From Sphingosinicella sp. (lineage in GTDB: Bacteria > Pseudomonadota > Alphaproteobacteria > Sphingomonadales > Sphingomonadaceae), in assembly GCF_013911755.1 (NCBI RefSeq), contig NZ_JACESP010000003.1:1-64000 (forward strand): a stretch of DNA of 64,000 nucleotides, written 5' to 3'. The notes under the pieces are model-generated. The model made no database searches, was not told the origin of the DNA, and was given only the letters and a program-made list of their open reading frames with translations. The position numbers were made by a program, and so were the translations under genes. Positions within the stretch are counted from its first letter, which is position 1; each line of letters starts with the position of its first letter. Positions 1 to 64,000 of the stretch are shown piece by piece.

Positions 1-1
1 C

Positions 2-1441
2 TTCAATACCGGACATCCGCACACGCATATCATCGTCCGCGGCAAGGACGTCCGCGGCAAGGATCTCGTCATCGCGCGCGAATATCTCTCGCAGGGCATG
101 CGCGAGCGTGCCGCCGAGCTTGTCGATCTGGACCTCGGGCCAAGGCTGGCACGCGACGTGCGCGCGTCACTCCGGCGCGATGTGGAGCAGGAACGCCTGA
201 CGGGCATTGACCGTGCCCTTCTTCGGGATGCCGATGCAGCAGGATGGCTTGAGGCCGGCGGCAAGGATGTATTCGACCGGGCCATCCGTATCGGGCGTCT
301 TCGCAAGCTCGAACGCCTGGGGCTTGCAGCGCCCGCGGGGAAACAGCACTGGCAGCTCGCTCCTGACCTTGAAGCGGCACTGCGGCAGATGGGTGAGCGC
401 GGCGATATCATCCGCACGATGCAGCGCGCGTTCAGCGCGCGGGGCGAGGCGCCCGCTCTGGCCGATCAGCTCATCTATGCTCCCGCCGGGCCCGGGGCGC
501 GTCCGCTTGTCGGCCGTGTGATCGAACGCGGGCTCGCCGACGAGCTCGAGGATCATCATTATCTGATCGTCGAGGCCACCGATGGCCGCAGCCATTACGT
601 TGCACTCGGCAAGGTCGAGTCTGTTGAATTGTGGGCTGACGGTGCCATCGTCCGGATCACGCCTGAAACGCCCCGCATCCGCGAGGTCGATTATACCGTC
701 GCAAGGGTCGCGGCTGCGAATGATGGCCGGTACGACGTCGAGGCGCACCTTCGCCATGACCCGGCGGCCAGCCGCGCCTTCGCCGAAATGCACGTCCGGC
801 GCCTTGAAGCGCTCCGGCGAAGAATCGGCAGTGCCGCGCGCGAGGCGGATGGCAGCTGGAGCATTGCGCCGGATCATATCGAGCGGGTTGCGGCGTACGA
901 GAAGGCGAAGCTGAGGGACATGCCCGTCAAGGTCGACGTCCTCTCACCGCAGCCGCTTGGCAGCCTGATCGGCGCGCACGCCGCGACCTGGCTCGACAGG
1001 CAGCTCATAGCAGGCGTTTCGGATGTCGAGCGGGACGCAGGGTTCGGACATGCCGTGAACGGAGCGCTCGAGCGGCGGCGACAGTGGCTTATCGCCGCCG
1101 GCTTTGCCGAAGAGGTTGCGGGCGAGACAATCTATCGGCCCGACCTTCTCGAAACACTGCGTCGGCGCGAGATCCTGCGCGTCGGATCGCAGCTCGCGCG
1201 CGAACTGGGTCTGGAGTTTGTCGAGTCCGGGGAAGGCGCGCAGATAAGCGGCGTCTATCGCCGCTCGGTCGAGACACCGGGCGGCCGCCTTGCGGTGATC
1301 GGACGCTCGCGCGATTTTACGCTGGTTCCGTGGCGGCCCGTGCTCGAACGGCATGTGGGCAAGGCCGTCTCGGGCATCGACCGCGGCGACGCCATCGACT
1401 GGACGATCGGTCGGGGGCGAAGCGGTCCGGAAATATCGTGA
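2..1441 (+). CDS. Relaxase/mobilisation protein (VirD2-like, DUF3363), 5' truncated by window edge
   Basis: The reading frame is open from base 2, so this is the C-terminal 479 residues of a longer protein whose start and catalytic tyrosine lie outside the window. The first visible residues contain HPHTHI followed by IVRGKD, the histidine cluster (motif III) that binds the metal ion in VirD2/RlxS-type relaxases. The rest is the Arg-rich C-terminal region typical of DUF3363 proteins, which accompany Trb-type integrative elements. The relaxase nicks oriT and pilots the DNA strand to the coupling protein, TraG in this element. The accessory genes begin directly after it. Confidence 0.85.
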   Translation, partial: FNTGHPHTHIIVRGKDVRGKDLVIAREYLSQGMRERAAELVDLDLGPRLARDVRASLRRDVEQERLTGIDRALLRDADAAGWLEAGGKDVFDRAIRIGRLRKLERLGLAAPAGKQHWQLAPDLEAALRQMGERGDIIRTMQRAFSARGEAPALADQLIYAPAGPGARPLVGRVIERGLADELEDHHYLIVEATDGRSHYVALGKVESVELWADGAIVRITPETPRIREVDYTVARVAAANDGRYDVEAHLRHDPAASRAFAEMHVRRLEALRRRIGSAAREADGSWSIAPDHIERVAAYEKAKLRDMPVKVDVLSPQPLGSLIGAHAATWLDRQLIAGVSDVERDAGFGHAVNGALERRRQWLIAAGFAEEVAGETIYRPDLLETLRRREILRVGSQLARELGLEFVESGEGAQISGVYRRSVETPGGRLAVIGRSRDFTLVPWRPVLERHVGKAVSGIDRGDAIDWTIGRGRSGPEIS

Positions 1442-1557
1442 CCGGCATTCGAACGGGCGCTGACGATTCGGCCGTCGGGGGGGCGACTCCCGCGCTGCGG
1501 CCGGACGATGTTTTTACGTGTTTGTCAGGCCGCCCGTCGGTGTGCCATCGTGCCGTC

Positions 1558-1836
1558 ATGCGCACCGTGCCCATGCTTCCCGACGGGAACTACCCGTTCA
1601 ACGACGAGCGCCTGCCGTTGGCACAGCTGGCGTGGATCGAGATGCCGCGTGAAATGGAAACGCTGTTGCGCGCGCAGGCTCGCGAGAACGACACGCCAAT
1701 CATCCGCGGCGTGCCCGTGGAGCTGCGCTGCCAGGGGCTTGAGACCGGCGATGCCGTCTTCATGGTGTACTGGCCGCACGAGGACGACAGGCTGCACATG
1801 CTGGCGCCGCAGTCGTTCCAGACGGGCCGGGCTTGA
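1558..1836 (+). CDS. Small hypothetical protein (92 aa)
   Basis: The ATG start at 1558 begins a 92-residue acidic protein ending at a TGA just before the AT-rich promoter of the methyltransferase gene. The sequence (starting MRTVPMLPDG) has no signal peptide or membrane segment and no motif I recognise. The reading frame is open further upstream to 1084, but there it overlaps the relaxase gene, so the 1558 start is preferred. It lies between the relaxase and the restriction-modification genes and may belong to the conjugative backbone. Function unknown. Confidence 0.5.
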   Translation: MRTVPMLPDGNYPFNDERLPLAQLAWIEMPREMETLLRAQARENDTPIIRGVPVELRCQGLETGDAVFMVYWPHEDDRLHMLAPQSFQTGRA

Positions 1837-1839
1837 TAA

Positions 1840-1854
1840 GAACAAAAAAAGAAC
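1840..1854. promoter_or_regulatory. Candidate LexA (SOS) box, GAAC-N7-GAAC
   Basis: The sequence GAACAAAAAAAGAAC matches exactly the direct-repeat GAAC-N7-GAAC (reverse of GTTC-N7-GTTC), the LexA operator of alphaproteobacteria. It lies about 60 bases upstream of the cytosine methyltransferase start and just after the preceding small gene. Seen directly: the repeat. Inferred: LexA binding, and control of the methyltransferase, vsr and EcoRII-type operon by DNA damage. Confidence 0.55.
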
Positions 1855-1914
1855 ACTTGCTGTCCGGGAGTCTTTCCGCCAGGGTGACGTAAATCGACAC
1901 AGATGGGGGCGACG

Positions 1915-3177
1915 ATGCGCAAACCGGCGGTACGGCGGAACGAGTTCACGAGGCTCTGCGCCCGCGCCGGACTCACCCTCGGGGAAGCCGCGACGCTGAT
2001 CGAGGTATCAGAACGCACTGCGTACCGCTACGCCGATGGTACGGGCCGTCCGTCGCGCCTTGCCCTTCGCGTTCTGCGCGATGCTGCGCACACGGGCGGG
2101 GAAGATAGGGACACCGACGGAGAGGTTCCGTTCCGCTTTATCGACCTGTTCGCGGGCATTGGCGGCCTGCGAATCGGCTTCCAGGGCATCGGCGGCCACT
2201 GCGTGTTCACGTCGGAATGGGACCCGCACGCGCAGAAGACCTACGCGCTCAACTTCCGCGACAACCATCCGGTGGCGGGCGACATCCGGCCCTATGCTGA
2301 AGACCCCGACCTTGTCCCCGGGCATGACGTGCTGCTGGCGGGCTTCCCCTGCCAGCCCTTCTCGATCGCGGGCGTTTCCAAGAAGAATGCGCTCGGTCGT
2401 CCGCACGGCTTTCTGTGCGACACGCAGGGGACGCTGTTCTTCGACACGGCGCAGATCATCGCGCACCACCGCCCGGCCGCGTTCGTTCTGGAGAACGTCA
2501 GGAACCTCGAACGCCACGACAAGGGGCGTACATTCGCGACGATCATGAACGTGCTCGAGAAGGAACTCGGCTACCACGTACAGGCGCGCGTCATCAGTTC
2601 GGCGCCGTGGGTGCCGCAGAAGCGCGAGCGCATCTTCATCGTTGGCTTCCGCGAGCCGGCTGCGTTCGACCTGAACGCGCTGAAATTGCCTGAAGGCGGC
2701 CCGAAGCTCGGCAGCATCCTTGAGCCGCACGAAGCTGTCGATCCGAAATACACGCTGACCCCGAAGCTCTGGGCCTATCTTCAGGCCTACCGCGAGAAGC
2801 ACAGCGCGAAGGGCAACGGGTTCGGCTACAGCCTGTTCGGCCCCGGCGACGTCACGCGCACGCTCTCCGCGCGCTACTACAAGGACGGCTCGGAGATTCT
2901 CATCGACCGGCCCGGCGGCCGGCCACGGCGCCTGACCCCGCTCGAGTGCGCGCGGCTCATGGGATTCGACCGCGGCGAGCGACGCTGGAAGATCGCGGTC
3001 TCGGACACGCAAGCCTACCGCCAGTTCGGGAACGCCGTCGTCGTGCCCGTTGTCGAGTTCCTCGCAAACGCCATGAAGCCCCATATCGAGGCGGCGCTGC
3101 GGAAGCCGCAAGCCGCACGTCAAGCTGCCGTCACCGTGAGCCGTCCGGACCGGGCGCCGCGCTACGCGCATGGCTGA
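1915..3177 (+). CDS. dcm: DNA (cytosine-5-)-methyltransferase, Dcm/M.EcoRII type
   Basis: The product transfers a methyl group from S-adenosylmethionine to C5 of cytosine in the host DNA, shielding it from the partner nuclease. The class motifs are present: AdoMet-binding FIDLFAGIGG (residues 75-84), catalytic GFPCQPFS with Cys146, ENV (193-195) and QKRERIF (235-241). An N-terminal helix-turn-helix (about residues 18-42) precedes the catalytic part; in M.EcoRII-like enzymes such a region allows autoregulation. The EcoRII-type nuclease downstream and the Vsr gene between them suggest CCWGG specificity. The end overlaps vsr by 8 bases. The start at 1915 has a GGGGGC stretch just upstream; ATG 1903 in the same frame is possible. 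A LexA-like box lies upstream. Confidence 0.93.
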   Translation: MRKPAVRRNEFTRLCARAGLTLGEAATLIEVSERTAYRYADGTGRPSRLALRVLRDAAHTGGEDRDTDGEVPFRFIDLFAGIGGLRIGFQGIGGHCVFTSEWDPHAQKTYALNFRDNHPVAGDIRPYAEDPDLVPGHDVLLAGFPCQPFSIAGVSKKNALGRPHGFLCDTQGTLFFDTAQIIAHHRPAAFVLENVRNLERHDKGRTFATIMNVLEKELGYHVQARVISSAPWVPQKRERIFIVGFREPAAFDLNALKLPEGGPKLGSILEPHEAVDPKYTLTPKLWAYLQAYREKHSAKGNGFGYSLFGPGDVTRTLSARYYKDGSEILIDRPGGRPRRLTPLECARLMGFDRGERRWKIAVSDTQAYRQFGNAVVVPVVEFLANAMKPHIEAALRKPQAARQAAVTVSRPDRAPRYAHG

Positions 3178-3628
3178 CGTCGTTCCGGCTGACGTGCGCA
3201 GCCGGATGATGGCGGGCATCCGCGGCACGAACACGAAGCCCGAACTGCTGCTGCGCTGGGGCCTTCACGCGCGCGGCTTCCGGTTCCGCCTGCATGACCG
3301 CACGCTCCCCGGCAAACCCGACATCGTGCTGCCGCGCTACCGGGCCGTCATCCTCGCGCACGGCTGCTTCTGGCACGGCCATGACTGCCACCTGTTCAAA
3401 TGGCCCTCGACACGGCCGGAGTTCTGGCAGGCGAAGATCGCGCGCAACCGGGAGGTCGACGCACGGGCTGAGGCGGCCCTCGCCGAGCTGGGGTGGCGGC
3501 AGGGCGTCGTCTGGGAGTGTGCGCTGAAGGGCAGGGCGCGGCTGCCTCTGGACGCGGTGATCCTTGCCTGTGCAGACTGGCTCGGATCGGACCGGCCCCG
3601 GCTGGAGATCAGGGGGAGAGAGGCATGA
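3170..3628 (+). CDS. vsr: Very short patch repair endonuclease Vsr
   Basis: Vsr nicks 5' of the T in T:G mismatches that arise when 5-methylcytosine deaminates at Dcm-type sites, starting repair. The protein has 152 residues, close to the E. coli length of 156. The catalytic residues line up with the E. coli numbering: Asp51 in GKPDIVLP, His64 and His69 in AHGCFWHG, and Asp97. Cys66, Cys73 and nearby residues fit the structural zinc site. The gene overlaps the methyltransferase by 8 bases and the EcoRII-type nuclease by 4 (ATGA), so the three are translated together. This is a standard partner for a C5-methylase. Confidence 0.95.
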   Translation: MADVVPADVRSRMMAGIRGTNTKPELLLRWGLHARGFRFRLHDRTLPGKPDIVLPRYRAVILAHGCFWHGHDCHLFKWPSTRPEFWQAKIARNREVDARAEAALAELGWRQGVVWECALKGRARLPLDAVILACADWLGSDRPRLEIRGREA

Positions 3629-4848
3629 GGCGGGGACAGCTCTCGGATTTTTTCGAAGGTGTCGTGGTCAAGCGGCTGAGCGCCGTGGAGACGACGCCTG
3701 CGACGTCCAACCAGCATGAGTTCAACGGTGCAGCACCGCTGCGCCGCCTGCTCGGGGATGATGATCGCAGGAACATTCGTGCCCGCTTCATCTGGCTTGG
3801 GCAGGAACAGGAAGCAGTGAGCGTCGACGGGATGGTGAGCTGGTACGACGCCCGCCGCAAACATCCGACACGCAGCGAGCACAGGCTCTACTATCCGGCC
3901 AATGAGGTTACGGGGATGATGGAGGCCGGTGACGTCTTCTTTCTTGCCCTCTGCCGCGACGGCTCCGCCATGGTAATCATTGTACCTTCAGGCAGCACGA
4001 TCCAGAACCAGCTGCTGTGGCTTTTCGGTCTCGAGGCGCAGCCGGAGTTCAGCTTCACGTTCCAGGAGATCGATCCGGCGCACAATGCCGAGCTCGATTT
4101 TGCCGCACGCTACATTCTCGACGAACTCGGGATCGAGCCGGACGAGCCCGAGGCCGATATTCTGGACGGGCTCATTGACGGCTTCGGGTTCACCTTTCCG
4201 ACAACCCGCATTTTCTCGCAGCTCGCCCGCACTTCGCTTCCGGATGTCTCGGCCGCCGATGATCCGGACCGGGCGCTGATCGAATGGATGGACCGGGAAG
4301 AGCAGCTCTTCCGCCGCCTTGAAAGACGGATCGTCGCGGCGCGGATCAGCGACGGCTTCCGTGCCGCAGACGGCGCCGACGTCGACGGGTTCCTGTCTTT
4401 CTCGCTTAGCGTGCAGAACCGCCGCAAGGCGCGCGCAGGGCAGGCGCTCGAGAACCACCTCGAGGCTGTTTTTACCGCGCAGGGCATCCGCCATGCGCGT
4501 GGCGCCGAAACCGAAAACCGCAACAGGCCCGACTTCCTGTTCCCAGGACAGGCAGAATACCGCGATTCAGCATTCCCGGCCGCACACCTGACCATGCTCG
4601 GCGCAAAGTCGACGCTGAAAGACCGCTGGCGACAGGTCCTGTCGGAAGCCGTCCGCATCGAGGAAAAGCATTTGCTGACCCTCGAACCGGGCATCTCCGA
4701 AAACCAGACTGAGGAAATGCAGGCCAAGCAGCTCCGGCTCGTCGTTCCGCGCCGTCTGCACGGAACCTTCCGGCCTGCCCAAAAGGGCTGGCTGATGGAT
4801 GTGTCCGACTTCCTCTCGGTGGTCCGGGCCCGTCAGGACAGGGCCTGA
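3625..4848 (+). CDS. Type II restriction endonuclease, EcoRII family
   Basis: The 407-residue protein has nearly the length of EcoRII (404). The N-terminal effector-like domain covers about residues 1-190. The C-terminal catalytic domain contains the PD-(D/E)xK-type core: RPDFLFP (301-307) and LGAKSTLKDRWRQ (325-337), with conserved Arg and Lys residues as in EcoRII-C. EcoRII cleaves before CCWGG and needs two sites, one acting as effector. The ATG overlaps the vsr stop codon (ATGA), making the start secure. With the methyltransferase and Vsr it forms a complete restriction-modification-repair cassette. Specificity is inferred from the family only. Confidence 0.9.
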   Translation: MRRGQLSDFFEGVVVKRLSAVETTPATSNQHEFNGAAPLRRLLGDDDRRNIRARFIWLGQEQEAVSVDGMVSWYDARRKHPTRSEHRLYYPANEVTGMMEAGDVFFLALCRDGSAMVIIVPSGSTIQNQLLWLFGLEAQPEFSFTFQEIDPAHNAELDFAARYILDELGIEPDEPEADILDGLIDGFGFTFPTTRIFSQLARTSLPDVSAADDPDRALIEWMDREEQLFRRLERRIVAARISDGFRAADGADVDGFLSFSLSVQNRRKARAGQALENHLEAVFTAQGIRHARGAETENRNRPDFLFPGQAEYRDSAFPAAHLTMLGAKSTLKDRWRQVLSEAVRIEEKHLLTLEPGISENQTEEMQAKQLRLVVPRRLHGTFRPAQKGWLMDVSDFLSVVRARQDRA

Positions 4849-4869
4849 GGCCGGGCAGGAGACCGGACG

Positions 4870-5589
4870 ATGCCGCTCAGCTGTCTGGGACCCGCATGGC
4901 ACACGTATTCAGGCGTTCGACCTCGATGAGGCCGCGTGGCAGGCGCTCCGGACAGGAACCGGCAGAAGCGCCATTTGCGCATGACGTGCTGCCTGGCAGA
5001 GGTTGTTCTCAAGCAGTCCGCGCGCGGGACGCGGTTTTTCTCGCACAAACGTACCGGAGCGTGCACCACTGGTGACGAAAGTGAGGAGCACCGTCACCTG
5101 AAGCTTCTGGCGGTCGAGGCCGCGCGGGCGGCGGGCTGGCATGCCGAGACCGAGGTTTGCGGTATCTGCTCCGACGGCGCGCAGTGGAGGGCTGACGTCC
5201 TTGCGACACGGGGTAAGGCGCGCGTCGCTGTCGAGATCCAGTGGTCCGGACAGACCGACGACGAGACAATGAGACGACAACGGCAATATCAGAGCGCAGG
5301 TATCAGGGGGCTCTGGCTTCTACGCCAGCCACGCTTCCCCGTCCTGCACGATCTCCCTGCTGTCTGCGTGGGCGGTAGCCTGTCCGAAGGTTTCATCGCG
5401 CTTCTGCCGCATGCCGGTAGGCGCATGACCCGCGCAGACCGTGTTGACCATGGTCAGTGGCGTCAGGCGGTGCCGATGGCGGAATTCCTGAGGGCGGCGC
5501 TGGAGCGGCGCCTCAGGTGGGGCACGGCGGTGGATGTCTTCGGCGCGAGTGTCGAGGTCGACGTTCGCGCAGCACGTCAAGCCTGCTAG
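4870..5589 (+). pseudogene. CoiA-like competence/nuclease-family protein, N-terminal part disrupted by two frameshifts
   Basis: The long intact reading frame (GTG 4936 or ATG 4981 to 5589) encodes a CoiA-like protein: MTCC, VLKQSARGTRFFSHKR, EEHRHLKLLAVEAAR and AVEIQWS match the family, which is predicted to have a PD-(D/E)xK-like nuclease fold. The expected N-terminus lies upstream in another frame. ATG 4870 follows an AGGAGA ribosome-binding site (4857-4862) and encodes MPL, but the conserved segment DPHGTRIQAFDLDEAAWQALR is readable only in frame +2 (about 4880-4952). Reading then has to return to frame +1 for RNRQKRHLRM. So two compensating shifts separate the start from the body. Either the gene is damaged or the assembly has two small errors. 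Confidence 0.65.
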
Positions 5590-5809
5590 CATGACAGCTG
5601 TAACGCCCGCACCGATATCATAACGGCGGTAACGCTCTCCAATCCGGGGATGTGTCTGGAATTTTCGCTGGCCGACGTTGGTGAATATCCATCGGTTGCA
5701 GACCGGATCGTCGGAAGTCTGCCTCAGAACCCGGATGGCAGCATATCAAGCCGCGATACAGCCGTACACAAAAGCGGACTGTGAATCGGCCTGCAATATT
5801 GACCCTGTT
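5590..5809. other. Intergenic stretch left of the IS3 element
   Basis: No gene with clear support. An open frame of 44 codons (5650-5784, beginning MCLEFSLADVGEYPSVADR) has protein-like composition and may be the remnant of a gene cut by the insertion sequence, but no ribosome-binding site or known family supports it. Confidence 0.4.
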
Positions 5810-5838
5810 TGGAGTGGGCCCTTTGGGTCGGACAGAGG

Positions 5839-6523
5839 TTATGCAGCTGATTTGACCATGGCGCGGGCGTGATGCTCCTCGAACTGCGCGGGGCTGAGGT
5901 AGTCCAGTGCGGAATGCAGGCGACGTTGGTTGTACACGTGATCGATGAAGCGCGGAAGTGAGGCGGTTACGTCCTCGAAAGTTTCGAACGCCATCGGGTA
6001 GACGGCCTCGACCTTGAGCGTCTTCATGAAGCTTTCCGCCTTTGCGTTGTCGTACGGATTGCCGCGCCGGCTCATCGATCCAGCAACCTCGTGTGCTGTC
6101 AGGATCTCGCGGTAGGCTCGAGCCGCGTATTGCGATCCGCGGTCCGAATGGTGAATGAGACCGGGCGGTGGCCTGCGGCTCTCAAGGGCGACCTTGAGCG
6201 CCGCCATGGCGAGGCGGGCGTCGATCGAGCGGCCGATCGCGTAGCCGACCACCTTGCGTGACCAGGCATCCAGGATGATGGCGACGTAAGCAAAGCCGCC
6301 CGTGATCGCGACATAGGTGAGATCGGCAACCCAGAGTTGATCAGGGCCGGTCAGTACGAGTGCCTTGGCCAGATCCGGGAAAGTCGGCAGGTCATGAGCG
6401 CTGTCAGTGGTGGCGATATAGCGCCGCCGACGGCGCGGCTGCAGATCATGCTCGCGCATCAGGCGACGGATGCGCTTGTGGTTGGCAACGATGCCCTGGT
6501 GTCGGAGGGCCGCGCGCACGCGG
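5839..6523 (-). pseudogene. IS3-family transposase OrfB, C-terminal fragment
   Basis: This is the larger part of the DDE transposase (integrase core). Visible are the HTH_21-like segment [16 protein letters not shown], the first catalytic Asp in [10 protein letters not shown], the second in [12 protein letters not shown], and the Glu in [14 protein letters not shown]. The N-terminal part of the same protein lies at 8853-9066, beyond the IS21-type insertion. Removing that insertion with one copy of the CGCGG duplication joins GWRRV to RAALRHQG in one frame, which proves that the gene was whole before the second insertion. The fragment by itself should be inactive. Confidence 0.9.
6519..6523. 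repeat. Target-site duplication CGCGG, left copy
   Basis: CGCGG occurs directly outside the left end of the IS21-family element and again at 8853-8857 outside the right end. IS21-family elements make 4-8 bp duplications. Joining the flanks across a single copy restores the orfB frame. Confidence 0.85.
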
Positions 6524-6601
6524 TGTCAATGGGCACCGAAGTTTCCGCAGATGTGGGCACTTAAAATTCCCTATGTTGGTGGTTTGGGTGTGTTGCGGTG
6601 A

Positions 6602-7456
6602 TCAGCCGTATTCGTGATCGGATTTTCCTTTCGTCGGTGGTCGTCCGCGGCGTTTTTGCGGCGGATTGAACGCGGCGCCGTTGCGCACGTTTTCGGGGAC
6701 GAGCGCGGCGTGCTCGCGCATGCGGTAGCTGGAGCCCTCGATCTGGATCACGACGGCATGGTGCAGCAGCCTGTCGAGCAGTGCGGTGGCGACGACGGGA
6801 TCGCCGAAGACGTCGCCCCATTCGGCGAAGCCCCGGTTGGAGGTGAGGATCATGGCGCCCTTTTCGTATCGGGCGTTGACGAGCTGGAAGAACAGGTTGG
6901 CGCCGCCCGGCGTGACCGGCAGGTACCCGATCTCGTCGACGACGAGCAGCGATGTCCTGGCGAGGAAGCGGATCTTCTCCCTGAGCATGCCTTCACGCTC
7001 GGCTTTGGTGAGTTGAGCAATCAGATCGGCGAGCGGGATGAAGTAGACCGCTTTGCCGGCGCGCACCGCCTCGACCGCAAGTGCCGTGGCAATGTGGCTC
7101 TTGCCGGTGCCGGGCGGGCCCAGCAGATGGACAACTTCGGCGCGTTCGATGAAGTCCAGGCCGGCGAGCGCCAGGATGCGGTTGCGATCGAGCGATGGCT
7201 GGAACGAGAAGTCGTAGCCGGCCAGCGTTTTGACGACCGGCAGCCGGGCCATGCGCAGGGCCGCCTTGATCCGCCGGTTCTCGCGCAGCGACAGCTCTTC
7301 GCCCAGCAGCTCGTCGAGCGCCTCGATTCCGTCGATCTGTCCCTGCTCGATACGCCGCAGGGTCGCGTCGAGGATTTCGAGCGCGCGAGGCATCTTGAGG
7401 CTGACCAGGCTCCGGCGGATGGAGTCGACGCGCGCCGATGGTGCCACGCCGTTCAT
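6602..7456 (-). CDS. istB: IS21-family helper ATPase IstB
   Basis: IstB is the AAA+ ATPase (DnaC-like) that assembles on target DNA and recruits the IstA transposase. The 284-residue protein starts at ATG 7456 (MNGVAPSARV), overlapping the istA stop by ATGA. Walker A is in LLGPPGTGKSHIATAL and Walker B in LLVVDEIGYLP, followed by the sensor segment LTSNRGFAEWG, all typical of IstB. Length and ending (KRRGRPPTKGKSDHEYG) look complete, so this gene appears intact although its partner istA is not. Confidence 0.93.
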   Translation of the reverse strand: MNGVAPSARVDSIRRSLVSLKMPRALEILDATLRRIEQGQIDGIEALDELLGEELSLRENRRIKAALRMARLPVVKTLAGYDFSFQPSLDRNRILALAGLDFIERAEVVHLLGPPGTGKSHIATALAVEAVRAGKAVYFIPLADLIAQLTKAEREGMLREKIRFLARTSLLVVDEIGYLPVTPGGANLFFQLVNARYEKGAMILTSNRGFAEWGDVFGDPVVATALLDRLLHHAVVIQIEGSSYRMREHAALVPENVRNGAAFNPPQKRRGRPPTKGKSDHEYG

Positions 7457-8706
7457 GGCCGGCTCTCCATGGCGAGGCTCGCGCCGATGGCCTCGTAGAC
7501 CGCCAGCGAGCGCAGCGGCACATGGTCGCCGATCCGTCCTACCGTCATCGGCCGATCCTGTGGTCGCGACGTGGGTCGTCCCATGCGATGGTGCCGGTCG
7601 ATACGATATTGTCGGCGCCCTTCGAGCACGGGGTGTTCGGCAACGACGATGCCGCGGTCGATGATGCGGACCAGATCCGGCAGCTGCTCGATCTCGACGA
7701 CCCGGCGCGTTCGGTCGGGAACGCTGTAATAATTGCCGCCGACGGCCACGAGCCCGTCGTGGCTGACCCGCCGCTCGAGCTTCAGGACCGCATTGAAGCG
7801 GTGCTCGGGCAGGCGCTGCAACTCTTCCTGTTCTTCGGCGAAGGCCTCGGCCACCACGCGCTGGGTCGTACCGTGCACCCGCGCATTGGCGACGGTGTCG
7901 AGCCAGTCGATGAGCTGGGCGTTGAGATCCTCCATGTTGCGGAAGGATCGCCCGAGGAAGAAGTCCTCCCGGATATAGCGGAAGGGCCGTTCGACCTTGC
8001 CCTTCGTCTTGGCGCGGTAGGGACGGCAAGCTCTGGGCTGGAAGCGGTAGTGCCTTGCCAGCCCCAGCAGCGAACGATTGTAGACGATGTGCCCCTGGTC
8101 ATCCTCCCCGGTCACCGCCGTCTTCATGCGGTCGTAGAGAATCTCGATCGGCACGCCGCCCAGCGCCTCGAAGGCCTGCATGTGACAGCGCAGCAGCGTC
8201 TGCAGGTCCTGGTGCAGGACATAGCGGGCGAACAGGAAGCGCGAGTAGCCGAGCACCAGGCTGAACAGCCAGACGATGCGTACCACCCCCGGTTCGTCGG
8301 TAAACTCGACGACGAAGCGGGCGAAGTCGACCTGGCCCTGAACGCCGGCCCTGGTCTCGAAGCGAACCTCGTAGGGCTTGGGATCGTGCTCGGGGCGGAT
8401 CGCCGCCAGATAGCGCTTCACCGCCGTATAGGCGCCGGAATAGCCCATCTCCCTGATCTCGCGGGTCAGTCGCGAGGCCGTCAGATCGGGGAACGCCGTC
8501 ACCCGTTCGCGCAGGAAATCCATGTAGGGCGCGATCTTGCAAGGCCGACCCAATTTGCGCGGGCCGTACGCCGGCACCTCCACGCCGCGCTCGATTTATT
8601 TGCGCACGGTCTTGGGATCGCGCCCCGTTCGGCGCGCAATCGCCGTCACCGACAGCCCCTGCCGGTGCAACTCCAGTATCATCATGGCTTCTCCAAGTCG
8701 GATCAT
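7453..8706 (-). pseudogene. istA: IS21-family transposase IstA with an in-frame stop codon
   Basis: The DDE transposase reads from ATG 8706 (MIRLGEAMMILELHRQG). Its N-terminal helix-turn-helix (LSVTAIARRTGRDPKTVRK) is followed at codon 37 by TAA (8596-8598), where relatives normally have Tyr (KTVRKYIERG); a single C-to-A change of TAC would explain it. The rest (VEVPAYGPRK to the stop at 7453) is open and contains the catalytic core, including VQGQVDFARF. Initiation downstream would give a protein lacking the DNA-binding domain. The element is therefore probably defective unless helped in trans. Confidence 0.85.
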
Positions 8707-8852
8707 CGGCGCCGCCTCCCACAGGAGGTCATCGCGCCGATTTTGGCGTTGCCCAATGCGCCGGGGTTAACCCCGGCGCATTGGGCAACCACGTCCAACA
8801 ATCAGGGAATTTTCAAAGCCCACTTTCGCGGAGAATTACACGCCCACTGACA

Positions 8853-8857
8853 CGCGG
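8853..8857. repeat. Target-site duplication CGCGG, right copy
   Basis: Right-hand copy of the 5-bp duplication flanking the IS21-family element; the left copy is at 6519-6523. Confidence 0.85.
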
Positions 8858-9066
8858 CGCCAGCCATAAGCCTCGAACTCATCGCAGATCGCCTTGATCG
8901 CGTCGAGCAGTTCAGCCTCGGAAAGGCTTGGCGGCGGCTCGCGGTAGTAGGTCGAGCGGGCGATCTTCATCAGCTGGCAGCCCCGCTCGATGGATATACC
9001 GCTGGGCCGGCGATCGCGGATGTAGGCGCGCTTCTCGCGCGCTGTGTGCTGCGAGCAGCCCCTTTT
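8853..9066 (-). pseudogene. IS3-family transposase OrfB, N-terminal fragment
   Basis: In the -1 frame relative to orfA the strand reads ISIERGCQLMKIARSTYYRE and continues EAELLDAIKAICDEFEAYGWRRV, the usual start of an IS3 OrfB. The shift from orfA to this frame can occur at the A-rich slippery run CTAAAAGGGG (9059-9068), as in other IS3 elements that make an OrfAB fusion. The frame is cut at 8853 by the IS21-family element and continues at 6518. Confidence 0.85.
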
Positions 9067-9323
9067 AGAAACTCAAGCTCGAGCGCCTGCTTGCCGACCA
9101 GGCGTTCGAGTGCGGCGATCCGCGCCTCGTACTGCTGGATCAGGTCGGCCGCGTGGGCATCGTCGTCGAAGGCTCCTGCTTCGTACTTCTCGATCCAGAC
9201 ACGGACCAGCTGGCGGGAAATGTCATGGCGCTTCGAGAGCCCATGAAGCGTCTCACCCCCGAGGTACTCCTGGACGACCTGCCGCTTGAACTCGAGGCTG
9301 TGGGATCGGTGTTGTCTCGACAT
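8970..9323 (-). CDS. IS3-family transposase OrfA
   Basis: This 117-residue protein has an N-terminal helix-turn-helix of the IS3 OrfA type (SLEFKRQVVQEYLGGETLHGLSKRH) and a leucine-zipper-like segment (YEARIAALERLVGKQALELEFLK) used for multimerisation. It begins at ATG 9323, about 50 bases inside the right inverted repeat. After ELEFLKGA the natural product shifts by -1 into orfB; without the shift, translation runs to the stop at 8970. The gene is intact, but OrfAB cannot be made because orfB is interrupted. Confidence 0.9.
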   Translation of the reverse strand: MSRQHRSHSLEFKRQVVQEYLGGETLHGLSKRHDISRQLVRVWIEKYEAGAFDDDAHAADLIQQYEARIAALERLVGKQALELEFLKGAARSTQRARSAPTSAIAGPAVYPSSGAAS

Positions 9324-9487
9324 AGGCTCTTCTCCAGGAGCCCGACACCAGGGTCAAACAATCTCATTCCGCGTGTCCGACCCAAAGGGCCCACTCCACT
9401 CGGGGGTCAAGATCCCGCGCCGGTTGACAGCCAACGATTATTCCTCCGAAGTATCCCATGTGCGGGCTCGGTCGGCACGTACACCCT

Positions 9488-10693
9488 CTACCCATTCGAG
9501 GTCCGTCTCTCCGCGTTTCCAATAACCCGCAGCCCATCCTTGCGCACACGCAGATAGGCTTCGCGGCCGTCAGCGTTCGGATCGAAGCGAAGCTCGTGCG
9601 GTCGAAATCGCGCCCAGTCACCCAAGCCGAGATCGTCGGCCTCTTCCTCAGCCTTTTCCGGCTTCGGCGGCACCTCTTCAAAGACGGCGTAGTCGCGCTC
9701 AGGTCCGTCCTCACTCGTCGAGAACTGGTGCACCGACAACTCGGTCCCATCGGGAACGTCCAAAGGATCGACGCGGGACGCATGATGAAAAAGCACGACA
9801 TTGCGCTGATCGCCCGGCTGCTGGACCGAACGGAAGAGGATGCCGTCCAGGCCCGGCGCGGGTCGCCGCGCAAGATAGCCGGCAATCATCTGCGTGATCA
9901 GATACTCGGTCGGCTCGTCGTCCGGCATCACTGGCGTCGTGATCCGGTCGCTCAGCCGCGCCATGAATTTCGCGAGCGCAAGGCGCCTCTCATAGTCAGG
10001 CTCGAACAGGCTGCCCTCGACATACAGCGACTGCAGCGCCGTTACGTCCAGGAGACGCACGTCCCTCAACAACTCGAACTCGCCTATGACGGCCCTGCTG
10101 CCGACCGGCGGCCGCACCTCGGCGAGCGCCACCTCGGGATCGGATGCGCCATAGAAAGCCGCAATGCCATGGGCGTTCATCCGCCCGGCTCTCGCTTTCG
10201 TGGCCGGCGGGGGTCCTAGGTGAAGGTCCGGCCGCAATAGCGCGTCGTCCAGCTCGGTGTCTTGATGGAACGCCCGTGCCCGGAAGAAGGTCTTGATCTC
10301 GTGATCGGGGCCGGCGGTCACGATCACCGGCTTGCCATCCCGCGTGACCTGCCCGTCGACTTCGTCGAACAGGCAACCCATCAGGGCCTCGGCGGCAGGA
10401 TTGAAGTAGCGCGCCTCGACCTTCAGCGAGCGTTCCAGCTCGTGCCACTCTGCCGCGATCTCGCGATCGTCGACCCCCTTCGACTCATAGTGGCTGTCGC
10501 CTCCGAACTCGCATTCGTCGCCCATCTGCGCCGCTTCGAGATCCGCGTGTCGTTCCTCAAGGATGTCGAGTACGGCTTGAGCAAGCTCCTCGCTGATCGA
10601 GGCAGCATCGGCTATCGCGTAGAGCACCGGTTCGCCATGACGGTACCACTCAAAACTGATCTCGCGGTCGCGGATCAGCATTTCCTCGAACAT
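9488..10693 (-). CDS. RES-domain protein with N-terminal HEPN/RES-associated region (N-terminus cut by a stop codon)
   Basis: The open frame from ATG 10693 encodes 401 residues. The central part (about residues 140-320) looks like a RES domain, a fold found in NAD+-degrading toxins: FFRARAF with the conserved Arg, GRMNAHGIAAFYGASDPEVALAEVR with Tyr and Glu, and LRDVRLLDVTALQS. In the same frame upstream, a zinc-finger-like segment (CRGC and CAFC) with VGEDFLRGLIDQDG, and farther up ATG 10903 (MANDKDDE), match the N-terminal domain that usually precedes RES in this family. A TAA at 10877-10879 (codon 9) separates the two. The gene is either mutated or starts late. The Glu-rich C-terminal tail is unusual. 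It is transcribed away from the operon at 11011, sharing the spacer. Confidence 0.7.
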   Translation of the reverse strand: MFEEMLIRDREISFEWYRHGEPVLYAIADAASISEELAQAVLDILEERHADLEAAQMGDECEFGGDSHYESKGVDDREIAAEWHELERSLKVEARYFNPAAEALMGCLFDEVDGQVTRDGKPVIVTAGPDHEIKTFFRARAFHQDTELDDALLRPDLHLGPPPATKARAGRMNAHGIAAFYGASDPEVALAEVRPPVGSRAVIGEFELLRDVRLLDVTALQSLYVEGSLFEPDYERRLALAKFMARLSDRITTPVMPDDEPTEYLITQMIAGYLARRPAPGLDGILFRSVQQPGDQRNVVLFHHASRVDPLDVPDGTELSVHQFSTSEDGPERDYAVFEEVPPKPEKAEEEADDLGLGDWARFRPHELRFDPNADGREAYLRVRKDGLRVIGNAERRTSNG

Positions 10694-10903
10694 ATCGGGA
10701 TCGGGCGACGTACGTTCGAAATGGCGGTCGAATGCGCCTTCGACATGGTCTGCTAGCTCCTCGACCGTAATCGTCGCTTCCTCCTCGGCACCGCAGAACG
10801 CGCACTCCGCTACGACGCCGTCTTGATCGATCAGCCCGCGAAGGAAGTCCTCGCCGACACAGCCGCGGCAGACCCGTTACTCATCATCCTTATCATTCGC
10901 CAT

Positions 10904-11010
10904 CGACTCCTCCCGCGGAAGATCGCTCTATCCGGTAAGCGTGGTATTGCCATTTTACGTAAAATGATATAGTTACGTCAAACAATGATTCTGCGTGAAG
11001 GGCCAACCCT
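10904..11010. promoter_or_regulatory. Divergent promoter region with a 14-bp perfect palindrome
   Basis: The spacer between the RES gene and the operon at 11011 is AT-rich compared with its surroundings. ATTTTACGTAAAAT (10952-10965) is a perfect palindrome, and its core TTACGT (10955-10960) recurs at 10973-10978, 18 bases further on. A weak promoter for the rightward operon, TATTGC-N17-TATAGT (10945-10973), would span it. Inferred: an operator for a dimeric regulator that could control both directions. The regulator is not identified. Confidence 0.5.
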
Positions 11011-11946
11011 ATGGAGTTCCGCTCGCCTACCGTCGCCGCCCAGCAGAACGCCGAGGCAATCGCCTATCTCACCAAGAACCTCGCAGATCAGGACGCCGGT
11101 CGCGCCCAGGTCAATGAGCTGATCCATGAGCTTGGCAACGCGGTTGACCGCTATCCCGACTGGCATCCCATCCTTACCGCGGCCGCACGGAAGGCTGGTG
11201 AGCACATCTCCAGCATAGAACAGCTCGAAGCCTATAAAGGCATCGACCACACGCGGCAGTTCGTCCGCGGCTTCGTGACCTGCCCCTATTCGCGCGAAAG
11301 AGCCGATAAGATCGTGGCCTCGGTAGGGAAGATACCAGACTTATATGCGCGCAGGCTCGACACACCGCTTTACGCGAACGATGCCCACCCGGTCGTCGTC
11401 GTCGCCATGAACGTCGAACTGGAGGCCGATGGCACCATCCGCAGCCGAGACGCGATCGCCTGGTTCGTGCAGCGTGCCGCGGCCTCTGCCAACGGTGCTC
11501 AAGTGGCGGAGACTTGGTGGAACATCCGCTCCCATATTCTCGGCAAGCCGCACGGCTCGCGATCGTCGCTCTTTGTGAACCAGCATGCCGGCCTTCACAT
11601 GCGCAAAATCCTCGAGGCAATGAACGCCAGCGGCATGTTCGGCCCCGTCCTCGAATACTCGCTCGACATGCTATCACCCAAGAAGCGCGATGCCGTTGCC
11701 CGGACACTCCTCCGAAGCGCGATAGATGCTTGGGATGGGGAGAGCCCCTCATTCGAATTCGAGCTGCGCGGCGAGACCTGCATGGCGGCCATTCGGGACA
11801 CCTGGAGCGACGGTATGGAATTGTCCATCCGCATCGAAATCGGCAAGCACGACCTTTACGTCACTGGGTTCCACTACCCAAAGGAAGACAAGATCACGCA
11901 TGCGGACCCCACCGGCCGCCGCGATGTTGCGGAAAAGTTCTTATAG
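11011..11946 (+). CDS. Hypothetical protein (311 aa), first gene of a putative defence operon
   Basis: I do not recognise this protein. It starts at ATG 11011 after GAAGGGCC and contains no signal peptide or membrane helices. The N-terminal third is helical and charged; the middle (TCPYSRERADKIVASVG) and the end (ELSIRIEIGKHDLYVTGFHYPKED) look globular, with alternating beta-strand-like patterns near the C-terminus. No nuclease, ATPase or nucleotidyltransferase motif is visible. It is followed after 5-65 bases by a Shedu-like nuclease gene and then, with an ATGA overlap, by an Mrr-like nuclease, all on one strand. That suggests a sensor, adaptor or regulatory role in a three-gene system. This role is inference from position only. 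Confidence 0.7.
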   Translation: MEFRSPTVAAQQNAEAIAYLTKNLADQDAGRAQVNELIHELGNAVDRYPDWHPILTAAARKAGEHISSIEQLEAYKGIDHTRQFVRGFVTCPYSRERADKIVASVGKIPDLYARRLDTPLYANDAHPVVVVAMNVELEADGTIRSRDAIAWFVQRAAASANGAQVAETWWNIRSHILGKPHGSRSSLFVNQHAGLHMRKILEAMNASGMFGPVLEYSLDMLSPKKRDAVARTLLRSAIDAWDGESPSFEFELRGETCMAAIRDTWSDGMELSIRIEIGKHDLYVTGFHYPKEDKITHADPTGRRDVAEKFL

Positions 11947-12011
11947 GATCCATGCCCCGAACAGCGGCCCGTCGCCCCCGCCAACAACTTGGACAAGAGA
12001 TAACGGTCATC

Positions 12012-12896
12012 ATGCGAGAAGTGCCCAACGAAGCGCTAGCCTCCGCGTTCGAGCAGCTTCTCGACGACGCGGACAAAGACGAGAACGACGTTCAGGCTTT
12101 TTTGGAACAGCACACCGAGCTGCTCGACACCAGCCCTTGGCTGCTCAATCACCGCCTTCACATGAACTGCGTGATTGCGAAGTTCCCGATCGGCGGCCGG
12201 ACGGCTGACTTTGCCTATCTCACCAAATCATCCGACCGATGGACCTTCGTGCTCGTCGAAATCGAGCGTGCCAGCAAGCCGCTTTTCACCTCCAGCAGCA
12301 AGCACGTTGGCAACTCGTCGGAATTCAATGAGGCGCTCGCCCAAACCGCCGTATGGCGCGACCATTGGGAGCAACATCAAGCGGAAGTGCGCGAGCGTCT
12401 TCTGCCGCTGCTCGTCCCGCCCCCGATGGCGCGGAATCGCATCGAACTGCGCCGAGTCCTAGTCATCGGTCGGTCGACCGGAAAGGATTTCAGCCAGGCA
12501 CAGCGCGATCGTATCGCTAGCATCGAGGAGGATCAGAAGATCAAGATCCTCACCTATGACTCGCTCCTGCGGAGCTACCGATCCGGATGGGGCGAGAAGA
12601 AGTGCGTCCTGTCGCCGCGCTCCACCGGCTATGCGATCAAGCACCTGGACGGCTGGCCCAAGCTGATCTTCGCCTATGTCCTGCCCGAGCACCTCTCTGT
12701 GCCGGCATCGATCGAGGCACGGCTGAAGACGGAGGGCTACCAGATGCACGCGTGGCGCAACAATCAGCTGCTGCGTTTCAACGAGAAATGGGCAACCGAG
12801 CCGACCGACGAGGAGGCCGGCGACGTGCACCCTGCGGTGCTCAGGGTCATTCGCGCCGCTGACAGAGCGCGCCCATCAAAGGCGAAGCGGCGATGA
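12012..12896 (+). CDS. Shedu-like (DUF4263) immune nuclease
   Basis: The 294-residue protein resembles the C-terminal nuclease domain of SduA. It has NDVQAFLEQHTELLD (26-40), the GGRTADFAYL strand with Asp66, the catalytic-type strand FVLVEIERASKPLF with Glu83 and Glu85, the helix EALAQTAVWRDHWEQH (107-122), and the late element RRVLVIGRSTGKDF followed by ITYDSLL-like ILTYDSLL. Shedu proteins are PD-(D/E)xK nucleases that restrict phages. Here the usual E-x-K triad reads E-I-E, which may affect catalysis. The N-terminal sensor domain seen in many Shedu proteins is absent. ATG 11952, in frame and only 5 bases after the previous gene, is an alternative start. The end overlaps the next gene by ATGA. 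Confidence 0.75.
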   Translation: MREVPNEALASAFEQLLDDADKDENDVQAFLEQHTELLDTSPWLLNHRLHMNCVIAKFPIGGRTADFAYLTKSSDRWTFVLVEIERASKPLFTSSSKHVGNSSEFNEALAQTAVWRDHWEQHQAEVRERLLPLLVPPPMARNRIELRRVLVIGRSTGKDFSQAQRDRIASIEEDQKIKILTYDSLLRSYRSGWGEKKCVLSPRSTGYAIKHLDGWPKLIFAYVLPEHLSVPASIEARLKTEGYQMHAWRNNQLLRFNEKWATEPTDEEAGDVHPAVLRVIRAADRARPSKAKRR

Positions 12897-13759
12897 GCAG
12901 CCTGCGCTCGATCGAGCTTGGGCTGATCGACGAGGTCTTCCGCGGCGGCGAGAAGGGCTATGTGCTCGATTTCTCGAACCGGACCTTCGCCGAGTTCTTT
13001 GTGCGGGAGCTCGATATCGACATTGACGCCCCTCAATACGCCGTCGATGGGTCCTCCAAGGCTAAGCGGTTGCGCTGCTTTCTGGGCCAAGTGGACGACG
13101 GGACGGCAGCGCGGACACTGCGCGTCCTCTGGGAGCAACGTGAGGCGCTCCGTGGGCCCGGCACGCCGGATCCGATGCCTCGGGCAGCCGCTCAGGTCGC
13201 CGGATTAATCGCCAGGCTCGAAGGCACCGCTCCGCTCACGCCAGACAACGTCGTGCCGGCGCCGATGCTCGATGCGATCGATTTCGCACGGCTGCGAGAC
13301 CGGCTGATCGCCATTCGTGATCTTGAGCCGCATCGCCGAGGCTATGACTTCGAGCGTTTCCTCACCGAACTCTTCGACGGCTTCCGTCTGAAAGCGCGCG
13401 AGCCCTTCCGCCTCGACGGCGAGCAAATCGACGGCAGCTTCGAACTCGGGAACGAGACCTACCTGGTCGAAGCGAAGTGGCTCAACCGCAAGGTCGGCGT
13501 TGCTGAACTCCACACCTTCCACGGCAAGGTGGAGCAGAAAGCGTCTTGGGCGCGTGGGGTGTTCATCAGCTTTGGCGGCTTCACTGAAGAGGGACTCCGA
13601 GCGTTCGGTCGCGGCAAACGCGTGATCGGTGTTGAGGGCAAGGATCTGTACGATGCGCTGGACCGCTGTATCGGCATCGATCGGCTGCTGGCGCTTAAGG
13701 TGCGCCGCGCCGCCGAGACCGGGGAGGTATTCGCGCCTCTCGCAGGTCTAATGCCCTGA
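12893..13759 (+). CDS. AbiJ-NTD-like / Mrr-like restriction endonuclease fusion
   Basis: The 288-residue protein has two parts. Residues 1-70 (SIELGLIDEVF, KGYVLDFSNRTFAEFF, SSKAKRLRCFL) match an N-terminal domain often fused to effector domains of abortive-infection proteins (AbiJ-NTD type). Residues 145-250 form an Mrr-cat-like PD-(D/E)xK nuclease: RGYDFERFLTELF with Glu154, EQIDGSFE with Asp180, and YLVEAKW with Glu193 and Lys195. The ATG overlaps the stop of the Shedu-like gene, so the two nucleases are translationally coupled. Inferred role: an effector that cleaves DNA upon infection. A stand-alone AbiJ-like system is the alternative reading. Confidence 0.78.
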   Translation: MSSLRSIELGLIDEVFRGGEKGYVLDFSNRTFAEFFVRELDIDIDAPQYAVDGSSKAKRLRCFLGQVDDGTAARTLRVLWEQREALRGPGTPDPMPRAAAQVAGLIARLEGTAPLTPDNVVPAPMLDAIDFARLRDRLIAIRDLEPHRRGYDFERFLTELFDGFRLKAREPFRLDGEQIDGSFELGNETYLVEAKWLNRKVGVAELHTFHGKVEQKASWARGVFISFGGFTEEGLRAFGRGKRVIGVEGKDLYDALDRCIGIDRLLALKVRRAAETGEVFAPLAGLMP

Positions 13760-14221
13760 GTCGTTGAACGTACGGGCGCAAAGCCGACCGGCTGATCTGC
13801 GCGACACGAATGACGGGTTTCAGCAAGAGCCGCCGCTCACATCGAAGACGCTGAACCTCTTGAGCTGGTCGAGTGCTGCCCGTGCGATCGGCACCAGTAG
13901 CGTGGCAAGTGCCGCCGCCAAAGGCGCCATCCGGTAGGTTGATTCGGATCCCTCAAACCTGCCTTTCATCTGTCAAACGGCCACACCGGTTCGTCAAATG
14001 GGTTTGGGACATTCCCGCCGTCCGCGGGCCTGAAGACGAAAGTCTGCTTTTGGCAAAACCGGCCTTGCCTAGGCGGTTAGCTGCTACTTTTGATCTGACT
14101 TTGCGACAAGAATCCTGAGCCACTAAGGAGCAATAAGCGGTAATGGGGGTGGTGCGGTGCTCGTCATGTCCGTTCCTATTGGCGAGAATCCGGGGAAGTT
14201 CGCCAATCGGGGGTGAAGAGC
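13760..14221. other. Intergenic region between the nuclease operon and Gabija
   Basis: About 460 bases with no gene I can support. An 81-codon open frame (13873-14118) has Pro/Arg-rich composition and no ribosome-binding site. The segment presumably holds the end of one operon and the promoter of gajA; no clear hairpin terminator or -35/-10 pair stands out. Confidence 0.5.
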
Positions 14222-15985
14222 ATGCATCTGGCGCAGCTGACGATCAAGAATTTCAGGCGTATTGCCGAGGCGACCTTGCTCTTCCGGCCCGGCCTCAACG
14301 TTATCGTCGGGCCCAACAATATCGGCAAGACTGCGGTGGTCGACGGCCTGCGCGCGCTGCTCGCTGGCGTCGACGATCCCTATCCTCGCTTCACGCTGGA
14401 CGACATCCATCTACCCAAGGGGGGCACGGCATCCGGCGAGATACTCTTCGAATATGTCTTCCGCGGGCTCAGTCTGGATGACGAGGCCGACTTCATCCAT
14501 GCACTGCGGGAGCGTGAAGACGGGACAATCGAAGCCGTGATGGGTGTGACCTACGGCGATGCCGATAAGTCCGGTCGCCTTAAGCCGCGGCGCTGGTGCG
14601 GCGACTTCAACGAAATCGCGATGACCTCCGCGATGCTAGAGAACCTGCGGAGCGTCTATCTCCAGCCACTGCGCGATGCCGAGCTCGGCCTGCGGCCCAG
14701 CCGCAACAGCCAGTTGTCGCGGCTGCTGCATCTCCTATCCGACGATGCCGGCAAGGTCGCGATCGCGACGGCACTCCGCCAGCTCGACGTTACACTGCGT
14801 GGCCATAAGCCGATCATGGATACGCACGCAGCGATCACCAGCCGGCACGGCGCAATGTTAGGTCCAAAGCTTGCCCAGGCGGTCGAAGTCGGGCTCGCCG
14901 GGACCGATTTCAGCAAGCTCGCAGCGCGCCTGTCGCTCGTCGTCGACACGTTCGAGATCGAGCGCAACGGCCTCGGCTACAACAATCTAATCTACATGGC
15001 GGTGGTGCTAAGCGAACTCGCTAAGAATGCCGACGCCGCCTTTCGCAGCCTAATTGTCGAGGAGCCCGAGGCGCACCTCCATCCCCAGCTTCAGGCCGTT
15101 CTGCTGCGCTATCTTGCCGAGATTGATTCGAGCACGACGGGCGAACATGCGGTCCAGGTGTTTGTCACCAGTCACTCGCCGAACTTCGCCAGCATCGCCG
15201 ATCTCGACTCGGTCGTCTGCCTGGTCGAAGCGGGCGGCACCGCGACCGCCTTCCACCCCCGCACCGTGCCGTTCGGCAAGGGCAAGCGCGAGAAGCTCGC
15301 CCGCTATCTCGATGTCACCCGAGCAGAGCTTTTCTTCGCGCGACGCGCGCTGTTCGTCGAAGGCGCCGCCGAATTGCTGCTCGTCAGCGTGCTGGCGAAC
15401 GTCCTCGGGCACGACTTACGCGACCACGGGGTCAGCCTGATCAGCGTGGAGGGGCTGAACTTCGACTGCTTCATGCCGCTGTTCGGCGACAAGGCCATCG
15501 CCATCCCTGTCGCGGTCCTCACCGATGCCGATCCGAGCATCAAGGTTCCTAAGCCTGGAACCAAGCCAGGTGAGAAAGTGAAGTACGACACGGTGGCGCT
15601 CTATCCCACGCTCGCCGACGTCATCGAACCCTCGGCCACCGCGCAATCAATGCTGGCGTTGCAGGACAGCTTGGTGAAGGTGTTCCACGGCCAAAAAACC
15701 TTCGAATATGATCTCGCGCTCATCGCTGGAAACCGCCCAACGATGTTGGCGGCGCTCAAAGACCTTCATCCTCAAATTGCCGAAGATCTCGCGGCCGAGG
15801 TCGGCGCTGCGGTTGGCGAGGCCGAAAAGGCGAAGGTCCTGTTCAGGGGCATGTTCGAGCGCGACAACGGTAACGTGTCGAAGGGTCGCTTCGCGCAGGC
15901 GTTGGCATCGCAGATCCAGGACAACAAGCTCGCGATCACCGCGCCGGCCTATATCCGCGACGCGATCGAGCATGTCTGCCAATGA
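14222..15985 (+). CDS. gajA: Gabija protein GajA, OLD-family ATPase-TOPRIM nuclease
   Basis: GajA is the sequence-specific DNA nicking component of Gabija, inhibited by normal nucleotide levels and released when phage activity depletes them. The 587-residue protein has Walker A GPNNIGKT (30-37), the signature-like GYNNLIYMAVVLSEL, Walker B LIVEEPEAHLHPQ and H-loop VTSHSPNF of the ABC ATPase domain. The TOPRIM nuclease follows, with ALFVEGAAELLLVSVLA and AVLTDADPS. The length agrees with known GajA (about 580). ATG 14222 follows GGTGAAG; GTG 14213 is a possible earlier start. The stop overlaps the gajB start by ATGA. Confidence 0.92.
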   Translation: MHLAQLTIKNFRRIAEATLLFRPGLNVIVGPNNIGKTAVVDGLRALLAGVDDPYPRFTLDDIHLPKGGTASGEILFEYVFRGLSLDDEADFIHALREREDGTIEAVMGVTYGDADKSGRLKPRRWCGDFNEIAMTSAMLENLRSVYLQPLRDAELGLRPSRNSQLSRLLHLLSDDAGKVAIATALRQLDVTLRGHKPIMDTHAAITSRHGAMLGPKLAQAVEVGLAGTDFSKLAARLSLVVDTFEIERNGLGYNNLIYMAVVLSELAKNADAAFRSLIVEEPEAHLHPQLQAVLLRYLAEIDSSTTGEHAVQVFVTSHSPNFASIADLDSVVCLVEAGGTATAFHPRTVPFGKGKREKLARYLDVTRAELFFARRALFVEGAAELLLVSVLANVLGHDLRDHGVSLISVEGLNFDCFMPLFGDKAIAIPVAVLTDADPSIKVPKPGTKPGEKVKYDTVALYPTLADVIEPSATAQSMLALQDSLVKVFHGQKTFEYDLALIAGNRPTMLAALKDLHPQIAEDLAAEVGAAVGEAEKAKVLFRGMFERDNGNVSKGRFAQALASQIQDNKLAITAPAYIRDAIEHVCQ

Positions 15986-17685
15986 CCGCGTTGCTGTCGG
16001 ACGAACAGGCCGGAATCGTCGCGCTGCCGCTTGGCCCGCTCGCGGTCTCGGCCTGCGCGGGCAGCGGCAAGACGCGCACCGCTGTCCACCGGCTCGCCGC
16101 GATGCGCCGGCTTTACGAGGGCAGGGGTATCGTTGCCTTGCTGTCCTTTTCGAACGTCGCGGTCGACACGTTCAGCAAGGAATATGCGTCCCTTCTGCGC
16201 GACCTGCCGGTGATCGGCCGCTCTGCCACCGTCGAGATCGACACGATGGACGGGTTCATCACCACCAACATCCTCCGTCCACACGGCCACCGCGTCATGA
16301 AATGCGCGCGCGCGCCGTTTCTGGTCGATGGCGCCGAACCGTTTCTGAACAGCTTCACCGTATGGGACGGCAGCCGGCCGAGGCCGACCACCGAGATCGA
16401 TTTCGCCTGCGACGGCGCAAACTTCAAATTTTTGATCGGCAAGAACAAGGCAGAGCTCCCGGCTAACTGGGCCGCACCCGCGGTCGCCAGCCTTGGCAAG
16501 ACCGGTGCCTATACCCATAATGCCGGGCGCTATTGGGTCCTGCGCGTGCTGCGCGAAAAGCCCTTCGTCCTGCGCGCGCTCGCGCGCCGCTATCCCCATA
16601 TCCTTGTCGACGAGGCCCAGGATATTGGGCCTGAGCATCAAGCGGTCCTCGAACTGCTAATCGGGGCGGGTTCGCAGGTGTCGCTGATCGGGGATCCACA
16701 TCAGGGCATCTTCGACTTCGCGCGCGCCAAGGGCGCGTTCCTCAAAGCTTATGGCGACCGCGCAGGCGTCGCGGCGCGGAGCCTCACCGTAAACTACCGC
16801 TCGCTGCCGGGGATCGTCTCCGTCGCGAACAGGCTGATCGGCGCGCGCGACACCGCGGCCAGGGTCGCCACCACCGAGCGCCCTTCGGCCTTCTACATGC
16901 CGTACAAGGCCGCGTCGCGCGACGCGGCGCTGGACTCGTTCCGCAGTCTGCTCGTTGCTGCGGGCCTCGATCCCGCAAAAGGCGCGGTCTTGTGCCGTTC
17001 GAACGATCTGACTGCCGAGTGGCGCGGTGAGATGGACGCGCAGGGAGTCGGTGTCGTCCGCTGCCTAGCCGAGGCGGCGATCAGCCGCGAACGTCGCGAC
17101 TTCCTGCGCGCGTACCAGCAGACCTGTCTTGGACTCACGGGCCTACTCGCGCCGAAGCACGGTTCGCTTGCGGTCGACCTCGCGCGGCCCGCTGACGAGA
17201 CGATGCGGGGGCTGCGCCAACGCATCTGGGCGTTCGTGCGCGATCCTGCGTCCGGGCTGCCCGCAGCGAGCTTGATTGCCGATACCGGCTGGCACCCCGC
17301 GCTGAAGGCGCGCGTTACCGGTCTGGTCGCGGTGCTCGGTGCCGAGTTTGGGCTACAGGCCGCCGAAAATCTCGGCCAACGCCTGGCGAAGAAACAACTT
17401 CCCAATGCACCGTTGCTCGCAGCCCCGATCCTAACGGCGGCGGCAGCGCCCTCGTTCCGCACCTCGACCGTGCACCGGGTAAAAGGCGAAAGCATTGATG
17501 CCGTCCTCTACGTTGCCAAGAAGTCGCACGTCCGCGCTTTGCTCGACGGCACCGACACCGAAGACGGGCGGATCGGCTACGTTGCGCTGACGCGTGCCAA
17601 GGACCTGTTCGTTCTGGCGGTGCCGGACACGGCCTTGCGCGCATTCGAGCCGGAGCTGCACGCTTCTGGCCTGGTGCGTGCGTGA
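15982..17685 (+). CDS. gajB: Gabija protein GajB, UvrD/PcrA-like helicase
   Basis: GajB is the superfamily 1 helicase-like partner of GajA and is thought to sense DNA ends and hydrolyse nucleotides to activate the complex. In 567 residues are Q-motif LSDEQAGIVALP, Walker A CAGSGKT (25-31), motif II LVDEAQDIGPEHQ, motif III SLIGDPHQGIFDFARA, motif IV-like VNYRSLPGI, motif V TVHRVKGESIDAVL and motif VI GYVALTRAKD. It is somewhat longer than the best-known GajB (about 500 residues). The 4-base overlap with gajA indicates translation as a unit. Confidence 0.92.
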   Translation: MTALLSDEQAGIVALPLGPLAVSACAGSGKTRTAVHRLAAMRRLYEGRGIVALLSFSNVAVDTFSKEYASLLRDLPVIGRSATVEIDTMDGFITTNILRPHGHRVMKCARAPFLVDGAEPFLNSFTVWDGSRPRPTTEIDFACDGANFKFLIGKNKAELPANWAAPAVASLGKTGAYTHNAGRYWVLRVLREKPFVLRALARRYPHILVDEAQDIGPEHQAVLELLIGAGSQVSLIGDPHQGIFDFARAKGAFLKAYGDRAGVAARSLTVNYRSLPGIVSVANRLIGARDTAARVATTERPSAFYMPYKAASRDAALDSFRSLLVAAGLDPAKGAVLCRSNDLTAEWRGEMDAQGVGVVRCLAEAAISRERRDFLRAYQQTCLGLTGLLAPKHGSLAVDLARPADETMRGLRQRIWAFVRDPASGLPAASLIADTGWHPALKARVTGLVAVLGAEFGLQAAENLGQRLAKKQLPNAPLLAAPILTAAAAPSFRTSTVHRVKGESIDAVLYVAKKSHVRALLDGTDTEDGRIGYVALTRAKDLFVLAVPDTALRAFEPELHASGLVRA

Positions 17686-17788
17686 CGGCTGTCCGCGGAC
17701 GCCGAACCGCTCGTCGCGACCGGTAGTGCGTTGTGCGCGAGGAGGGCGTTGCGATGGACAGGCTCAGGCCGTCCATCAGATAGGTAAG

Positions 17789-18016
17789 GTGAACGCGCGT
17801 CGGGCTGTTCGATGGTCGCCCGAAATCCCGACGCCGCTGACCAACGTCAACGGTCTGGTCGTCGAGGGGCTCTGCCGTGTGCGCAACAGCTATCATCACG
17901 GCGAGAAGTTCGTTGGCGGGCCCGAGGGACAATATCATCGCGACAGGGTGCTGGTCGCCGAGGCGCATGCGGTGCTGGACGAGGCGGTCGCTTGGTCGCA
18001 TCTTATCAAGGGCTGA
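17789..18016 (+). CDS. Small HEPN-like reading frame downstream of gajB, possibly a gene remnant
   Basis: A GTG start with a TAGGTAAG ribosome-binding-like stretch begins a 75-residue frame. It contains LCRVRNSYHHGEKFV and ends in HAVLDEAVAWSHLIKG. The RNSYHH element fits the R-x(4-6)-H active site of HEPN-domain RNases, and the neighbouring residues resemble the C-terminal helices of such domains. Open frame continues upstream into gajB without sensible sequence, so the N-terminal half of the domain is missing. It could be a truncated HEPN toxin, or an accessory piece of the Gabija locus. The rest of the spacer 17686-18131 shows nothing further. Confidence 0.45.
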   Translation: MNARRAVRWSPEIPTPLTNVNGLVVEGLCRVRNSYHHGEKFVGGPEGQYHRDRVLVAEAHAVLDEAVAWSHLIKG

Positions 18017-18131
18017 CTTGTGGCATTGATGACGCCGTTTCCGGGCGTAGAGACCTGGGTCGCTTGCCAACCGGCATGGCGCACGCGGCACCTTCTTCTG
18101 GTGTGGGCGCAAACGACTGATGCGAAGCTAA

Positions 18132-19331
18132 CTAAGGTTTGCGCCGATCGCTCAATGACACGACTTCAGCATCCCCGTCCGTACGCGCGCTAACGACGCG
18201 CATCGACGGTTTCAGTCGCACCAAGTTCGGCGGCGCGGGAGAGAGATATTCCTCTGAAAGTCCGCTCAGGTTCGCGATGTCCGCAGCGCTGAGTCCGATC
18301 TCTCGAACGAGGTCGGAGCGACTGACGATGCCCTCATCGAGGATCATCTCAATCGACGCAGCAAGATTATGAGGCTGCTCAACCGGCAACTCGCCGTCCA
18401 GGGGCTCAAACCCGCGCCAGCGCCGATAGCTGTAATACTGCCAGAGTCGCCGCTCGTATTCGGGCGTGATGCGTTCCATTGCGGCCAGGCGCTTGATCAT
18501 TGCGGCGACGGCGACTTTCCACTTGGGCTTGATGCTGAGCAGCGCCTCCAGCGAAAGCGAGTAGACGTCGTCGCCGAACGAGGACTCGGGCAGCAGGAAG
18601 GCGCCGGCGAAGGCCATGGCCTGTTCTTCGATGAGTGTGAAATGTTCAGCCAGGTTTTGAGGACTGACTCGGCGATGCAGGACGACGTGCCCGAGTTCGT
18701 GACCAGCATCGAACCGGCGGCGCACACCGACGTTCTTATCCCGCGCTAGAAGAATGTAGGGTCGGCCATTCTCGGCCCAACGCGAAACCCCGTCGAGCTT
18801 GGCCGAACCGATCTCGTCCTGGGCAACGACGATGCCGGCGTTCTCGATCACCAGCAGAAGGTCCTCTATAGGCTCCTCGCCGAGCGACCAATGTTCGCGC
18901 AGTGCGCGCGCATAATGCTCGATGTCCGCGATCCGCAGCGTCCGGAAATCGCGATTGCCGATCAGGTCCGGAACATCGACCGTCGGCAGTTCGACGTGCT
19001 CGCTCACCGCATTGTCGATCGCCTCGACAAAACCGAGCTTCGCCTCGGCCTTGTCCCGCATGCGCCCCAGTTCCGACTTCATCGAGCGGAAGAAGGCAGC
19101 GCCTTTCGCTCGGTCGACCGGCTTGAAGAACCAGCTCACCTCGACTCCGAGCACCTCCGCGAGACGTGGCAGAACGGCAGGGTCGGGCTTCTGATCGTGA
19201 TCGTCGCTCTCCCACTTCGAGATCGTCGTGTCGGCCCGCTCGACAAGCTCGGCCAGTTCCTTCTGTCGAAGTGCGCGCGCGCCGCGCGCCATGCGCAGCC
19301 GCGCTGGCACGAACCCTTCAACGCCGGGCAT
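18132..19331 (-). CDS. XRE-family regulator fused to ImmA/IrrE metallopeptidase
   Basis: The 399-residue protein starts with an XRE helix-turn-helix (RQKELAELVERADTTISKWES, about 22-42). It continues with an ImmA/IrrE zinc-peptidase domain (COG2856) carrying HELGH (211-215) and the downstream EEQAMAFAGAFLLP, where Glu235 or Glu236 is the likely third zinc ligand. Such proteins repress mobile-element or toxin genes and release repression by cleavage, or act as antitoxins. It is the second gene of a two-gene unit, 35 bases after the unknown gene at 19367. Control of its own operon is likely but inferred. Confidence 0.85.
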   Translation of the reverse strand: MPGVEGFVPARLRMARGARALRQKELAELVERADTTISKWESDDHDQKPDPAVLPRLAEVLGVEVSWFFKPVDRAKGAAFFRSMKSELGRMRDKAEAKLGFVEAIDNAVSEHVELPTVDVPDLIGNRDFRTLRIADIEHYARALREHWSLGEEPIEDLLLVIENAGIVVAQDEIGSAKLDGVSRWAENGRPYILLARDKNVGVRRRFDAGHELGHVVLHRRVSPQNLAEHFTLIEEQAMAFAGAFLLPESSFGDDVYSLSLEALLSIKPKWKVAVAAMIKRLAAMERITPEYERRLWQYYSYRRWRGFEPLDGELPVEQPHNLAASIEMILDEGIVSRSDLVREIGLSAADIANLSGLSEEYLSPAPPNLVRLKPSMRVVSARTDGDAEVVSLSDRRKP

Positions 19332-19366
19332 GATGCATCCCGTTCATTACGAATCCTTCCCGACCG

Positions 19367-20059
19367 TCACTTCTTGGGTGCGGGCTTTTTCCTGAGTTTC
19401 GGCAGCTTGCGCTGTACGGCTTTGCGGACAGGCTTCTTCGTACCCGCGATCTTCTCGCGCAAATACCCCATGATCTGCTCGAACGAGTAGCTGTGATAGC
19501 GCTGCTTCAGGTCAGTCGATGGCACCCACAAACCTACAAACGAAGGAATCTCCGGCGTCGCTGCGTTGTGTTCCGAGACGATCAGGCCGCCGAACGCGCC
19601 GTCAGGGATGAGCGTGGACACGGCACCCGCCGCTGGTTCGAAAAGCGTGCCTTGGGGATCGAGCGGTGCGTTACGGGCGCACAACGTCTCGACATAAGAG
19701 GACCGCGTCCGCAGTTGGCGCGGCGCGCCGTTGTAGCGGCTGAAAACCAAACCAAGGACCAGGGTGAAAGCACCGATCCGAACCGTCGGGTAGCTCCAGG
19801 TTGCGGGCGTGGTCCAGCTGGTGCCGACTTCAAGAGCCGTCCGAGCTCCGGCGGCGCGGACCGCCCGCTCCATGAAATGACGCCGCAACGTGCCTCGCGC
19901 CTGCTTTGCGGACGGCACGTTCGCCTCGGGAATCGTCCGGACCGCATCAGCGGTTGCCGCGACCATCTCCTCATCGAGCGCCTGAAAGAACCGTAACAGC
20001 TGTTCGAGGTCGGCTGAGCGGGTCAGCAGATCAAGCGGGACGAGGGGTCGATGCGGCAT
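19367..20059 (-). CDS. Hypothetical protein with basic C-terminal tail, partner of XRE-ImmA protein
   Basis: The 230-residue product (start ATG 20059, MPHRPLVPLDLL) is not recognised. Its N-terminal half is alpha-helical, including EQLLRFFQALDEEMV and a segment ARGTLRRHFMERAVRAAGA. The middle is beta-rich (TVRIGAFTLVLGLVFSRYNG), and the last 25 residues are Lys/Arg/Pro-rich (KKPVRKAVQRKLPKLRKK), suggesting nucleic-acid binding. The gene is cotranscribed with the XRE-ImmA gene. By analogy to Xre/COG2856 toxin-antitoxin-like pairs it could be the effector; this is inference. An earlier in-frame start near 20090-20100 is possible but would overlap the upstream repeats. Confidence 0.6.
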   Translation of the reverse strand: MPHRPLVPLDLLTRSADLEQLLRFFQALDEEMVAATADAVRTIPEANVPSAKQARGTLRRHFMERAVRAAGARTALEVGTSWTTPATWSYPTVRIGAFTLVLGLVFSRYNGAPRQLRTRSSYVETLCARNAPLDPQGTLFEPAAGAVSTLIPDGAFGGLIVSEHNAATPEIPSFVGLWVPSTDLKQRYHSYSFEQIMGYLREKIAGTKKPVRKAVQRKLPKLRKKPAPKK

Positions 20060-20445
20060 CTGGCGCACTTTCGTATCTATGACAAATGACGTATAAACTT
20101 TCGTGCGACGGTTGCAACCCCTATCCTGTTGGCGTCGCGTCCGTAGGTAATGGCAGGTTCGGGCTTGAGCGGACGTTCCTGCAACTGCTTCGGAACGGCT
20201 CGTGTTGGTCGGTTCGAGACGTCGACACCGACGCATTTGAATGTCTGCCGTCCCGTTTTCTGATCTCCGAAGCCGCCGTTCCGGTCAGTCCGACGTTGCA
20301 GTCGAACCCCTAATGCCGGGCAAGAAACGAGCTGTTTGCGTCAATAAGCACTAATATGCATCAAAACTGTACTGTCCCGGACTGCCCACAGATCTGATCA
20401 TCCCGACTCGTGAAGACGCGGCTTTTGCCCGTCGGGAGGTGCGGG
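20060..20445. other. Divergent spacer between the XRE-ImmA module and traG
   Basis: About 390 bases carrying promoters for both directions. Direct repeats ACTTTCGT are described separately. An open frame at 20086-20313 is Cys/Ser-rich and lacks a ribosome-binding site, so it is not called. No terminator or tRNA seen. Confidence 0.5.
20067..20104. promoter_or_regulatory. Pair of direct repeats ACTTTCGT upstream of the XRE-ImmA operon
   Basis: ACTTTCGT occurs at 20067-20074 and 20097-20104, 30 bases apart (about three helical turns), directly upstream of the start codon at 20059 on the minus strand. The spacing and position fit a binding site for the XRE protein encoded by the operon. The repeat is seen; its function is inferred. 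Confidence 0.4.
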
Positions 20446-22476
20446 ATGACGCCCACAAAACTTCTCATTGGCCAGATGCTGGCGGTTCTTGCCGTCATGA
20501 CGCTGGGCGTGTGGGCGGCGACACAGTGGACTGCGGCGATGCTGGGCTATCAGGGCGCGCTCGGGGTGGCATGGTTCAACCTCTTCGGCACACCCATCTA
20601 CGATCCCTGGTCGATCTTTTTGTGGTGGTACCACTATGAGGCGTATGCGCCAGAAATCTTCGACGAAGCCGGTCTGATTGCCGGGGGAAGTGGATTTCTG
20701 GGCTGCGCTGCGGCTATCGGCGGCTCGCTGTGGCGGGCCCGCCAACAGCGCCGGGTCACGACCTATGGTTCAGCCCGCTGGGCGGGACGACGGGAAATCG
20801 CCCGCGCCGGGCTGTTTGGATGCTCCGGCGTATTTCTGGGTGGTTTCAGACGGCATTACCTCCGCCACGACGGCCCCGAACACGTCATGGCGTTCGCGCC
20901 GACGCGGTCGGGCAAGGGCGTGGGCCTCGTCGTTCCGACGCTGCTCAGCTGGACCGGTTCGGCCGTAGTCCACGATATCAAGGGCGAGAACTGGGCGCTG
21001 ACCGCGGGCTGGCGGCGTTTGTTTTCCCACTGTCTCCTCTTCAACCCGACCGATGTGCGCTCGGCATTCTACAATCCGCTGCTTGAGGTGCGGCGCGGTG
21101 AGCACGAAGTGCGCGACGCCCAGAACATCGCCGATGTGCTTGTCGATCCCGAAGGCGCGCTTGAACGCCGCAATCACTGGGAGAAAACCAGTCACAGCCT
21201 GCTCGTCGGCGCGATTCTTCATGTTCTTTACGCCGAGGAGGAGAAAACGCTGGCCCGCGTCGCGGCGCTCCTCTCCGACCCTGAGAGGAGCTTCGTCTCG
21301 ACCCTCGGGCGCATGATGGCGACCAACCATCTTGGCACTGCAGAGGCGCCCCGGGTCCATCCGGTGGTTGCATCGGCGGCGCGCGAGCTCCTCAACAAGA
21401 GCGAGAACGAGCGCTCGGGCGTCCTGTCGACCGCGATGTCATTCCTCGGGCTCTACCGCGATCCCACGGTTGCGATGGTCACGTCGCGCTGCGACTGGCG
21501 CATTGCCGATCTTGTCGAGGCTGAGCGTCCGGTCTCGCTCTATTTTGTCATCCCGCCCGCCGACATTTCCCGGACAAAACCGCTCGTCCGGCTTGTTCTG
21601 AACCAGATCGGACGGCGGCTGACCGAAGATCTCGAGGGCGCGAAGGACGGGCGCCGTCACCGCCTGCTTCTGATGCTCGACGAGTTTCCGGCGCTGGGGC
21701 GGCTCGACTTCTTCGAATCCGCGCTCGCGTTCATGGCGGGCTACGGAATCCGTGCCTTCCTGATCGCGCAGTCGCTCAACCAGATCGCCAAAGCTTACGG
21801 CGAGAGCAACGCTATCCTCGACAACTGCCATGTCCGCATCGCGTTCGCGACCAACGACGAGCGCACCGCGAAGCGGATCTCGGACGCCCTCGGCACAGCA
21901 ACCGAGCAGCGGGCAATGCGCAACTATGCTGGCCACCGTCTCGCGCCGTGGCTCGCGCATGTCATGGTCAGCCGCCAGGAAACCGCGCGGCCGCTGCTGA
22001 CCACGGGCGAGGTCATGCAGCTGCCGCCCTCCGATGCGATCGTCATGGTGTCGGGGCTAGCGCCGATCCGCGCGAAAAAGCTGCGCCACTACGCCGATGC
22101 CAATTTCACGCAGCGCCTGCTGCCGGCGCCGAGGCTCGAAGGCGACGTTTATTCAGATCGGCCGGTTCTACGCGTCCACGACTGGGAAGGATATGGCCCG
22201 AGGCCGCTCATTAAGCGTCCGAAGACCACCCCAGACGTGTCCGAAGCCGGAGACGGGGGACTTCAGCGCCAGCGGGTGCCGGGACAGAAGCCGCGAAAGG
22301 TGAAGGCTGTGCAGCCAGCGCCCGAGCGCGCCCATGTAGGCGGCGGCGCCGATGCGGCCACAGACAAGCTGGCAATGGATCAGGCGCGCGCCGCCGGAAG
22401 GGGCCAGCAGCAGGGCGTGCAGCGCGCGCATGCGATGAATCAGGGTCGCGGTCGCGACCTCGTCCCGGGGATCTGA
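20446..22476 (+). CDS. traG: Conjugal transfer coupling protein TraG (VirD4 family)
   Basis: TraG is the inner-membrane ATPase that links the relaxase-DNA complex to the mating channel. The 676-residue protein begins with two hydrophobic segments (about 7-30 and 75-95). Walker A APTRSGKGVG (151-160), Walker B LLLMLDEFPALGRLDF and the IAQSLNQI motif of VirD4 proteins follow. The start at 20446 is preceded by GGGAGGTGCGGG; GTG 20410 would extend it by 12 residues. The C-terminal 80 residues are Arg/Gln-rich and disordered-looking. It opens the transfer operon. Confidence 0.93.
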   Translation: MTPTKLLIGQMLAVLAVMTLGVWAATQWTAAMLGYQGALGVAWFNLFGTPIYDPWSIFLWWYHYEAYAPEIFDEAGLIAGGSGFLGCAAAIGGSLWRARQQRRVTTYGSARWAGRREIARAGLFGCSGVFLGGFRRHYLRHDGPEHVMAFAPTRSGKGVGLVVPTLLSWTGSAVVHDIKGENWALTAGWRRLFSHCLLFNPTDVRSAFYNPLLEVRRGEHEVRDAQNIADVLVDPEGALERRNHWEKTSHSLLVGAILHVLYAEEEKTLARVAALLSDPERSFVSTLGRMMATNHLGTAEAPRVHPVVASAARELLNKSENERSGVLSTAMSFLGLYRDPTVAMVTSRCDWRIADLVEAERPVSLYFVIPPADISRTKPLVRLVLNQIGRRLTEDLEGAKDGRRHRLLLMLDEFPALGRLDFFESALAFMAGYGIRAFLIAQSLNQIAKAYGESNAILDNCHVRIAFATNDERTAKRISDALGTATEQRAMRNYAGHRLAPWLAHVMVSRQETARPLLTTGEVMQLPPSDAIVMVSGLAPIRAKKLRHYADANFTQRLLPAPRLEGDVYSDRPVLRVHDWEGYGPRPLIKRPKTTPDVSEAGDGGLQRQRVPGQKPRKVKAVQPAPERAHVGGGADAATDKLAMDQARAAGRGQQQGVQRAHAMNQGRGRDLVPGI

Positions 22477-22480
22477 CGCG

Positions 22481-22903
22481 ATGAAGACGCGGCACAACCT
22501 CTATCTGGAGCGCGAGATCGGCGACGCGCTGACGGCGATGGCGGCGGCGCCGGGGACAAACAAATCGAAGATCGCGACCGAGGCAATTGCCGCCTACATG
22601 GCGCGGCGCGCACAGCGTGAGATCGATGCGCTGATCAAACCGCGCTTCGACCGGCTGTCGCGAAATGTCGGTCACCTGCAGCGCGATCTGGGCGTGCTCA
22701 TCGAGGCGTTTGGCCTGTTTGTCCGGCATCAGCTCATCCTTTCGGCAGGAGCGCCGGACCCGAGCGCGGCCGTACTCGCACTCGGACATCAGCAATTCGA
22801 GGCCTTCATCGGGCAGCTGGGGCGGCAGCTTGCCGCCGGAAAATCCGCGTTCGCTTTCGAAGAGGCGGCGGACGAGGACGGCGATACGGAGATTGCCGCA
22901 TGA
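22481..22903 (+). CDS. Ribbon-helix-helix (CopG-like) protein of the transfer operon
   Basis: The 140-residue protein starts with a ribbon-helix-helix pattern: the strand RHNLYLEREIGDAL, then NKSKIATEAIAAYMARRA. A helical C-terminal part (FDRLSRNVGHLQRDLGVLIEAF) follows. Small proteins of this type sit between traG and trbB in related elements, and are usually listed as CopG-family regulators. The end overlaps trbB by ATGA. Likely a DNA-binding regulator of transfer gene expression. Confidence 0.8.
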   Translation: MKTRHNLYLEREIGDALTAMAAAPGTNKSKIATEAIAAYMARRAQREIDALIKPRFDRLSRNVGHLQRDLGVLIEAFGLFVRHQLILSAGAPDPSAAVLALGHQQFEAFIGQLGRQLAAGKSAFAFEEAADEDGDTEIAA

Positions 22904-23877
22904 GCCCCGCGATCGCCCTCGAACGGCGCCGCACGATGCTGCAAACGGCGATGGGACCGGCGATCGGCGCCGCGCTCGGCGATGCGCGCGTCCTCGAGAT
23001 CATGGTCAATCCCGACGGTGCGCTCCGCCTCGACATCGCAGGCGAGGGTTGCGTCGATACCGGCGTGCGAATGGGCGCCACCGACGTCGAACGCATCATC
23101 CGCCTCGTCGCCAGCGGCGCGCGGACACCCGTGCATGCGGGGGCGCCCATCGTCTCGGCGGAGCTGCCGGCGGACAAGGGCGGGGCAGGGGAGCGATTCG
23201 AGGGCGTGCTGCCGCCGGTCTCGACCGCACCCTGTTTCTCGATCCGCAAGCCGGCGGCGCGCATCTTCACGCTTCTCGATTATGTCGAGGCGGGTGTTCT
23301 GACGGCTGAGGCTGCGCGCATTCTGGCGCTCGCTGTCGCCGGGCGCCGCAATATCCTGATCGCGGGCGGGACCTCATCGGGAAAGACGACGCTTGCCAAC
23401 GCGCTGCTCGCCGAAATGGCGGGTATCAACGAGCGTGTCATCCTCATTGAGGACACACGCGAACTGCAGTGCGCCGCACGCGACAGCATTTCCCTCAGGA
23501 CCCGTCCGGGCAGCGTCAGCATGGCCGACCTCGTCCGCTCGACGCTGCGCCTGCGGCCCGACCGGATCGTCATCGGCGAGGTGCGGGGCGGAGAGGCGCT
23601 CGACATGCTGAAGGCCTGGAATACCGGTCACCCCGGCGGCATTGCGACCGTCCATGCCAACAGCGCGCTGGCAGCGCTCGACCGGCTCGAACAGCTTGTC
23701 GAGGAGAGCGTTGTGAACGCGCCGCGCCGGCTCATCGCCGATGCGCTCGACATGGTCGTGTTCATTTCCGGGCGCGGTCCCGGCCGGCGCGTGAGCAGCA
23801 TTCTCGGCGTCCACGGCCTCGATGCCGCCGGCGTCTGGTCAGTCACACCCATTCATCCCGAGCAAGGAGACAAATGA
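22900..23877 (+). CDS. trbB: Conjugal transfer ATPase TrbB (VirB11 family)
   Basis: TrbB is the hexameric traffic ATPase of the type IV secretion machine, acting at the cytoplasmic face of the inner membrane. In 325 residues there is Walker A AGGTSSGKTTLAN (about 153-165), the Asp box VILIEDTRELQC, Walker B-like RIVIGEVRGGEALD and the His box GHPGGIATVHANS. Length is usual for the family (about 320). It overlaps the preceding CopG-like gene by 4 bases, and trbC starts at its stop codon. Confidence 0.95.
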   Translation: MSPAIALERRRTMLQTAMGPAIGAALGDARVLEIMVNPDGALRLDIAGEGCVDTGVRMGATDVERIIRLVASGARTPVHAGAPIVSAELPADKGGAGERFEGVLPPVSTAPCFSIRKPAARIFTLLDYVEAGVLTAEAARILALAVAGRRNILIAGGTSSGKTTLANALLAEMAGINERVILIEDTRELQCAARDSISLRTRPGSVSMADLVRSTLRLRPDRIVIGEVRGGEALDMLKAWNTGHPGGIATVHANSALAALDRLEQLVEESVVNAPRRLIADALDMVVFISGRGPGRRVSSILGVHGLDAAGVWSVTPIHPEQGDK

Positions 23878-24206
23878 TGACCCGTAATTTCTCGTGCCGC
23901 TGCGCCCTCGTCCACGCGGCAATCGTTGCGCTTGGGGTGGGCATTGCGACCAGCGCCCATGCGGCAGGTTCCGGCATGCCGTGGGAAGAACCCCTGCAGC
24001 AGGTTCTCGAATCGGTGCAGGGACCCGTCGCCAAGATCGTCGCGGTGATCATCATCATCGTGACCGGCCTCACGCTAGCGTTCGGCGAATCGGCGGGCGG
24101 ATTCCGGCGGCTCATCCAGATCGTCTTCGGCCTGTCGATCGCGTTTGCCGCGAGCTCGTTCTTCCTCTCGTTCTTCAGCTTCGGTGGCGGGGCACTTGTC
24201 GGATGA
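23874..24206 (+). CDS. trbC: Conjugal transfer pilin TrbC
   Basis: TrbC is the major pilin subunit (VirB2-like), cyclised in IncP systems. The 110-residue precursor has a signal peptide ending near ATSAHA, then the mature region with two hydrophobic segments (IVAVIIIIVTGLTLAFG and IVFGLSIAFAASSFFLSFF). The start is one of two consecutive ATGs at 23874 and 23877, overlapping the trbB stop; the end overlaps trbD by ATGA. Protein and order are as expected for a trb operon. Confidence 0.92.
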   Translation: MMTRNFSCRCALVHAAIVALGVGIATSAHAAGSGMPWEEPLQQVLESVQGPVAKIVAVIIIIVTGLTLAFGESAGGFRRLIQIVFGLSIAFAASSFFLSFFSFGGGALVG

Positions 24207-24478
24207 GTGTGCACATCGATGCCCCGCCCGAAGGCTTTGAGGTGCCCATGCACCGCGCGCTTGTCGAGCCGATCCTGCTTGGCGGAGTGCCGCGCACGAT
24301 CGCGATCGTGAACGGCACTGCCGCCGCCGCGCTCGGGCTGGGATTGCAGCAGTGGATCGCGGGGCTCGCGCTCTGGGCGCTCGGTCATACGCTCGGCGTG
24401 TTCGCCGCGCGGCGCGACCCCGACTTCGCGACCGTACTTGCGCGTCACATACGCCAGAAGGGTTACTGGTCGTGCTAG
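24203..24478 (+). CDS. trbD: Conjugal transfer protein TrbD (VirB3-like)
   Basis: The 91-residue protein begins after the ATGA overlap with trbC. It contains GFEVPMHRALVEPILLGGVPR and a membrane hairpin (TIAIVNGTAAAALGLGLQQW, AGLALWALGHTLGVF), the pattern of TrbD/VirB3 inner-membrane channel components. It ends 4 bases into the trbE gene (GTGCTAG). Confidence 0.92.
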   Translation: MSVHIDAPPEGFEVPMHRALVEPILLGGVPRTIAIVNGTAAAALGLGLQQWIAGLALWALGHTLGVFAARRDPDFATVLARHIRQKGYWSC

Positions 24479-26937
24479 CGCTCCATGAATATCGCCACCG
24501 CGCCGATCGGCTCACAGACCATCTGCCGTGGGCGGCGCTTGCCGCGCCCGGCGTCGTCCTCAACAAGGACGGGAGCTTCCAGCGCACGCTTGCGTTCCGC
24601 GGCCCCGATCTCGAAAGCGCGGGCGAGGCGGCGCTTGTTTCAGTCTGCGCGCGCGCCAACAATGCGCTGCGGCGTTTCGGATCGGGCTGGGCGCTCTTCT
24701 TCGAGGCCGCGCGCCAGGAAGCGCCTGGCTACCCTTCAAGCCGTTTCCCCGACGCCGCTTCGTGGCTCGTCGACGAGGAACGCCGTGCCGCGTTCGAGGC
24801 TGCCGGGCAGCATTTTGAAACCCGGTACTATCTGACGCTCGTATTTATGCCCCCGGCCGATCAGGTCGATACGGCGGGGAGGGTGCTGCTCGAACGCGGC
24901 AGTGGCGACGCCGGGCAGAAGGGCCGCGACTGGCGGCATGCGCTTCGCGAATTCATCGCCGAGACCGACCGCGCGCTCGATCTTTTCGCGGGCTTCATGC
25001 CTGAAATGCGCGCACTCGGCGACGCTGAAACGCTCACATACCTGCACAGCGCCATATCCGCGCGCCCGCATCCCATCATTGTGCCCGACGTTCCCATGTA
25101 CCTCGACGGGCTGCTCGTCGACACGCCGCTCGTCGGCGGGCTCGAGCCAAGGCTCGGCGATCTTCATATACGCACACTGACGCTGACCGGATTTCCGGGG
25201 GTCAGCCGCCCGGGACTTCTCGATGCGCTGAACGACGCCGATTTTGCGTACCGATGGGTGACGCGCTTCATTGCGCTCGACAAGGCGGACGCGGCGCGTG
25301 TGCTGACGCGGCTCCGCCGGCAATGGTTCAACAAGCGCAAGTCGATCACCGCGCTGCTCCGCGAGATCATGTACAACCAGCCCGCGCAACTCCTCGACAG
25401 CGACGCCGGCAACAAGGTCGAGGATGCCGACCTTGCGCTTCAGGCGCTCGGCGAAGACAGCGTGGCATTCGGCTATCTGACGACGACGATCACGGTCGCA
25501 GATCGGGACCGCACGCGCGCCGACGAAGAGGTCCGAGCGGTCCTGCGCATCGTGAACGGTCTCGGTTTTGCGGCCATTCGCGAAGAGGTGAATGCCGTCG
25601 AGGCCTGGCTTTCCTCGCTCCCCGGTCACGTTTACGCGAACGTCCGCCAGCCGCTTGTCCATACGCTCAATCTTGCGCATCTGATGCCGCTCGCCGCGAT
25701 CTGGGCCGGCCCTGAGCAGAATGCCCACCTTGACGGCCCGCCGGTATTCCACGCCGAAACGCGTGGATCGACGCCGTTCCGCCTGTCGACGCACGTCGGC
25801 GATGTCGGGCACATGATGGTCATCGGCCCGACGGGCGCGGGGAAATCGGTGCTCCTCTCGCTGCTCGCGATGCAGTTCCGCCGGTACGACGGCGCGCAGG
25901 TCTTCCTGTTCGACAAGGGGCGTTCAGCACGCGCGGCAACACTTGCGTGCAGCGGTGGATACGCGGATCTTGGCCTTGTGGCGAACGAGGCCGTGCTCGC
26001 CTTTCAGCCCCTGAGGCACATCGACGTACCCGCCGAGCGTGCCTGGGCGGACGACTGGATCTGCGGTCTTCTTGCGCACGAAAAGCTGATCCTGACCCCG
26101 GAGATCCGGGAGACGGTCTGGTCGGCGCTCGCCAGCCTTGCTGGCGCGCCGCCTGCCGAGCGGACGCTGACCGGGCTTGGACTGCTTCTGCAATCGGAGG
26201 ATGTTCGCGCGGCGCTCGCGCCGTTCACGCTCGAAGGGCCTTACGGCGCACTTCTCGATGCAGCTGACGACGCGCTCGCCATCGCCGACCTTCAATGCTT
26301 CGAAACCGAGGCGCTCCTGGGGACGCCGGGTGCCGCAGCGCCGGTGCTCGCGTATCTGTTTCATCGCCTCGAAGCGCGGTTCGATGGCCGCCCGACGCTC
26401 CTCATCCTCGACGAGGCCTGGGTCTTCCTCGACCATCCGCTGTTCGCGGCGCGGCTTCGCGAATGGCTGAAGACACTGCGCAAGAAGAACGTCGCGGTCG
26501 TATTCGCGACGCAGAGCCTTGCAGATATCGCTGGCAGCGCCATTGCGCCTGCAATCATTGAAAGCTGCCCGCAGCGCATATTCCTGCCGAATGATCGCGC
26601 GCTGGAGCCGCAGAGCCGCGAGTCCTATGCGCGCTTCGGGCTCAGCGGCCGGCAGCTCGAGATCATCGCGCGCGCGGAGCCGAAGCGGCAATATTATCTG
26701 CAGTCGGCGCGCGGCAACCGTCTGTTCGAACTCGGGCTCGGACCCGTCGCGCGCACGTTCTGCGGTACCTCCGACGCGGCCGGGCAGGCGCGCATCGACG
26801 CGATTCTCGCCGCGCATGGCCCGGATGGCTTTGCAGCTCACCTCCTTGAAAGCGCCGGTCTCGACTGGGCCGCGGCGCTGCTCGCCGATTTTCCAGGCGC
26901 TGTTTCCGCCCCCGACAAGCAGGGAGACCGACCATGA
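24472..26937 (+). CDS. trbE: Conjugal transfer ATPase TrbE (VirB4 family)
   Basis: TrbE is the large ATPase that powers pilus assembly and substrate passage. The 821-residue product starts at GTG 24472, overlapping the trbD stop, with LALHEYRHRADRLTDHLPWAALAAPG as the typical N-terminus. Walker A is VIGPTGAGKSVLLS (about 450-463), and Walker B is LLILDEAWVFLDHPLF with IFATQS-like VVFATQSLADIAGS. The CagE/TrbE/VirB domain fills the N-terminal half. It ends in an ATGA overlap with trbJ. Confidence 0.95.
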   Translation: MLALHEYRHRADRLTDHLPWAALAAPGVVLNKDGSFQRTLAFRGPDLESAGEAALVSVCARANNALRRFGSGWALFFEAARQEAPGYPSSRFPDAASWLVDEERRAAFEAAGQHFETRYYLTLVFMPPADQVDTAGRVLLERGSGDAGQKGRDWRHALREFIAETDRALDLFAGFMPEMRALGDAETLTYLHSAISARPHPIIVPDVPMYLDGLLVDTPLVGGLEPRLGDLHIRTLTLTGFPGVSRPGLLDALNDADFAYRWVTRFIALDKADAARVLTRLRRQWFNKRKSITALLREIMYNQPAQLLDSDAGNKVEDADLALQALGEDSVAFGYLTTTITVADRDRTRADEEVRAVLRIVNGLGFAAIREEVNAVEAWLSSLPGHVYANVRQPLVHTLNLAHLMPLAAIWAGPEQNAHLDGPPVFHAETRGSTPFRLSTHVGDVGHMMVIGPTGAGKSVLLSLLAMQFRRYDGAQVFLFDKGRSARAATLACSGGYADLGLVANEAVLAFQPLRHIDVPAERAWADDWICGLLAHEKLILTPEIRETVWSALASLAGAPPAERTLTGLGLLLQSEDVRAALAPFTLEGPYGALLDAADDALAIADLQCFETEALLGTPGAAAPVLAYLFHRLEARFDGRPTLLILDEAWVFLDHPLFAARLREWLKTLRKKNVAVVFATQSLADIAGSAIAPAIIESCPQRIFLPNDRALEPQSRESYARFGLSGRQLEIIARAEPKRQYYLQSARGNRLFELGLGPVARTFCGTSDAAGQARIDAILAAHGPDGFAAHLLESAGLDWAAALLADFPGAVSAPDKQGDRP

Positions 26938-27659
26938 AAACCCGTTCGCACACATGGCTATTGCGCGGTGCCCTCTGGTGCGCGCTCGGCATATCGACGC
27001 TGACGCTCCCCGGGCCGGCGCTTGCGATCCCGGTGTTCGACAGTGCCAACTATGCGCAGAACCTTCTCGTTGCCGCGCGGACGCTCGCCCAGATCAACAA
27101 CCAGATCCGGTCGCTGCAGAACGAAGCGCTGATGCTGACGAACATGGCGAAGAATCTTTCGCGCGCGGCCTTTCCAGAGGTCGATGTACTCGCCCGGCGT
27201 CTTGCCGAAATCGATACGCTGATGAAGCGCGCGAGCGGGATCGGCTTCGAGATCGCGGACTTCGACGCGCAGTTTCGGGAGCTGTTCCCGGACGCCTTCG
27301 ATGCGGCCGCGGGCAGCGACGCGCATGTGCGCGCCGCGCGCGGTCGCCTTGAAGTGAGCATGGCAGCGTTTCGTCATACGATGGACGTGCAGAACCGCAT
27401 CGCAGCCGATGTCGAGGCGGATGCCGGGACACTCGCCGCGATCATCGCGCGAAGCCAGGACGCCGAGGGCAGTTTGCAGGCGCAGCAATCAACGAACCAG
27501 CTGCTCGCGCTTGCCGCGAAACAGCAGCTGCAAATGCAGCAGATGCTTGCCGCGCAGTTCCGGAGCGAAAGCGCCGAGCTCGCACGGCGCGCGCAGGCGG
27601 AAAGCGACGCGCGCGCCGCGACACGCGCCTTTCTGGGATCAGGCAAGGCCTACGAATGA
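26934..27659 (+). CDS. trbJ: Conjugal transfer protein TrbJ (VirB5-like)
   Basis: TrbJ is a periplasmic, minor pilus-associated component. The 241-residue precursor has a signal peptide (LRGALWCALGISTLTLPGPALA) and the family start of the mature chain, IPVFDSANYAQNLL. Long amphipathic helices follow (INNQIRSLQNEALMLTNMAKNL). The gene overlaps trbE by 4 bases. The 114 bases between it and trbL contain no recognisable trbK entry-exclusion gene, only an 18-codon frame. Confidence 0.93.
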   Translation: MKTRSHTWLLRGALWCALGISTLTLPGPALAIPVFDSANYAQNLLVAARTLAQINNQIRSLQNEALMLTNMAKNLSRAAFPEVDVLARRLAEIDTLMKRASGIGFEIADFDAQFRELFPDAFDAAAGSDAHVRAARGRLEVSMAAFRHTMDVQNRIAADVEADAGTLAAIIARSQDAEGSLQAQQSTNQLLALAAKQQLQMQQMLAAQFRSESAELARRAQAESDARAATRAFLGSGKAYE

Positions 27660-27773
27660 GTTGAGACGGGCGCAGCTCCACCCCTCCCGGCTGCCGCCGT
27701 CTCGCCGCGGATGTCCCCGTATGGACTGTCGCCTCCAGGCCCGGGGGCATCCGCGGCAAAGCTTTGAGGAAGC

Positions 27774-29075
27774 GTGAGCGAACACATGGACGACCTCGGC
27801 GTCATCGACCGGTTTCTGGATGTCTTCATCCGCTACATCGACAGCGGCTTCGGCCTGCTGGGCGGCGACGTGGCGTTCCTCACCACGATGCTGATCGGCA
27901 TCGACATCACGCTCGCCGGGCTGTTCTGGGCGCTCGGCGGCGAGGACGATGTCATCGCGAAGCTCGTGAAGAAAATCCTCTATGTGGGGGCTTTCGCGCT
28001 CATCCTGAACAACTTCCCCGTGCTCGCTGATATCGTCTTCCGATCGTTTGCGGGGCTCGGGCTTGTCGCCGGCGGCGGCACGATCAGCGCAGACGACCTC
28101 CTGAAGCCCGGACGTCTCGCCGGCACAGGGTTCGAGGCGGCCTGGCCGCTTCTTGATCAGGCGAGCAAAATGCTGGGTATTGCGAGCTTTTTCGACAATG
28201 TGCTCGTCATCACCGTACTGCTGATCGCGTGGGTGATCGTCATCGCCGCGTTCTTCGTTCTCGCGGTCCAGCTTTTCATCACGATCCTCGAATTCAAGCT
28301 GACCGCGCTCGCGGGCTTTGTGCTCGTGCCGTTCGCACTCTGGAACCGCACCGGCTTCCTCGCCGAGCGCGTGCTCGGCAATGTCGTAGCCTCGGGCGTC
28401 AAGGTGATGGTGCTCGCCGTCATCGTCGGCATCGGCTCAGGCTTCTTCGGCGACTTCGTGGGTGCGCTTGCCGGCGCGGAGCCCGATATCGGCGCAGCGA
28501 TGAGCCTCGTGCTCGCCAGCCTCGCGCTTTTCGGCCTTGGCGTCTTCGGCCCCGGCATTGCCTCGGGGCTTCTCGCGGGCGCACCGCAGCTTGGCGCCGG
28601 CACGGCATTTGGCACGGCAGCGCTCGCCGCGGGCGGACTTGCCATGGGCGGCGCAGCCGGACTTGCAGCGGCGCGCGGGCTCGCAGGCGGGACACTCGGC
28701 GCGATCCGGGCAGCGACAACGATGGGCGCTGCTGCCTCGACCGCTTACCAGCTCGGCCAGGAAACTTCGGGCACGACCACGATGCGAAGCGGTCTGGGCG
28801 GAGTTGCCTGGGCCGCAAAGGCCGGTGCCGTCCGGCGGGCCGGTGAGGCGCTCGGGGTCGGTGCCGCCGCCGAGCGCGGGCGCAAGGCTGCGTGGCGGGC
28901 CGGGATGGCGCCCACAAGAGGCGCGAATGCCTCCGGCGAATCCGCTCCCGCCTGGGCGCAGGCGCTCCACGCCCGGCAGATCCAGCGCCAGCGCCGCCAT
29001 GCCGTGGTCCATGCGCTCCGCGACGGTGACCGCGGCGGTGCGGGCGCCGCTCCTGACATCAGCGAAAGGGACTGA
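27774..29075 (+). CDS. trbL: Conjugal transfer protein TrbL (VirB6-like)
   Basis: TrbL is the polytopic inner-membrane component of the mating pore. The 433-residue protein starts with MSEHMDDLGVIDRFLDVFIRYIDSGFGLL-type sequence (GTG 27774, preceded by TTTGAGGAAGC; ATG 27786 is an alternative). It has at least five membrane segments between residues 35 and 270. The C-terminal third is Gly/Ala-rich, then Arg-rich and probably cytoplasmic, as in relatives. Confidence 0.93.
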   Translation: MSEHMDDLGVIDRFLDVFIRYIDSGFGLLGGDVAFLTTMLIGIDITLAGLFWALGGEDDVIAKLVKKILYVGAFALILNNFPVLADIVFRSFAGLGLVAGGGTISADDLLKPGRLAGTGFEAAWPLLDQASKMLGIASFFDNVLVITVLLIAWVIVIAAFFVLAVQLFITILEFKLTALAGFVLVPFALWNRTGFLAERVLGNVVASGVKVMVLAVIVGIGSGFFGDFVGALAGAEPDIGAAMSLVLASLALFGLGVFGPGIASGLLAGAPQLGAGTAFGTAALAAGGLAMGGAAGLAAARGLAGGTLGAIRAATTMGAAASTAYQLGQETSGTTTMRSGLGGVAWAAKAGAVRRAGEALGVGAAAERGRKAAWRAGMAPTRGANASGESAPAWAQALHARQIQRQRRHAVVHALRDGDRGGAGAAPDISERD

Positions 29076-29078
29076 ACG

Positions 29079-29861
29079 ATGATCTTCAAACGAAGCCTAC
29101 AGCGTTACGGGCAGACGCCCGAACCGGAAACGCCCTACCAGCGTGCCGGTCAGCTCTGGGACGAGCGTATCGGATCCGCGCGCGTACAGGCACGCAACTG
29201 GCGCCTGATGGCGCTCGGCAACCTCGCGCTCGCAGCGGGACTCGCCGCTGCGCTCATCTGGCAATCGCAGCAGTCTCGCGTCGTGCCCTACGTGGTTGAA
29301 GTCGACCGGCTCGGTCAGGCACTCGCGGCCGTACCGGCGACGCAGGATTATACTCCGGGCGACCCGCAGATCGCATGGCATCTTGCGCGGTTCATCAAGA
29401 ACGTCCGCAGCGTGGCGCTTGATCCGGTCCTGATGCGCGAGGCGTGGCTCGCCGCCTATGATTTTGCGGACGAGCGCGGCGCGCGCTTTCTTGATGAGTA
29501 CGCACGCGAAAACGATCCGTTCGCGGAGATCGGAAACCGCAGCGTCTCGGTGCAGGTGACGAGCGCGCTGCGCGCCTCGGCGCGCTCGTTTCAGCTGCAA
29601 TGGACCGAACGCCGCTATCAGCATGGCAGCCTTGCACGAACCGAGCGCTGGACCGCAATCCTGACCTTCGACGTCCGGCCCCCGCGCTCCGTAGATGTCC
29701 TCCGCAAAAACCCGCTTGGACTCTACGTCACCGCGATCGACTGGAACCGCGAGATCGAGCCTGAAAGCGCGGGGCCGCCTGCACAGCCCGTCCCCGTGGA
29801 AACGCCTGCGGAAGCGATGGGTGATCCTCTCATCCCCACAGAAACGAGGTTAGAACCATGA
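29079..29861 (+). CDS. trbF: Conjugal transfer protein TrbF (VirB8-like)
   Basis: TrbF is a bitopic inner-membrane protein that nucleates the channel. The 260 residues comprise a short cytoplasmic N-terminus (PETPYQRAGQLWDERIGSAR), one membrane helix (LMALGNLALAAGLAAALIW) and the periplasmic VirB8 domain containing VPYVVEVDRLGQA and WTERRYQHGSLARTERW. It begins 3 bases after trbL and overlaps trbG by ATGA. Confidence 0.94.
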   Translation: MIFKRSLQRYGQTPEPETPYQRAGQLWDERIGSARVQARNWRLMALGNLALAAGLAAALIWQSQQSRVVPYVVEVDRLGQALAAVPATQDYTPGDPQIAWHLARFIKNVRSVALDPVLMREAWLAAYDFADERGARFLDEYARENDPFAEIGNRSVSVQVTSALRASARSFQLQWTERRYQHGSLARTERWTAILTFDVRPPRSVDVLRKNPLGLYVTAIDWNREIEPESAGPPAQPVPVETPAEAMGDPLIPTETRLEP

Positions 29862-30793
29862 ACCGATCATATTCCAAATCCCTTTTGCTGGTGGGCATTG
29901 CCGTCGGCACCGGCACAGCAGCGCCGGTAGCACGTGCCGATGCATCATCACTTCACGTACCGCCCGGCATCGCAGGCTCCAACGTGCCTACGATCCCCAC
30001 GGCGGCACGATCGGGAGTCTCTGTGATACGTCCCGCAGACAATGTGGACGCCGCAAACCGCGCCGCACTGCGGGAACCGGGCAGCCACAACTATCTGAAT
30101 GCCGTTCAGGTCTACCCGTACAGCGCCGGCGCACTTTACCGGGTTTTTGCAGCGCCCGAACGGGTGACCGATATCATGCTCGAGCCCGGCGAGACCCTTA
30201 TCGCCGTCGCTGCCGGCGATACCGTGCGCTGGACGGTCGGCGATACGGCGAGCGGCGCGGGGGAGACGAGGCGCACGCATATCCTCGTCAAGCCGCTTGC
30301 GCCGGGTCTCTCGACCAATGTCGTCATCACGACCGACCGGCGCGCTTATCATCTTCTGCTCTCGAGCACGGCGGCGAGCGCAATGACCGCGCTTTCGTGG
30401 ACCTATCCCGAGGATGCACTGCTGGCACTCCGCCGTGCCGAAGCCGCCGCCGCAGCGCGGACGCCCGCCGCGTCCGGTCTCATGCTCGAGGATCTGTCGT
30501 TCGGCTATACGATCAGCGGCGACAGCCCCGTCTGGCGACCGCAGCAGGTATTCGACGATGGTCGCCAGACCTTCATTGCGTTCGCGCCGGCCATTGCGGC
30601 GAGCGAGGCACCGCCACTCTTCGTGCTCGACGCGAAAGGCAGCGCCATGCTCGTCAACTACCGGATGACAGGACGCTATTATATTGTCGACCGCCTGTTC
30701 GACGTCGCTGAACTTCGGCTTGGCGAAAAGCCCCAGACCATCGTGCGGATCGTCCGCGACGGCCAGACCGGCAAGCGGCGGAGGCCGTCATGA
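29858..30793 (+). CDS. trbG: Conjugal transfer protein TrbG (VirB9-like)
   Basis: TrbG is part of the outer-membrane core of the mating channel. The 311-residue precursor has a signal peptide ending near PVARA, then the VirB9 domain: YPYSAGALYRVFAAPERVTDIMLEPGE in the N-terminal lobe, TNVVITTDRRAYHLLLSS in the middle and MLVNYRMTGRYYIVDRLFD at the C-terminal lobe that binds VirB7-like partners. Overlaps by ATGA with both trbF and trbI. Confidence 0.94.
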   Translation: MNRSYSKSLLLVGIAVGTGTAAPVARADASSLHVPPGIAGSNVPTIPTAARSGVSVIRPADNVDAANRAALREPGSHNYLNAVQVYPYSAGALYRVFAAPERVTDIMLEPGETLIAVAAGDTVRWTVGDTASGAGETRRTHILVKPLAPGLSTNVVITTDRRAYHLLLSSTAASAMTALSWTYPEDALLALRRAEAAAAARTPAASGLMLEDLSFGYTISGDSPVWRPQQVFDDGRQTFIAFAPAIAASEAPPLFVLDAKGSAMLVNYRMTGRYYIVDRLFDVAELRLGEKPQTIVRIVRDGQTGKRRRPS

Positions 30794-31995
30794 CGCCGGA
30801 CACGGTAGAAGCGACAAGCGAGGTCGCGCCGCAGCCGCCCAAGCTTGACCCTGAAACGCTCGTACTGCGCGGGCGGCCGCCCCGCGTCATCCGGTTCAGG
30901 CGCGGCGTCATCGTTTGCCTCGTCGGCGCCGGGGCTTCACTTGTCCTGGCCGCTCTCTGGTTCGGGCTCGAGCCGGCACAGCCGGCGCGCAGCGACCCGG
31001 TCGAGCTTCCTTTGCGCCCGCGGCACGAGCGCGTCGCCGATGTTCTCGCCGGCGCGCCAAAGGATTATGCGGAGATTCCCGTGCTCGGGCCGCCGCTTCC
31101 CGGTGACCTTGGCAGGCCCATTCTGGCGCATCGCCGGTCGGCGGGGCTGGAATCCGAAGCCCCGTTAACCCCGGTGTCCGACGCTGCTGCCGCCGAGGCA
31201 GAGCGACGCGCGGCAGAGTTGCAGGCGGCGCGGGCTTCGGGTGTCATGGTACGGCTTGAACGGCGCGGAAGCTTGGGCAGCGGAATAGCGGCGGGGGTCG
31301 GCATTTCATCCGATCTGGCGTCGGCTGAGCCCGGGGAGCCGGACAGACCCGGTATCGAGGACCATGCCGACGCGCTGATGAAGACGAACGGGCGTACGCT
31401 TCCGCAAGCTCTTGTGCCGTCCGGATCGCCTTATACGCTGAGCGCCGGCAGCGTCATTGCCGCAAGTCTTCTAACCGGTTTGAACTCCGACCTTCCCGGT
31501 CTCGTCACAGCGCAGGTGACCGAAGGTGTCTACGATACAGCGACTGGACGCGTTCTGCTCATTCCGCAGGGCGCCCGGCTAGTCGGACGCTACGACAATG
31601 CGGTCGCTTTCGGGCAGAGCCGCGTGCGCGTCGTCTGGGAGCGTCTGATCATGCCGGGAGGTGCCTCGGTCGCGCTCGGCAACATGCCCGCGGCGGATAC
31701 TGCCGGCTACGCAGGCCTCAGCGACAGCATCGACCGGCACGGGGGCACGCTCCTCAAAGGCGTTCTGCTCTCCAGCCTGCTCGGGGTTGGCGCCGAGCTC
31801 AGCATTGAGGGTGAAAGCGATCTTGTCGAGGCGCTGCGCGAGTCCGCGCAGCAGGGCACGGCGCGCGCCGGCGATCAGGTCGTGGCGAAAGCGCTCGGTA
31901 TCCAGCCGACGCTGACAGTGCGGGCCGGCTGGCCGCTCCGCGTCCTCGTGCACGAGGACCTGATCCTCTCGCCATGGGAAGGAGGGAAGCGATGA
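30790..31995 (+). CDS. trbI: Conjugal transfer protein TrbI (VirB10-like)
   Basis: TrbI spans the periplasm and connects the inner and outer membrane parts of the channel. In 401 residues there is a cytoplasmic N-terminus, one membrane helix (VIVCLVGAGASLVLAALWFGL), a Pro-rich periplasmic section and the C-terminal VirB10 beta barrel, with YTLSAGSVIAASLLTGLNSDLPG, GARLVGRYDNAVAFGQSR and VRAGWPLRVLVHEDLIL. The end overlaps the DUF2274 gene by 4 bases. Confidence 0.94.
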   Translation: MTPDTVEATSEVAPQPPKLDPETLVLRGRPPRVIRFRRGVIVCLVGAGASLVLAALWFGLEPAQPARSDPVELPLRPRHERVADVLAGAPKDYAEIPVLGPPLPGDLGRPILAHRRSAGLESEAPLTPVSDAAAAEAERRAAELQAARASGVMVRLERRGSLGSGIAAGVGISSDLASAEPGEPDRPGIEDHADALMKTNGRTLPQALVPSGSPYTLSAGSVIAASLLTGLNSDLPGLVTAQVTEGVYDTATGRVLLIPQGARLVGRYDNAVAFGQSRVRVVWERLIMPGGASVALGNMPAADTAGYAGLSDSIDRHGGTLLKGVLLSSLLGVGAELSIEGESDLVEALRESAQQGTARAGDQVVAKALGIQPTLTVRAGWPLRVLVHEDLILSPWEGGKR

Positions 31996-32210
31996 TCAGG
32001 CTTCCGAAGCTTCCGGACAAAACGCCGATCAAACTTGCAATCACGATTATGCCGGATCTCGATGAGAAGCTGCGTGCATATGCCGGCTTGTACAAGGATT
32101 TTTACGGCAATGAAGAGTCCGTATCGTCTCTCGTCCCCGCAATTCTCGATGCTTTTCTCGAGGGAGATCGCGAATTTTCAAGGAGAAGGAAGAAACTGGG
32201 CGCTAAGTGA
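31992..32210 (+). CDS. DUF2274 family protein
   Basis: The 72-residue protein (MIRLPKLPDKTPIKLAITI, then LDEKLRAYAGLYKDFYG) matches DUF2274, small proteins nearly always encoded directly after trbI in Trb-type integrative elements. It has a ribbon-helix-helix look (ITIMPDLDEKLRAYAGLY), but its role is not known. It closes the transfer operon. Confidence 0.88.
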   Translation: MIRLPKLPDKTPIKLAITIMPDLDEKLRAYAGLYKDFYGNEESVSSLVPAILDAFLEGDREFSRRRKKLGAK

Positions 32211-32490
32211 TTTTATTGTTGGGAAAATATCGAAATATATTTCGAAAATATTCGATATATTTGTTCTTTATATTACTTCTTTACTATCTGGACTGTGGGA
32301 AAGCATCGGAGCATCGTGGTGCGAACGCGTCACCCTCGTAGGAAAATTGGCGGCAGAAAGGTGAAATCGACACCGCCGCACGAGGGTCTTTGCGCTTTGG
32401 TACGTCATATGGCTCGAGTAGCGGCCGAACGCGACTACGGCCTGCTGCTCGAACACGGTGTTCAACCCGGCAGACCAGGTGAAGATGACC
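32211..32490. promoter_or_regulatory. AT-rich spacer with a 14-bp palindrome upstream of the recombinase gene
   Basis: In contrast to its GC-rich surroundings, 32215-32285 is almost all A and T. CGAAATATATTTCG (32231-32244) is a perfect palindrome, and it lies within a larger inverted arrangement, ATATCG (32227-32232) against CGATAT (32253-32258). It could be the operator and promoter of the recombinase gene. The second half of the spacer holds a 56-codon frame (ATG or GTG region about 32361-32528) overlapping the recombinase start, which I do not call a gene. Confidence 0.45.
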
Positions 32491-34173
32491 ATGAAAAGAG
32501 CAGCGATTTACGCAAGGTACTCAAGTGATTTACAAAGCGATGCATCGATCGAGGATCAGGTGCGGGGAGGCAGGGAGTTTGCGCTGAGGAACGGCTGGGA
32601 TGTAGCCGAAGCGCGCATCTACACCGACCATGGCATGAGCGGCGCCAACATGATGCGCCCCGGACTTCAGATGCTGCTCATCGATGCGCAGGCGGGAAAG
32701 TTCGACGTTGTCGTGGCCGAGGCGCTCGATCGCCTATCCCGCGACCAGGCCGATGTCGCCACCATCCGCAAGCGATTGCTCTTCGCCGAAGTCGACATGC
32801 ACACGCTGTCGGAAGGCGAGATCAGCGAGCTTCACATTGGTCTTAAAGGCACAATGAATGCCCTGTTTCTGAAGGATCTGGCGATCAAGACGCGCCGGGG
32901 TCAGCGCGGGCGCGTCGAGAGCGGAAAGTCGGGTGGCGGACTGCCCTACGGCTACCGCATCAAATCCGTCGGCGAGTTTGAGATCGATGCCGCGGAAGCT
33001 GTGGTGGTTCGGCGTATCTTCAAGGAATATGCCGACGGTGTCAGTCCTCGCCGGATTGCGGCGATGCTCAATCGCGAGGGCATCGCGAACCCGTCCGGTG
33101 CAGGCTGGACGCAGTCGACGCTCAACGGCAATCCGAAACGCGGAACCGGCATTCTCAACAATGAGCTCTACAACGGGCGCCGGATCTGGAACCGCACGCG
33201 CAAGGTCAAGGATCCTGATACGGGTGTGCGGCTGTCACGGGAAAACCCGCCGGAGGAATGGGTCGTCCACGACGTGCCCGAACTTCGCATTGTGGACGAG
33301 GCTCTCTGGAGCAGGGCAAAGGCGCGGCAGGAGCGCATGCAGCATTCGTCGCTCAGCCTTCAGAACAAGCGGCGGCCCCGGAACCTGCTGTCGTTCCTTC
33401 TGAAATGTGGCGAGTGCGGTGGCGGCTTCAGCAAGTCGGCCCGTAATCATTACGGCTGTTCGACATCCCAGAACAAGGGAACCTGCCGCAACTCGCTGCG
33501 GATCAGGCAGGACGTGCTCGAGGGTGCAGTGCTCACGGCGCTTAAACAGCACCTGATGCGTCCCGAACTCTGTGCCGAGTTCTGCCGCGAGTACATGGAG
33601 CATGTGAACCGGCTGCGCTCCGAACGAAATGCAACGATCAACGCCTGGCAGGCCGAACGGGACCGTCTGCAGGGGCGTCGCGACCGGATCGTGAAGGCCG
33701 TCGGTGACGGCTACACGAGCGAGGACATGAAGAACGAGTTCAATGCGAACTTCGCCCGTCGCAAGGAGCTTGACCGGCTTTTGAGCGAAACGCCGCGGGC
33801 GCCTGTGTTGATGCACCCGTCGATGTCCGAACGTTATCGGACCGAGGTGACCGAACTGACGCGACTGCTTGGATGCAGCGACCGCAGAACCGAGGCAGCG
33901 GACGCGCTGCGATCCCTTATCGACAGGATCATCCTCACCCCGAACGAGGACAGAACCGGGCTCGTGGTCGACCTTCACGGCGACCTCGCAGGCATCATCA
34001 ACCTCGCGGCCGATCGTGATGGCAAGCGGCGGGGCACGGCGCTCGATGCACTCACGCTCGACGCACTGAACCGTTTTCGTATCAATGCGATGCAGGAAAA
34101 CGTTCAGCGCGCCTCTCAGCGGAGGGCCGGTCGCGTTGCGAAATGTCAGGAAAGGTTGGCTCCCCGGGCCTGA
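32491..34173 (+). CDS. Large serine recombinase (ICE integrase)
   Basis: The 560-residue enzyme catalyses site-specific integration and excision through a serine-DNA link. The N-terminal resolvase domain has AIYARYSSD with the catalytic Ser at residue 11 or 12, IEDQVRGGREFA, and VVVAEALDRLSRDQADVA. A recombinase domain follows (GLPYGYRIKSVGEFEIDAAEAVVVRRIF), then a zinc ribbon (LKCGECGGGFSKSARNHYGCS and GTCRN) and a coiled coil. ATG 32491 has AGGTGAAG upstream; ATG 32485 is in the same frame. The last six codons and the stop lie within the 3' end of tRNA-Asn, so the C-terminus was shaped by the integration event. Confidence 0.93.
   Translation: MKRAAIYARYSSDLQSDASIEDQVRGGREFALRNGWDVAEARIYTDHGMSGANMMRPGLQMLLIDAQAGKFDVVVAEALDRLSRDQADVATIRKRLLFAEVDMHTLSEGEISELHIGLKGTMNALFLKDLAIKTRRGQRGRVESGKSGGGLPYGYRIKSVGEFEIDAAEAVVVRRIFKEYADGVSPRRIAAMLNREGIANPSGAGWTQSTLNGNPKRGTGILNNELYNGRRIWNRTRKVKDPDTGVRLSRENPPEEWVVHDVPELRIVDEALWSRAKARQERMQHSSLSLQNKRRPRNLLSFLLKCGECGGGFSKSARNHYGCSTSQNKGTCRNSLRIRQDVLEGAVLTALKQHLMRPELCAEFCREYMEHVNRLRSERNATINAWQAERDRLQGRRDRIVKAVGDGYTSEDMKNEFNANFARRKELDRLLSETPRAPVLMHPSMSERYRTEVTELTRLLGCSDRRTEAADALRSLIDRIILTPNEDRTGLVVDLHGDLAGIINLAADRDGKRRGTALDALTLDALNRFRINAMQENVQRASQRRAGRVAKCQERLAPRA
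34157..34173. other. Probable attachment-site region: recombinase 3' end overlapping the tRNA-Asn 3' end
   Basis: The recombinase stop (TGA 34171-34173) and its preceding codons coincide with the CCA end and acceptor/T-arm strand of tRNA-Asn. The element boundary therefore falls at or near this overlap. The exact crossover dinucleotide cannot be set without the other end of the element. Confidence 0.6.
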
Positions 34174-34231
34174 TTCGAACAGGCGGCCGTCCGATTAACA
34201 GTCGGATGCTCTACCGCTGAGCTACCGGGGA
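34157..34231 (-). tRNA. tRNA-Asn (anticodon GTT)
   Basis: The minus strand folds as a tRNA. The acceptor TCCCCGG pairs with CCGGGGA, followed by discriminator G and an encoded CCA. The D arm is GCTCAGCGGTAGAGC and the anticodon stem-loop CCGACTGTTAATCGG places GTT at the anticodon; the T arm GGCCTGTTCGAATC-type sequence is CCTGTTCGAATCAGG. A strong promoter (TTGGCA-N17-TATACG) lies upstream. The 3' end is used by the conjugative element for integration, and the gene remains complete. Confidence 0.95.
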
Positions 34232-34248
34232 ACGATGTCAGGCGGCGG

Positions 34249-34277
34249 CGTATATCAGCGGAAATTTCGGCTGCCAA
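34249..34277 (-). promoter_or_regulatory. Promoter of tRNA-Asn
   Basis: On the minus strand TTGGCA (34277-34272) and TATACG (34254-34249) are separated by exactly 17 bases, ending about 18 bases before the tRNA 5' end. This fits a sigma-70 promoter well. Confidence 0.6.
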
Positions 34278-34306
34278 GCCCGGAATGCATAACCTGAGGA
34301 CACTGT

Positions 34307-35089
34307 TCAGGTCAGGAACTGTTCCATCGCGATGCGGTCGTCGAGCGCGTATTCGGGGTCGAACAGCAACTCCAGCGTGATCGAGCGGTCGGTGCTGATG
34401 CGCACGACGTCCACATCGCGCACTTCCAGCTGGTCTGCGACCGCGCTCACCGGGCGCTTTCCGGCCTCCAGCATCCGGAATTCCACCACCGATGCGTCGG
34501 GGATCAGTGCGCCGCGCCAGCGGCGGGGACGGAAGGGGCTGATCGGGGTCAGCGCGAGGAGGTCGGACTGAAGCGGCAGGATCGGGCCGTTCGCCGAGAG
34601 ATTATAGGCGGTCGAGCCTGCGGGCGTCGCCACCAGCACGCCATCGCAGGTGAGCTCCGACATGCGCACGCGCCCGTCGATGGATATTTCGATCTTGGCG
34701 GCCTGCCGCGTCTCGCGCAGCAGCGAGACCTCGTTGATCGCGGGGGAGACGATGCGGTCGCCGCTGATCGTGCGCGCATCCATCTGCAGCGGGTGCAGCT
34801 TGAACGCGCGCGCGTTCTCGATGCGTTCGGCGATGCCGTCCGGGCTGTATTCGTTCATCAGGAAGCCGACCGTGCCGCGGTTCATGCCGAAGACGCTTGC
34901 GGGCCGCCGCCGATGGAGCACGGCGTGGAGCGTCTGCAGCATGAAGCCGTCGCCGCCGAGCGCGAGGATGATGTCGGCTTCGGCCTCGCTTGCCCAGTCG
35001 TAGAGCGGCAGGATCGCCGCCGCGGCCTCGCGGGCGGCGGGGGTGGGCGAGATGGCGAGCGCCACCTTGCCGGGGAGCTTTCCGGTCAT
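34307..35089 (-). CDS. nadK: NAD kinase
   Basis: NAD kinase phosphorylates NAD+ with ATP to make NADP+. The 260-residue protein contains the GGDG motif (45-48, in [12 protein letters not shown]), [15 protein letters not shown], and the substrate-binding Gly-rich segment [18 protein letters not shown]. Length is on the short side but usual for alphaproteobacterial enzymes. The start ATG 35089 overlaps the moaA stop (ATGA), which sets the start and shows cotranscription with moaA. Confidence 0.93.
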
Positions 35090-36114
35090 CCGCCCGTCAC
35101 GCTCATGTGGCGGGGAACAGCGGCGCGGGGACCGCCGCGCCCGATGACGAAGTCGTGGCCCTTGGGCTTGCGCGTGATCGCCTCGGCGATCGCTGCATCG
35201 AGGTCGGCGTCCGATGGCGAGCGGCGCACCGCGGCGCGCAGGTCGGCGCTGTCTTCCTGCCCCAGGCACATGTAGAGCCGCCCCGTCGCGGTCAGCCGCA
35301 CGCGGTTGCAGCTTTCGCAGAAATTGTGGGTGAGGGGGGTGATGAACCCGATCCTGCGCCCCGTCTCCGCGACCTCCACATAGCGCGCGGGGCCTCCCGT
35401 CACATAATCGGTCGGCCGGAACGTGAAGCGCTTCGCAAGCTCCGCGCGCACGATGGAAAGCGGCAGGTAGTGGTCGGTACGGTCTTCGTCGATCTCGCCC
35501 ATCGGCATCGTCTCGATGAAGGTGAGGTCGTGCCCTTCGCGGCCACACCACGCCGCCATGTCGCCGAGTTCGTCCTCGTTGATGCCGCGCAGCGCCACGG
35601 TGTTGATCTTGACCGCGAGCCCGGCGGCCTTTGCAGCGGCGATGCCGTCCAGCACGCGCGGCAGCTCGCCCCAGCGCGTGATGCGCCGGAAACGGTCGGC
35701 GTCGAGCGTGTCGAGGCTCACGTTCACGCGGCGCACGCCTGCGGCGGCAAGCGCTTCTGCGTGCTTCGCGAGCTGGTTGCCGTTGGTGGTGAGCGTCAGC
35801 TCGTCGAGGCCGCGCCCCAGATGCCTTGCGAGCGAATCGACGAGGCTTGCGATGCCGCGCCGCACGAGCGGCTCGCCGCCCGTCAGGCGCACCTTGCGCA
35901 CGCCGCGCCGGATGAAGGCCGACGCGATGCGGTCGATCTCCTCAAGGCTCAGCACCTCGGACTTGGGCAGGAACTGCATGGTTTCCGCCATGCAGTATGT
36001 GCAGCGGAAATCGCAGCGATCGGTCACGGAAACGCGCAGGTACGTCACCGCCCGCCCGAAGGGGTCGATCAGCGGGCTTTGCCCGGCCGTCTCTGCGCTC
36101 ACATCCTGCATCAT
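35086..36114 (-). CDS. moaA: GTP 3',8-cyclase MoaA (molybdenum cofactor synthesis)
   Basis: MoaA is the radical-SAM enzyme that turns GTP into the cyclised intermediate from which MoaC makes cyclic pyranopterin in molybdopterin synthesis. The 342 residues include CDFRCTYC (Cys34, 38, 41) for the radical-SAM cluster and the second 4Fe-4S site near the end, [22 protein letters not shown]. The family C-terminal di-glycine is present (SVTGG). Either of two ATGs (36114, 36111) may start it. It overlaps nadK by 4 bases. Confidence 0.95.
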
Positions 36115-36247
36115 CTTCCAGAGTTAGTCGTGCCGGGGGCGGGGGGCAAGTTTTGGCGTTGATGGCGGCGGTTCCGGCCGTCTCGACGCTGGCCTTTGCA
36201 GGGCGCCGTGATAGTGTTACAGCCCTGCGGTCTCCACACGAGGTGAA

Positions 36248-38332
36248 ATGCACGGCTCATCGCTTTCAGCGCCCGTCTTTCTCGCCTCATTCCGCTACCG
36301 GCGCGAAGCGCAGGATGCCATTGAGGCGACAGGACGTCCGGTTATCGTCAGCCTCCGGCCCGACGATGCCGCCCGTCGCTATGCCGCGTCGGAAGCGCTG
36401 ATCGCCATTGTCGACGCGCGCGGCGCGCTTCAGCGGGGCCTGCAGCAGGTCGAGCAGCTTGCGCAGGCAGTGCAGGAGCGGCGGGGCGGCCTTCTGGTGC
36501 TCTTGTCGCGCAGCGACGCGGCCTCGCTTGGCGATGTCTATACGGCGGGCGCCACGCACTATCTGATCAGCCCATTTGGCGCGTCCGAACTCGGTCAGTC
36601 GCTGCGCTTCGTCGAGCGCTCGATCCGGCGGATGCAGAAGACGAGCGCCGAGGCGGCGGTGGCCTCCGCGCAGGCCTCGATCGGCGGCACGGCGCGTTGG
36701 GAATGGAGCGTGGGCGACGATTTCGTCCGCATCGGCCCGCCGCTCGCGCTGCTCATCGGCGATCCGCCGCACACCGACCGGCTTTCGCTCGACGATGCCT
36801 TCCTGCGGCTCGATCGGCGCGCGCGGGCGCAGGCACGCCGCGCCGTCCGCCGCATCTGGCAGGCGGGCGTCCCCGGGGAGGTCGAGCACCGCCTCGTTCT
36901 CGATGGGCGGCCGCACACCTATGTTCACCACATACGGCCGACGCGCGATGCCGCCGGCAGTGTGATTGGGCTCACCGCCACGGTCGAGGATCTTGATTCC
37001 ACGCTGATCGAACGTCGCCTTTCCGCGCATTTCGACACGCTGACCGGCCTTGCGAACCTCCGCCACGCCCGCGCGTGGGTGGATGAGAAGCTGAACACGC
37101 GCGCAGGGCACAACCCGGCCTGCATCGTGGTGATGTTCGCGATCAGCCGCTTCGATCAGGTGAACGCCGCCTATGGCCGCGCGGTCGCGGATTCGCTGCT
37201 GCAGGCCGTCGGCCGCCGCCTGCGCCGTCTTCTGAACGACCAGACTGCCGAAAGCGAACTTCCCGCGCGTCTGGGCGGCGCCGAGTTCGCCGTCGCCTTT
37301 GCGGGACCGATCACGCTCAATCAGGCGGTGTTCTTCAGCCAGCGCATCGGCAAGGGCTTCGAGAAGCCGTTCATCGTCGGCGGGCGCGTCATTCACCTTT
37401 CGTGCCGTCTCGGCATCGCCGCGAGCGACGAGGAGGTAACGACTGCGGACGAACTGTTCCAGCGCGCGAGCGCCGCGCTCTCCAGCGCGAAGGAACTGGA
37501 TCCAAACAGCTTCCAGGTCTTCCTTTCGGACGAGCACGGCAACCCGGCGCGCTTCGCCAGCCTGGAGGCGGACCTGCGTGCCGCGGCCGAACGGCGCGGC
37601 CTCAGCCTGCTTTATCAGCCGCAGGTCGATATCGTCACCAACCGCATCGTCGGCGTCGAGGCGCTGGTGCGCTGGGAGCATCCGCTCTACGGCGTGCTGC
37701 CTGCCGAAACGCTGTTCGCGATCGCGGAGCGCGCCGAGTTCGGCACGCGGCTCGGCGAGCAGATCATGCGTCAGGCGTGCAGCGAAGCGGCGGCGTGGCC
37801 CGAGCATCTGCGCGATCTCAGGCTCTCGATCAACGTCACGGCGGCGGACATGCGCGCGGCCGATTTCGAGCGTATCGTCGTGGAATCGCTCGCCGACAGC
37901 CACTTCCCGGCCGCGCGGCTGACGCTTGAGGTCACCGAGGGCGGCCTCGTCGAGGATCTGGAGCACGCGTCCGAAATCCTCTCCAAGCTCCGTCAGCGCG
38001 GCATCAGCGTCGCCATCGACGATTTCGGCACCGGCTACTCGTCGCTCGCCTACCTGAAGTCACTGCCGCTCGATATCCTCAAGGTCGACAAGAAGCTCGT
38101 CACCGATCTCTCGGGCTCGACGCGCGACCGCGTGATCGTGCGCGGGGTCGTCGATATGGCGCGTTCACTCGGCATGGTCGTCGTCGCGGAGGGGGTCGAA
38201 ACCGAGAGCCAGCTCGAAACGCTCGTGCGCGAAGGCTGCAACTGGTATCAGGGCTATCTGTGCAGCCCGCCGCTCGCGCTCGGCGACCTTCCGGGGTTCG
38301 TGGAAAACTGGCAGCGCGCCCGCGCCGCTTGA
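36248..38332 (+). CDS. c-di-GMP protein with degenerate GGDEF and intact EAL domain
   Basis: The 694-residue protein has an N-terminal receiver-like segment (about 1-125), a PAS-like middle (135-260), a GGDEF domain with altered signature LGGAEF (about 342-347) and an EAL domain from about residue 440. The EAL active-site residues look complete: GVEALVRWEHP, INVTAAD, LEVTEGGLV, IDDFGTGYSSLAYLK, DKKLV and EGVETESQ. It is therefore probably a c-di-GMP phosphodiesterase with a non-catalytic, possibly GTP-sensing GGDEF part. It is followed 66 bases later by a PopA/PleD-like gene, suggesting shared c-di-GMP signalling. Confidence 0.9.
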   Translation: MHGSSLSAPVFLASFRYRREAQDAIEATGRPVIVSLRPDDAARRYAASEALIAIVDARGALQRGLQQVEQLAQAVQERRGGLLVLLSRSDAASLGDVYTAGATHYLISPFGASELGQSLRFVERSIRRMQKTSAEAAVASAQASIGGTARWEWSVGDDFVRIGPPLALLIGDPPHTDRLSLDDAFLRLDRRARAQARRAVRRIWQAGVPGEVEHRLVLDGRPHTYVHHIRPTRDAAGSVIGLTATVEDLDSTLIERRLSAHFDTLTGLANLRHARAWVDEKLNTRAGHNPACIVVMFAISRFDQVNAAYGRAVADSLLQAVGRRLRRLLNDQTAESELPARLGGAEFAVAFAGPITLNQAVFFSQRIGKGFEKPFIVGGRVIHLSCRLGIAASDEEVTTADELFQRASAALSSAKELDPNSFQVFLSDEHGNPARFASLEADLRAAAERRGLSLLYQPQVDIVTNRIVGVEALVRWEHPLYGVLPAETLFAIAERAEFGTRLGEQIMRQACSEAAAWPEHLRDLRLSINVTAADMRAADFERIVVESLADSHFPAARLTLEVTEGGLVEDLEHASEILSKLRQRGISVAIDDFGTGYSSLAYLKSLPLDILKVDKKLVTDLSGSTRDRVIVRGVVDMARSLGMVVVAEGVETESQLETLVREGCNWYQGYLCSPPLALGDLPGFVENWQRARAA

Positions 38333-38398
38333 CCAATCCTTAACTGCCGTCCCTTAGAAAGCTCTGTGTTAACGCTCTAACAGGGGGCAGGCTGGTTC

Positions 38399-39757
38399 GT
38401 GCAGGCCAATCGCGTACTCGTTGTCGGCAAGGATGAAGCGCACGCGAAAGCGGGCGTCGCGAAGATCGCGGCCGACAAGTTCACCCAGGTGCAGGCCACC
38501 TCGTGGATGGAAGCGATCCCACTCGCGTCGAGCGGGCGCTACCAGCTTGTCATCGTGCTCGCGGGCGCAGAAATCGGCATTGCCGCCGTCACCACCTTCG
38601 CGCGCAGCGCCGAGCGGTGGACACAGCGCGAGGGCATGATGCTCGTTGCGCTCACCGAAGATGGCACCGCCGCGCTTCACCGCGATCTCCAGCACGCAGG
38701 TTTCGACGATATCATTCACCGGCCGATGCATCCGACACAGGTCGCGAGCCGCGTCGCCATTCTGCTGCGCCTCTCCACGATGCGCCGCGAGCTTGTCCGC
38801 CGCCAGGCGACCGCGCGCGGCTTCACGAGCGGCGACGGGCTTTTCCTCGCCCCCGCCGAGCCCGTGATCGCAAGCCGCCGGGCCTCGGTCCTGCTCATGC
38901 AGTTCGATCAGAGCGCCCACTGCGCCGAACAGTTCAACCGCGCCGTCCGGTCCTGCACCGAGGCGACGATCTGCGATGATCCGGAGGCGGCGCGCGCGCT
39001 CCTCTATCGCGGTGGGCTTGATGCCGTGCTGCTCTGCTCGGCGGTCGACCCCAGGAGCGCGATCGATTTCGCGGACCGGATGCGCCGCGTTCCCGCGCTT
39101 TACAATCTCCCCGTGCTGCTCGCGACGCCGGACGTCGGGAAGCTCGATCTCGATATGGTGTTCAACGCCGGCGTCACCGATGTCGCGCCCACCTGCCTGT
39201 CGAGCGAGCAGCTCTCTGTGCACCTCACCTCGTTCAAGCGGCTCGAGGCGCTGCGCGCCGCGCTTGCCGTGCGCTACACGCAGCATGTCGAGATGGTCAT
39301 CCGCGATGGCCTCACCGGCTTTGCGGGGCACGGTTTCGGCATGGCGCATCTGCAGGCAACGTTGCAGGATTGCGCCGAACTCTCGCTTCCGGTCGCCGTG
39401 GCGGGGCTCACGATCGAGAACCTCGACGAGATCAATGCCGTGCACGGCTATCTCGCGGGCGACATCGTGATGCGCCGCGTCGGCGACATGGTCCGCCGCT
39501 GCATCCGCGGGGAGGACATGGCGACGCGCCTCTCCGGCAGCCGCATCCTCGTGCAGTTCCCCGATACGCGCTATGCCAGTGCGAACGTCGCGATCCGCCG
39601 CCTTGCGAACGTCCTTCGCCTCCAGAAAGTCGATCTGCCGGGCGGTGCTTCCATCGCGCTCAGGATCGGCTACAATCTCGCCTGCTGGGATGGCGATGCC
39701 GATGCGCGGGCCCTCGTTGCGTCGCTGAAGGCGCGGAAGGTCGCAGTCGCCGCCTGA
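38399..39757 (+). CDS. PopA/PleD-like protein: two receiver-like domains and degenerate GGDEF
   Basis: The 452 residues have the length and layout of PleD/PopA. Two receiver-like domains (about 1-130 and 145-270) lack the full set of acidic phosphorylation residues. A C-terminal GGDEF-like domain has a signature replaced by LSGSRILVQFP (about residue 378). Without a GGDEF motif it should not make c-di-GMP; it may bind it, as PopA does in Caulobacter cell-cycle control. It starts at GTG 38399 after AGGGGGCAGG, and follows the GGDEF/EAL gene on the same strand. Confidence 0.78.
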   Translation: MQANRVLVVGKDEAHAKAGVAKIAADKFTQVQATSWMEAIPLASSGRYQLVIVLAGAEIGIAAVTTFARSAERWTQREGMMLVALTEDGTAALHRDLQHAGFDDIIHRPMHPTQVASRVAILLRLSTMRRELVRRQATARGFTSGDGLFLAPAEPVIASRRASVLLMQFDQSAHCAEQFNRAVRSCTEATICDDPEAARALLYRGGLDAVLLCSAVDPRSAIDFADRMRRVPALYNLPVLLATPDVGKLDLDMVFNAGVTDVAPTCLSSEQLSVHLTSFKRLEALRAALAVRYTQHVEMVIRDGLTGFAGHGFGMAHLQATLQDCAELSLPVAVAGLTIENLDEINAVHGYLAGDIVMRRVGDMVRRCIRGEDMATRLSGSRILVQFPDTRYASANVAIRRLANVLRLQKVDLPGGASIALRIGYNLACWDGDADARALVASLKARKVAVAA

Positions 39758-39762
39758 TCCGG

Positions 39763-39776
39763 CTCCCGTGCGGGAG
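39763..39776 (+). promoter_or_regulatory. Hairpin covering the ribosome-binding site of the DsbA/FrnE-like gene
   Basis: CTCCCG-TG-CGGGAG forms a 6-bp stem with a two-base loop, followed by GCTTTTC. The 3' arm contains the GGGAGG that would serve as ribosome-binding site for ATG 39784. It may limit translation or act as a weak terminator after the previous gene. The loop is very short, so the structure may be less stable than the base count suggests. Confidence 0.3.
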
Positions 39777-39783
39777 GCTTTTC

Positions 39784-40404
39784 ATGGCGATCACTATCGA
39801 TGTCGTTTCGGATTTCGTCTGCCCGTGGTGCTGGATCGGCAAGCGCCATCTCGATACCTTCGCGGGCGAGGCCGACATAGAACGCCGCTGGCACCCCTAT
39901 CTGCTCCACCCGGACATGCCCGAAGGCGGTGTCGACCGCGCGGCGTTCGTCCGCCAGAAGTTCGGCAGCGACGCGCGTGCGAAGGAACTGGGGGCGGGTG
40001 TCACTGCCGCCGCGAAGGGCGTCGGCCTCGATATCGACTACAGCCGCGTAGAGCGCGTGCCCGATACCCGCGATGCGCACCGCCTCGTGCGCTGGGCGGG
40101 CGGGCAGGCGCGCGCGGACACCGTCGCCGAAGGTCTGTTCCGTGCCTATTTCAGCGAAGGCCGTGATATTGGGGATGCCGCTGTCCTCGCCGACATCGGT
40201 GCATCAGCAGGCATGGACCGCGCCATTCTGGAAGGGCTTCTCGCCGGCGATGCCGACAGGGACATCATTGATGCGCAGGCGGATCGGGCCCGTTCGATGG
40301 GCGTCAGCGGCGTTCCCACGCATATCTTCGCAAACAAGGTCGCCGTGGTCGGCGCGCAGCCGATCGAGGCGCTGAGGCAGGCGGCGGTGCTCGCCGCCGC
40401 CTGA
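39784..40404 (+). CDS. DsbA-family oxidoreductase (FrnE-like)
   Basis: The 206-residue cytoplasmic protein begins MAITIDVVSDFVCPWCWIGKRHL with a CPWC redox motif (Cys13-Cys16). It continues in the thioredoxin/helical-insert pattern of FrnE/2-hydroxychromene-2-carboxylate isomerase-like proteins, with SGVPTHIFANKVAVVGAQP at the end containing the conserved cis-Pro. Likely a protein disulfide oxidoreductase or isomerase; the substrate is unknown. A strong hairpin terminator follows. Confidence 0.88.
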   Translation: MAITIDVVSDFVCPWCWIGKRHLDTFAGEADIERRWHPYLLHPDMPEGGVDRAAFVRQKFGSDARAKELGAGVTAAAKGVGLDIDYSRVERVPDTRDAHRLVRWAGGQARADTVAEGLFRAYFSEGRDIGDAAVLADIGASAGMDRAILEGLLAGDADRDIIDAQADRARSMGVSGVPTHIFANKVAVVGAQPIEALRQAAVLAAA

Positions 40405-40410
40405 AACCGG

Positions 40411-40440
40411 GGCGTGCCCGGAAGCCGGGCACGCCGTTTT
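40411..40440. terminator. Rho-independent terminator
   Basis: GGCGTGCCCGG and CCGGGCACGCC pair as an 11-bp stem with a 3-base loop (AAG), followed by GTTTT. It lies between the convergent DsbA-like and VOC genes and can serve the rightward one. Confidence 0.8.
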
Positions 40441-40442
40441 CG

Positions 40443-40823
40443 TCAGCCCAGCCGGTGCATCACGCAGAGCTTGTTGCCGGCGGGGTCACGCAGATAGGCG
40501 AGATACAGCTTGCCGAAGCTGCCTTCCCGAACGCCGGGCGGATCTTCACAGGTCGTGCCGCCGCTCGCCACGCCGGCGGCGTGCCAGGCGTCGGCTTCGG
40601 CGGGCGATTTTGCGGCAAAGCCGATCGTCCCGCCATTGGCGCAACTGGCGGGCTCGCCGTTGATGGGGTTCGTGACGGCGAAGATGCCGGTCTGCGTCAT
40701 GTAGAAAATGCGGCCCTTGTCATCCATTGTGCCCGGCGGAATGCCGAGCGCACCGAGCGTCGCGTCGTAGAACTTTTTTGCGGCGGCTGTATCGTCCGCG
40801 CCGACCATGATGTGACTGAACAC
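40443..40823 (-). CDS. VOC-family (glyoxalase/dioxygenase fold) protein
   Basis: The 126-residue protein begins MFSHIMVGADDTAAAKKFYDATLGALG and ends LAYLRDPAGNKLCVMHR, the paired beta-alpha-beta pattern of the vicinal oxygen chelate fold. A metal-binding His (His4) and a late His (His123) are visible. Enzymatic activity is not predictable. It converges on the DsbA-like gene. Confidence 0.85.
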   Translation of the reverse strand: MFSHIMVGADDTAAAKKFYDATLGALGIPPGTMDDKGRIFYMTQTGIFAVTNPINGEPASCANGGTIGFAAKSPAEADAWHAAGVASGGTTCEDPPGVREGSFGKLYLAYLRDPAGNKLCVMHRLG

Positions 40824-40913
40824 CTGTTCTCTCCTCCACGAATGCCGCAGGGGGATGAGGCTTCAAAGGCGCTGATGGCATGCGCCCAGAGGCCCATCAA
40901 GTCCGCAGTTCCG

Positions 40914-41387
40914 CTAGCTGGCGTCTCCGCAGCGCAGCCAGCCGTAGCGCTTCACGGCATGGCCAGCGTTCACCTGCGCGCAGGAAAGGTTGATGCTGCC
41001 CGACCAGCACTGAAGGATGGCACGGCCGTAATGGTCGGTTTCCAGCTGCTCGCAGCGCACGTTATCGCCCGCCACCAGCGACCTCAGATGATCGCGGCTC
41101 GCATAGGGGTCACCGGGCGTGCAGCGGCGCCCCGGTCGGCACGCGCCCGGCATTTCCGGGGCGTCGATGCCGTACAGACGCCCTCGGCGTATTCCCCGGC
41201 AGTTGATGTTGTCCCCGTCGTGAACGTATGGCGCCGAGCAGGTGAATGTGGAGCCGCCGTCCGGAGACGGCGCCGCAAGGGGCACGCCGTCCCACAGGAA
41301 CACCGTGCCGAAGACGCAGAGCGACATGATAGCCGTGACCGACCAAAAGGCGCGCGTGCTGAGCGGGGTATGCGGAATGCTGGCCAC
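40914..41387 (-). CDS. Thermonuclease (SNase)-like secreted protein
   Basis: The 157-residue protein has an N-terminal hydrophobic segment (AFWSVTAIMSLCVFGTVFL) that can act as signal or anchor. The staphylococcal nuclease-like fold follows: VHDGDNINCRGIRRGRLYGIDAPEMPG, then ETDHYGRAILQCW and INLSCAQVNAGHAVKRY. Four or more Cys residues suggest periplasmic disulfides. Some catalytic Arg/Glu residues are not obvious, so activity is uncertain. Confidence 0.8.
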   Translation of the reverse strand: MASIPHTPLSTRAFWSVTAIMSLCVFGTVFLWDGVPLAAPSPDGGSTFTCSAPYVHDGDNINCRGIRRGRLYGIDAPEMPGACRPGRRCTPGDPYASRDHLRSLVAGDNVRCEQLETDHYGRAILQCWSGSINLSCAQVNAGHAVKRYGWLRCGDAS

Positions 41388-41421
41388 ACACCCGAGGCTA
41401 CGCCCCGAAACTTAAGCAAAC

Positions 41422-44400
41422 CTAACCCGCCAGCTTCCCCATCGCCCGCGCCACGTTGAGCCCACCCTGCAGTCGCGCTGCCGGGCTCGGCCAATCGCGA
41501 CCGATGAAGAGCTTGTGGTCGGGGCGTAGCCTCGCCACCTGCGCATTCTTCTGCACGAACTCGATCAGCTTGCCTGGCTTCGGGAAGCTCCCGGCGTGGA
41601 AGGCGATTAGCGCGCCCTTGGGTCCGGCTTCCAGCTTCTCGATGTTGGCGGCCTTGCAGTGCAGTTTGATTTCAATGACCTTCAGAAGGTTGCTGACCTC
41701 ATCTGGCAGCTTCCCGAAGCGGTCGATCAGCTCGGCCGCGAACGGCTCCACGCCCGCCACCTCGTCGATGTCGTTGAGACGGCGATAGAGCGCCATGCGA
41801 AGGTTGAGGTCGCCCACGTAGCTCTCGGGGATGAGGATCGGCGCATCCACCGCGATCTGCGGACTGAACGCCTCGCGCGGCCGGTCGAGCCCTGCCGCGT
41901 CGGCGCGCGCTGCCAGCATCGCCTCTTCCAGCATGTCCTGATACAGCTCGAAGCCGATCTCGCGGATATGCCCGGATTGCTCGTCACCGAGCAGATTGCC
42001 CGCGCCGCGAATATCCAGATCCTGCGCGGCAAGCTGGAAGCCCGCGCCCAGCGTGTCGAGGTTCGAAAGCACCTGCAGCCGCTTCGTCGCGGTCTCGGTG
42101 ATCATGTGGTTCGCGGGCGTTGTCAGGTACGCATAAGCGCGCGTCTTCGATCGGCCCACGCGGCCCCGGATCTGGTAAAGCTGGGCGAGGCCGAACATGT
42201 CGGCGCGGTGGACGACGAGCGTATTGGCGCTCGGAATGTCGAGCCCAGATTCGATGATCGTCGTGGAAACCAGCACGTCATAGCGCTTGTCGTAGAAGGC
42301 CGACATGCGCTCCTCGACCTCGGTCGACCCCATCTGCCCGTGTGCGACGATGAACTTCACCTCGGGGACGTGGCTTCGCAGGAACTCCTCGATCTCGGGA
42401 ATGTCGGCGATGCGCGGCGTCACGAAGAAGCTCTGGCCGCCGCGATAATGTTCGCGCAGCAGCGCTTCGCGCACCACAACCTCGTCCCACGGCATCACGT
42501 AGGTGCGCACCGCCAGCCGGTCGACGGGCGGCGTTGCGATGATCGACATGTCGCGCAGCCCCGACATCGCCATCTGCAGCGTGCGCGGGATCGGCGTCGC
42601 GGTCAGCGTCAGCACATGCACGTCGGATTTCAGCTGCTTCAGCCGCTCCTTGTGGATCACGCCGAAGCGCTGCTCTTCATCCACGATGACAAGACCGAGC
42701 CGCTTGAAATTGATGTTCTTCGATAAAAGCGCGTGCGTTCCGACCACGATGTCGACGCTGCCGTCGGCAAGCCCCGCGCGCGTCTGCGCGGCCTCGCCTG
42801 CCGGAACGAGCCGCGAAAGATGCCCGATCTTCACCGGCAGGCCATCGAAACGCTCGCGGAAGTTCTGCGCGTGCTGCCGCGCCAGCAGCGTCGTCGGGCA
42901 GACCACGGCCACCTGGTGCCCGGCCATCGCACCCACGAACGCCGCGCGCAGCGCCACCTCGGTCTTGCCGAAGCCGACATCGCCCACGATCAGCCGGTCC
43001 ATCGGCTTGCCCGCCGCAAGGTCGGCCACCACATCATCCACCGCGCGCAGCTGGTCGTCGGTTTCGGCGTAGGGGAAGCGGTCCACAAACGCCCCGAAAG
43101 TAGACGCCTCCGCCTCGAAAACCTTCCCAGGCCGAGTCGCTCTCTCCGCGGCTACTTTGAGGAGTTCATTCGCAATCTCGCGAATCCGCTCCTTCATCCG
43201 CGCCTTGCGGGCCTGCCAGCTCGCGCCGCCCAGCTTGTCGAGCGCCACGCCTTCGGAGTCCGATCCGTAGCGCGAGAGAACGTCCATGTTCTCCACCGGC
43301 ACGTACAGCTTGTCGCCGCCCGCGTAGGTCAGGTGGACGCAGTCATGCGGGCTCCGGCCCACTTCGATCGTGGTCAGCCCCTCGTAGCGCCCGATGCCGT
43401 GGTCCGCGTGAACCACGAGGTCGCCGGGCGTCATCATGGAAATCTGGTCCATGAACGCGTCGGCCTTGCGCGCCCGCTTGACGCGCCGCACCATCCGGTC
43501 GCCGAACATGTCCTGCTCGGAAACGAGCGCGACCTCGCCGGTCGTGAAGCCATGGTCGATCGGCAGCACCGCCATCGCAGCGCCGCCGCCCTTGGCGGCA
43601 CCGAGCGCCTCCTGCCAGTTCTCCACGATGTGCAGCGGACCGAAGCCATGGTCGGCAAGCAGCGTGTGCAGCCGGTCGCGCGAACCTTCGGTGTAGCTTG
43701 CAAGCACCACGCGGTGGCCGCTCTTGTGCAGCGCCGCGACGTGCGTGCCGACGGCCTCGTAGATGTTCGCCTGCGCCGCGCGCTCGGGCGCGAAGTCCCG
43801 CGCCGCCGTCACGCCGAGGTCGAGCACGGCGTCTTCGTCGGGCCGCGCGAAGTGCGTTGCGAGGTGGACGCGCCGCGCCTCCTGCATGACATCCCACTCG
43901 GCCTTGGTCAGGTAGAGAGCGTCGGGCGGCAGCGGGCGGTAACTGCCCGGATCGCGCGTCATCGCGGAAACGCGGTTGCCGTGATAATCGTCGATGGCGG
44001 CGAAGCGCTGTTCGGCGGCAAGGCTCGTGCCCTCGTCGCGCACGATGATATCGGCCGCGCCAAGATAGTCGAACACCGTGCCGAGCCCATCCTCGAACAG
44101 CGGCAGCCAGTTCTCCATCCCCGCAAGCCGCCGCCCGTCGCTCACCGCCTGATAGAGGGGGTCGCTGGTCGCGGTCGCACCGAACAGGTCCACATAGCCG
44201 CGCCGGAAGCGGTGGATGCTGTCGACCGAAAGCAGCGCTTCCGAAACCGGCAGCAGGTCGAACCCCGCGCTGGTGCCGCTGGTCATCTGGCTCGCCGGGT
44301 CGAACAGCCGCAGCGTCTCGATCTCGTCGCCGAAGAAGTCGAGCCGAAGCGCATGGTCGCCGCCTGCCGGGAACAGGTCGAGGATGCCGCCGCGCACCGC

Positions 44401-44898
44401 GAATTCGCCGGCGTCCATCACCGTGTCGGTGCGCACGTAGCCGTTTGCGACGAGCATCTCGGCAAGCGCGTCGCGGTCGATGCGCTCGCCAGGTGCGATC
44501 CGCGCACTCAACTTTCCAAGCCGCTCTGGCAGCAGCGTGCGCTGAATGAGCGCGTTCACCGTCGTCGCGACAAGCTGAGGCGTCTTCACGGGCCGCATCA
44601 GCCCCGCGAGCCCCGCCACCCGCTCCGCTGCCACGCGCAGGGACGGCGAGGCGCGGTCGTAGGGCAGCGAGTCCCACGCCGGAACGTACAGCGTCTCCAC
44701 CTCCGGCGCGAAGAAGTGCGCGGCATCGAGAAGCTGGTGCGCGGCGAGGTCGTCGGGCGCGATGAACACCGCACGCGCGTCCTTCGCGAACGCGGCACGC
44801 GCGAGGTCCGCGAGTAGCCACGGCTGGAAACCGGCAGGCGCGCTCGCAAGCGTCAACGACGCCCCGGCTTTGGCGATGACCTCGATGTAATTCTTCAC
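41422..44898 (-). CDS. mfd: Transcription-repair coupling factor Mfd
   Basis: Mfd displaces RNA polymerase stalled at DNA lesions and recruits the UvrABC excision complex. The 1,158-residue protein has the UvrB-homology region, the RNA polymerase-binding domain (GDLVVHADHGIGRYEGL), the RecG-like SF2 helicase motor with GDVGFGKTEVALRAAF (Walker A), LVIVDEEQRFGV (motif II) and TLTATPIPRTLQ, and the TRCF C-terminal domain. GTG 44898 overlaps the sdhE stop (GTGA), fixing the start. Confidence 0.97.
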   Translation of the reverse strand: MKNYIEVIAKAGASLTLASAPAGFQPWLLADLARAAFAKDARAVFIAPDDLAAHQLLDAAHFFAPEVETLYVPAWDSLPYDRASPSLRVAAERVAGLAGLMRPVKTPQLVATTVNALIQRTLLPERLGKLSARIAPGERIDRDALAEMLVANGYVRTDTVMDAGEFAVRGGILDLFPAGGDHALRLDFFGDEIETLRLFDPASQMTSGTSAGFDLLPVSEALLSVDSIHRFRRGYVDLFGATATSDPLYQAVSDGRRLAGMENWLPLFEDGLGTVFDYLGAADIIVRDEGTSLAAEQRFAAIDDYHGNRVSAMTRDPGSYRPLPPDALYLTKAEWDVMQEARRVHLATHFARPDEDAVLDLGVTAARDFAPERAAQANIYEAVGTHVAALHKSGHRVVLASYTEGSRDRLHTLLADHGFGPLHIVENWQEALGAAKGGGAAMAVLPIDHGFTTGEVALVSEQDMFGDRMVRRVKRARKADAFMDQISMMTPGDLVVHADHGIGRYEGLTTIEVGRSPHDCVHLTYAGGDKLYVPVENMDVLSRYGSDSEGVALDKLGGASWQARKARMKERIREIANELLKVAAERATRPGKVFEAEASTFGAFVDRFPYAETDDQLRAVDDVVADLAAGKPMDRLIVGDVGFGKTEVALRAAFVGAMAGHQVAVVCPTTLLARQHAQNFRERFDGLPVKIGHLSRLVPAGEAAQTRAGLADGSVDIVVGTHALLSKNINFKRLGLVIVDEEQRFGVIHKERLKQLKSDVHVLTLTATPIPRTLQMAMSGLRDMSIIATPPVDRLAVRTYVMPWDEVVVREALLREHYRGGQSFFVTPRIADIPEIEEFLRSHVPEVKFIVAHGQMGSTEVEERMSAFYDKRYDVLVSTTIIESGLDIPSANTLVVHRADMFGLAQLYQIRGRVGRSKTRAYAYLTTPANHMITETATKRLQVLSNLDTLGAGFQLAAQDLDIRGAGNLLGDEQSGHIREIGFELYQDMLEEAMLAARADAAGLDRPREAFSPQIAVDAPILIPESYVGDLNLRMALYRRLNDIDEVAGVEPFAAELIDRFGKLPDEVSNLLKVIEIKLHCKAANIEKLEAGPKGALIAFHAGSFPKPGKLIEFVQKNAQVARLRPDHKLFIGRDWPSPAARLQGGLNVARAMGKLAG

Positions 44899-45167
44899 TC
44901 CGGCGCCACCATAAAATCGAGCCGCTTCAAGGCATCCAGTAGCGGCCCGTGCCAGCGTTCCGGCGCTGTGTCGGTGCCGATCGCCCACGCCATGATCTCC
45001 ACGTCATCCTCTTCGAGAAACGCTTCCATCCATGCGATTTCGGCTTCGTCCCAGCCAGCGAGATAGCGGTCGGTGAAGCTGCCGATCATGATGTCGGCTT
45101 CTTTGGTGCCGCGGTGCCAGGCGCGGAAGTGGAGCCGCCGCCGGCGCGCGTCGAGGGGATTGGTCAT
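44895..45167 (-). CDS. sdhE: FAD assembly factor SdhE (succinate dehydrogenase flavinylation)
   Basis: The 90-residue protein has the family pattern: RRRRLHFRAWHRGTKEADIMIGSF with the conserved RGTKE and Gly-Phe, then WMEAFLEEDDVEIMAWA. SdhE promotes covalent FAD attachment to SdhA. Its stop overlaps the mfd GTG start; the pairing with mfd (or recG) is common in alphaproteobacteria. It is divergent from recG. Confidence 0.92.
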   Translation of the reverse strand: MTNPLDARRRRLHFRAWHRGTKEADIMIGSFTDRYLAGWDEAEIAWMEAFLEEDDVEIMAWAIGTDTAPERWHGPLLDALKRLDFMVAPE

Positions 45168-45253
45168 CTGCGCTTTCGCCAATAGCAATGAGACGGAAAG
45201 CGCATTTGCGCCTCCCGCTGCATGGGGTTAGTCAGTTCGCGAAGCGAGATACC

Positions 45254-47317
45254 ATGCGGCCCGATATCCTCAACCCCCTGTTCGCGGAAATCGCGGCGCT
45301 GAAAGGCGTTGGCCCGGCGCTCCAGCGTCAGCTCGAGCGGCTGGATATTGCGCGCGTCATCGACCTGCTCTTTCATCTGCCGACCGGCGAGATCGAGCGC
45401 CTGCGCGTCGATGCCGTGCACGGCGGCCTTGAAGGGAAGGTCGTCACGCTCGCGGTCGATGTCGTGGGTCACGAGACGCGGGGGCCGAAGTCGCCGCTGC
45501 GCGTCCGCGTGCTCGACGGGGACGGCAACCCGCTCGATATCGTGTTCTTCACCGATCGCGGCGGCTATGCAAGGCAGCTGCTCCCCATCGGCGAACGCCG
45601 TATGGTCAGCGGCCGCCTCGACCGCTTCGGACAGAACCTCCAGATCGTCCACCCGGATCATGTCGTGGTGCCTGAAAAGGCGGGGGACATACCCGAGCGT
45701 GAGGCCGTCTACGGTCTCACCGAAGGCCTCACCAACCGCCGCCTCCGCACGCTTGTCGAGCACGCGCTGGAGCGTCTGCCGGAGCTTCCCGAGTGGGCAG
45801 GCGCCTCGCTCGTCCGGCAGCGCGGCTGGCCGCGCTGGCACGAAGCGCTTGCCGCGGCCCACGCCAACGACCGCGCCGTGCGCGACCGGCTTGCCTATGA
45901 CGAACTTCTCGCAAACCAGCTTGCGCTGCTGCTGATGCGGCAGGCGTCGCGCAGACGCGGCGCGCTGCCGCTCCGGGGAGACGGCAGCCTCATCGAAGCC
46001 ATGCTCCGCGCGCTGCCGTATCGCCCCACCGGCGCCCAGCAGCGCGCGATTGCCGAGATCACCGGCGATCTCGCGCAGGCCGCGCCGATGCTGCGGCTGC
46101 TGCAGGGCGACGTCGGCTCGGGCAAGACGCTGGTCGCGCTCGCCGCCATGCTTGGCGCTGTCGAGGCGGGCGGGCAGGCGGCGATGCTCGCCCCGACCGA
46201 AATCCTCGCCCGCCAGCACATGGCGAACATCGCCGCGATGCTCGGCGGTATCGGCGTCCGCGCCGAAATCCTCACCGGCCGCGAAAAAGGCGCTCAGCGC
46301 AAGGCGATCCTCGCCGACCTCGCTGCGGGCGACATTCACATCCTCGTCGGCACCCACGCGATCTTTCAGGAGGCGGTCGACTACCGCAACCTCGGCCTCG
46401 TCGTGGTGGACGAGCAGCACCGCTTCGGTGTCGCCCAGCGCCTGATGCTGGCGGACAAGGCCGAAAAGACGGCGCACATGCTCGTGATGACCGCAACGCC
46501 GATCCCCCGCACGCTTACGCTGACGCAGTACGGCGAGATGGATATCTCGAAGCTCGACGAAATGCCCCCCGGCCGCACCCCCGTCGAAACCCGCGTCATC
46601 AGTCAGGAACGGCTGGAGGAAGTCGTCGAAGGCGTGGGCCGCCTGCTCGCCGATGGCGGCCGCGCCTACTGGGTCTGCCCGCTTGTCGAGGAAAGCGAAA
46701 CCGGCGCCGAACTCGCCGCCGCCGACGCACGCCATGCCATGCTGAAGGAACGCTTCGGCCCTGTCGTGGGCCTCGTCCACGGTCGCATGAAAGGCCCCGA
46801 CAAGGACGCGGTGATGGCGGATTTCCAGGCCGGTCGCATCCAGCTTCTTGTCGCGACTACCGTCGTCGAGGTCGGCGTCGATGTGCCCGAAGCGAGTCTG
46901 ATGGTCATTGAGCAGGCTGAACGGTTCGGCCTTGCCCAGCTCCACCAGCTCCGCGGCCGCGTCGGGCGTGGCGCCGCGCGCTCCGTGTGCCTCCTTGTCC
47001 GGGCGCCTAATATCTCGGAAACCGCGCGCAGCCGCCTCGCGCTCATCCGCCGCTCGAACGACGGCTTCGAAATCGCCGAGGAAGACCTGAAGCTGCGCGG
47101 CGGCGGCGAGCTCCTCGGTGTTCGCCAGTCGGGCGACCCCGAATTCCGCATCGCGACACCCGAACAGGTCGGCGCACTCGTCGAGGCCGCGCGCGACGAT
47201 GCCCGCCTTCTCGTCGAGCACGAAGGCGGACTTTCGGGGCCGCGTGGCGAGGCGGCACGCATTCTTCTCTACCTCTTCGGGCGCGACGCCGCTGTCGGCC
47301 TCTTGCGTTCCGGCTAG
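45254..47317 (+). CDS. recG: ATP-dependent DNA helicase RecG
   Basis: RecG remodels stalled replication forks and branched recombination intermediates. In 687 residues the wedge (OB-fold) domain comes first, then SF2 motifs: motif I LQGDVGSGKTLVALAAML (about 283-300), motif II VVVDEQHRFGV, motif III MTATPIPRTLTL, and late motifs ATTVVEVGVDVPEA and QLRGRVGRG. Length is usual. ATG 45254 is used although the frame is open from 45188; the upstream part would overlap the divergent sdhE. Confidence 0.97.
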   Translation: MRPDILNPLFAEIAALKGVGPALQRQLERLDIARVIDLLFHLPTGEIERLRVDAVHGGLEGKVVTLAVDVVGHETRGPKSPLRVRVLDGDGNPLDIVFFTDRGGYARQLLPIGERRMVSGRLDRFGQNLQIVHPDHVVVPEKAGDIPEREAVYGLTEGLTNRRLRTLVEHALERLPELPEWAGASLVRQRGWPRWHEALAAAHANDRAVRDRLAYDELLANQLALLLMRQASRRRGALPLRGDGSLIEAMLRALPYRPTGAQQRAIAEITGDLAQAAPMLRLLQGDVGSGKTLVALAAMLGAVEAGGQAAMLAPTEILARQHMANIAAMLGGIGVRAEILTGREKGAQRKAILADLAAGDIHILVGTHAIFQEAVDYRNLGLVVVDEQHRFGVAQRLMLADKAEKTAHMLVMTATPIPRTLTLTQYGEMDISKLDEMPPGRTPVETRVISQERLEEVVEGVGRLLADGGRAYWVCPLVEESETGAELAAADARHAMLKERFGPVVGLVHGRMKGPDKDAVMADFQAGRIQLLVATTVVEVGVDVPEASLMVIEQAERFGLAQLHQLRGRVGRGAARSVCLLVRAPNISETARSRLALIRRSNDGFEIAEEDLKLRGGGELLGVRQSGDPEFRIATPEQVGALVEAARDDARLLVEHEGGLSGPRGEAARILLYLFGRDAAVGLLRSG

Positions 47318-47340
47318 CCGTTTGCGACAGCCGCGAAACG

Positions 47341-47850
47341 ATGAAGACACCGCTTGCAATCGCACTGCTGCTCGCACTCGCCGTGCCGTCCTTCGCCGGG
47401 GCGAGCGATTGGGCGTCGGCGCGGCTTGAAAGCGCGATGTTGGCCTATCAAACGGGCGACTACCGCAAGGCGCAGCGCAATTTCCAGCGCCTCGCAGAGC
47501 ACGGCTCAGCGATTGCGGAAACGATGCTTGGCGTCATGTACGCCAAGGGGCACGGCGTTCGGGCGAGCCCGGCCGTTGCGGCAGGATGGTTCCACCGCGC
47601 CGCCAATCGCGGCTACGGTCCGGCGCAGATCGCGCTCTCGGATGCCTTCGCGCGCGGGCGCGGTGTCAGCCGCGACATCGGCAACGCCTATTTCTGGGCA
47701 CTTGCCGCCACGACCGGCGGAGATCGCAGCGCCGAAGCGTCCGGCCGTATGCGGGTCAAGACGCTCGGCATCTCTCTCAGTCCCGAAGCGCGCGCAAAAA
47801 TAGACGAGGACGTCCACAACTGGCGCCCGAGGGCACAGCGGCAGCGGTAG
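47341..47850 (+). CDS. Secreted Sel1-repeat protein
   Basis: The 169-residue precursor has a signal peptide (MKTPLAIALLLALAVPSFAGA). Two to three Sel1/TPR-like repeats follow: AMLAYQTGDYRKAQRNFQRLAEHG, AETMLGVMYAKGHGVRASPAVAAGWF and AQIALSDAFARGRGVSRDIGNAYFWALAA. Such proteins scaffold periplasmic complexes; the partner is unknown. Confidence 0.85.
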   Translation: MKTPLAIALLLALAVPSFAGASDWASARLESAMLAYQTGDYRKAQRNFQRLAEHGSAIAETMLGVMYAKGHGVRASPAVAAGWFHRAANRGYGPAQIALSDAFARGRGVSRDIGNAYFWALAATTGGDRSAEASGRMRVKTLGISLSPEARAKIDEDVHNWRPRAQRQR

Positions 47851-47867
47851 ATCGGAGGCTTCCGAAG

Positions 47868-48266
47868 GTGCGCACGGGGTCTTGCCTGTGTGGAGCGGTG
47901 AGCTTCACGGTGGAGGGTGATCTGCCCGGGCCGGATGGGTGTCATTGCATCCAATGCCGGAAACAATCAGGCCATTATTTTGTATCGACCGATGTGCTGA
48001 GGTCCGCGCTTACTATCCAGGGACAGGAATACGTCCGCTGGTTCCAATCCTCCGAAAAGGTGCGTCGGGGCTTCTGCGGGGTTTGCGGCTCATCGCTCTT
48101 CTGGGATCCGATCGGCCGCGATTGGACCGGCATCGCAATGGGCGCCTTCGATACGCCGACGAACGCGCGCCTCGCCGTGCACGTTCACACCGCCGAAAAG
48201 GGCGACTACTACGACATCGTCGACGATGTGCCTCAGTTCAGCACAGTGCCGCCCCAGCCGCACTGA
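47868..48266 (+). CDS. GFA-family (CENP-V/glutathione-dependent formaldehyde-activating fold) protein
   Basis: The 132-residue protein starts at GTG 47868 behind GGAGG. It shows the zinc-binding pattern of the GFA family: GSCLCGAVSF, CHCIQCRKQSGHYF, and FCGVCGSSLFW. The family includes a proposed S-hydroxymethylglutathione synthase, but most members have unknown substrates. It converges on tyrS, leaving 9 bases between the stops. Confidence 0.88.
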   Translation: MRTGSCLCGAVSFTVEGDLPGPDGCHCIQCRKQSGHYFVSTDVLRSALTIQGQEYVRWFQSSEKVRRGFCGVCGSSLFWDPIGRDWTGIAMGAFDTPTNARLAVHVHTAEKGDYYDIVDDVPQFSTVPPQPH

Positions 48267-48275
48267 ACGGCGATC

Positions 48276-49499
48276 TTACCCGAAGTTCACCACGCCGTGC
48301 CGCTTCTTCCCCGCCGACACGCGCACCGCGCCGGCGCCTGAAACCATCGCCGCGGCATCCGTCACCGCTTCGCCGTTCACGCGCGCGCCGCCCTGCGTAA
48401 TCAGGCGCCGCGCTTCGCCCTTGGAGGCGGAGAGGCCGAGGTCGACCAGCGCGTCGACAAGCGGGATGGAGCCGGTCGCGGCGATGTGCGGCAAATCCTC
48501 GCCGGCGCCGCCCTCCGCAAATGTCGCGCGCGCGGTTTCGGCTGCCCCCGTGGCTGCATCTTCACCCCGGCACATCGTTGTCGCGGCATTCGCAAGCGCT
48601 TCCTTGGCGGCGTTGATCTCCGCGCCTTCCAACGCTTCCAGCCTTGCGATCTCATCGAGGGGCATGTCGGTGAACAGCCTCAGGAAGCGCCCCACGTCGG
48701 CATCATGCGTGTTCCGCCAGAACTGCCAGTAGTCGTAGGCGGGAAGCGACTCCTCATTCAGCCACACGGCGCCCGCCATCGTCTTGCCCATCTTGCCGCC
48801 GTCGGACGTGGTAATCAGGGGCGTCGTCACGCCGAAGACCTCAGTTCCGTCCACGCGGCGGGCGAGTTCGACGCCGTTCACGATGTTGCCCCACTGGTCC
48901 GATCCGCCCATCTGCAGGCGGCAGCCAGCGCGGCGCGAGAGTTCGAGGAAGTCGTAAGCCTGCAGAATCATGTAGTTGAACTCGAGAAACGACAGCGACT
49001 GCTCGCGCTCGAGCCGTAGCTTCACCGAATCGAAGCTCAGCATCCGGTTCACCGAAAAATGCTGGCCGATGTCGCGCAGGAACGGAATGTATTCGAGGCG
49101 GTCGAGCCACTCGGCATTGTCGACCATGATTGCGTCGGTCGGCCCGTCGCCGAAAACGAGGAAGCGTTCGAATATGCGCTTGATCGAAGCGACGTTGCTC
49201 GCGATCGTCTCGGTCGTCATCAGCCGCCGCGCTTCATCCTTGAAGCTCGGGTCGCCGATCTTGCCCGTCCCGCCGCCCATCAGCACGATCGGCTTGTGGC
49301 CTGTTTGCTGGAGCCGCCGCAGCAGCATGATCTGCACGAGGCTGCCGACATGCAGCGAGGGCGCCGTCGGATCGAAGCCGATATAGCCGGGCACGACCTG
49401 CTTCTGCGCCAGCGCGTCGAGCGCGGCTGCGTCGGTCTGCTGATGGATATAGCCGCGTGCGTCGAGCAGGCGTAGGAGGTCGGACTTGAATTCTGTCAT
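48276..49499 (-). CDS. tyrS: Tyrosyl-tRNA synthetase
   Basis: TyrS charges tRNA-Tyr. The 407-residue class I enzyme has the HIGH-like motif in [13 protein letters not shown], tyrosine pocket residues in [11 protein letters not shown] and [10 protein letters not shown], the KMSKS-like motif as GGKMGKTM, and the C-terminal S4 domain ([23 protein letters not shown]). KMGKT is the usual form in this bacterial TyrS class. Divergent from anmK. Confidence 0.97.
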
Positions 49500-49530
49500 A
49501 GCGGGCGGGCGATAGCATGGGGGAAAGCGT

Positions 49531-50616
49531 ATGAGTAGCGGGCTTTATCGCGCCGTCGGCCTGATGTCAGGCACCTCGATGGACGGGATCGACGCCGCGC
49601 TCATCGAAACCGATGGCGAAGCGCACGTCCGCCCGCTCGGTTTCCACAGCGTGCCTTATGCCGAGCAAACCCGCGAAAAGCTCCGGGCGTCGATCGAACG
49701 CGCGCTCGCGATGGAAGCGCCCGGCGAGGACCCGGTGATCAGTGCCGCAGCGGCGGAGATCACCGCGCTTCATGCCGATGCGGTGCGCTCGCTGCTGGAG
49801 GACGCCTCCGCCGACATCGTCGGCTTCCACGGCCAGACCATCGCGCACCGCCCCGAGCGCGGCTGGACCTGGCAGATCGGCGACGGTTCCGGCCTCGCGC
49901 GTGCGCTTGGGATTCAGGTGGTCGCGGACCTGCGCTCGGCCGATGTAGCAGCAGGCGGGCAGGGCGCGCCGCTGCTCCCCGTTTATCACCGCGCGCTCGC
50001 CTCCGGGCTTGGAGGGCCGGTCGCGGTGCTCAATCTCGGCGGCGTCGGCAATATCACCTTCCTCGGCGCCGACGATCAGATGATCGCGTTCGATACCGGC
50101 CCAGCCAATGCCCTTATCGATGACTGGGTGCTCGCCGCGCGGGGGCTCAGCCATGATGCGGGCGGTGCCATCGCGGCGTCGGGCGTTGCCCACGAGGAGG
50201 TGCTGGCGCGCATGTCGAACCTCGACTGGTTCGCCGTCCCGCCGCCCAAGTCGCTCGATCGCCACGATTTCTCGCTGAACGCCGTCAGCGGCCTGTCGGT
50301 CGAGGATGGCGCGGCGACGCTGACGGCCTTCACCGCTGAAACCGTCAGGCTCGCGCTCGCGCATCTGCCTGTGCCTCCGACGCGGTTACTTGTCACCGGC
50401 GGCGGCCGGCACAACGCCACGCTGATGCGGATGCTCGCGGAGCGGACCGGACTCCCGGCCGATCCGGTCGAAGCCGTCGGCTGGCGCGGTGATGCGATGG
50501 AGGCGGAAGGCTTCGCCTATATGGCGGTGCGGCGTCTCCGCGATCTGCCGATCAGTTTCCCCGGCACGACGGGCGTGCCGTTGCCCACCGTGGGCGGTGT
50601 CATCTTCCGGCCCTGA
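49531..50616 (+). CDS. anmK: Anhydro-N-acetylmuramic acid kinase
   Basis: AnmK hydrolyses and phosphorylates 1,6-anhydro-MurNAc from cell-wall recycling to MurNAc-6-phosphate. The 361-residue protein has the ASKHA-type ATP sites: [17 protein letters not shown] at the start, [25 protein letters not shown] and [17 protein letters not shown]. It is divergent from tyrS, a frequent arrangement in alphaproteobacteria. Confidence 0.96.
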
Positions 50617-50721
50617 CATTCCTGTATGGCGGGTGGCTTGCCAAAGGCCTGCGCAATTTTCTAACAAAGCGCGCGAGTCGTCGCTGGGACCGCGGCCCGA
50701 ACGAGTTTTAAGGAGAGAATG

Positions 50722-51807
50722 ATGACATCCGGTCTAGAATTCCGCGTCACCCCCGCGACGCCGGTCCCCGCTGCGGAGCGTGCGAAACTGATTGAAGACC
50801 CCGGATTCGGAAAGCTCTTCACCGATCACATGGTGACGATCGAATGGACCGAAGGGAAAGGCTGGCACAACGCCGAGGTGCGCCCGCGCGCGCCGTTCTC
50901 GCTCGATCCGGCGGCCGCAGTGCTGCACTACGCCCAGGAAATCTTCGAAGGTATGAAGGCTTATCGCGGGCGCGGCGGCGAGATCACGATGTTCCGCCCC
51001 GAAGAGAACGCGCGCCGCTTCAACGAGTCGGCGGACCGCATGGCGATGCCGCGGATTCCCGAAGAGCTGTTTGTCGAGGCGGTCGAAAAGCTCGTCGCCC
51101 TCGACCGCGACTGGATTCCGAGCGGCGAAGGGAGCCTTTACCTCCGCCCGTTCATGTTCTCGGATGAGGTGTTTCTCGGCGTCAGGCCCGCCGCGCACTA
51201 CATCTTCTGCGTTATCGCGAGCCCGGTCGGCCCTTATTTCAAGGGCGGCGGCAAGCCGGTCACGATCTGGGTGTCCGACAACTACACGCGCGCGGCCCCT
51301 GGCGGCACCGGCGCGGCGAAGTGTGGTGGCAACTACGCGGGCAGCCTCATCGCGCAGGCGGAGGCGATCCGCGAGGGCTGCGATCAGGTCGTGTTCCTTG
51401 ATGCGGCCGAACGCCGCTGGGTCGAGGAACTCGGCGGAATGAACGTCTTCTTCGTGATGGACGACGGCAGCATCATCACACCGCCGCTCGGCACGATCCT
51501 CCCCGGCATCACGCGCGCCTCGCTCATCGAGCTGGCGCGCGCCGACGGCATGAAGGTGGAAGAAAAGCCGTACAGCTTCGATGAGTGGAAGGCCGATGCG
51601 GAAAGCGGCCGTCTGCGCGAGGTATTCGCGTGCGGAACCGCAGCTGTCGTCGCTGCCATCGGCACGGTGCGCTATCGCGGCGGCGAATTCACCATCGGCG
51701 ATGGCACGACGACCGGCCCCGTCACGCAGAAGCTGCGCAGCGCACTCGTCGGCATCCAACGCGGCGAGTCGAACGACGAGCGCGGCTGGATCCGCAAGGT
51801 CGGCTGA
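50722..51807 (+). CDS. ilvE: Branched-chain amino acid aminotransferase
   Basis: The enzyme carries out the last step in Leu, Ile and Val synthesis and the first in their breakdown, using PLP. The 361 residues follow the class IV fold-type: LHYAQEIFEGMKAYRG, LYLRPFMFSDEVFLGVRPA, GGTGAAKCGGNYAGS with the PLP-binding Lys, and LGGMNVFFVMDDGSI. Two ATGs occur in tandem (50719, 50722) just after AAGGAGAGA; the second gives better spacing. Confidence 0.94.
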   Translation: MTSGLEFRVTPATPVPAAERAKLIEDPGFGKLFTDHMVTIEWTEGKGWHNAEVRPRAPFSLDPAAAVLHYAQEIFEGMKAYRGRGGEITMFRPEENARRFNESADRMAMPRIPEELFVEAVEKLVALDRDWIPSGEGSLYLRPFMFSDEVFLGVRPAAHYIFCVIASPVGPYFKGGGKPVTIWVSDNYTRAAPGGTGAAKCGGNYAGSLIAQAEAIREGCDQVVFLDAAERRWVEELGGMNVFFVMDDGSIITPPLGTILPGITRASLIELARADGMKVEEKPYSFDEWKADAESGRLREVFACGTAAVVAAIGTVRYRGGEFTIGDGTTTGPVTQKLRSALVGIQRGESNDERGWIRKVG

Positions 51808-51830
51808 GGCTTTGCAGCTTGCGGCCGACC

Positions 51831-52478
51831 TTAACGGTCGGTCGCGAGCCGCATGTCGAGGTACGTGTCGATCACGCTCATCAGGTCCGTCATCTCGTTC
51901 GCGAAAAAGTGGTTCGCGCCGGGAACGGTCTCGTAAGTGATCGTGATGTGCTTCTGCGTCTTCAACTTGTCGACGAGCTTCTGAACCGCGCCGTGCGCGA
52001 CGACCTCGTCGGCGAGGCCCTGCACGATCAGGCCCGACGACGGGCATGGCGCGAGGAAGCCGAAGTCATACATGTTCGCGGGCGGCGCCACCGAGATAAA
52101 ACCCTTGATCTCCGGGCGGCGCATCAGCAGCTGCATCCCGATCCACGCGCCGAAGCTGAACCCGCCCACCCAGGTAACGGGCGCTTCGGGGTTGAACTGC
52201 TGCAGCCAGTCGAGCGCGCTTGCCGCGTCCGACAGCTCGCCAACGCCCTGGTCAAATGTCCCCTGGCTGCGGCCGACGCCGCGGAAGTTGAAGCGCAGCG
52301 TCGCGAAGCCGCGCCGCACGAACGACTGGTACATCGCCTGCACGATGGCGTTGTTCATCGTGCCGCCGCCCTGCGGGTGCGGGTGGAGCAGAATGGCGAC
52401 GGGCGAGCGCGGCTTGTTGCCGGGCTGATAGCGTCCCTCGAGCCGGCCTTCCGGTCCGGGGAAAATCACTTCGGGCAT
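51831..52478 (-). CDS. Alpha/beta hydrolase
   Basis: The 215-residue protein has the nucleophile elbow GGFSFGAWIG (Ser in G-x-S-x-G), an oxyanion strand AILLHPHPQGGGTMNN, the acid in VQGLADEVV and His in PGANHFF. This subgroup is annotated as dienelactone hydrolase-like or CocE/NonD-like; the substrate is unknown. It lies between convergent ilvE and the divergent desulfurase gene. Confidence 0.9.
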   Translation of the reverse strand: MPEVIFPGPEGRLEGRYQPGNKPRSPVAILLHPHPQGGGTMNNAIVQAMYQSFVRRGFATLRFNFRGVGRSQGTFDQGVGELSDAASALDWLQQFNPEAPVTWVGGFSFGAWIGMQLLMRRPEIKGFISVAPPANMYDFGFLAPCPSSGLIVQGLADEVVAHGAVQKLVDKLKTQKHITITYETVPGANHFFANEMTDLMSVIDTYLDMRLATDR

Positions 52479-52546
52479 CGGTGGTCCTGATACTGTGCGC
52501 GGGAAAGCTCGTGCCTATATAGGAAAGACCCTTCCGGACTCAATGA

Positions 52547-53632
52547 ATGAGTCGCGTTCAGCAAGGCAGTGAATTGAAGGCACGAATCTATCTCGACTGG
52601 AATGCGACCGCCCCGATGGCTGTTCCCGCCGTTGAGGCAATGGCGGAAGCCGCGCGCGCGTGGGCGAATCCGTCGTCCGTTCACGCCGAGGGACGCCGCG
52701 CGAAGGCGCTTCTGGAGGACTGCCGCGAACGCATCGCCGCAGCGCTCGGTGCCTTTCCGCAGCAGATCGTGTTTACCAGCGGCGGCACCGAGGCGCTCGC
52801 GCTCGCGCTGAACGGTGCCAAGGCAAACCGTCGCCTCGTCCTTGCGACCGAACACACCGCTGTCCTCGCCGCCGCGCCGGATGCCGTTATCGTCCCCGTC
52901 GATGCGAACGGCCTCGCGCAGCTTCCGACGCTGCAGGCCGGTGATCTTCTCGCCGTCAGCCACGCCAACAACGAAACCGGTGTCATCCAGCCGCTCGCGC
53001 AGATCGTCGAAACCGCGCACGCGGCCGGTGCCCGCGTTGTGTGCGACGCCGTGCAGACCGCCGGAAAACTTCCGCTCCCGCCCGCCGATTTTGTCGCCCT
53101 CTCCGCGCACAAGCTCGGCGGTCCGCCCGGTGTGGGCGCGCTCATCGTGCGCTGCGCCGACGATTTTGCCGCGATCCAGAAAGGTGGCGGGCAGGAGCGG
53201 GGACTTCGCGGCGGCACCGAGAATCTTGTCGGCATCGCCGGTTTCGCCGCCGCGCTCGAAGCGCGCCGCGCGGACACCGACTGGCCTGCCCGGGTTGGCG
53301 CTCTGCGCGATCGCATGGAGACCCGCCTCACCGCGCTCGGTGCGGAAGTCGTCGCCGCGTCCGCGCCCCGCCTGCCGACCACGAGCATGGTCCGCATGGC
53401 GGGCGTTCCCGCCGCCACGCAGCTCATCCGTTTCGACATGGCGGGCATCGCCGTTTCCAGCGGCTCGGCATGCTCCTCGGGCAAGGTGGGCGCCAGCCAC
53501 GTGCTTGCCGCGATGGGGATCGGGTCTGCCGACGTGATCCGCGTCAGCCTAGGCTGGACAACGACTGAGGCCGAGATCGACGCCTTCTGCGCCGCATGGG
53601 AAACGCTCGCGGCGGCAAGGCAGGCGGCATGA
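52547..53632 (+). CDS. Cysteine desulfurase-family aminotransferase (first of two)
   Basis: This PLP enzyme (class V aminotransferase, 361 residues) should take sulfur from cysteine. The PLP Lys is in ALSAHKLGGPPG and the persulfide Cys in SGSACSSGKVGASHVL. NETGVIQPLAQI is characteristic of NifS/IscS-like proteins. An in-frame TTG at about 52571, before KARIYLDWNAT, is a second possible start. Its stop overlaps the next desulfurase gene (ATGA). Confidence 0.9.
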   Translation: MSRVQQGSELKARIYLDWNATAPMAVPAVEAMAEAARAWANPSSVHAEGRRAKALLEDCRERIAAALGAFPQQIVFTSGGTEALALALNGAKANRRLVLATEHTAVLAAAPDAVIVPVDANGLAQLPTLQAGDLLAVSHANNETGVIQPLAQIVETAHAAGARVVCDAVQTAGKLPLPPADFVALSAHKLGGPPGVGALIVRCADDFAAIQKGGGQERGLRGGTENLVGIAGFAAALEARRADTDWPARVGALRDRMETRLTALGAEVVAASAPRLPTTSMVRMAGVPAATQLIRFDMAGIAVSSGSACSSGKVGASHVLAAMGIGSADVIRVSLGWTTTEAEIDAFCAAWETLAAARQAA

Positions 53633-54756
53633 ACATCTACCTCGATTATCAAGCAACGACGCCCGCCGATCCCGCCGTCGTTGCGGCGATGGAGCCGTTC
53701 TGGACTGGTAAGTTCGGCAACCCGCACAGCAATCATCGATACGGTTGGGAGGCCGAGGCCGCTGTCGATGTCGCCCGTGCCCACATCTCACGTCTTCTCA
53801 ACATCCAGCCAGAATCCGTTGTTTTTACAAGCGGTGCGACCGAAGCGAACAATCTTGCGTTGAAGGGCGTCATGGCCCGGGCCGGGCGTCGCCGCCTCGT
53901 CACCGTCGCCACCGAGCACAGCTGCGTCCTCGAATCCGCGCGCTACCTCGAAACGCGTGGCTTCGATCTCACCGTGCTCGGCGTGGGTCCGGACGGCCTC
54001 ATCGATTTCGGAGCCCTTGAAGCCGCGCTCGGCCCCGACGTCGCACTCGTCTCCGTGATGGCGGTCAACAACGAGATCGGTGTCATCCAGCCGATTGCCG
54101 AGATCGCCGCCGCCGCGCATGCCGCCGGAGCCTTGTTCCACTGCGACGCCGCGCAGGGCTTCGGCAAGATCCCGCTTGATATGCCCGCGCTCGGCATCGA
54201 CCTCATGAGCCTGTCGGCGCACAAGGTCTCCGGCCCCAAAGGTATCGGCGCGCTCGTTCTCCGTTCCGGCCTCGATCTCGAACCGCAGATGCACGGCGGC
54301 GGTCAGGAAGGTGGTGGCCTTCGCTCCGGCACGCTTGCCGCGCCGCTCGCGGTGGGTTTCGGCAAGGCCGCCGAGATCGCCGCCGCGCGCATGGGCGAGG
54401 ATACCGCCCACGCCGAAGCGCTGTGGGATGCCTTCCTCGCCGCGCTGCACGTGCCGCACGCCATAAACGGCAGCACTGCGCACCGCTGGCACGGCAACAT
54501 CAACCTGCGCTTCGAAGGGCTGGACGGCGACCGCCTGATTGCGGACCTCCGCCGCCTTTCCATCTCCTCGGGCGCTGCGTGCGCCAGCGCGAAGGGGCGC
54601 CACAGCCATGTTCTTGAAGCGCTGGGGCTCAGCCGTAAGCAGGCAAAGGCCAGTCTTCGCATCGGCTGGGGTCGTTTCAGCACGGACGAGGAGGTGCGTG
54701 CCGCTGCCGAGATGATCGGCGATGCCGTGTTGATGCAGCGAAGGACGGCGGCATGA
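53629..54756 (+). CDS. Cysteine desulfurase, IscS/NifS-like (second of two)
   Basis: The 375-residue enzyme starts MNIYLDYQATTPADPAVVAAM and has the PLP Lys in SLSAHKVSGPKG and active-site Cys in SSGAACASAKGRHSHVL. The Cys loop is IscS/NifS-like. It provides sulfur for iron-sulfur clusters or tRNA thiolation. Overlaps with the upstream desulfurase and the downstream ferredoxin by ATGA show one operon. Its sequence clearly differs from that of the first copy, so this is not a recent tandem duplication. Confidence 0.93.
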   Translation: MNIYLDYQATTPADPAVVAAMEPFWTGKFGNPHSNHRYGWEAEAAVDVARAHISRLLNIQPESVVFTSGATEANNLALKGVMARAGRRRLVTVATEHSCVLESARYLETRGFDLTVLGVGPDGLIDFGALEAALGPDVALVSVMAVNNEIGVIQPIAEIAAAAHAAGALFHCDAAQGFGKIPLDMPALGIDLMSLSAHKVSGPKGIGALVLRSGLDLEPQMHGGGQEGGGLRSGTLAAPLAVGFGKAAEIAAARMGEDTAHAEALWDAFLAALHVPHAINGSTAHRWHGNINLRFEGLDGDRLIADLRRLSISSGAACASAKGRHSHVLEALGLSRKQAKASLRIGWGRFSTDEEVRAAAEMIGDAVLMQRRTAA

Positions 54757-55088
54757 CGCTGGTGCGCTTCATATCGGCCGACGGGGCCCGCATCGTCGAG
54801 GTGGAGGCGAAGCCGGGCGAGCGTGTGCTGGAAATCGCGCAGCTTCACGATCAGCCGCTGGAAGGTGTCTGCGAAGGCCACATGGCCTGCTCGACCTGCC
54901 ACGTCATCGTCGCGGAGCGGCACGCCGCGCTGCTGCCGCGTCCGAGCGTGGAGGAGGAGGACATGCTGGATTTCGCCTACGGCGTCACGCGCAACTCCCG
55001 GCTCGCCTGCCAACTGTACACAACCGAAGACCTGTCGGAGCTTGAGGTGAGGATGCCTGCCGGCGCGGTGAACATGCAAAGTCGCTAG
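54753..55088 (+). CDS. 2Fe-2S ferredoxin (adrenodoxin/ISC type)
   Basis: The 111-residue protein has cluster ligands Cys40, Cys46, Cys49 (CEGHMACSTCH) and Cys86 (RLACQL), the C-x5-C-x2-C spacing of ISC and adrenodoxin-type ferredoxins. The ending GAVNMQSR resembles Fdx. Coupled to the cysteine desulfurase genes by overlap, it probably supplies electrons to iron-sulfur cluster assembly. Confidence 0.93.
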   Translation: MTLVRFISADGARIVEVEAKPGERVLEIAQLHDQPLEGVCEGHMACSTCHVIVAERHAALLPRPSVEEEDMLDFAYGVTRNSRLACQLYTTEDLSELEVRMPAGAVNMQSR

Positions 55089-55180
55089 ATTCTGTCTTTC
55101 TTTCGGCGTTTGGAAAGGTTCGAAGAATAATTCTGCCAATCGATAAAAGATTGTAGGCAAAGTCTGCTCAAAATGTGGAG

Positions 55181-55202
55181 TTTGGCGCCTATATCGGCCA
55201 AA
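55181..55202. promoter_or_regulatory. Inverted repeat TTTGGC-N10-GCCAAA upstream of the indolepyruvate oxidoreductase promoter
   Basis: TTTGGC (55181-55186) and GCCAAA (55197-55202) form a spaced inverted repeat about 30 bases before a putative -35 box. It could be an operator for an activator or repressor. No regulator gene is adjacent. Confidence 0.35.
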
Positions 55203-55230
55203 AATGTGACACCGAAACGTTGTAATAATC

Positions 55231-55259
55231 TTGCGTGAAAAAAGATAAGGCAGTATAAC
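55231..55259 (+). promoter_or_regulatory. Putative sigma-70 promoter of the indolepyruvate ferredoxin oxidoreductase gene
   Basis: TTGCGT (55231-55236) and TATAAC (55254-55259) with a 17-base spacer lie 25 bases before the start codon, in an AT-rich intergenic stretch; GAGGGAGA serves as ribosome-binding site. Confidence 0.5.
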
Positions 55260-55284
55260 TGACCTATTGAGGGAGAATCGACAC

Positions 55285-58200
55285 ATGGCCACCAAGCCCG
55301 CCATCACGCTCAGCGACAAGTATCTGCTCGAAGACGGGCGGGTGTTCATGAGCGGCGTGCAGTCGCTGGTCCGTCTTCCCCTCATCCAGAAGGCGCGCGA
55401 TCGCGCTGCCGGCGTCAACACGGCTGGCTTCATCTCCGGCTATCGCGGCTCCCCGCTCGGTACCTACGATCAGGAACTGTGGCGCGCGAAAAAGCTTCTC
55501 GAAGCACAGGACGTCCGCTTCGTCCCCGGCGTCAATGAGGAGCTTGGTGCCACCGCCGTCTGGGGCACGCAGCACGTCGGGCTCAATCCGCACCGCAAGT
55601 TCGATGGCGTGTTCGGCATCTGGTATGGCAAGGGTCCCGGACTCGACCGCGCCATGGACGTTCTTAAGCACGCGAACGCGGCCGGCACCTCGCAGCACGG
55701 CGGCGTCCTCGCCATCGTCGGCGACGATCATGGCGCCAAGTCCTCCACGCTTCCGCACCAGTCGGACCACAACTTCCTCGCCGCCTTCGTGCCATTCCTC
55801 TACCCGGCGAGCGTCGACGAATATGTCGAATACGGTCTGCTCGGCATCGCCATGTCGCGCTTCGCCAGCACGTGGGTCGGCTTCAAGGCGACCGCCGACA
55901 CCGTCGAAACCTCAGCGACGATCGACCTCGCGAAGGAACACCGCCGCATCATCGTGCCCGGCGACTTCGAAATGCCCGAAGGCGGGCTTGGCATCCGCGA
56001 GGGCGATATCTGGCGCGAGGAAGACACGCGCCTGCAGCGCTACAAGGGCTTCGCCGCAATGGCCTTCGCCAAGGCGAACGGCATCGATCGCACGGTGTGG
56101 GATACGCCGCGGCCCCGTTTCGGCATCATCACCACCGGCAAAGCCTATGCCGATACGATGGAGGCGCTCGACGCGCTCGGCATCGACGCTTCGGTCGCGC
56201 GTGACATCGGCCTTCGCATCTACAAGGTCGGTATGCCCTGGCCGCTGGAGCCGGACGGCATCCGCCAGTTCTGTGAGGGCCTTGAGGAAATCCTCATCAT
56301 CGAGGAAAAGCGCGAATTCATCGAGCATCAGGTCCGCTGGCAGCTCTACAACTGGCGCGAGGACGTGCGCCCGCGCATCGTCGGCAAGCAGGACGAGAGC
56401 GGCGAATGGCTGCTCAGCCCCGATAACGAGCTGACCCCCGGCATGATCGCGCACGTGATCGCCAGCCGCATCCAGAAATATCACGATACGGACCGCATCC
56501 GCGCCAGCCTCGCCTTCTTCGAAGAGCGCGCGAGAACGTCGGAGAGCTATGCGCCGCCGATCAAGCGCGCGCCCTATTTCTGCTCGGGCTGCCCGCACAA
56601 CACGTCGACGAAGGTGCCGGAAGGCAGCCGCGCGATGGCCGGCATTGGCTGTCACATCATGTCGATGTGGATGGACCGCGAAACGGGCAACTTCACGCAG
56701 ATGGGCGGGGAGGGCGTGCCGTGGATCGGCGAGGCGCCGTTCGTGGACGAACCGCACATCTTCGCGAACCTCGGCGACGGCACCTATTTCCATTCCGGCA
56801 GCCTCGCCGTGCGCCAGTCGATCGCGGCGGGAGTCAATATCACCTACAAGATCCTCTACAACGACGCCGTTGCCATGACCGGCGGCCAGCAGCACGATGG
56901 CGATATCTCGGTCGGCCAGATCGCCGCGCAGATGCTTGCCGAAGGCGCGAAGAAGGTCGTCGTCCTTACGGAGGACATGTCGCGCTACGAGGGCGAGACC
57001 GTCTCCGGCGTGCCGGTAAAGGATCGTGACTATCTGCCCGCGATCCAGAACGAGTTCCGCGAGACCAAGGGCCCCACGGTCATAATCTACGACCAGACTT
57101 GCGCTGCGGAAAAGCGCCGTCGCCGCAAGAAGGGCAAGTTCCCCGATCCCGATCGCCGCGTGTTTATCAACACCGCCGTCTGCGAAGGTTGCGGCGATTG
57201 CTCGGTACAGTCGAACTGCGTGTCGGTGGAGCCCGTCGATACCGAATTCGGCCGCAAGCGCCGCATCAATCAGTCGAGCTGCAACAAGGATTTCTCCTGC
57301 CTCAAGGGCTTCTGCCCCAGCTTCGTCACCGTTGAAGGCGCGCAGATCAAAAAGGCGAAATCGGCAGATGTCGACCTGTCGGACGTGCCGCAGCCGGTGC
57401 TGAACGCGCCTGGCCATGGCTACAACATCTTCGTCACGGGCATCGGGGGCACCGGCGTGCTCACCATCTCAGCGCTGCTCGGAATGGCCGCGCACTTGGA
57501 AGGCAAGGCATCGACCACCGCGGACATGGCCGGCCTCGCGCAGAAGGGCGGGGCGGTCTACAGCCACGTCCGCCTCGCCGATCGAAACGACCAGCTCCTC
57601 AGCCCGCGCATCATCGCGGGTTCGGCGGACCTCGTGCTCGCCTTCGATGCCGTTGTGGCTGCGGACAAGGCTGCGCAGAACCTGATGCTGCCGAACCGCA
57701 CGGCGGTGGTCGCGAACGCGAACATCTCGCCGGTCAGCGACTTCGTGCGCGACCGCGATCTCGATTTCCAGCACGCCGCCATCGAGCGCGCGATCCGCAA
57801 GGCCGCGAACCCGAACGCCACCACCTTCGTGAAGGCGGACGAAATCGCCACCGCGCTGCTCGGCGACGCCATCGGCACCAACATGCTGATGCTCGGCTAT
57901 GCGTGGCAGCAGGGGCTTGTTCCGCTCGCACTCGCCAGCATTGATGCCGCCATTGATCTCAATGCCGTTGCCGTACCCTTCAACAAGCGTGCTTTTGCGC
58001 TCGGGCGGTTGCTCGCGCACCGGCCGGATAAGGTGATGGCGATGGTCGAGGACGCGAAGGGCCCGGCGCCCGAGCCGCTTTCCGAAACGCTGGACGATCT
58101 GATCGCCCGCCGCGTGAAAGACCTCACCGCCTACCAGAATGCGGCCTACGCTGATCGCTATGCTGCCCGGATCGCCGCCGTGCGCGCCGCCGAACAGGCT

Positions 58201-58740
58201 GCGAACCCGGGCTCGGAGTGCCTGACCCAGGCCGCGGCCCGGTCGCTCTACAAGCTGATGGCTTACAAGGATGAGTACGAGGTCGGCCGTCTTTATACCG
58301 ATGGCCGTTTCGCCGCGGCGATCGGGCAGCAGTTCGGCGGCGACTACAAGATGAAGGTGCAGCTTTCCCCGCCGCTGTTCGCGCGGCCGGATCCGCGTAC
58401 TGGGCGGCCGAAGAAGTATGAATTCGGCGCGTGGATCATACCGATGTTCAAGGTGCTGGCGAAGCTCAAGGGCCTGCGTGGAACGCCGTTCGACATCTTC
58501 GGCTATTCGCAGGAACGCAGGGGCGAGCGCGCGGCGATTCCCGCGTTCGAGGCCGATCTCGATCGCCTGATCGCCGGTCTCCGCGCAGACAACGTCGCGC
58601 TCGCCACGTCGATCGCATCGCTGCCGCTCGATGTGCGCGGCTATGGGCCGGTCAAGGAAGACGCGGCGAAGAAGGTTGCGGCGCGCGCCGCCGCACTATG
58701 GGCGAAATGGCCGGGCGAGGCGCTTCGGCAGGCGGCCTGA
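55285..58740 (+). CDS. Indolepyruvate ferredoxin oxidoreductase (fused subunits)
   Basis: The enzyme decarboxylates aryl or branched 2-oxo acids to acyl-CoA, reducing ferredoxin. At 1,151 residues it is the fused form common in alphaproteobacteria. The N-terminal pyrimidine-binding and middle TPP-binding domains include FCSGCPHNTSTKVPEGS and GGEGVPWIGEAPF, then GDGTYFHSGS. The 4Fe-4S ligands are in CEGCGDCSVQSNC and further Cys (SCNKDFSCLKGFCPS). The gamma-type domain starts GYNIFVTGIGGTGVLT. It stands alone with its own promoter and a terminator after it. Confidence 0.93.
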   Translation: MATKPAITLSDKYLLEDGRVFMSGVQSLVRLPLIQKARDRAAGVNTAGFISGYRGSPLGTYDQELWRAKKLLEAQDVRFVPGVNEELGATAVWGTQHVGLNPHRKFDGVFGIWYGKGPGLDRAMDVLKHANAAGTSQHGGVLAIVGDDHGAKSSTLPHQSDHNFLAAFVPFLYPASVDEYVEYGLLGIAMSRFASTWVGFKATADTVETSATIDLAKEHRRIIVPGDFEMPEGGLGIREGDIWREEDTRLQRYKGFAAMAFAKANGIDRTVWDTPRPRFGIITTGKAYADTMEALDALGIDASVARDIGLRIYKVGMPWPLEPDGIRQFCEGLEEILIIEEKREFIEHQVRWQLYNWREDVRPRIVGKQDESGEWLLSPDNELTPGMIAHVIASRIQKYHDTDRIRASLAFFEERARTSESYAPPIKRAPYFCSGCPHNTSTKVPEGSRAMAGIGCHIMSMWMDRETGNFTQMGGEGVPWIGEAPFVDEPHIFANLGDGTYFHSGSLAVRQSIAAGVNITYKILYNDAVAMTGGQQHDGDISVGQIAAQMLAEGAKKVVVLTEDMSRYEGETVSGVPVKDRDYLPAIQNEFRETKGPTVIIYDQTCAAEKRRRRKKGKFPDPDRRVFINTAVCEGCGDCSVQSNCVSVEPVDTEFGRKRRINQSSCNKDFSCLKGFCPSFVTVEGAQIKKAKSADVDLSDVPQPVLNAPGHGYNIFVTGIGGTGVLTISALLGMAAHLEGKASTTADMAGLAQKGGAVYSHVRLADRNDQLLSPRIIAGSADLVLAFDAVVAADKAAQNLMLPNRTAVVANANISPVSDFVRDRDLDFQHAAIERAIRKAANPNATTFVKADEIATALLGDAIGTNMLMLGYAWQQGLVPLALASIDAAIDLNAVAVPFNKRAFALGRLLAHRPDKVMAMVEDAKGPAPEPLSETLDDLIARRVKDLTAYQNAAYADRYAARIAAVRAAEQAANPGSECLTQAAARSLYKLMAYKDEYEVGRLYTDGRFAAAIGQQFGGDYKMKVQLSPPLFARPDPRTGRPKKYEFGAWIIPMFKVLAKLKGLRGTPFDIFGYSQERRGERAAIPAFEADLDRLIAGLRADNVALATSIASLPLDVRGYGPVKEDAAKKVAARAAALWAKWPGEALRQAA

Positions 58741-58743
58741 ACA

Positions 58744-58785
58744 AAAAAAGGCCCAGTGCGTCAATGCGCACCAGGCTTTTTCTTG
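58744..58785. terminator. Bidirectional rho-independent terminator
   Basis: An imperfect hairpin (GTGCG with CGCAC, extended by wobble pairs and GCC/GGC) is flanked by seven A on the left and five T on the right. It can stop both the oxidoreductase gene and the convergent lipoprotein gene. Confidence 0.65.
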
Positions 58786-58800
58786 AGGTGAGACCGCAGT

Positions 58801-59133
58801 TTATTGATCGGCAGCGTCGCGAACGGTATCGGCGTTGTCTTCCATGGCATCGGCCTTGGCTTCACCCTGCTCGCGCACGGCTTCAGCCTGATTCTCCATC
58901 GACTGTTCGGTAGTCGAATCGACCCCGTCCAGCGTCGGGTCCATGGTATCGGCGGTGTCTTCCATCTGATCGGCCTGTGCATCCGCGCTGTCGCGCATCG
59001 TGTCGGCCTGATCTTCGATGGCGTCGGCGCGGTCTTCCGCCTTCTCCTCTGTCGGGCTGTTGCAGGCGGCTAGTCCGCTGAAAGCCGTCAGTGCCGCAGC
59101 CGCGGTGGCGATTCGAAAAACCCTGGATTGCAT
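58801..59133 (-). CDS. Ala/Asp-rich lipoprotein of unknown function
   Basis: The 110-residue precursor has a lipobox (FSGLAAC, cleavage before Cys24). The mature part is very acidic and repetitive: Ala, Asp, Glu and Met recur in a roughly heptad pattern (EDRADAIEDQADTMRDSADAQ and EDNADTVRDAADQ). It is likely helical or coiled-coil, anchored to a membrane. No family function is known to me. Confidence 0.8.
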   Translation of the reverse strand: MQSRVFRIATAAAALTAFSGLAACNSPTEEKAEDRADAIEDQADTMRDSADAQADQMEDTADTMDPTLDGVDSTTEQSMENQAEAVREQGEAKADAMEDNADTVRDAADQ

Positions 59134-59238
59134 AGCGATCTCCTTATGCTCGGTCCCCCCATAACAACGCGCTGCCCCGTTGGTTCCGAAAGTCGCGATT
59201 GCGGTCGTGGTCCGGCCCGGTTATGGAGCGCATCGACT

Positions 59239-60042
59239 ATGCAGAACGAGAACAAAATTCGAACGCTGTGGTTGATCGGCTGCGGCAACATGGGGAGCGC
59301 GCTGCTGGCGCGTTGGATCGGTGCTGCCGAAACGATCGTGGTCGTTGATCCGGGTTCGCCGCAGTTGCCGGAGGGTGTCGAGCATCTTTCCGCCTTGCCT
59401 GTGGGGGTGCTGCCGCGCCCCGATATGGTGGTGCTGGCCGTGAAGCCGCAGATCGCGCCGGCCGCACTTGCGGGGCTTCCGGCGCTTGTCGGGCCCGAAA
59501 CGGTCGTCGTCTCCATCATGGCCGGCACGATGCTCGCCGATCTTGCCGCTTTCACGGGCGAAGCCGTGCCCGTCCGCGCCATGCCCAACACGCCGGCATC
59601 CGTCGGCAAAGGGGTGACTGCGCTTTACGCCAATGGGCTTTCCGACGAAGCGCGCGTCGCGGTCGACGCACTCTTCGAACGCACCGGCGCGGTCGTCTGG
59701 CTTGAAGCGGAAAACCAGTTCGACGCGGTCACTGCCGTCTCCGGCTCCGGCCCGGCCTACGTCTTCCGTTTCATCGAAGCCCTTGCCGCCGCCGGCGAGG
59801 CCGCGGGTCTCCCTTCTGAACTCGCCGAGAAGCTCGCCCGCGCAACAGTCGTGGGCGCAGCCGCTCTTGCCGAAGCTGATCCGCGCAGCCCGCGTGATCT
59901 CCGCGCCGCGGTCACTTCGCCGGGTGGCACGACGCAAGCTGGCCTTGAGGCGCTCGATGCTGATCCCGGCCTCCCGGCACTGGTCCGCGCCGCCGTCCGC
60001 GCCGCTGCAGGCCGCTCGAAGGAACTTGCGGAAGGGCGTTAA
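59239..60042 (+). CDS. proC: Pyrroline-5-carboxylate reductase
   Basis: ProC reduces pyrroline-5-carboxylate to proline with NAD(P)H. The 267 residues start after a leader; LWLIGCGNMGSALLARW is the Rossmann dinucleotide site. VLAVKPQI, RAMPNTPASVGKGVTALY and AVSGSGPAYVFRFIEALA with TSPGGTTQAGLEAL are typical. The stop overlaps the convergent MarR gene by 4 bases. Confidence 0.95.
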   Translation: MQNENKIRTLWLIGCGNMGSALLARWIGAAETIVVVDPGSPQLPEGVEHLSALPVGVLPRPDMVVLAVKPQIAPAALAGLPALVGPETVVVSIMAGTMLADLAAFTGEAVPVRAMPNTPASVGKGVTALYANGLSDEARVAVDALFERTGAVVWLEAENQFDAVTAVSGSGPAYVFRFIEALAAAGEAAGLPSELAEKLARATVVGAAALAEADPRSPRDLRAAVTSPGGTTQAGLEALDADPGLPALVRAAVRAAAGRSKELAEGR

Positions 60043-60533
60043 TCGTCCTGCTGCAGCTCGGCTACCGCTTCGCGCAGATCAGGCGGCAGTAGCCCGCGTA
60101 GAACCGCCCAGAAGCCGCCCACCGCTTGCTGCCCGGCTTCTGCGTAGGCCTCTGCCATGCGCCTGCGAAGAAGATCGAAGAGTTCATGCTCGAACGCCTT
60201 GCCCGCATCAGTCAGAAAAAGCCGGCGCTGTCTTCGGTCCCGCTCGCCGACCTTTTGCTCAACAAGTCCGCCATCCTGAAGATCCGTCAGCACCCGCCCA
60301 AGCGATTGCTTGGTGATGTCAAGCAGCCGCAACAGCCCCGAAACAGTCAGCCCCGGCTGGCGCGCCACGAAATACAGCGCGCGGTGATGCGCGCGGCCAT
60401 AGGGCGTACCGGCGAGCTTGTCGTCAGCGCGCTTGATCAAGCTGGAATAGCCGAAATACAGAAGCTCGATGCCGCGGCGAACCTCGGCCTCGCGAAGAAA
60501 CAGCGGTGACGGCGGCAAAAAAGAGTCAGCCAT
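60039..60533 (-). CDS. MarR-family transcriptional regulator
   Basis: The 164-residue protein has a winged helix: LTVSGLLRLLDITKQSLGRVLTDLQDGGLVEQ as the recognition part and KVGERDRRQRRLFLTDAGKAFE as the wing. Helices at both ends form the dimer. Target unknown. It converges on proC with overlapping stop codons. Confidence 0.9.
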   Translation of the reverse strand: MADSFLPPSPLFLREAEVRRGIELLYFGYSSLIKRADDKLAGTPYGRAHHRALYFVARQPGLTVSGLLRLLDITKQSLGRVLTDLQDGGLVEQKVGERDRRQRRLFLTDAGKAFEHELFDLLRRRMAEAYAEAGQQAVGGFWAVLRGLLPPDLREAVAELQQDD

Positions 60534-60794
60534 ATTGACGCATCTTGCATGGATCGCGTCTCGGGAGAAGGTGGGAAAACTCAGTACGCACCTGTCATGA
60601 TCGTGGTGCAAACAACCGGGGGCGTGTGAGCTGAGTCACACTTCAGCCTTAAAACTGAACCTCCAGCCGGAATGATTGTTTAACGACTTGATTTCGTAAT
60701 ACTTGCGCTTTAGTTGGGCCTCGGTTGGGGAATGCAATTCGATAGATAGAGAGAGACCGGGATTATATCTCGGCCCCAAGCGCAGGCATATGGT
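60534..60794. other. Intergenic region upstream of the small secreted protein gene
   Basis: About 260 bases, somewhat AT-rich around 60640-60760. It should carry the promoters of the MarR gene (leftward) and of the small gene at 60795. No clear hairpin or known motif found. Confidence 0.4.
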
Positions 60795-61004
60795 ATGAAA
60801 TTGCGTGTTCAGGCTCTGACGGCACTCGTTATTTCTGCCGCCTTCATCATCACGCCATCTCCGGTCTCGCAAGGTCAGGCGAGCAGTGCTTCTCAGCGCT
60901 ATCACGCAGACAAGGGCCTTTATAGTATGGCTCGTGATGAAGTGGACTTGGAGCGCGTCGATGACGAGGCGCTGAAAGCCGTCGAAACCCTTCTTTTGGA
61001 TTGA
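60795..61004 (+). CDS. Small secreted hypothetical protein (69 aa)
   Basis: A signal peptide (MKLRVQALTALVISAAFIITPSPVSQGQA) precedes about 40 residues rich in charged amino acids, ending LKAVETLLLD. No ribosome-binding site of standard strength is visible. It precedes the large polysaccharide export gene by about 100 bases, on the same strand. Function unknown. Confidence 0.5.
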   Translation: MKLRVQALTALVISAAFIITPSPVSQGQASSASQRYHADKGLYSMARDEVDLERVDDEALKAVETLLLD

Positions 61005-61112
61005 GCCGATCCGCGCTAGCGTCTGTCTCGATATGGGACCGGGGCGAGTTGACGGGCATTTCTCGCCTATCTATCAGGCATGATAATCACTTTGATCGGG
61101 AGAGGGCTGGGC

Positions 61113-63941
61113 ATGGCAATCGTGCGCGCGGCGTCGAGTGCAATACATGCTTGGGCGGTGGGAGCGGTGCGGCGATCTTTGCCCGCGGCCCTGCTCCTCG
61201 GGCTCGCGTTTCCCGCCGCGGCACAGGTTGATCCGCGTGTTATCGAACAGCTGCAGGGGCGGCTGCAGGGCACGCAGGATGCTGGCGCGCAGGTCGATCA
61301 GGCGCGCGAACAGAGCGGCCGCATCACATTGCCGTCGAACACGGACCAGACGAGCGAAGAGCGCGAACTCCGCCGCCAGCAATCGCGGATTCAGCTGAAT
61401 TCCCTCTACCTGCCTTCGCCGGTCGAGCGGCAGTATCGGGAGCGGCTTGGGGACCCGTCGCTTCGGCAGTTCGGCTACGATCTTTTCCGCGTTTCCGAGG
61501 GCGGCTCCGGTCCTGTCACCGGCGAGGTATCCGATGGTTACGTGCTGGGGCCGGGCGACGAGTTGGTTGTCACGTTTCAGGGCGCCACCAATGCAAGTCA
61601 AAGCGCACGCGTGGCCCGCGATGGCCGGCTGATCGTCGGCAGCCTGCCGCCCATCCGCGCTGCGGGCAGGACGCTGGGTTCGGTGCGCACGTCGCTCTCC
61701 GAAGCGACGCGTCAGAACTTGCTCGGCACCGACGTGTTCGTGTCGCTGGGGGGCGTGCGATCAGCGACCGTGCTTATAGGCGGCGAGGTCGAGCGACCCG
61801 GCCAGTATCAGGTCACGGCAATGTCAGATGTGGCGAACGCGATCGCGCTCGCGGGCGGCATCCGCAAGGCAGGCAGCCTTCGCAACATCCGTCTCGTCCG
61901 GGGCGGCGTGACACGCAGCGTCGATCTCTATGGCCTTCTTGGGATCGGCACTGCATCGCGCATCCGCGTGCAGGACGGCGACCGCATCGTGGTGCCGGTG
62001 GTCGGCAACACGGTTGCCGTTACGGGTTCCGTTGCGCGGCCGGGGATTTACGAGCTTCGTGGGTCGGCGAGCGTCAGCGATGTCCTCGCTTATGCTGGCG
62101 GCGCACTTTACCCCCGTGGATACCAGATTTCGATCAGTCGCATCGGAGAGGATGGGCGCGAGGTTTTCGTGCGTCCGCAGGGAACGGCCGCCGCGATCTG
62201 GTCGGGTGACGGCGTGCAGGTGCAGTCGGGGAGCGCCGGTGCGGCGTTCGACCGGGTCGTGCTGGCAGGCCATGTGCGCAATCCCGGTCCGCGCGCACTT
62301 GCCGCCGTTCCGACGCTTGGAGATTTGATCGGGCGGCCCGAGGATTTGCAGCTTGGGACCTACATGCCGATGGCCATCATCGTGCGCCGGAATCCGCTCA
62401 CGGGTATGCGCAGCTACGAGGCTGCGGACCTTCGTGCGGCGCTCGATCGAAGTCGGCCGGTCGCCCTTCGCGGGGATGATCGGGTTTATGTGTTCAGCGC
62501 CGACGACATCGCCTTCCTGAATTCCAGCGCCACACGCCAGATCATTCTGGGCCAGGAAAACCCGAAACCGCAATGCTTCGCGCTGGAAAAGCTCGAGAGT
62601 CTTGTAGCGGATACGCAGTCGCCCCGTTTCAACGTGATTACGCGCGGCACGATCACTGTGGAACGCGAAGGGCGCGACGTTGCCGCGAGCGCCGGACGCG
62701 CGCTCACGGGTGCCGGCGCGAGCGGGTCTAATGAATCTCTGGAGGTCGTCCGTACCCAGCCCATGCAGGGGTATGAGAGGGCAGACCGCACGGCGCGTGA
62801 CGAGAACGATCCAAACCAGCGAAACGATCGATACGAAAGCAACGGTCGGAACCAAGGCATTGAGGCGGATTACGACAAGCTCTCGCGCAGGAACCAGGAG
62901 TGCCCGCCGATTTTCGAGGAGGTGCCCGAGCTCTTGCCCGTCCTGATCGAGCACAGTGTCAGCGTTGGCGGGGCCGTTCGTCGGCCAGGCGCCTATCCCG
63001 TGGCGGAGTCCATCTCCGCCGATGCGCTCGTCTCCGCTTCCGACGGCGTTATGGCAAACGTGCGCGATCCAATGCTGGATATCACGCCGGCGAGCGGGCC
63101 GTTCACGCGCTATGAAATGGTACGGGGCCAGGAGGAACGGCTTGCCAACGTTCTCGTAAGCGCCGGCGACGATATTCGCGTGACAGCGAACAATTCGGCT
63201 TACGAAGCCGGCGCGGTGTTGCTGACCGGCGAGTTCAACAGCCCTGGTCTTTACACGATCCGAAAGGGCGAGCGGCTTTCCGAGTTGATGGCCCGCGCCG
63301 GCGGTCTCACCGATCAGGCCTATCCCTACGGCGGTGTCTTTACGCGCAGGAGCGTTCGCGAACAGCAGCAAGTGGGCTTTCAGCGTACCGCGCGGGAGCT
63401 CAACACATCGCTCCTTGCGCTGGCAGCGCAGGAGAACGTGAACGGGCAATCGATCATCGCTGCGGGCGATCTGATCAAGACCCTGTCGGAGACGGAGGCC
63501 GTCGGGCGCATGGTCGTCGAGGCCGATCCGCGCGTGCTTGCCCAGCGCCCGGACCTCGACCCCATTCTCGATGGCGGCGATACGCTGCATATCCCGAAGA
63601 AACCGACCTATGTGCTTGCTCTCGGCGACGTCTCCAATCCGGGTGCGGTTCAGTTTCAGCCCGGGAAGTCCGTTTCGGACTATGTCGCCGAAGCCGGCGG
63701 AACGCAGTCCACAGCCGATGATGGCCGTGTTTTCCTCGTCTTGCCGAATGGCAGCGCGCAGCCGGTCCGGTCCAGCTTCTGGCGGCGGTCCAACGTCGTC
63801 GTGCCGCCGGGCAGCACGATCATCGTGCCGAAAAACCTGCAGCCGCTGCGGACTCTCGGCATCGTTCGCGATGTTGCAACCATTTTCGGGCAATTGGCGA
63901 CAGCCGTCGCCTCCGTCGCGATTCTGGCGGACCGGAACTAA
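61113..63941 (+). CDS. Polysaccharide export protein with multiple SLBB domains (Wza/OPX-related)
   Basis: The 942-residue precursor starts at ATG 61113 behind GAGAGGGC (ATG 61080 in frame lacks a ribosome-binding site). A signal peptide is followed by a Gln/Arg-rich region. The polysaccharide export domain comes next (GYVLGPGDELVVTFQGATNAS), then several SLBB repeats: TVLIGGEVERPGQYQV, VAVTGSVARPGIYELRG, VVLAGHVRNPGPRALAAV, SVSVGGAVRRPGAYPV, VLLTGEFNSPGLYTIRKGE and VLALGDVSNPGAVQFQPGK. It probably forms an outer-membrane or periplasmic channel part for exopolysaccharide. A hydrophilic insert (about 530-600) separates the repeats, and the C-terminus (ATIFGQLATAVASVAILADRN) is hydrophobic. Confidence 0.9.
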   Translation: MAIVRAASSAIHAWAVGAVRRSLPAALLLGLAFPAAAQVDPRVIEQLQGRLQGTQDAGAQVDQAREQSGRITLPSNTDQTSEERELRRQQSRIQLNSLYLPSPVERQYRERLGDPSLRQFGYDLFRVSEGGSGPVTGEVSDGYVLGPGDELVVTFQGATNASQSARVARDGRLIVGSLPPIRAAGRTLGSVRTSLSEATRQNLLGTDVFVSLGGVRSATVLIGGEVERPGQYQVTAMSDVANAIALAGGIRKAGSLRNIRLVRGGVTRSVDLYGLLGIGTASRIRVQDGDRIVVPVVGNTVAVTGSVARPGIYELRGSASVSDVLAYAGGALYPRGYQISISRIGEDGREVFVRPQGTAAAIWSGDGVQVQSGSAGAAFDRVVLAGHVRNPGPRALAAVPTLGDLIGRPEDLQLGTYMPMAIIVRRNPLTGMRSYEAADLRAALDRSRPVALRGDDRVYVFSADDIAFLNSSATRQIILGQENPKPQCFALEKLESLVADTQSPRFNVITRGTITVEREGRDVAASAGRALTGAGASGSNESLEVVRTQPMQGYERADRTARDENDPNQRNDRYESNGRNQGIEADYDKLSRRNQECPPIFEEVPELLPVLIEHSVSVGGAVRRPGAYPVAESISADALVSASDGVMANVRDPMLDITPASGPFTRYEMVRGQEERLANVLVSAGDDIRVTANNSAYEAGAVLLTGEFNSPGLYTIRKGERLSELMARAGGLTDQAYPYGGVFTRRSVREQQQVGFQRTARELNTSLLALAAQENVNGQSIIAAGDLIKTLSETEAVGRMVVEADPRVLAQRPDLDPILDGGDTLHIPKKPTYVLALGDVSNPGAVQFQPGKSVSDYVAEAGGTQSTADDGRVFLVLPNGSAQPVRSSFWRRSNVVVPPGSTIIVPKNLQPLRTLGIVRDVATIFGQLATAVASVAILADRN

Positions 63942-63991
63942 CCAGCTGCAGCGGGCGCGTTGCCCGCCGCCGAACCTGTGGGAAAGAATGC

Positions 63992-64000
63992 ATGAGCCTT
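63992..64000 (+). CDS. Start of a further gene, cut by the window edge
   Basis: ATGAGCCTT at the last nine bases follows GGAAAG at suitable distance, 50 bases after the polysaccharide export gene. A capsule or exopolysaccharide gene would fit the context, but the protein is not visible. Confidence 0.35.

Follow-up and report, generated by a model that had tools for sequence, protein, structure and literature searches.

Do three genes that follow each other on one strand of an alphaproteobacterial genome form a single defence operon and, if not, which of them belong together? The question is raised by a stretch of 64,000 nucleotides from Sphingosinicella sp. (contig NZ_JACESP010000003.1, positions 1 to 64,000; from here on the window), in which an initial annotation had read an unrecognised 311-aa protein, a DUF4263/Shedu-like nuclease and an Mrr-like nuclease with an abortive-infection N-terminal domain as one unit, lying in a defence island on a conjugative element. 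The features concerned are the following.

11011..11946, + strand: ORF1, 311-aa protein, fold unsolved (ORF list; no Pfam or PADLOC match)
12012..12896, + strand: ORF2, compact Shedu nuclease, 294 aa (Pfam SduA_C, PADLOC SduA)
12893..13759, + strand: ORF3, predicted AbiJ-type N-terminal domain plus Mrr_cat PD-(D/E)XK-type nuclease, 288 aa (Pfam Mrr_cat)
12893..12896, + strand: ATGA start/stop overlap of ORF2 and ORF3, 4 bases
11995..13737, + strand: conserved cassette block, about 85% DNA identity to three other sphingomonad contigs

That ORF2 is a Shedu nuclease (SduA, DUF4263) was borne out. It matches Pfam SduA_C over residues 22-186 above the curated cut-off (1.6e-25, 90.5 bits; cut-off 27) and the PADLOC model of SduA (PDLC00378) over nearly its full length (6.4e-101, residues 5-286), and in a fold search with its structure model, which is weak (mean pLDDT 50.2), the B. 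cereus Shedu was top-ranked (E 4.3e-4; top matches 8ti9 and 8ti8). Searches of PDB sequences with all three proteins gave no match at E up to 1. ORF2 differs from Shedu in that Pfam and PADLOC recognise no N-terminal regulatory or sensor domain, SduA_C beginning at residue 22, in that a C-terminal part of about 105 residues follows the nuclease domain, and in that its gene is coupled to that of a second nuclease. In the accessible parts of two publications (PMC12137116, PMC12904381) such an N-terminal domain is described for Shedu type I, a feature not seen in ORF2; the type scheme is known to us second-hand. We filed ORF2 as a compact Shedu because PDLC00378 itself has only 287 positions. D66 and E83 are kept in all 11 aligned Shedu sequences, K72 in 10 (S in L138) and E85 in 10 (G in the fusion protein L072, see below), and these four are candidate active-site residues. 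The protein is rare: it has matches in two of 385 genomes of the class, its own counted, and the 68 plasmid records matched are every one below 60% identity.

ORF3 likewise has the domain claimed for its C-terminal half: Mrr_cat matches residues 150-254 (5.8e-9, 36.5 bits; cut-off 21) and is found in six of six aligned members of the family, in which D180, E193 and K195 are invariant and presumably catalytic. In PADLOC there is just a weak match to PDC-S02 (0.027), and no Pfam model matches the N-terminal half. From 11 viral-contig loci whose proteins match ORF3 over this N-terminal domain only, five proteins were tested, and in all five the domain is joined to Abi_C (PF14355), which supports its assignment to the AbiJ-NTD type, as had been proposed. 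A fusion of AbiJ-NTD1/NTD2 with Mrr was already described in 2013 in the work on the HEPN superfamily (Biol Direct, PMC3710099, available in part). ORF3 resembles the AbiJ-NTD2/Mrr-family REase fusion given there in having an N-terminal domain common to Abi_C proteins and a C-terminal Mrr nuclease, and differs from it in being coupled to Shedu and in that its AbiJ-NTD identity comes without a subtype.

When a collection of species genomes was scanned with the Shedu alignment, five loci were found, and in three of them Shedu and Mrr are adjacent: L046 (Sphingomonas sp. Ag1), L047, which we take to be the same contig as G200/L033, and L048 (S. leidyi). The encoded proteins are 89-90% (Shedu) and 90-91% (Mrr) identical to those of the window. 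That the two nuclease genes are coupled, as noted earlier, holds in all of them, the overlap being ATGA in the window and GTGA in the three relatives. DNA of the window is alignable with that of L046, L047 and L048 (85%) only between about 11995, a little ahead of the ATG of Shedu, and 13737, near the stop codon of Mrr. The frame of ORF2 is open upstream as far as a TTG at 11514; the 460-aa Shedu beginning there was rejected, the first start codon in L046 and L033 lying at the position equal to 12012. In L048 the Shedu frame stays open further upstream, unlike in these two. Measured against the three relatives, dS is 0.62-0.73 for Shedu and 0.72-0.84 for Mrr, and dN/dS is 0.07-0.10 for ORF2 and 0.06-0.07 for ORF3; both nuclease genes are under strong purifying selection and their frames are intact. 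With similar dS, strong purifying selection and the overlap kept, Shedu and Mrr form a cassette that has been passed on as one unit within a single small clade of four genomes, the window included. The four are close to each other (about 89-91% protein identity) and thus stand for few independent events.

The first gene does not share this history. ORF1 is absent from the stretches seen of L046, L047 and L048, all three of the other paired genomes, and the homology to them breaks off between ORF1 and Shedu. In its place ahead of Shedu all three carry VapBC, genes of a MazE-type antitoxin and a PIN toxin (Pfam was run on the L046 pair only); the window, searched with the VapBC proteins of the relatives, gave no match. 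Conversely, Shedu is in view at none of 18 other loci of the ORF1 family that were inspected. These comprise 10 of 200 plasmid records, three viral-collection contigs and five genome loci; they take in L058, just a C-terminal fragment of the family, and leave aside G904 and the second G837 match, which are weak or partial genome matches. Flanks at these loci are limited, L051 ending at the stop codon of the ORF1 relative, and in two of the 18 (L054 and L055) the opposite strand carries an Mrr-family gene at a distance of about 3-4.5 kb. The check proposed with the initial annotation, whether the first gene stays with the nucleases, thus went against its claim of a three-gene unit, and we rejected the three-gene operon as a conserved unit. 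That all three genes nevertheless act as one defence operon would agree with their common strand, with the gap of only 65 bases between ORF1 and Shedu and with the finding of no terminator there; given the pair without ORF1, the ORF1 relatives without Shedu and the broken homology, this reading is largely refuted and we consider it highly improbable. In the window ORF1 and Shedu are possibly co-transcribed, and ORF1 may supply transcription to the Shedu-Mrr cassette. A scan for promoters gave none on the + strand.

What ORF1 is remains as the initial annotation left it, an unrecognised protein. It has no match in Pfam or PADLOC and none among phage records at E 0.001, and NCBIfam and PHROGs gave a single match each, both below threshold; in the model made from an alignment of four sequences (mean pLDDT 55.8) only the last 90 residues or so are confident, and a fold search with this weak model yielded nothing that reached E 0.001. 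The family is flagged here as an unannotated gene: relatives occur in 200 of 72,556 plasmid records, 81 of them covering at least 80% of the length, the plasmids including those of Vibrio and Aeromonas and IncA. Full-length relatives are found on two viral-collection contigs (69 and 50%) and a short form on a third; this short form has about 220 aa and in L035 lies directly ahead of a SIR2 gene. Among genomes ORF1 matches 3 of 298 in the family, and its family alignment 6 of 299 in the phylum, its own genome being counted each time. ORF1 thus looks like a solo mobile gene, which we judge to stand outside the nuclease cassette; it may serve defence, counter-defence or the upkeep of the element.

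The surroundings of the three genes are given below.

98-1438: DUF3363 protein
1903-4845: C5 methylase and EcoRII-C restriction-modification module, upstream of the three ORFs
7456-8583, - strand: transposase with integrase core, probably IS21-like
9488-10693, - strand: RES-domain protein
14213..15985, + strand: GajA of the Gabija system (Pfam/PADLOC), the next gene in the island after Mrr
15982..17685, + strand: GajB helicase of Gabija (Pfam/PADLOC)
20410-31992: T4SS genes
32458-34173: serine recombinase, whose end overlaps tRNA-Asn
34157-34231, - strand: tRNA-Asn

With Gabija downstream and an EcoRII-type restriction-modification module upstream of the three genes, the earlier description of a defence island stands; we judge Gabija to be an independent system, separate from the Shedu-Mrr cassette. 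The conjugative element is equally in evidence and is called because of the DUF3363 protein, the T4SS genes and the serine recombinase at tRNA-Asn; to judge from position, it is probably integrated at this tRNA gene. Its location on a mobile element and, in the relatives, behind toxin-antitoxin genes would fit a cassette that is no longer active or that has a role other than defence, e.g. in stabilising the conjugative element. We hold this to be very unlikely in view of the intact frames, the strong purifying selection, the invariant acidic and lysine residues and the adjoining Gabija.

Outside the small clade the two nucleases are commoner apart than together, which was the outcome that the initial annotation had named as speaking against its unit. 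In the family sample of 298 genomes, SduA_C was found at 16 places in 12 genomes, with Mrr adjoining at two (the window and G200), as tested with a profile of the Mrr protein on flanks of 1.5 kb; the Mrr protein was found at 20 places in 19 genomes, several of the matches covering one domain only, with Shedu again adjoining at two. Neighbourhoods were scanned for Shedu with a profile made from nine compact Shedus, which may overlook Shedus of other types; L103, a frame-broken Shedu, was left out of both the profile and the counts, G387/L011 (Shedu, E 1e-6) was set aside, and L065, L066 and L085 were dropped as repeats of L051, L052 and L072. The two further loci of the Shedu scan encode proteins of 43-45% identity and have no Mrr in view, L049 stopping 68 bases after Shedu with its downstream side unseen. 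The second Shedu of the window genome (L034, 44%) has no Mrr in view either, nor have the compact Shedu of L050 and those on plasmid stretches (L102, L104, L105, L106), among them plasmids of Agrobacterium, Sebaldella, Pectobacterium and Klebsiella. As far as seen, the Shedu-Mrr combination appears to be limited to one small clade.

The Mrr protein has other companions. No Shedu was found near it in the eight plasmid records opened (L008, L009, L059-L064) of 1,451 matched. In L037, L038, L059, L060 and L108 an AbiE-type pair lies ahead of it. In L062 of Novosphingobium it comes directly after VapBC with 4-base overlaps and no Shedu, the VapB sharing 70-73% and the VapC 53-55% identity with the proteins encoded before Shedu-Mrr. 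In L063 and L064 it is convergent with VapBC, and in L008 and L061 neither VapBC, AbiE nor Shedu lies beside it. The window resembles the VapBC-Mrr and AbiE-Mrr gene rows in the family of its Mrr protein, which in those rows stands right after a toxin-antitoxin pair, and differs from them in that the pair is missing and ORF1 precedes Shedu-Mrr. A plausible history is that a VapBC-Mrr operon took up Shedu in between and that the window then lost VapBC, ORF1 landing ahead of the cassette, where the relatives carry the toxin-antitoxin genes.

Do the two nucleases of the cassette act as one complex? In such a complex Shedu could have its sensor in trans, namely the AbiJ-type domain of ORF3, and Mrr would be its partner or a second enzyme that cuts; this would suit a Shedu without a recognised N-terminal domain and the conserved start/stop overlap and similar dS. 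A natural fusion points the same way: L072, on a prophage-like contig of the viral collection, has in one frame an Mrr-type domain, which shares 44% identity with residues 138-288 of ORF3 (E 4e-31), together with a Shedu-like domain (Pfam 0.0011, 19.6 bits against a cut-off of 27; PADLOC 3e-8), and so hints at cooperation of Shedu and Mrr. Its weight is reduced in that it lacks the AbiJ-type domain, that its Shedu half is below the cut-off and without E85, and that it is a single case. A second fusion was not found in viral contigs, in 398 genomes (16 matches, all on the Mrr part and none over most of the query) or on plasmids (0 of 1,396 matched records covered more than 80%). In G072/L149 a compact Shedu stands directly behind a gene with a TIR domain (TIR_2, 2e-25), as if partners had been exchanged; this Shedu, however, has S at the position of K72. 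Together with the compact Shedus that have no Mrr in view (L034, L050, L102, L104, L105, L106) and the Mrr protein without Shedu at 18 of its 20 places in the family, these points leave the single complex possible but rather doubtful. Somewhat more tentative still is the idea that compact Shedus are bare nuclease cores switched on by exchangeable partners encoded next door, such as AbiJ-NTD/Mrr, TIR or the Mrr half of the fusion; if it were true, Shedu would be a plug-in nuclease that changes sensors both through its gene neighbours and through fusion of domains.

On balance we lean slightly towards a two-gene nuclease cassette for defence, made up of largely autonomous effectors, with the unrelated solo 311-aa gene in front. 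The cassette would most likely protect both host and element through cleavage of phage or plasmid DNA that enters the cell. Since EcSduA binds DNA ends and then cleaves, according to the part available of a review (PMC12904381), Shedu is predicted to be an end-directed nuclease that cuts linear incoming DNA; for want of an N-terminal clamp, ORF2 would have to rely on the core, the C-terminal part or a partner to sense ends. The Mrr protein would most likely be a second nuclease, in which the AbiJ-type domain holds cutting in check or triggers it, and its gene an add-on, as it seems to be elsewhere after VapBC or AbiE. A shared transcript and translational coupling are probable, and from the start/stop overlap one would expect Shedu and Mrr to be made in similar quantities. 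Both probably work largely autonomously; this may be wrong, as the L072 fusion, and the fact that the genes are coupled in every one of the four paired genomes, point beyond a neighbourhood by chance. Fusion, coupling and co-inheritance would favour cooperation, and frequent separation counts against it.

The initial annotation had held that the arrangement would be new, Shedu being described as a single-gene system. No description of a Shedu-Mrr operon was found in the literature within reach of the search; most subscription papers lay beyond it, so this is weak evidence. In the accessible part of PMC9519451, Shedu, operon and Mrr are all mentioned but treated apart. The best reading appears to be that the Shedu-Mrr pair is a conserved two-nuclease variant of Shedu beside an unrelated solo gene family. 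Should the pair act together, the sensor or second nuclease of Shedu would be encoded by a gene of its own, and this would offer a hint as to the control of compact Shedus that have no sensor domain. The AbiJ-NTD/Mrr protein deserves note as an add-on that recurs after VapBC, AbiE and Shedu; on two rhizobial plasmids (L059 and L060) the next gene after it encodes HamA of Hachiman.

The window's own genome (G000) encodes a second compact Shedu, a nuclease of the SduA_C type without a recognised N-terminal sensor domain (G000:C34:112937-113773, locus L034), which is 44% identical to the Shedu at 12012-12896 and has no Mrr gene in view. The gene setting of locus L050 from Novosphingobium resembles that of this second copy. 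In genome G072 a compact Shedu gene lies immediately 3' of a TIR-domain gene on the same strand (L149:3573-5179), which is a further two-gene arrangement.

An Mrr-type nuclease domain and a Shedu-like domain are found within one open frame on a prophage-like contig from a viral collection (L072:4923-6134).

On two rhizobial plasmids (L059 and L060) the AbiJ-NTD/Mrr gene stands in the row DUF6088, AbiEii, AbiJ-NTD/Mrr and HamA, an AbiE-Mrr-Hachiman string; in L060 a DEAD/DEAH helicase gene comes after HamA.

Genome G245 encodes a shortened member of the 311-aa protein's family, and directly behind its gene come one for a SIR2-domain protein and another of 483 aa (L035:7862-12040). The product of the latter has no Pfam match; it may resemble a short Argonaute.

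Other features of the window around the Shedu-Mrr genes are the following:

1903-4845: C5 cytosine methylase and EcoRII-C nuclease
9488-10693, minus strand: RES-domain protein of 401 aa, adjoining the defence island
32458-34231, opposite strands: serine recombinase gene, the end of which overlaps tRNA-Asn

The methylase and the EcoRII-C nuclease form a type II restriction-modification module, carried by the same element as the Shedu-Mrr genes. The RES-domain protein has a long N-terminal part without a recognised domain. The tRNA-Asn overlapped by the recombinase gene is likely the attachment site of the element.
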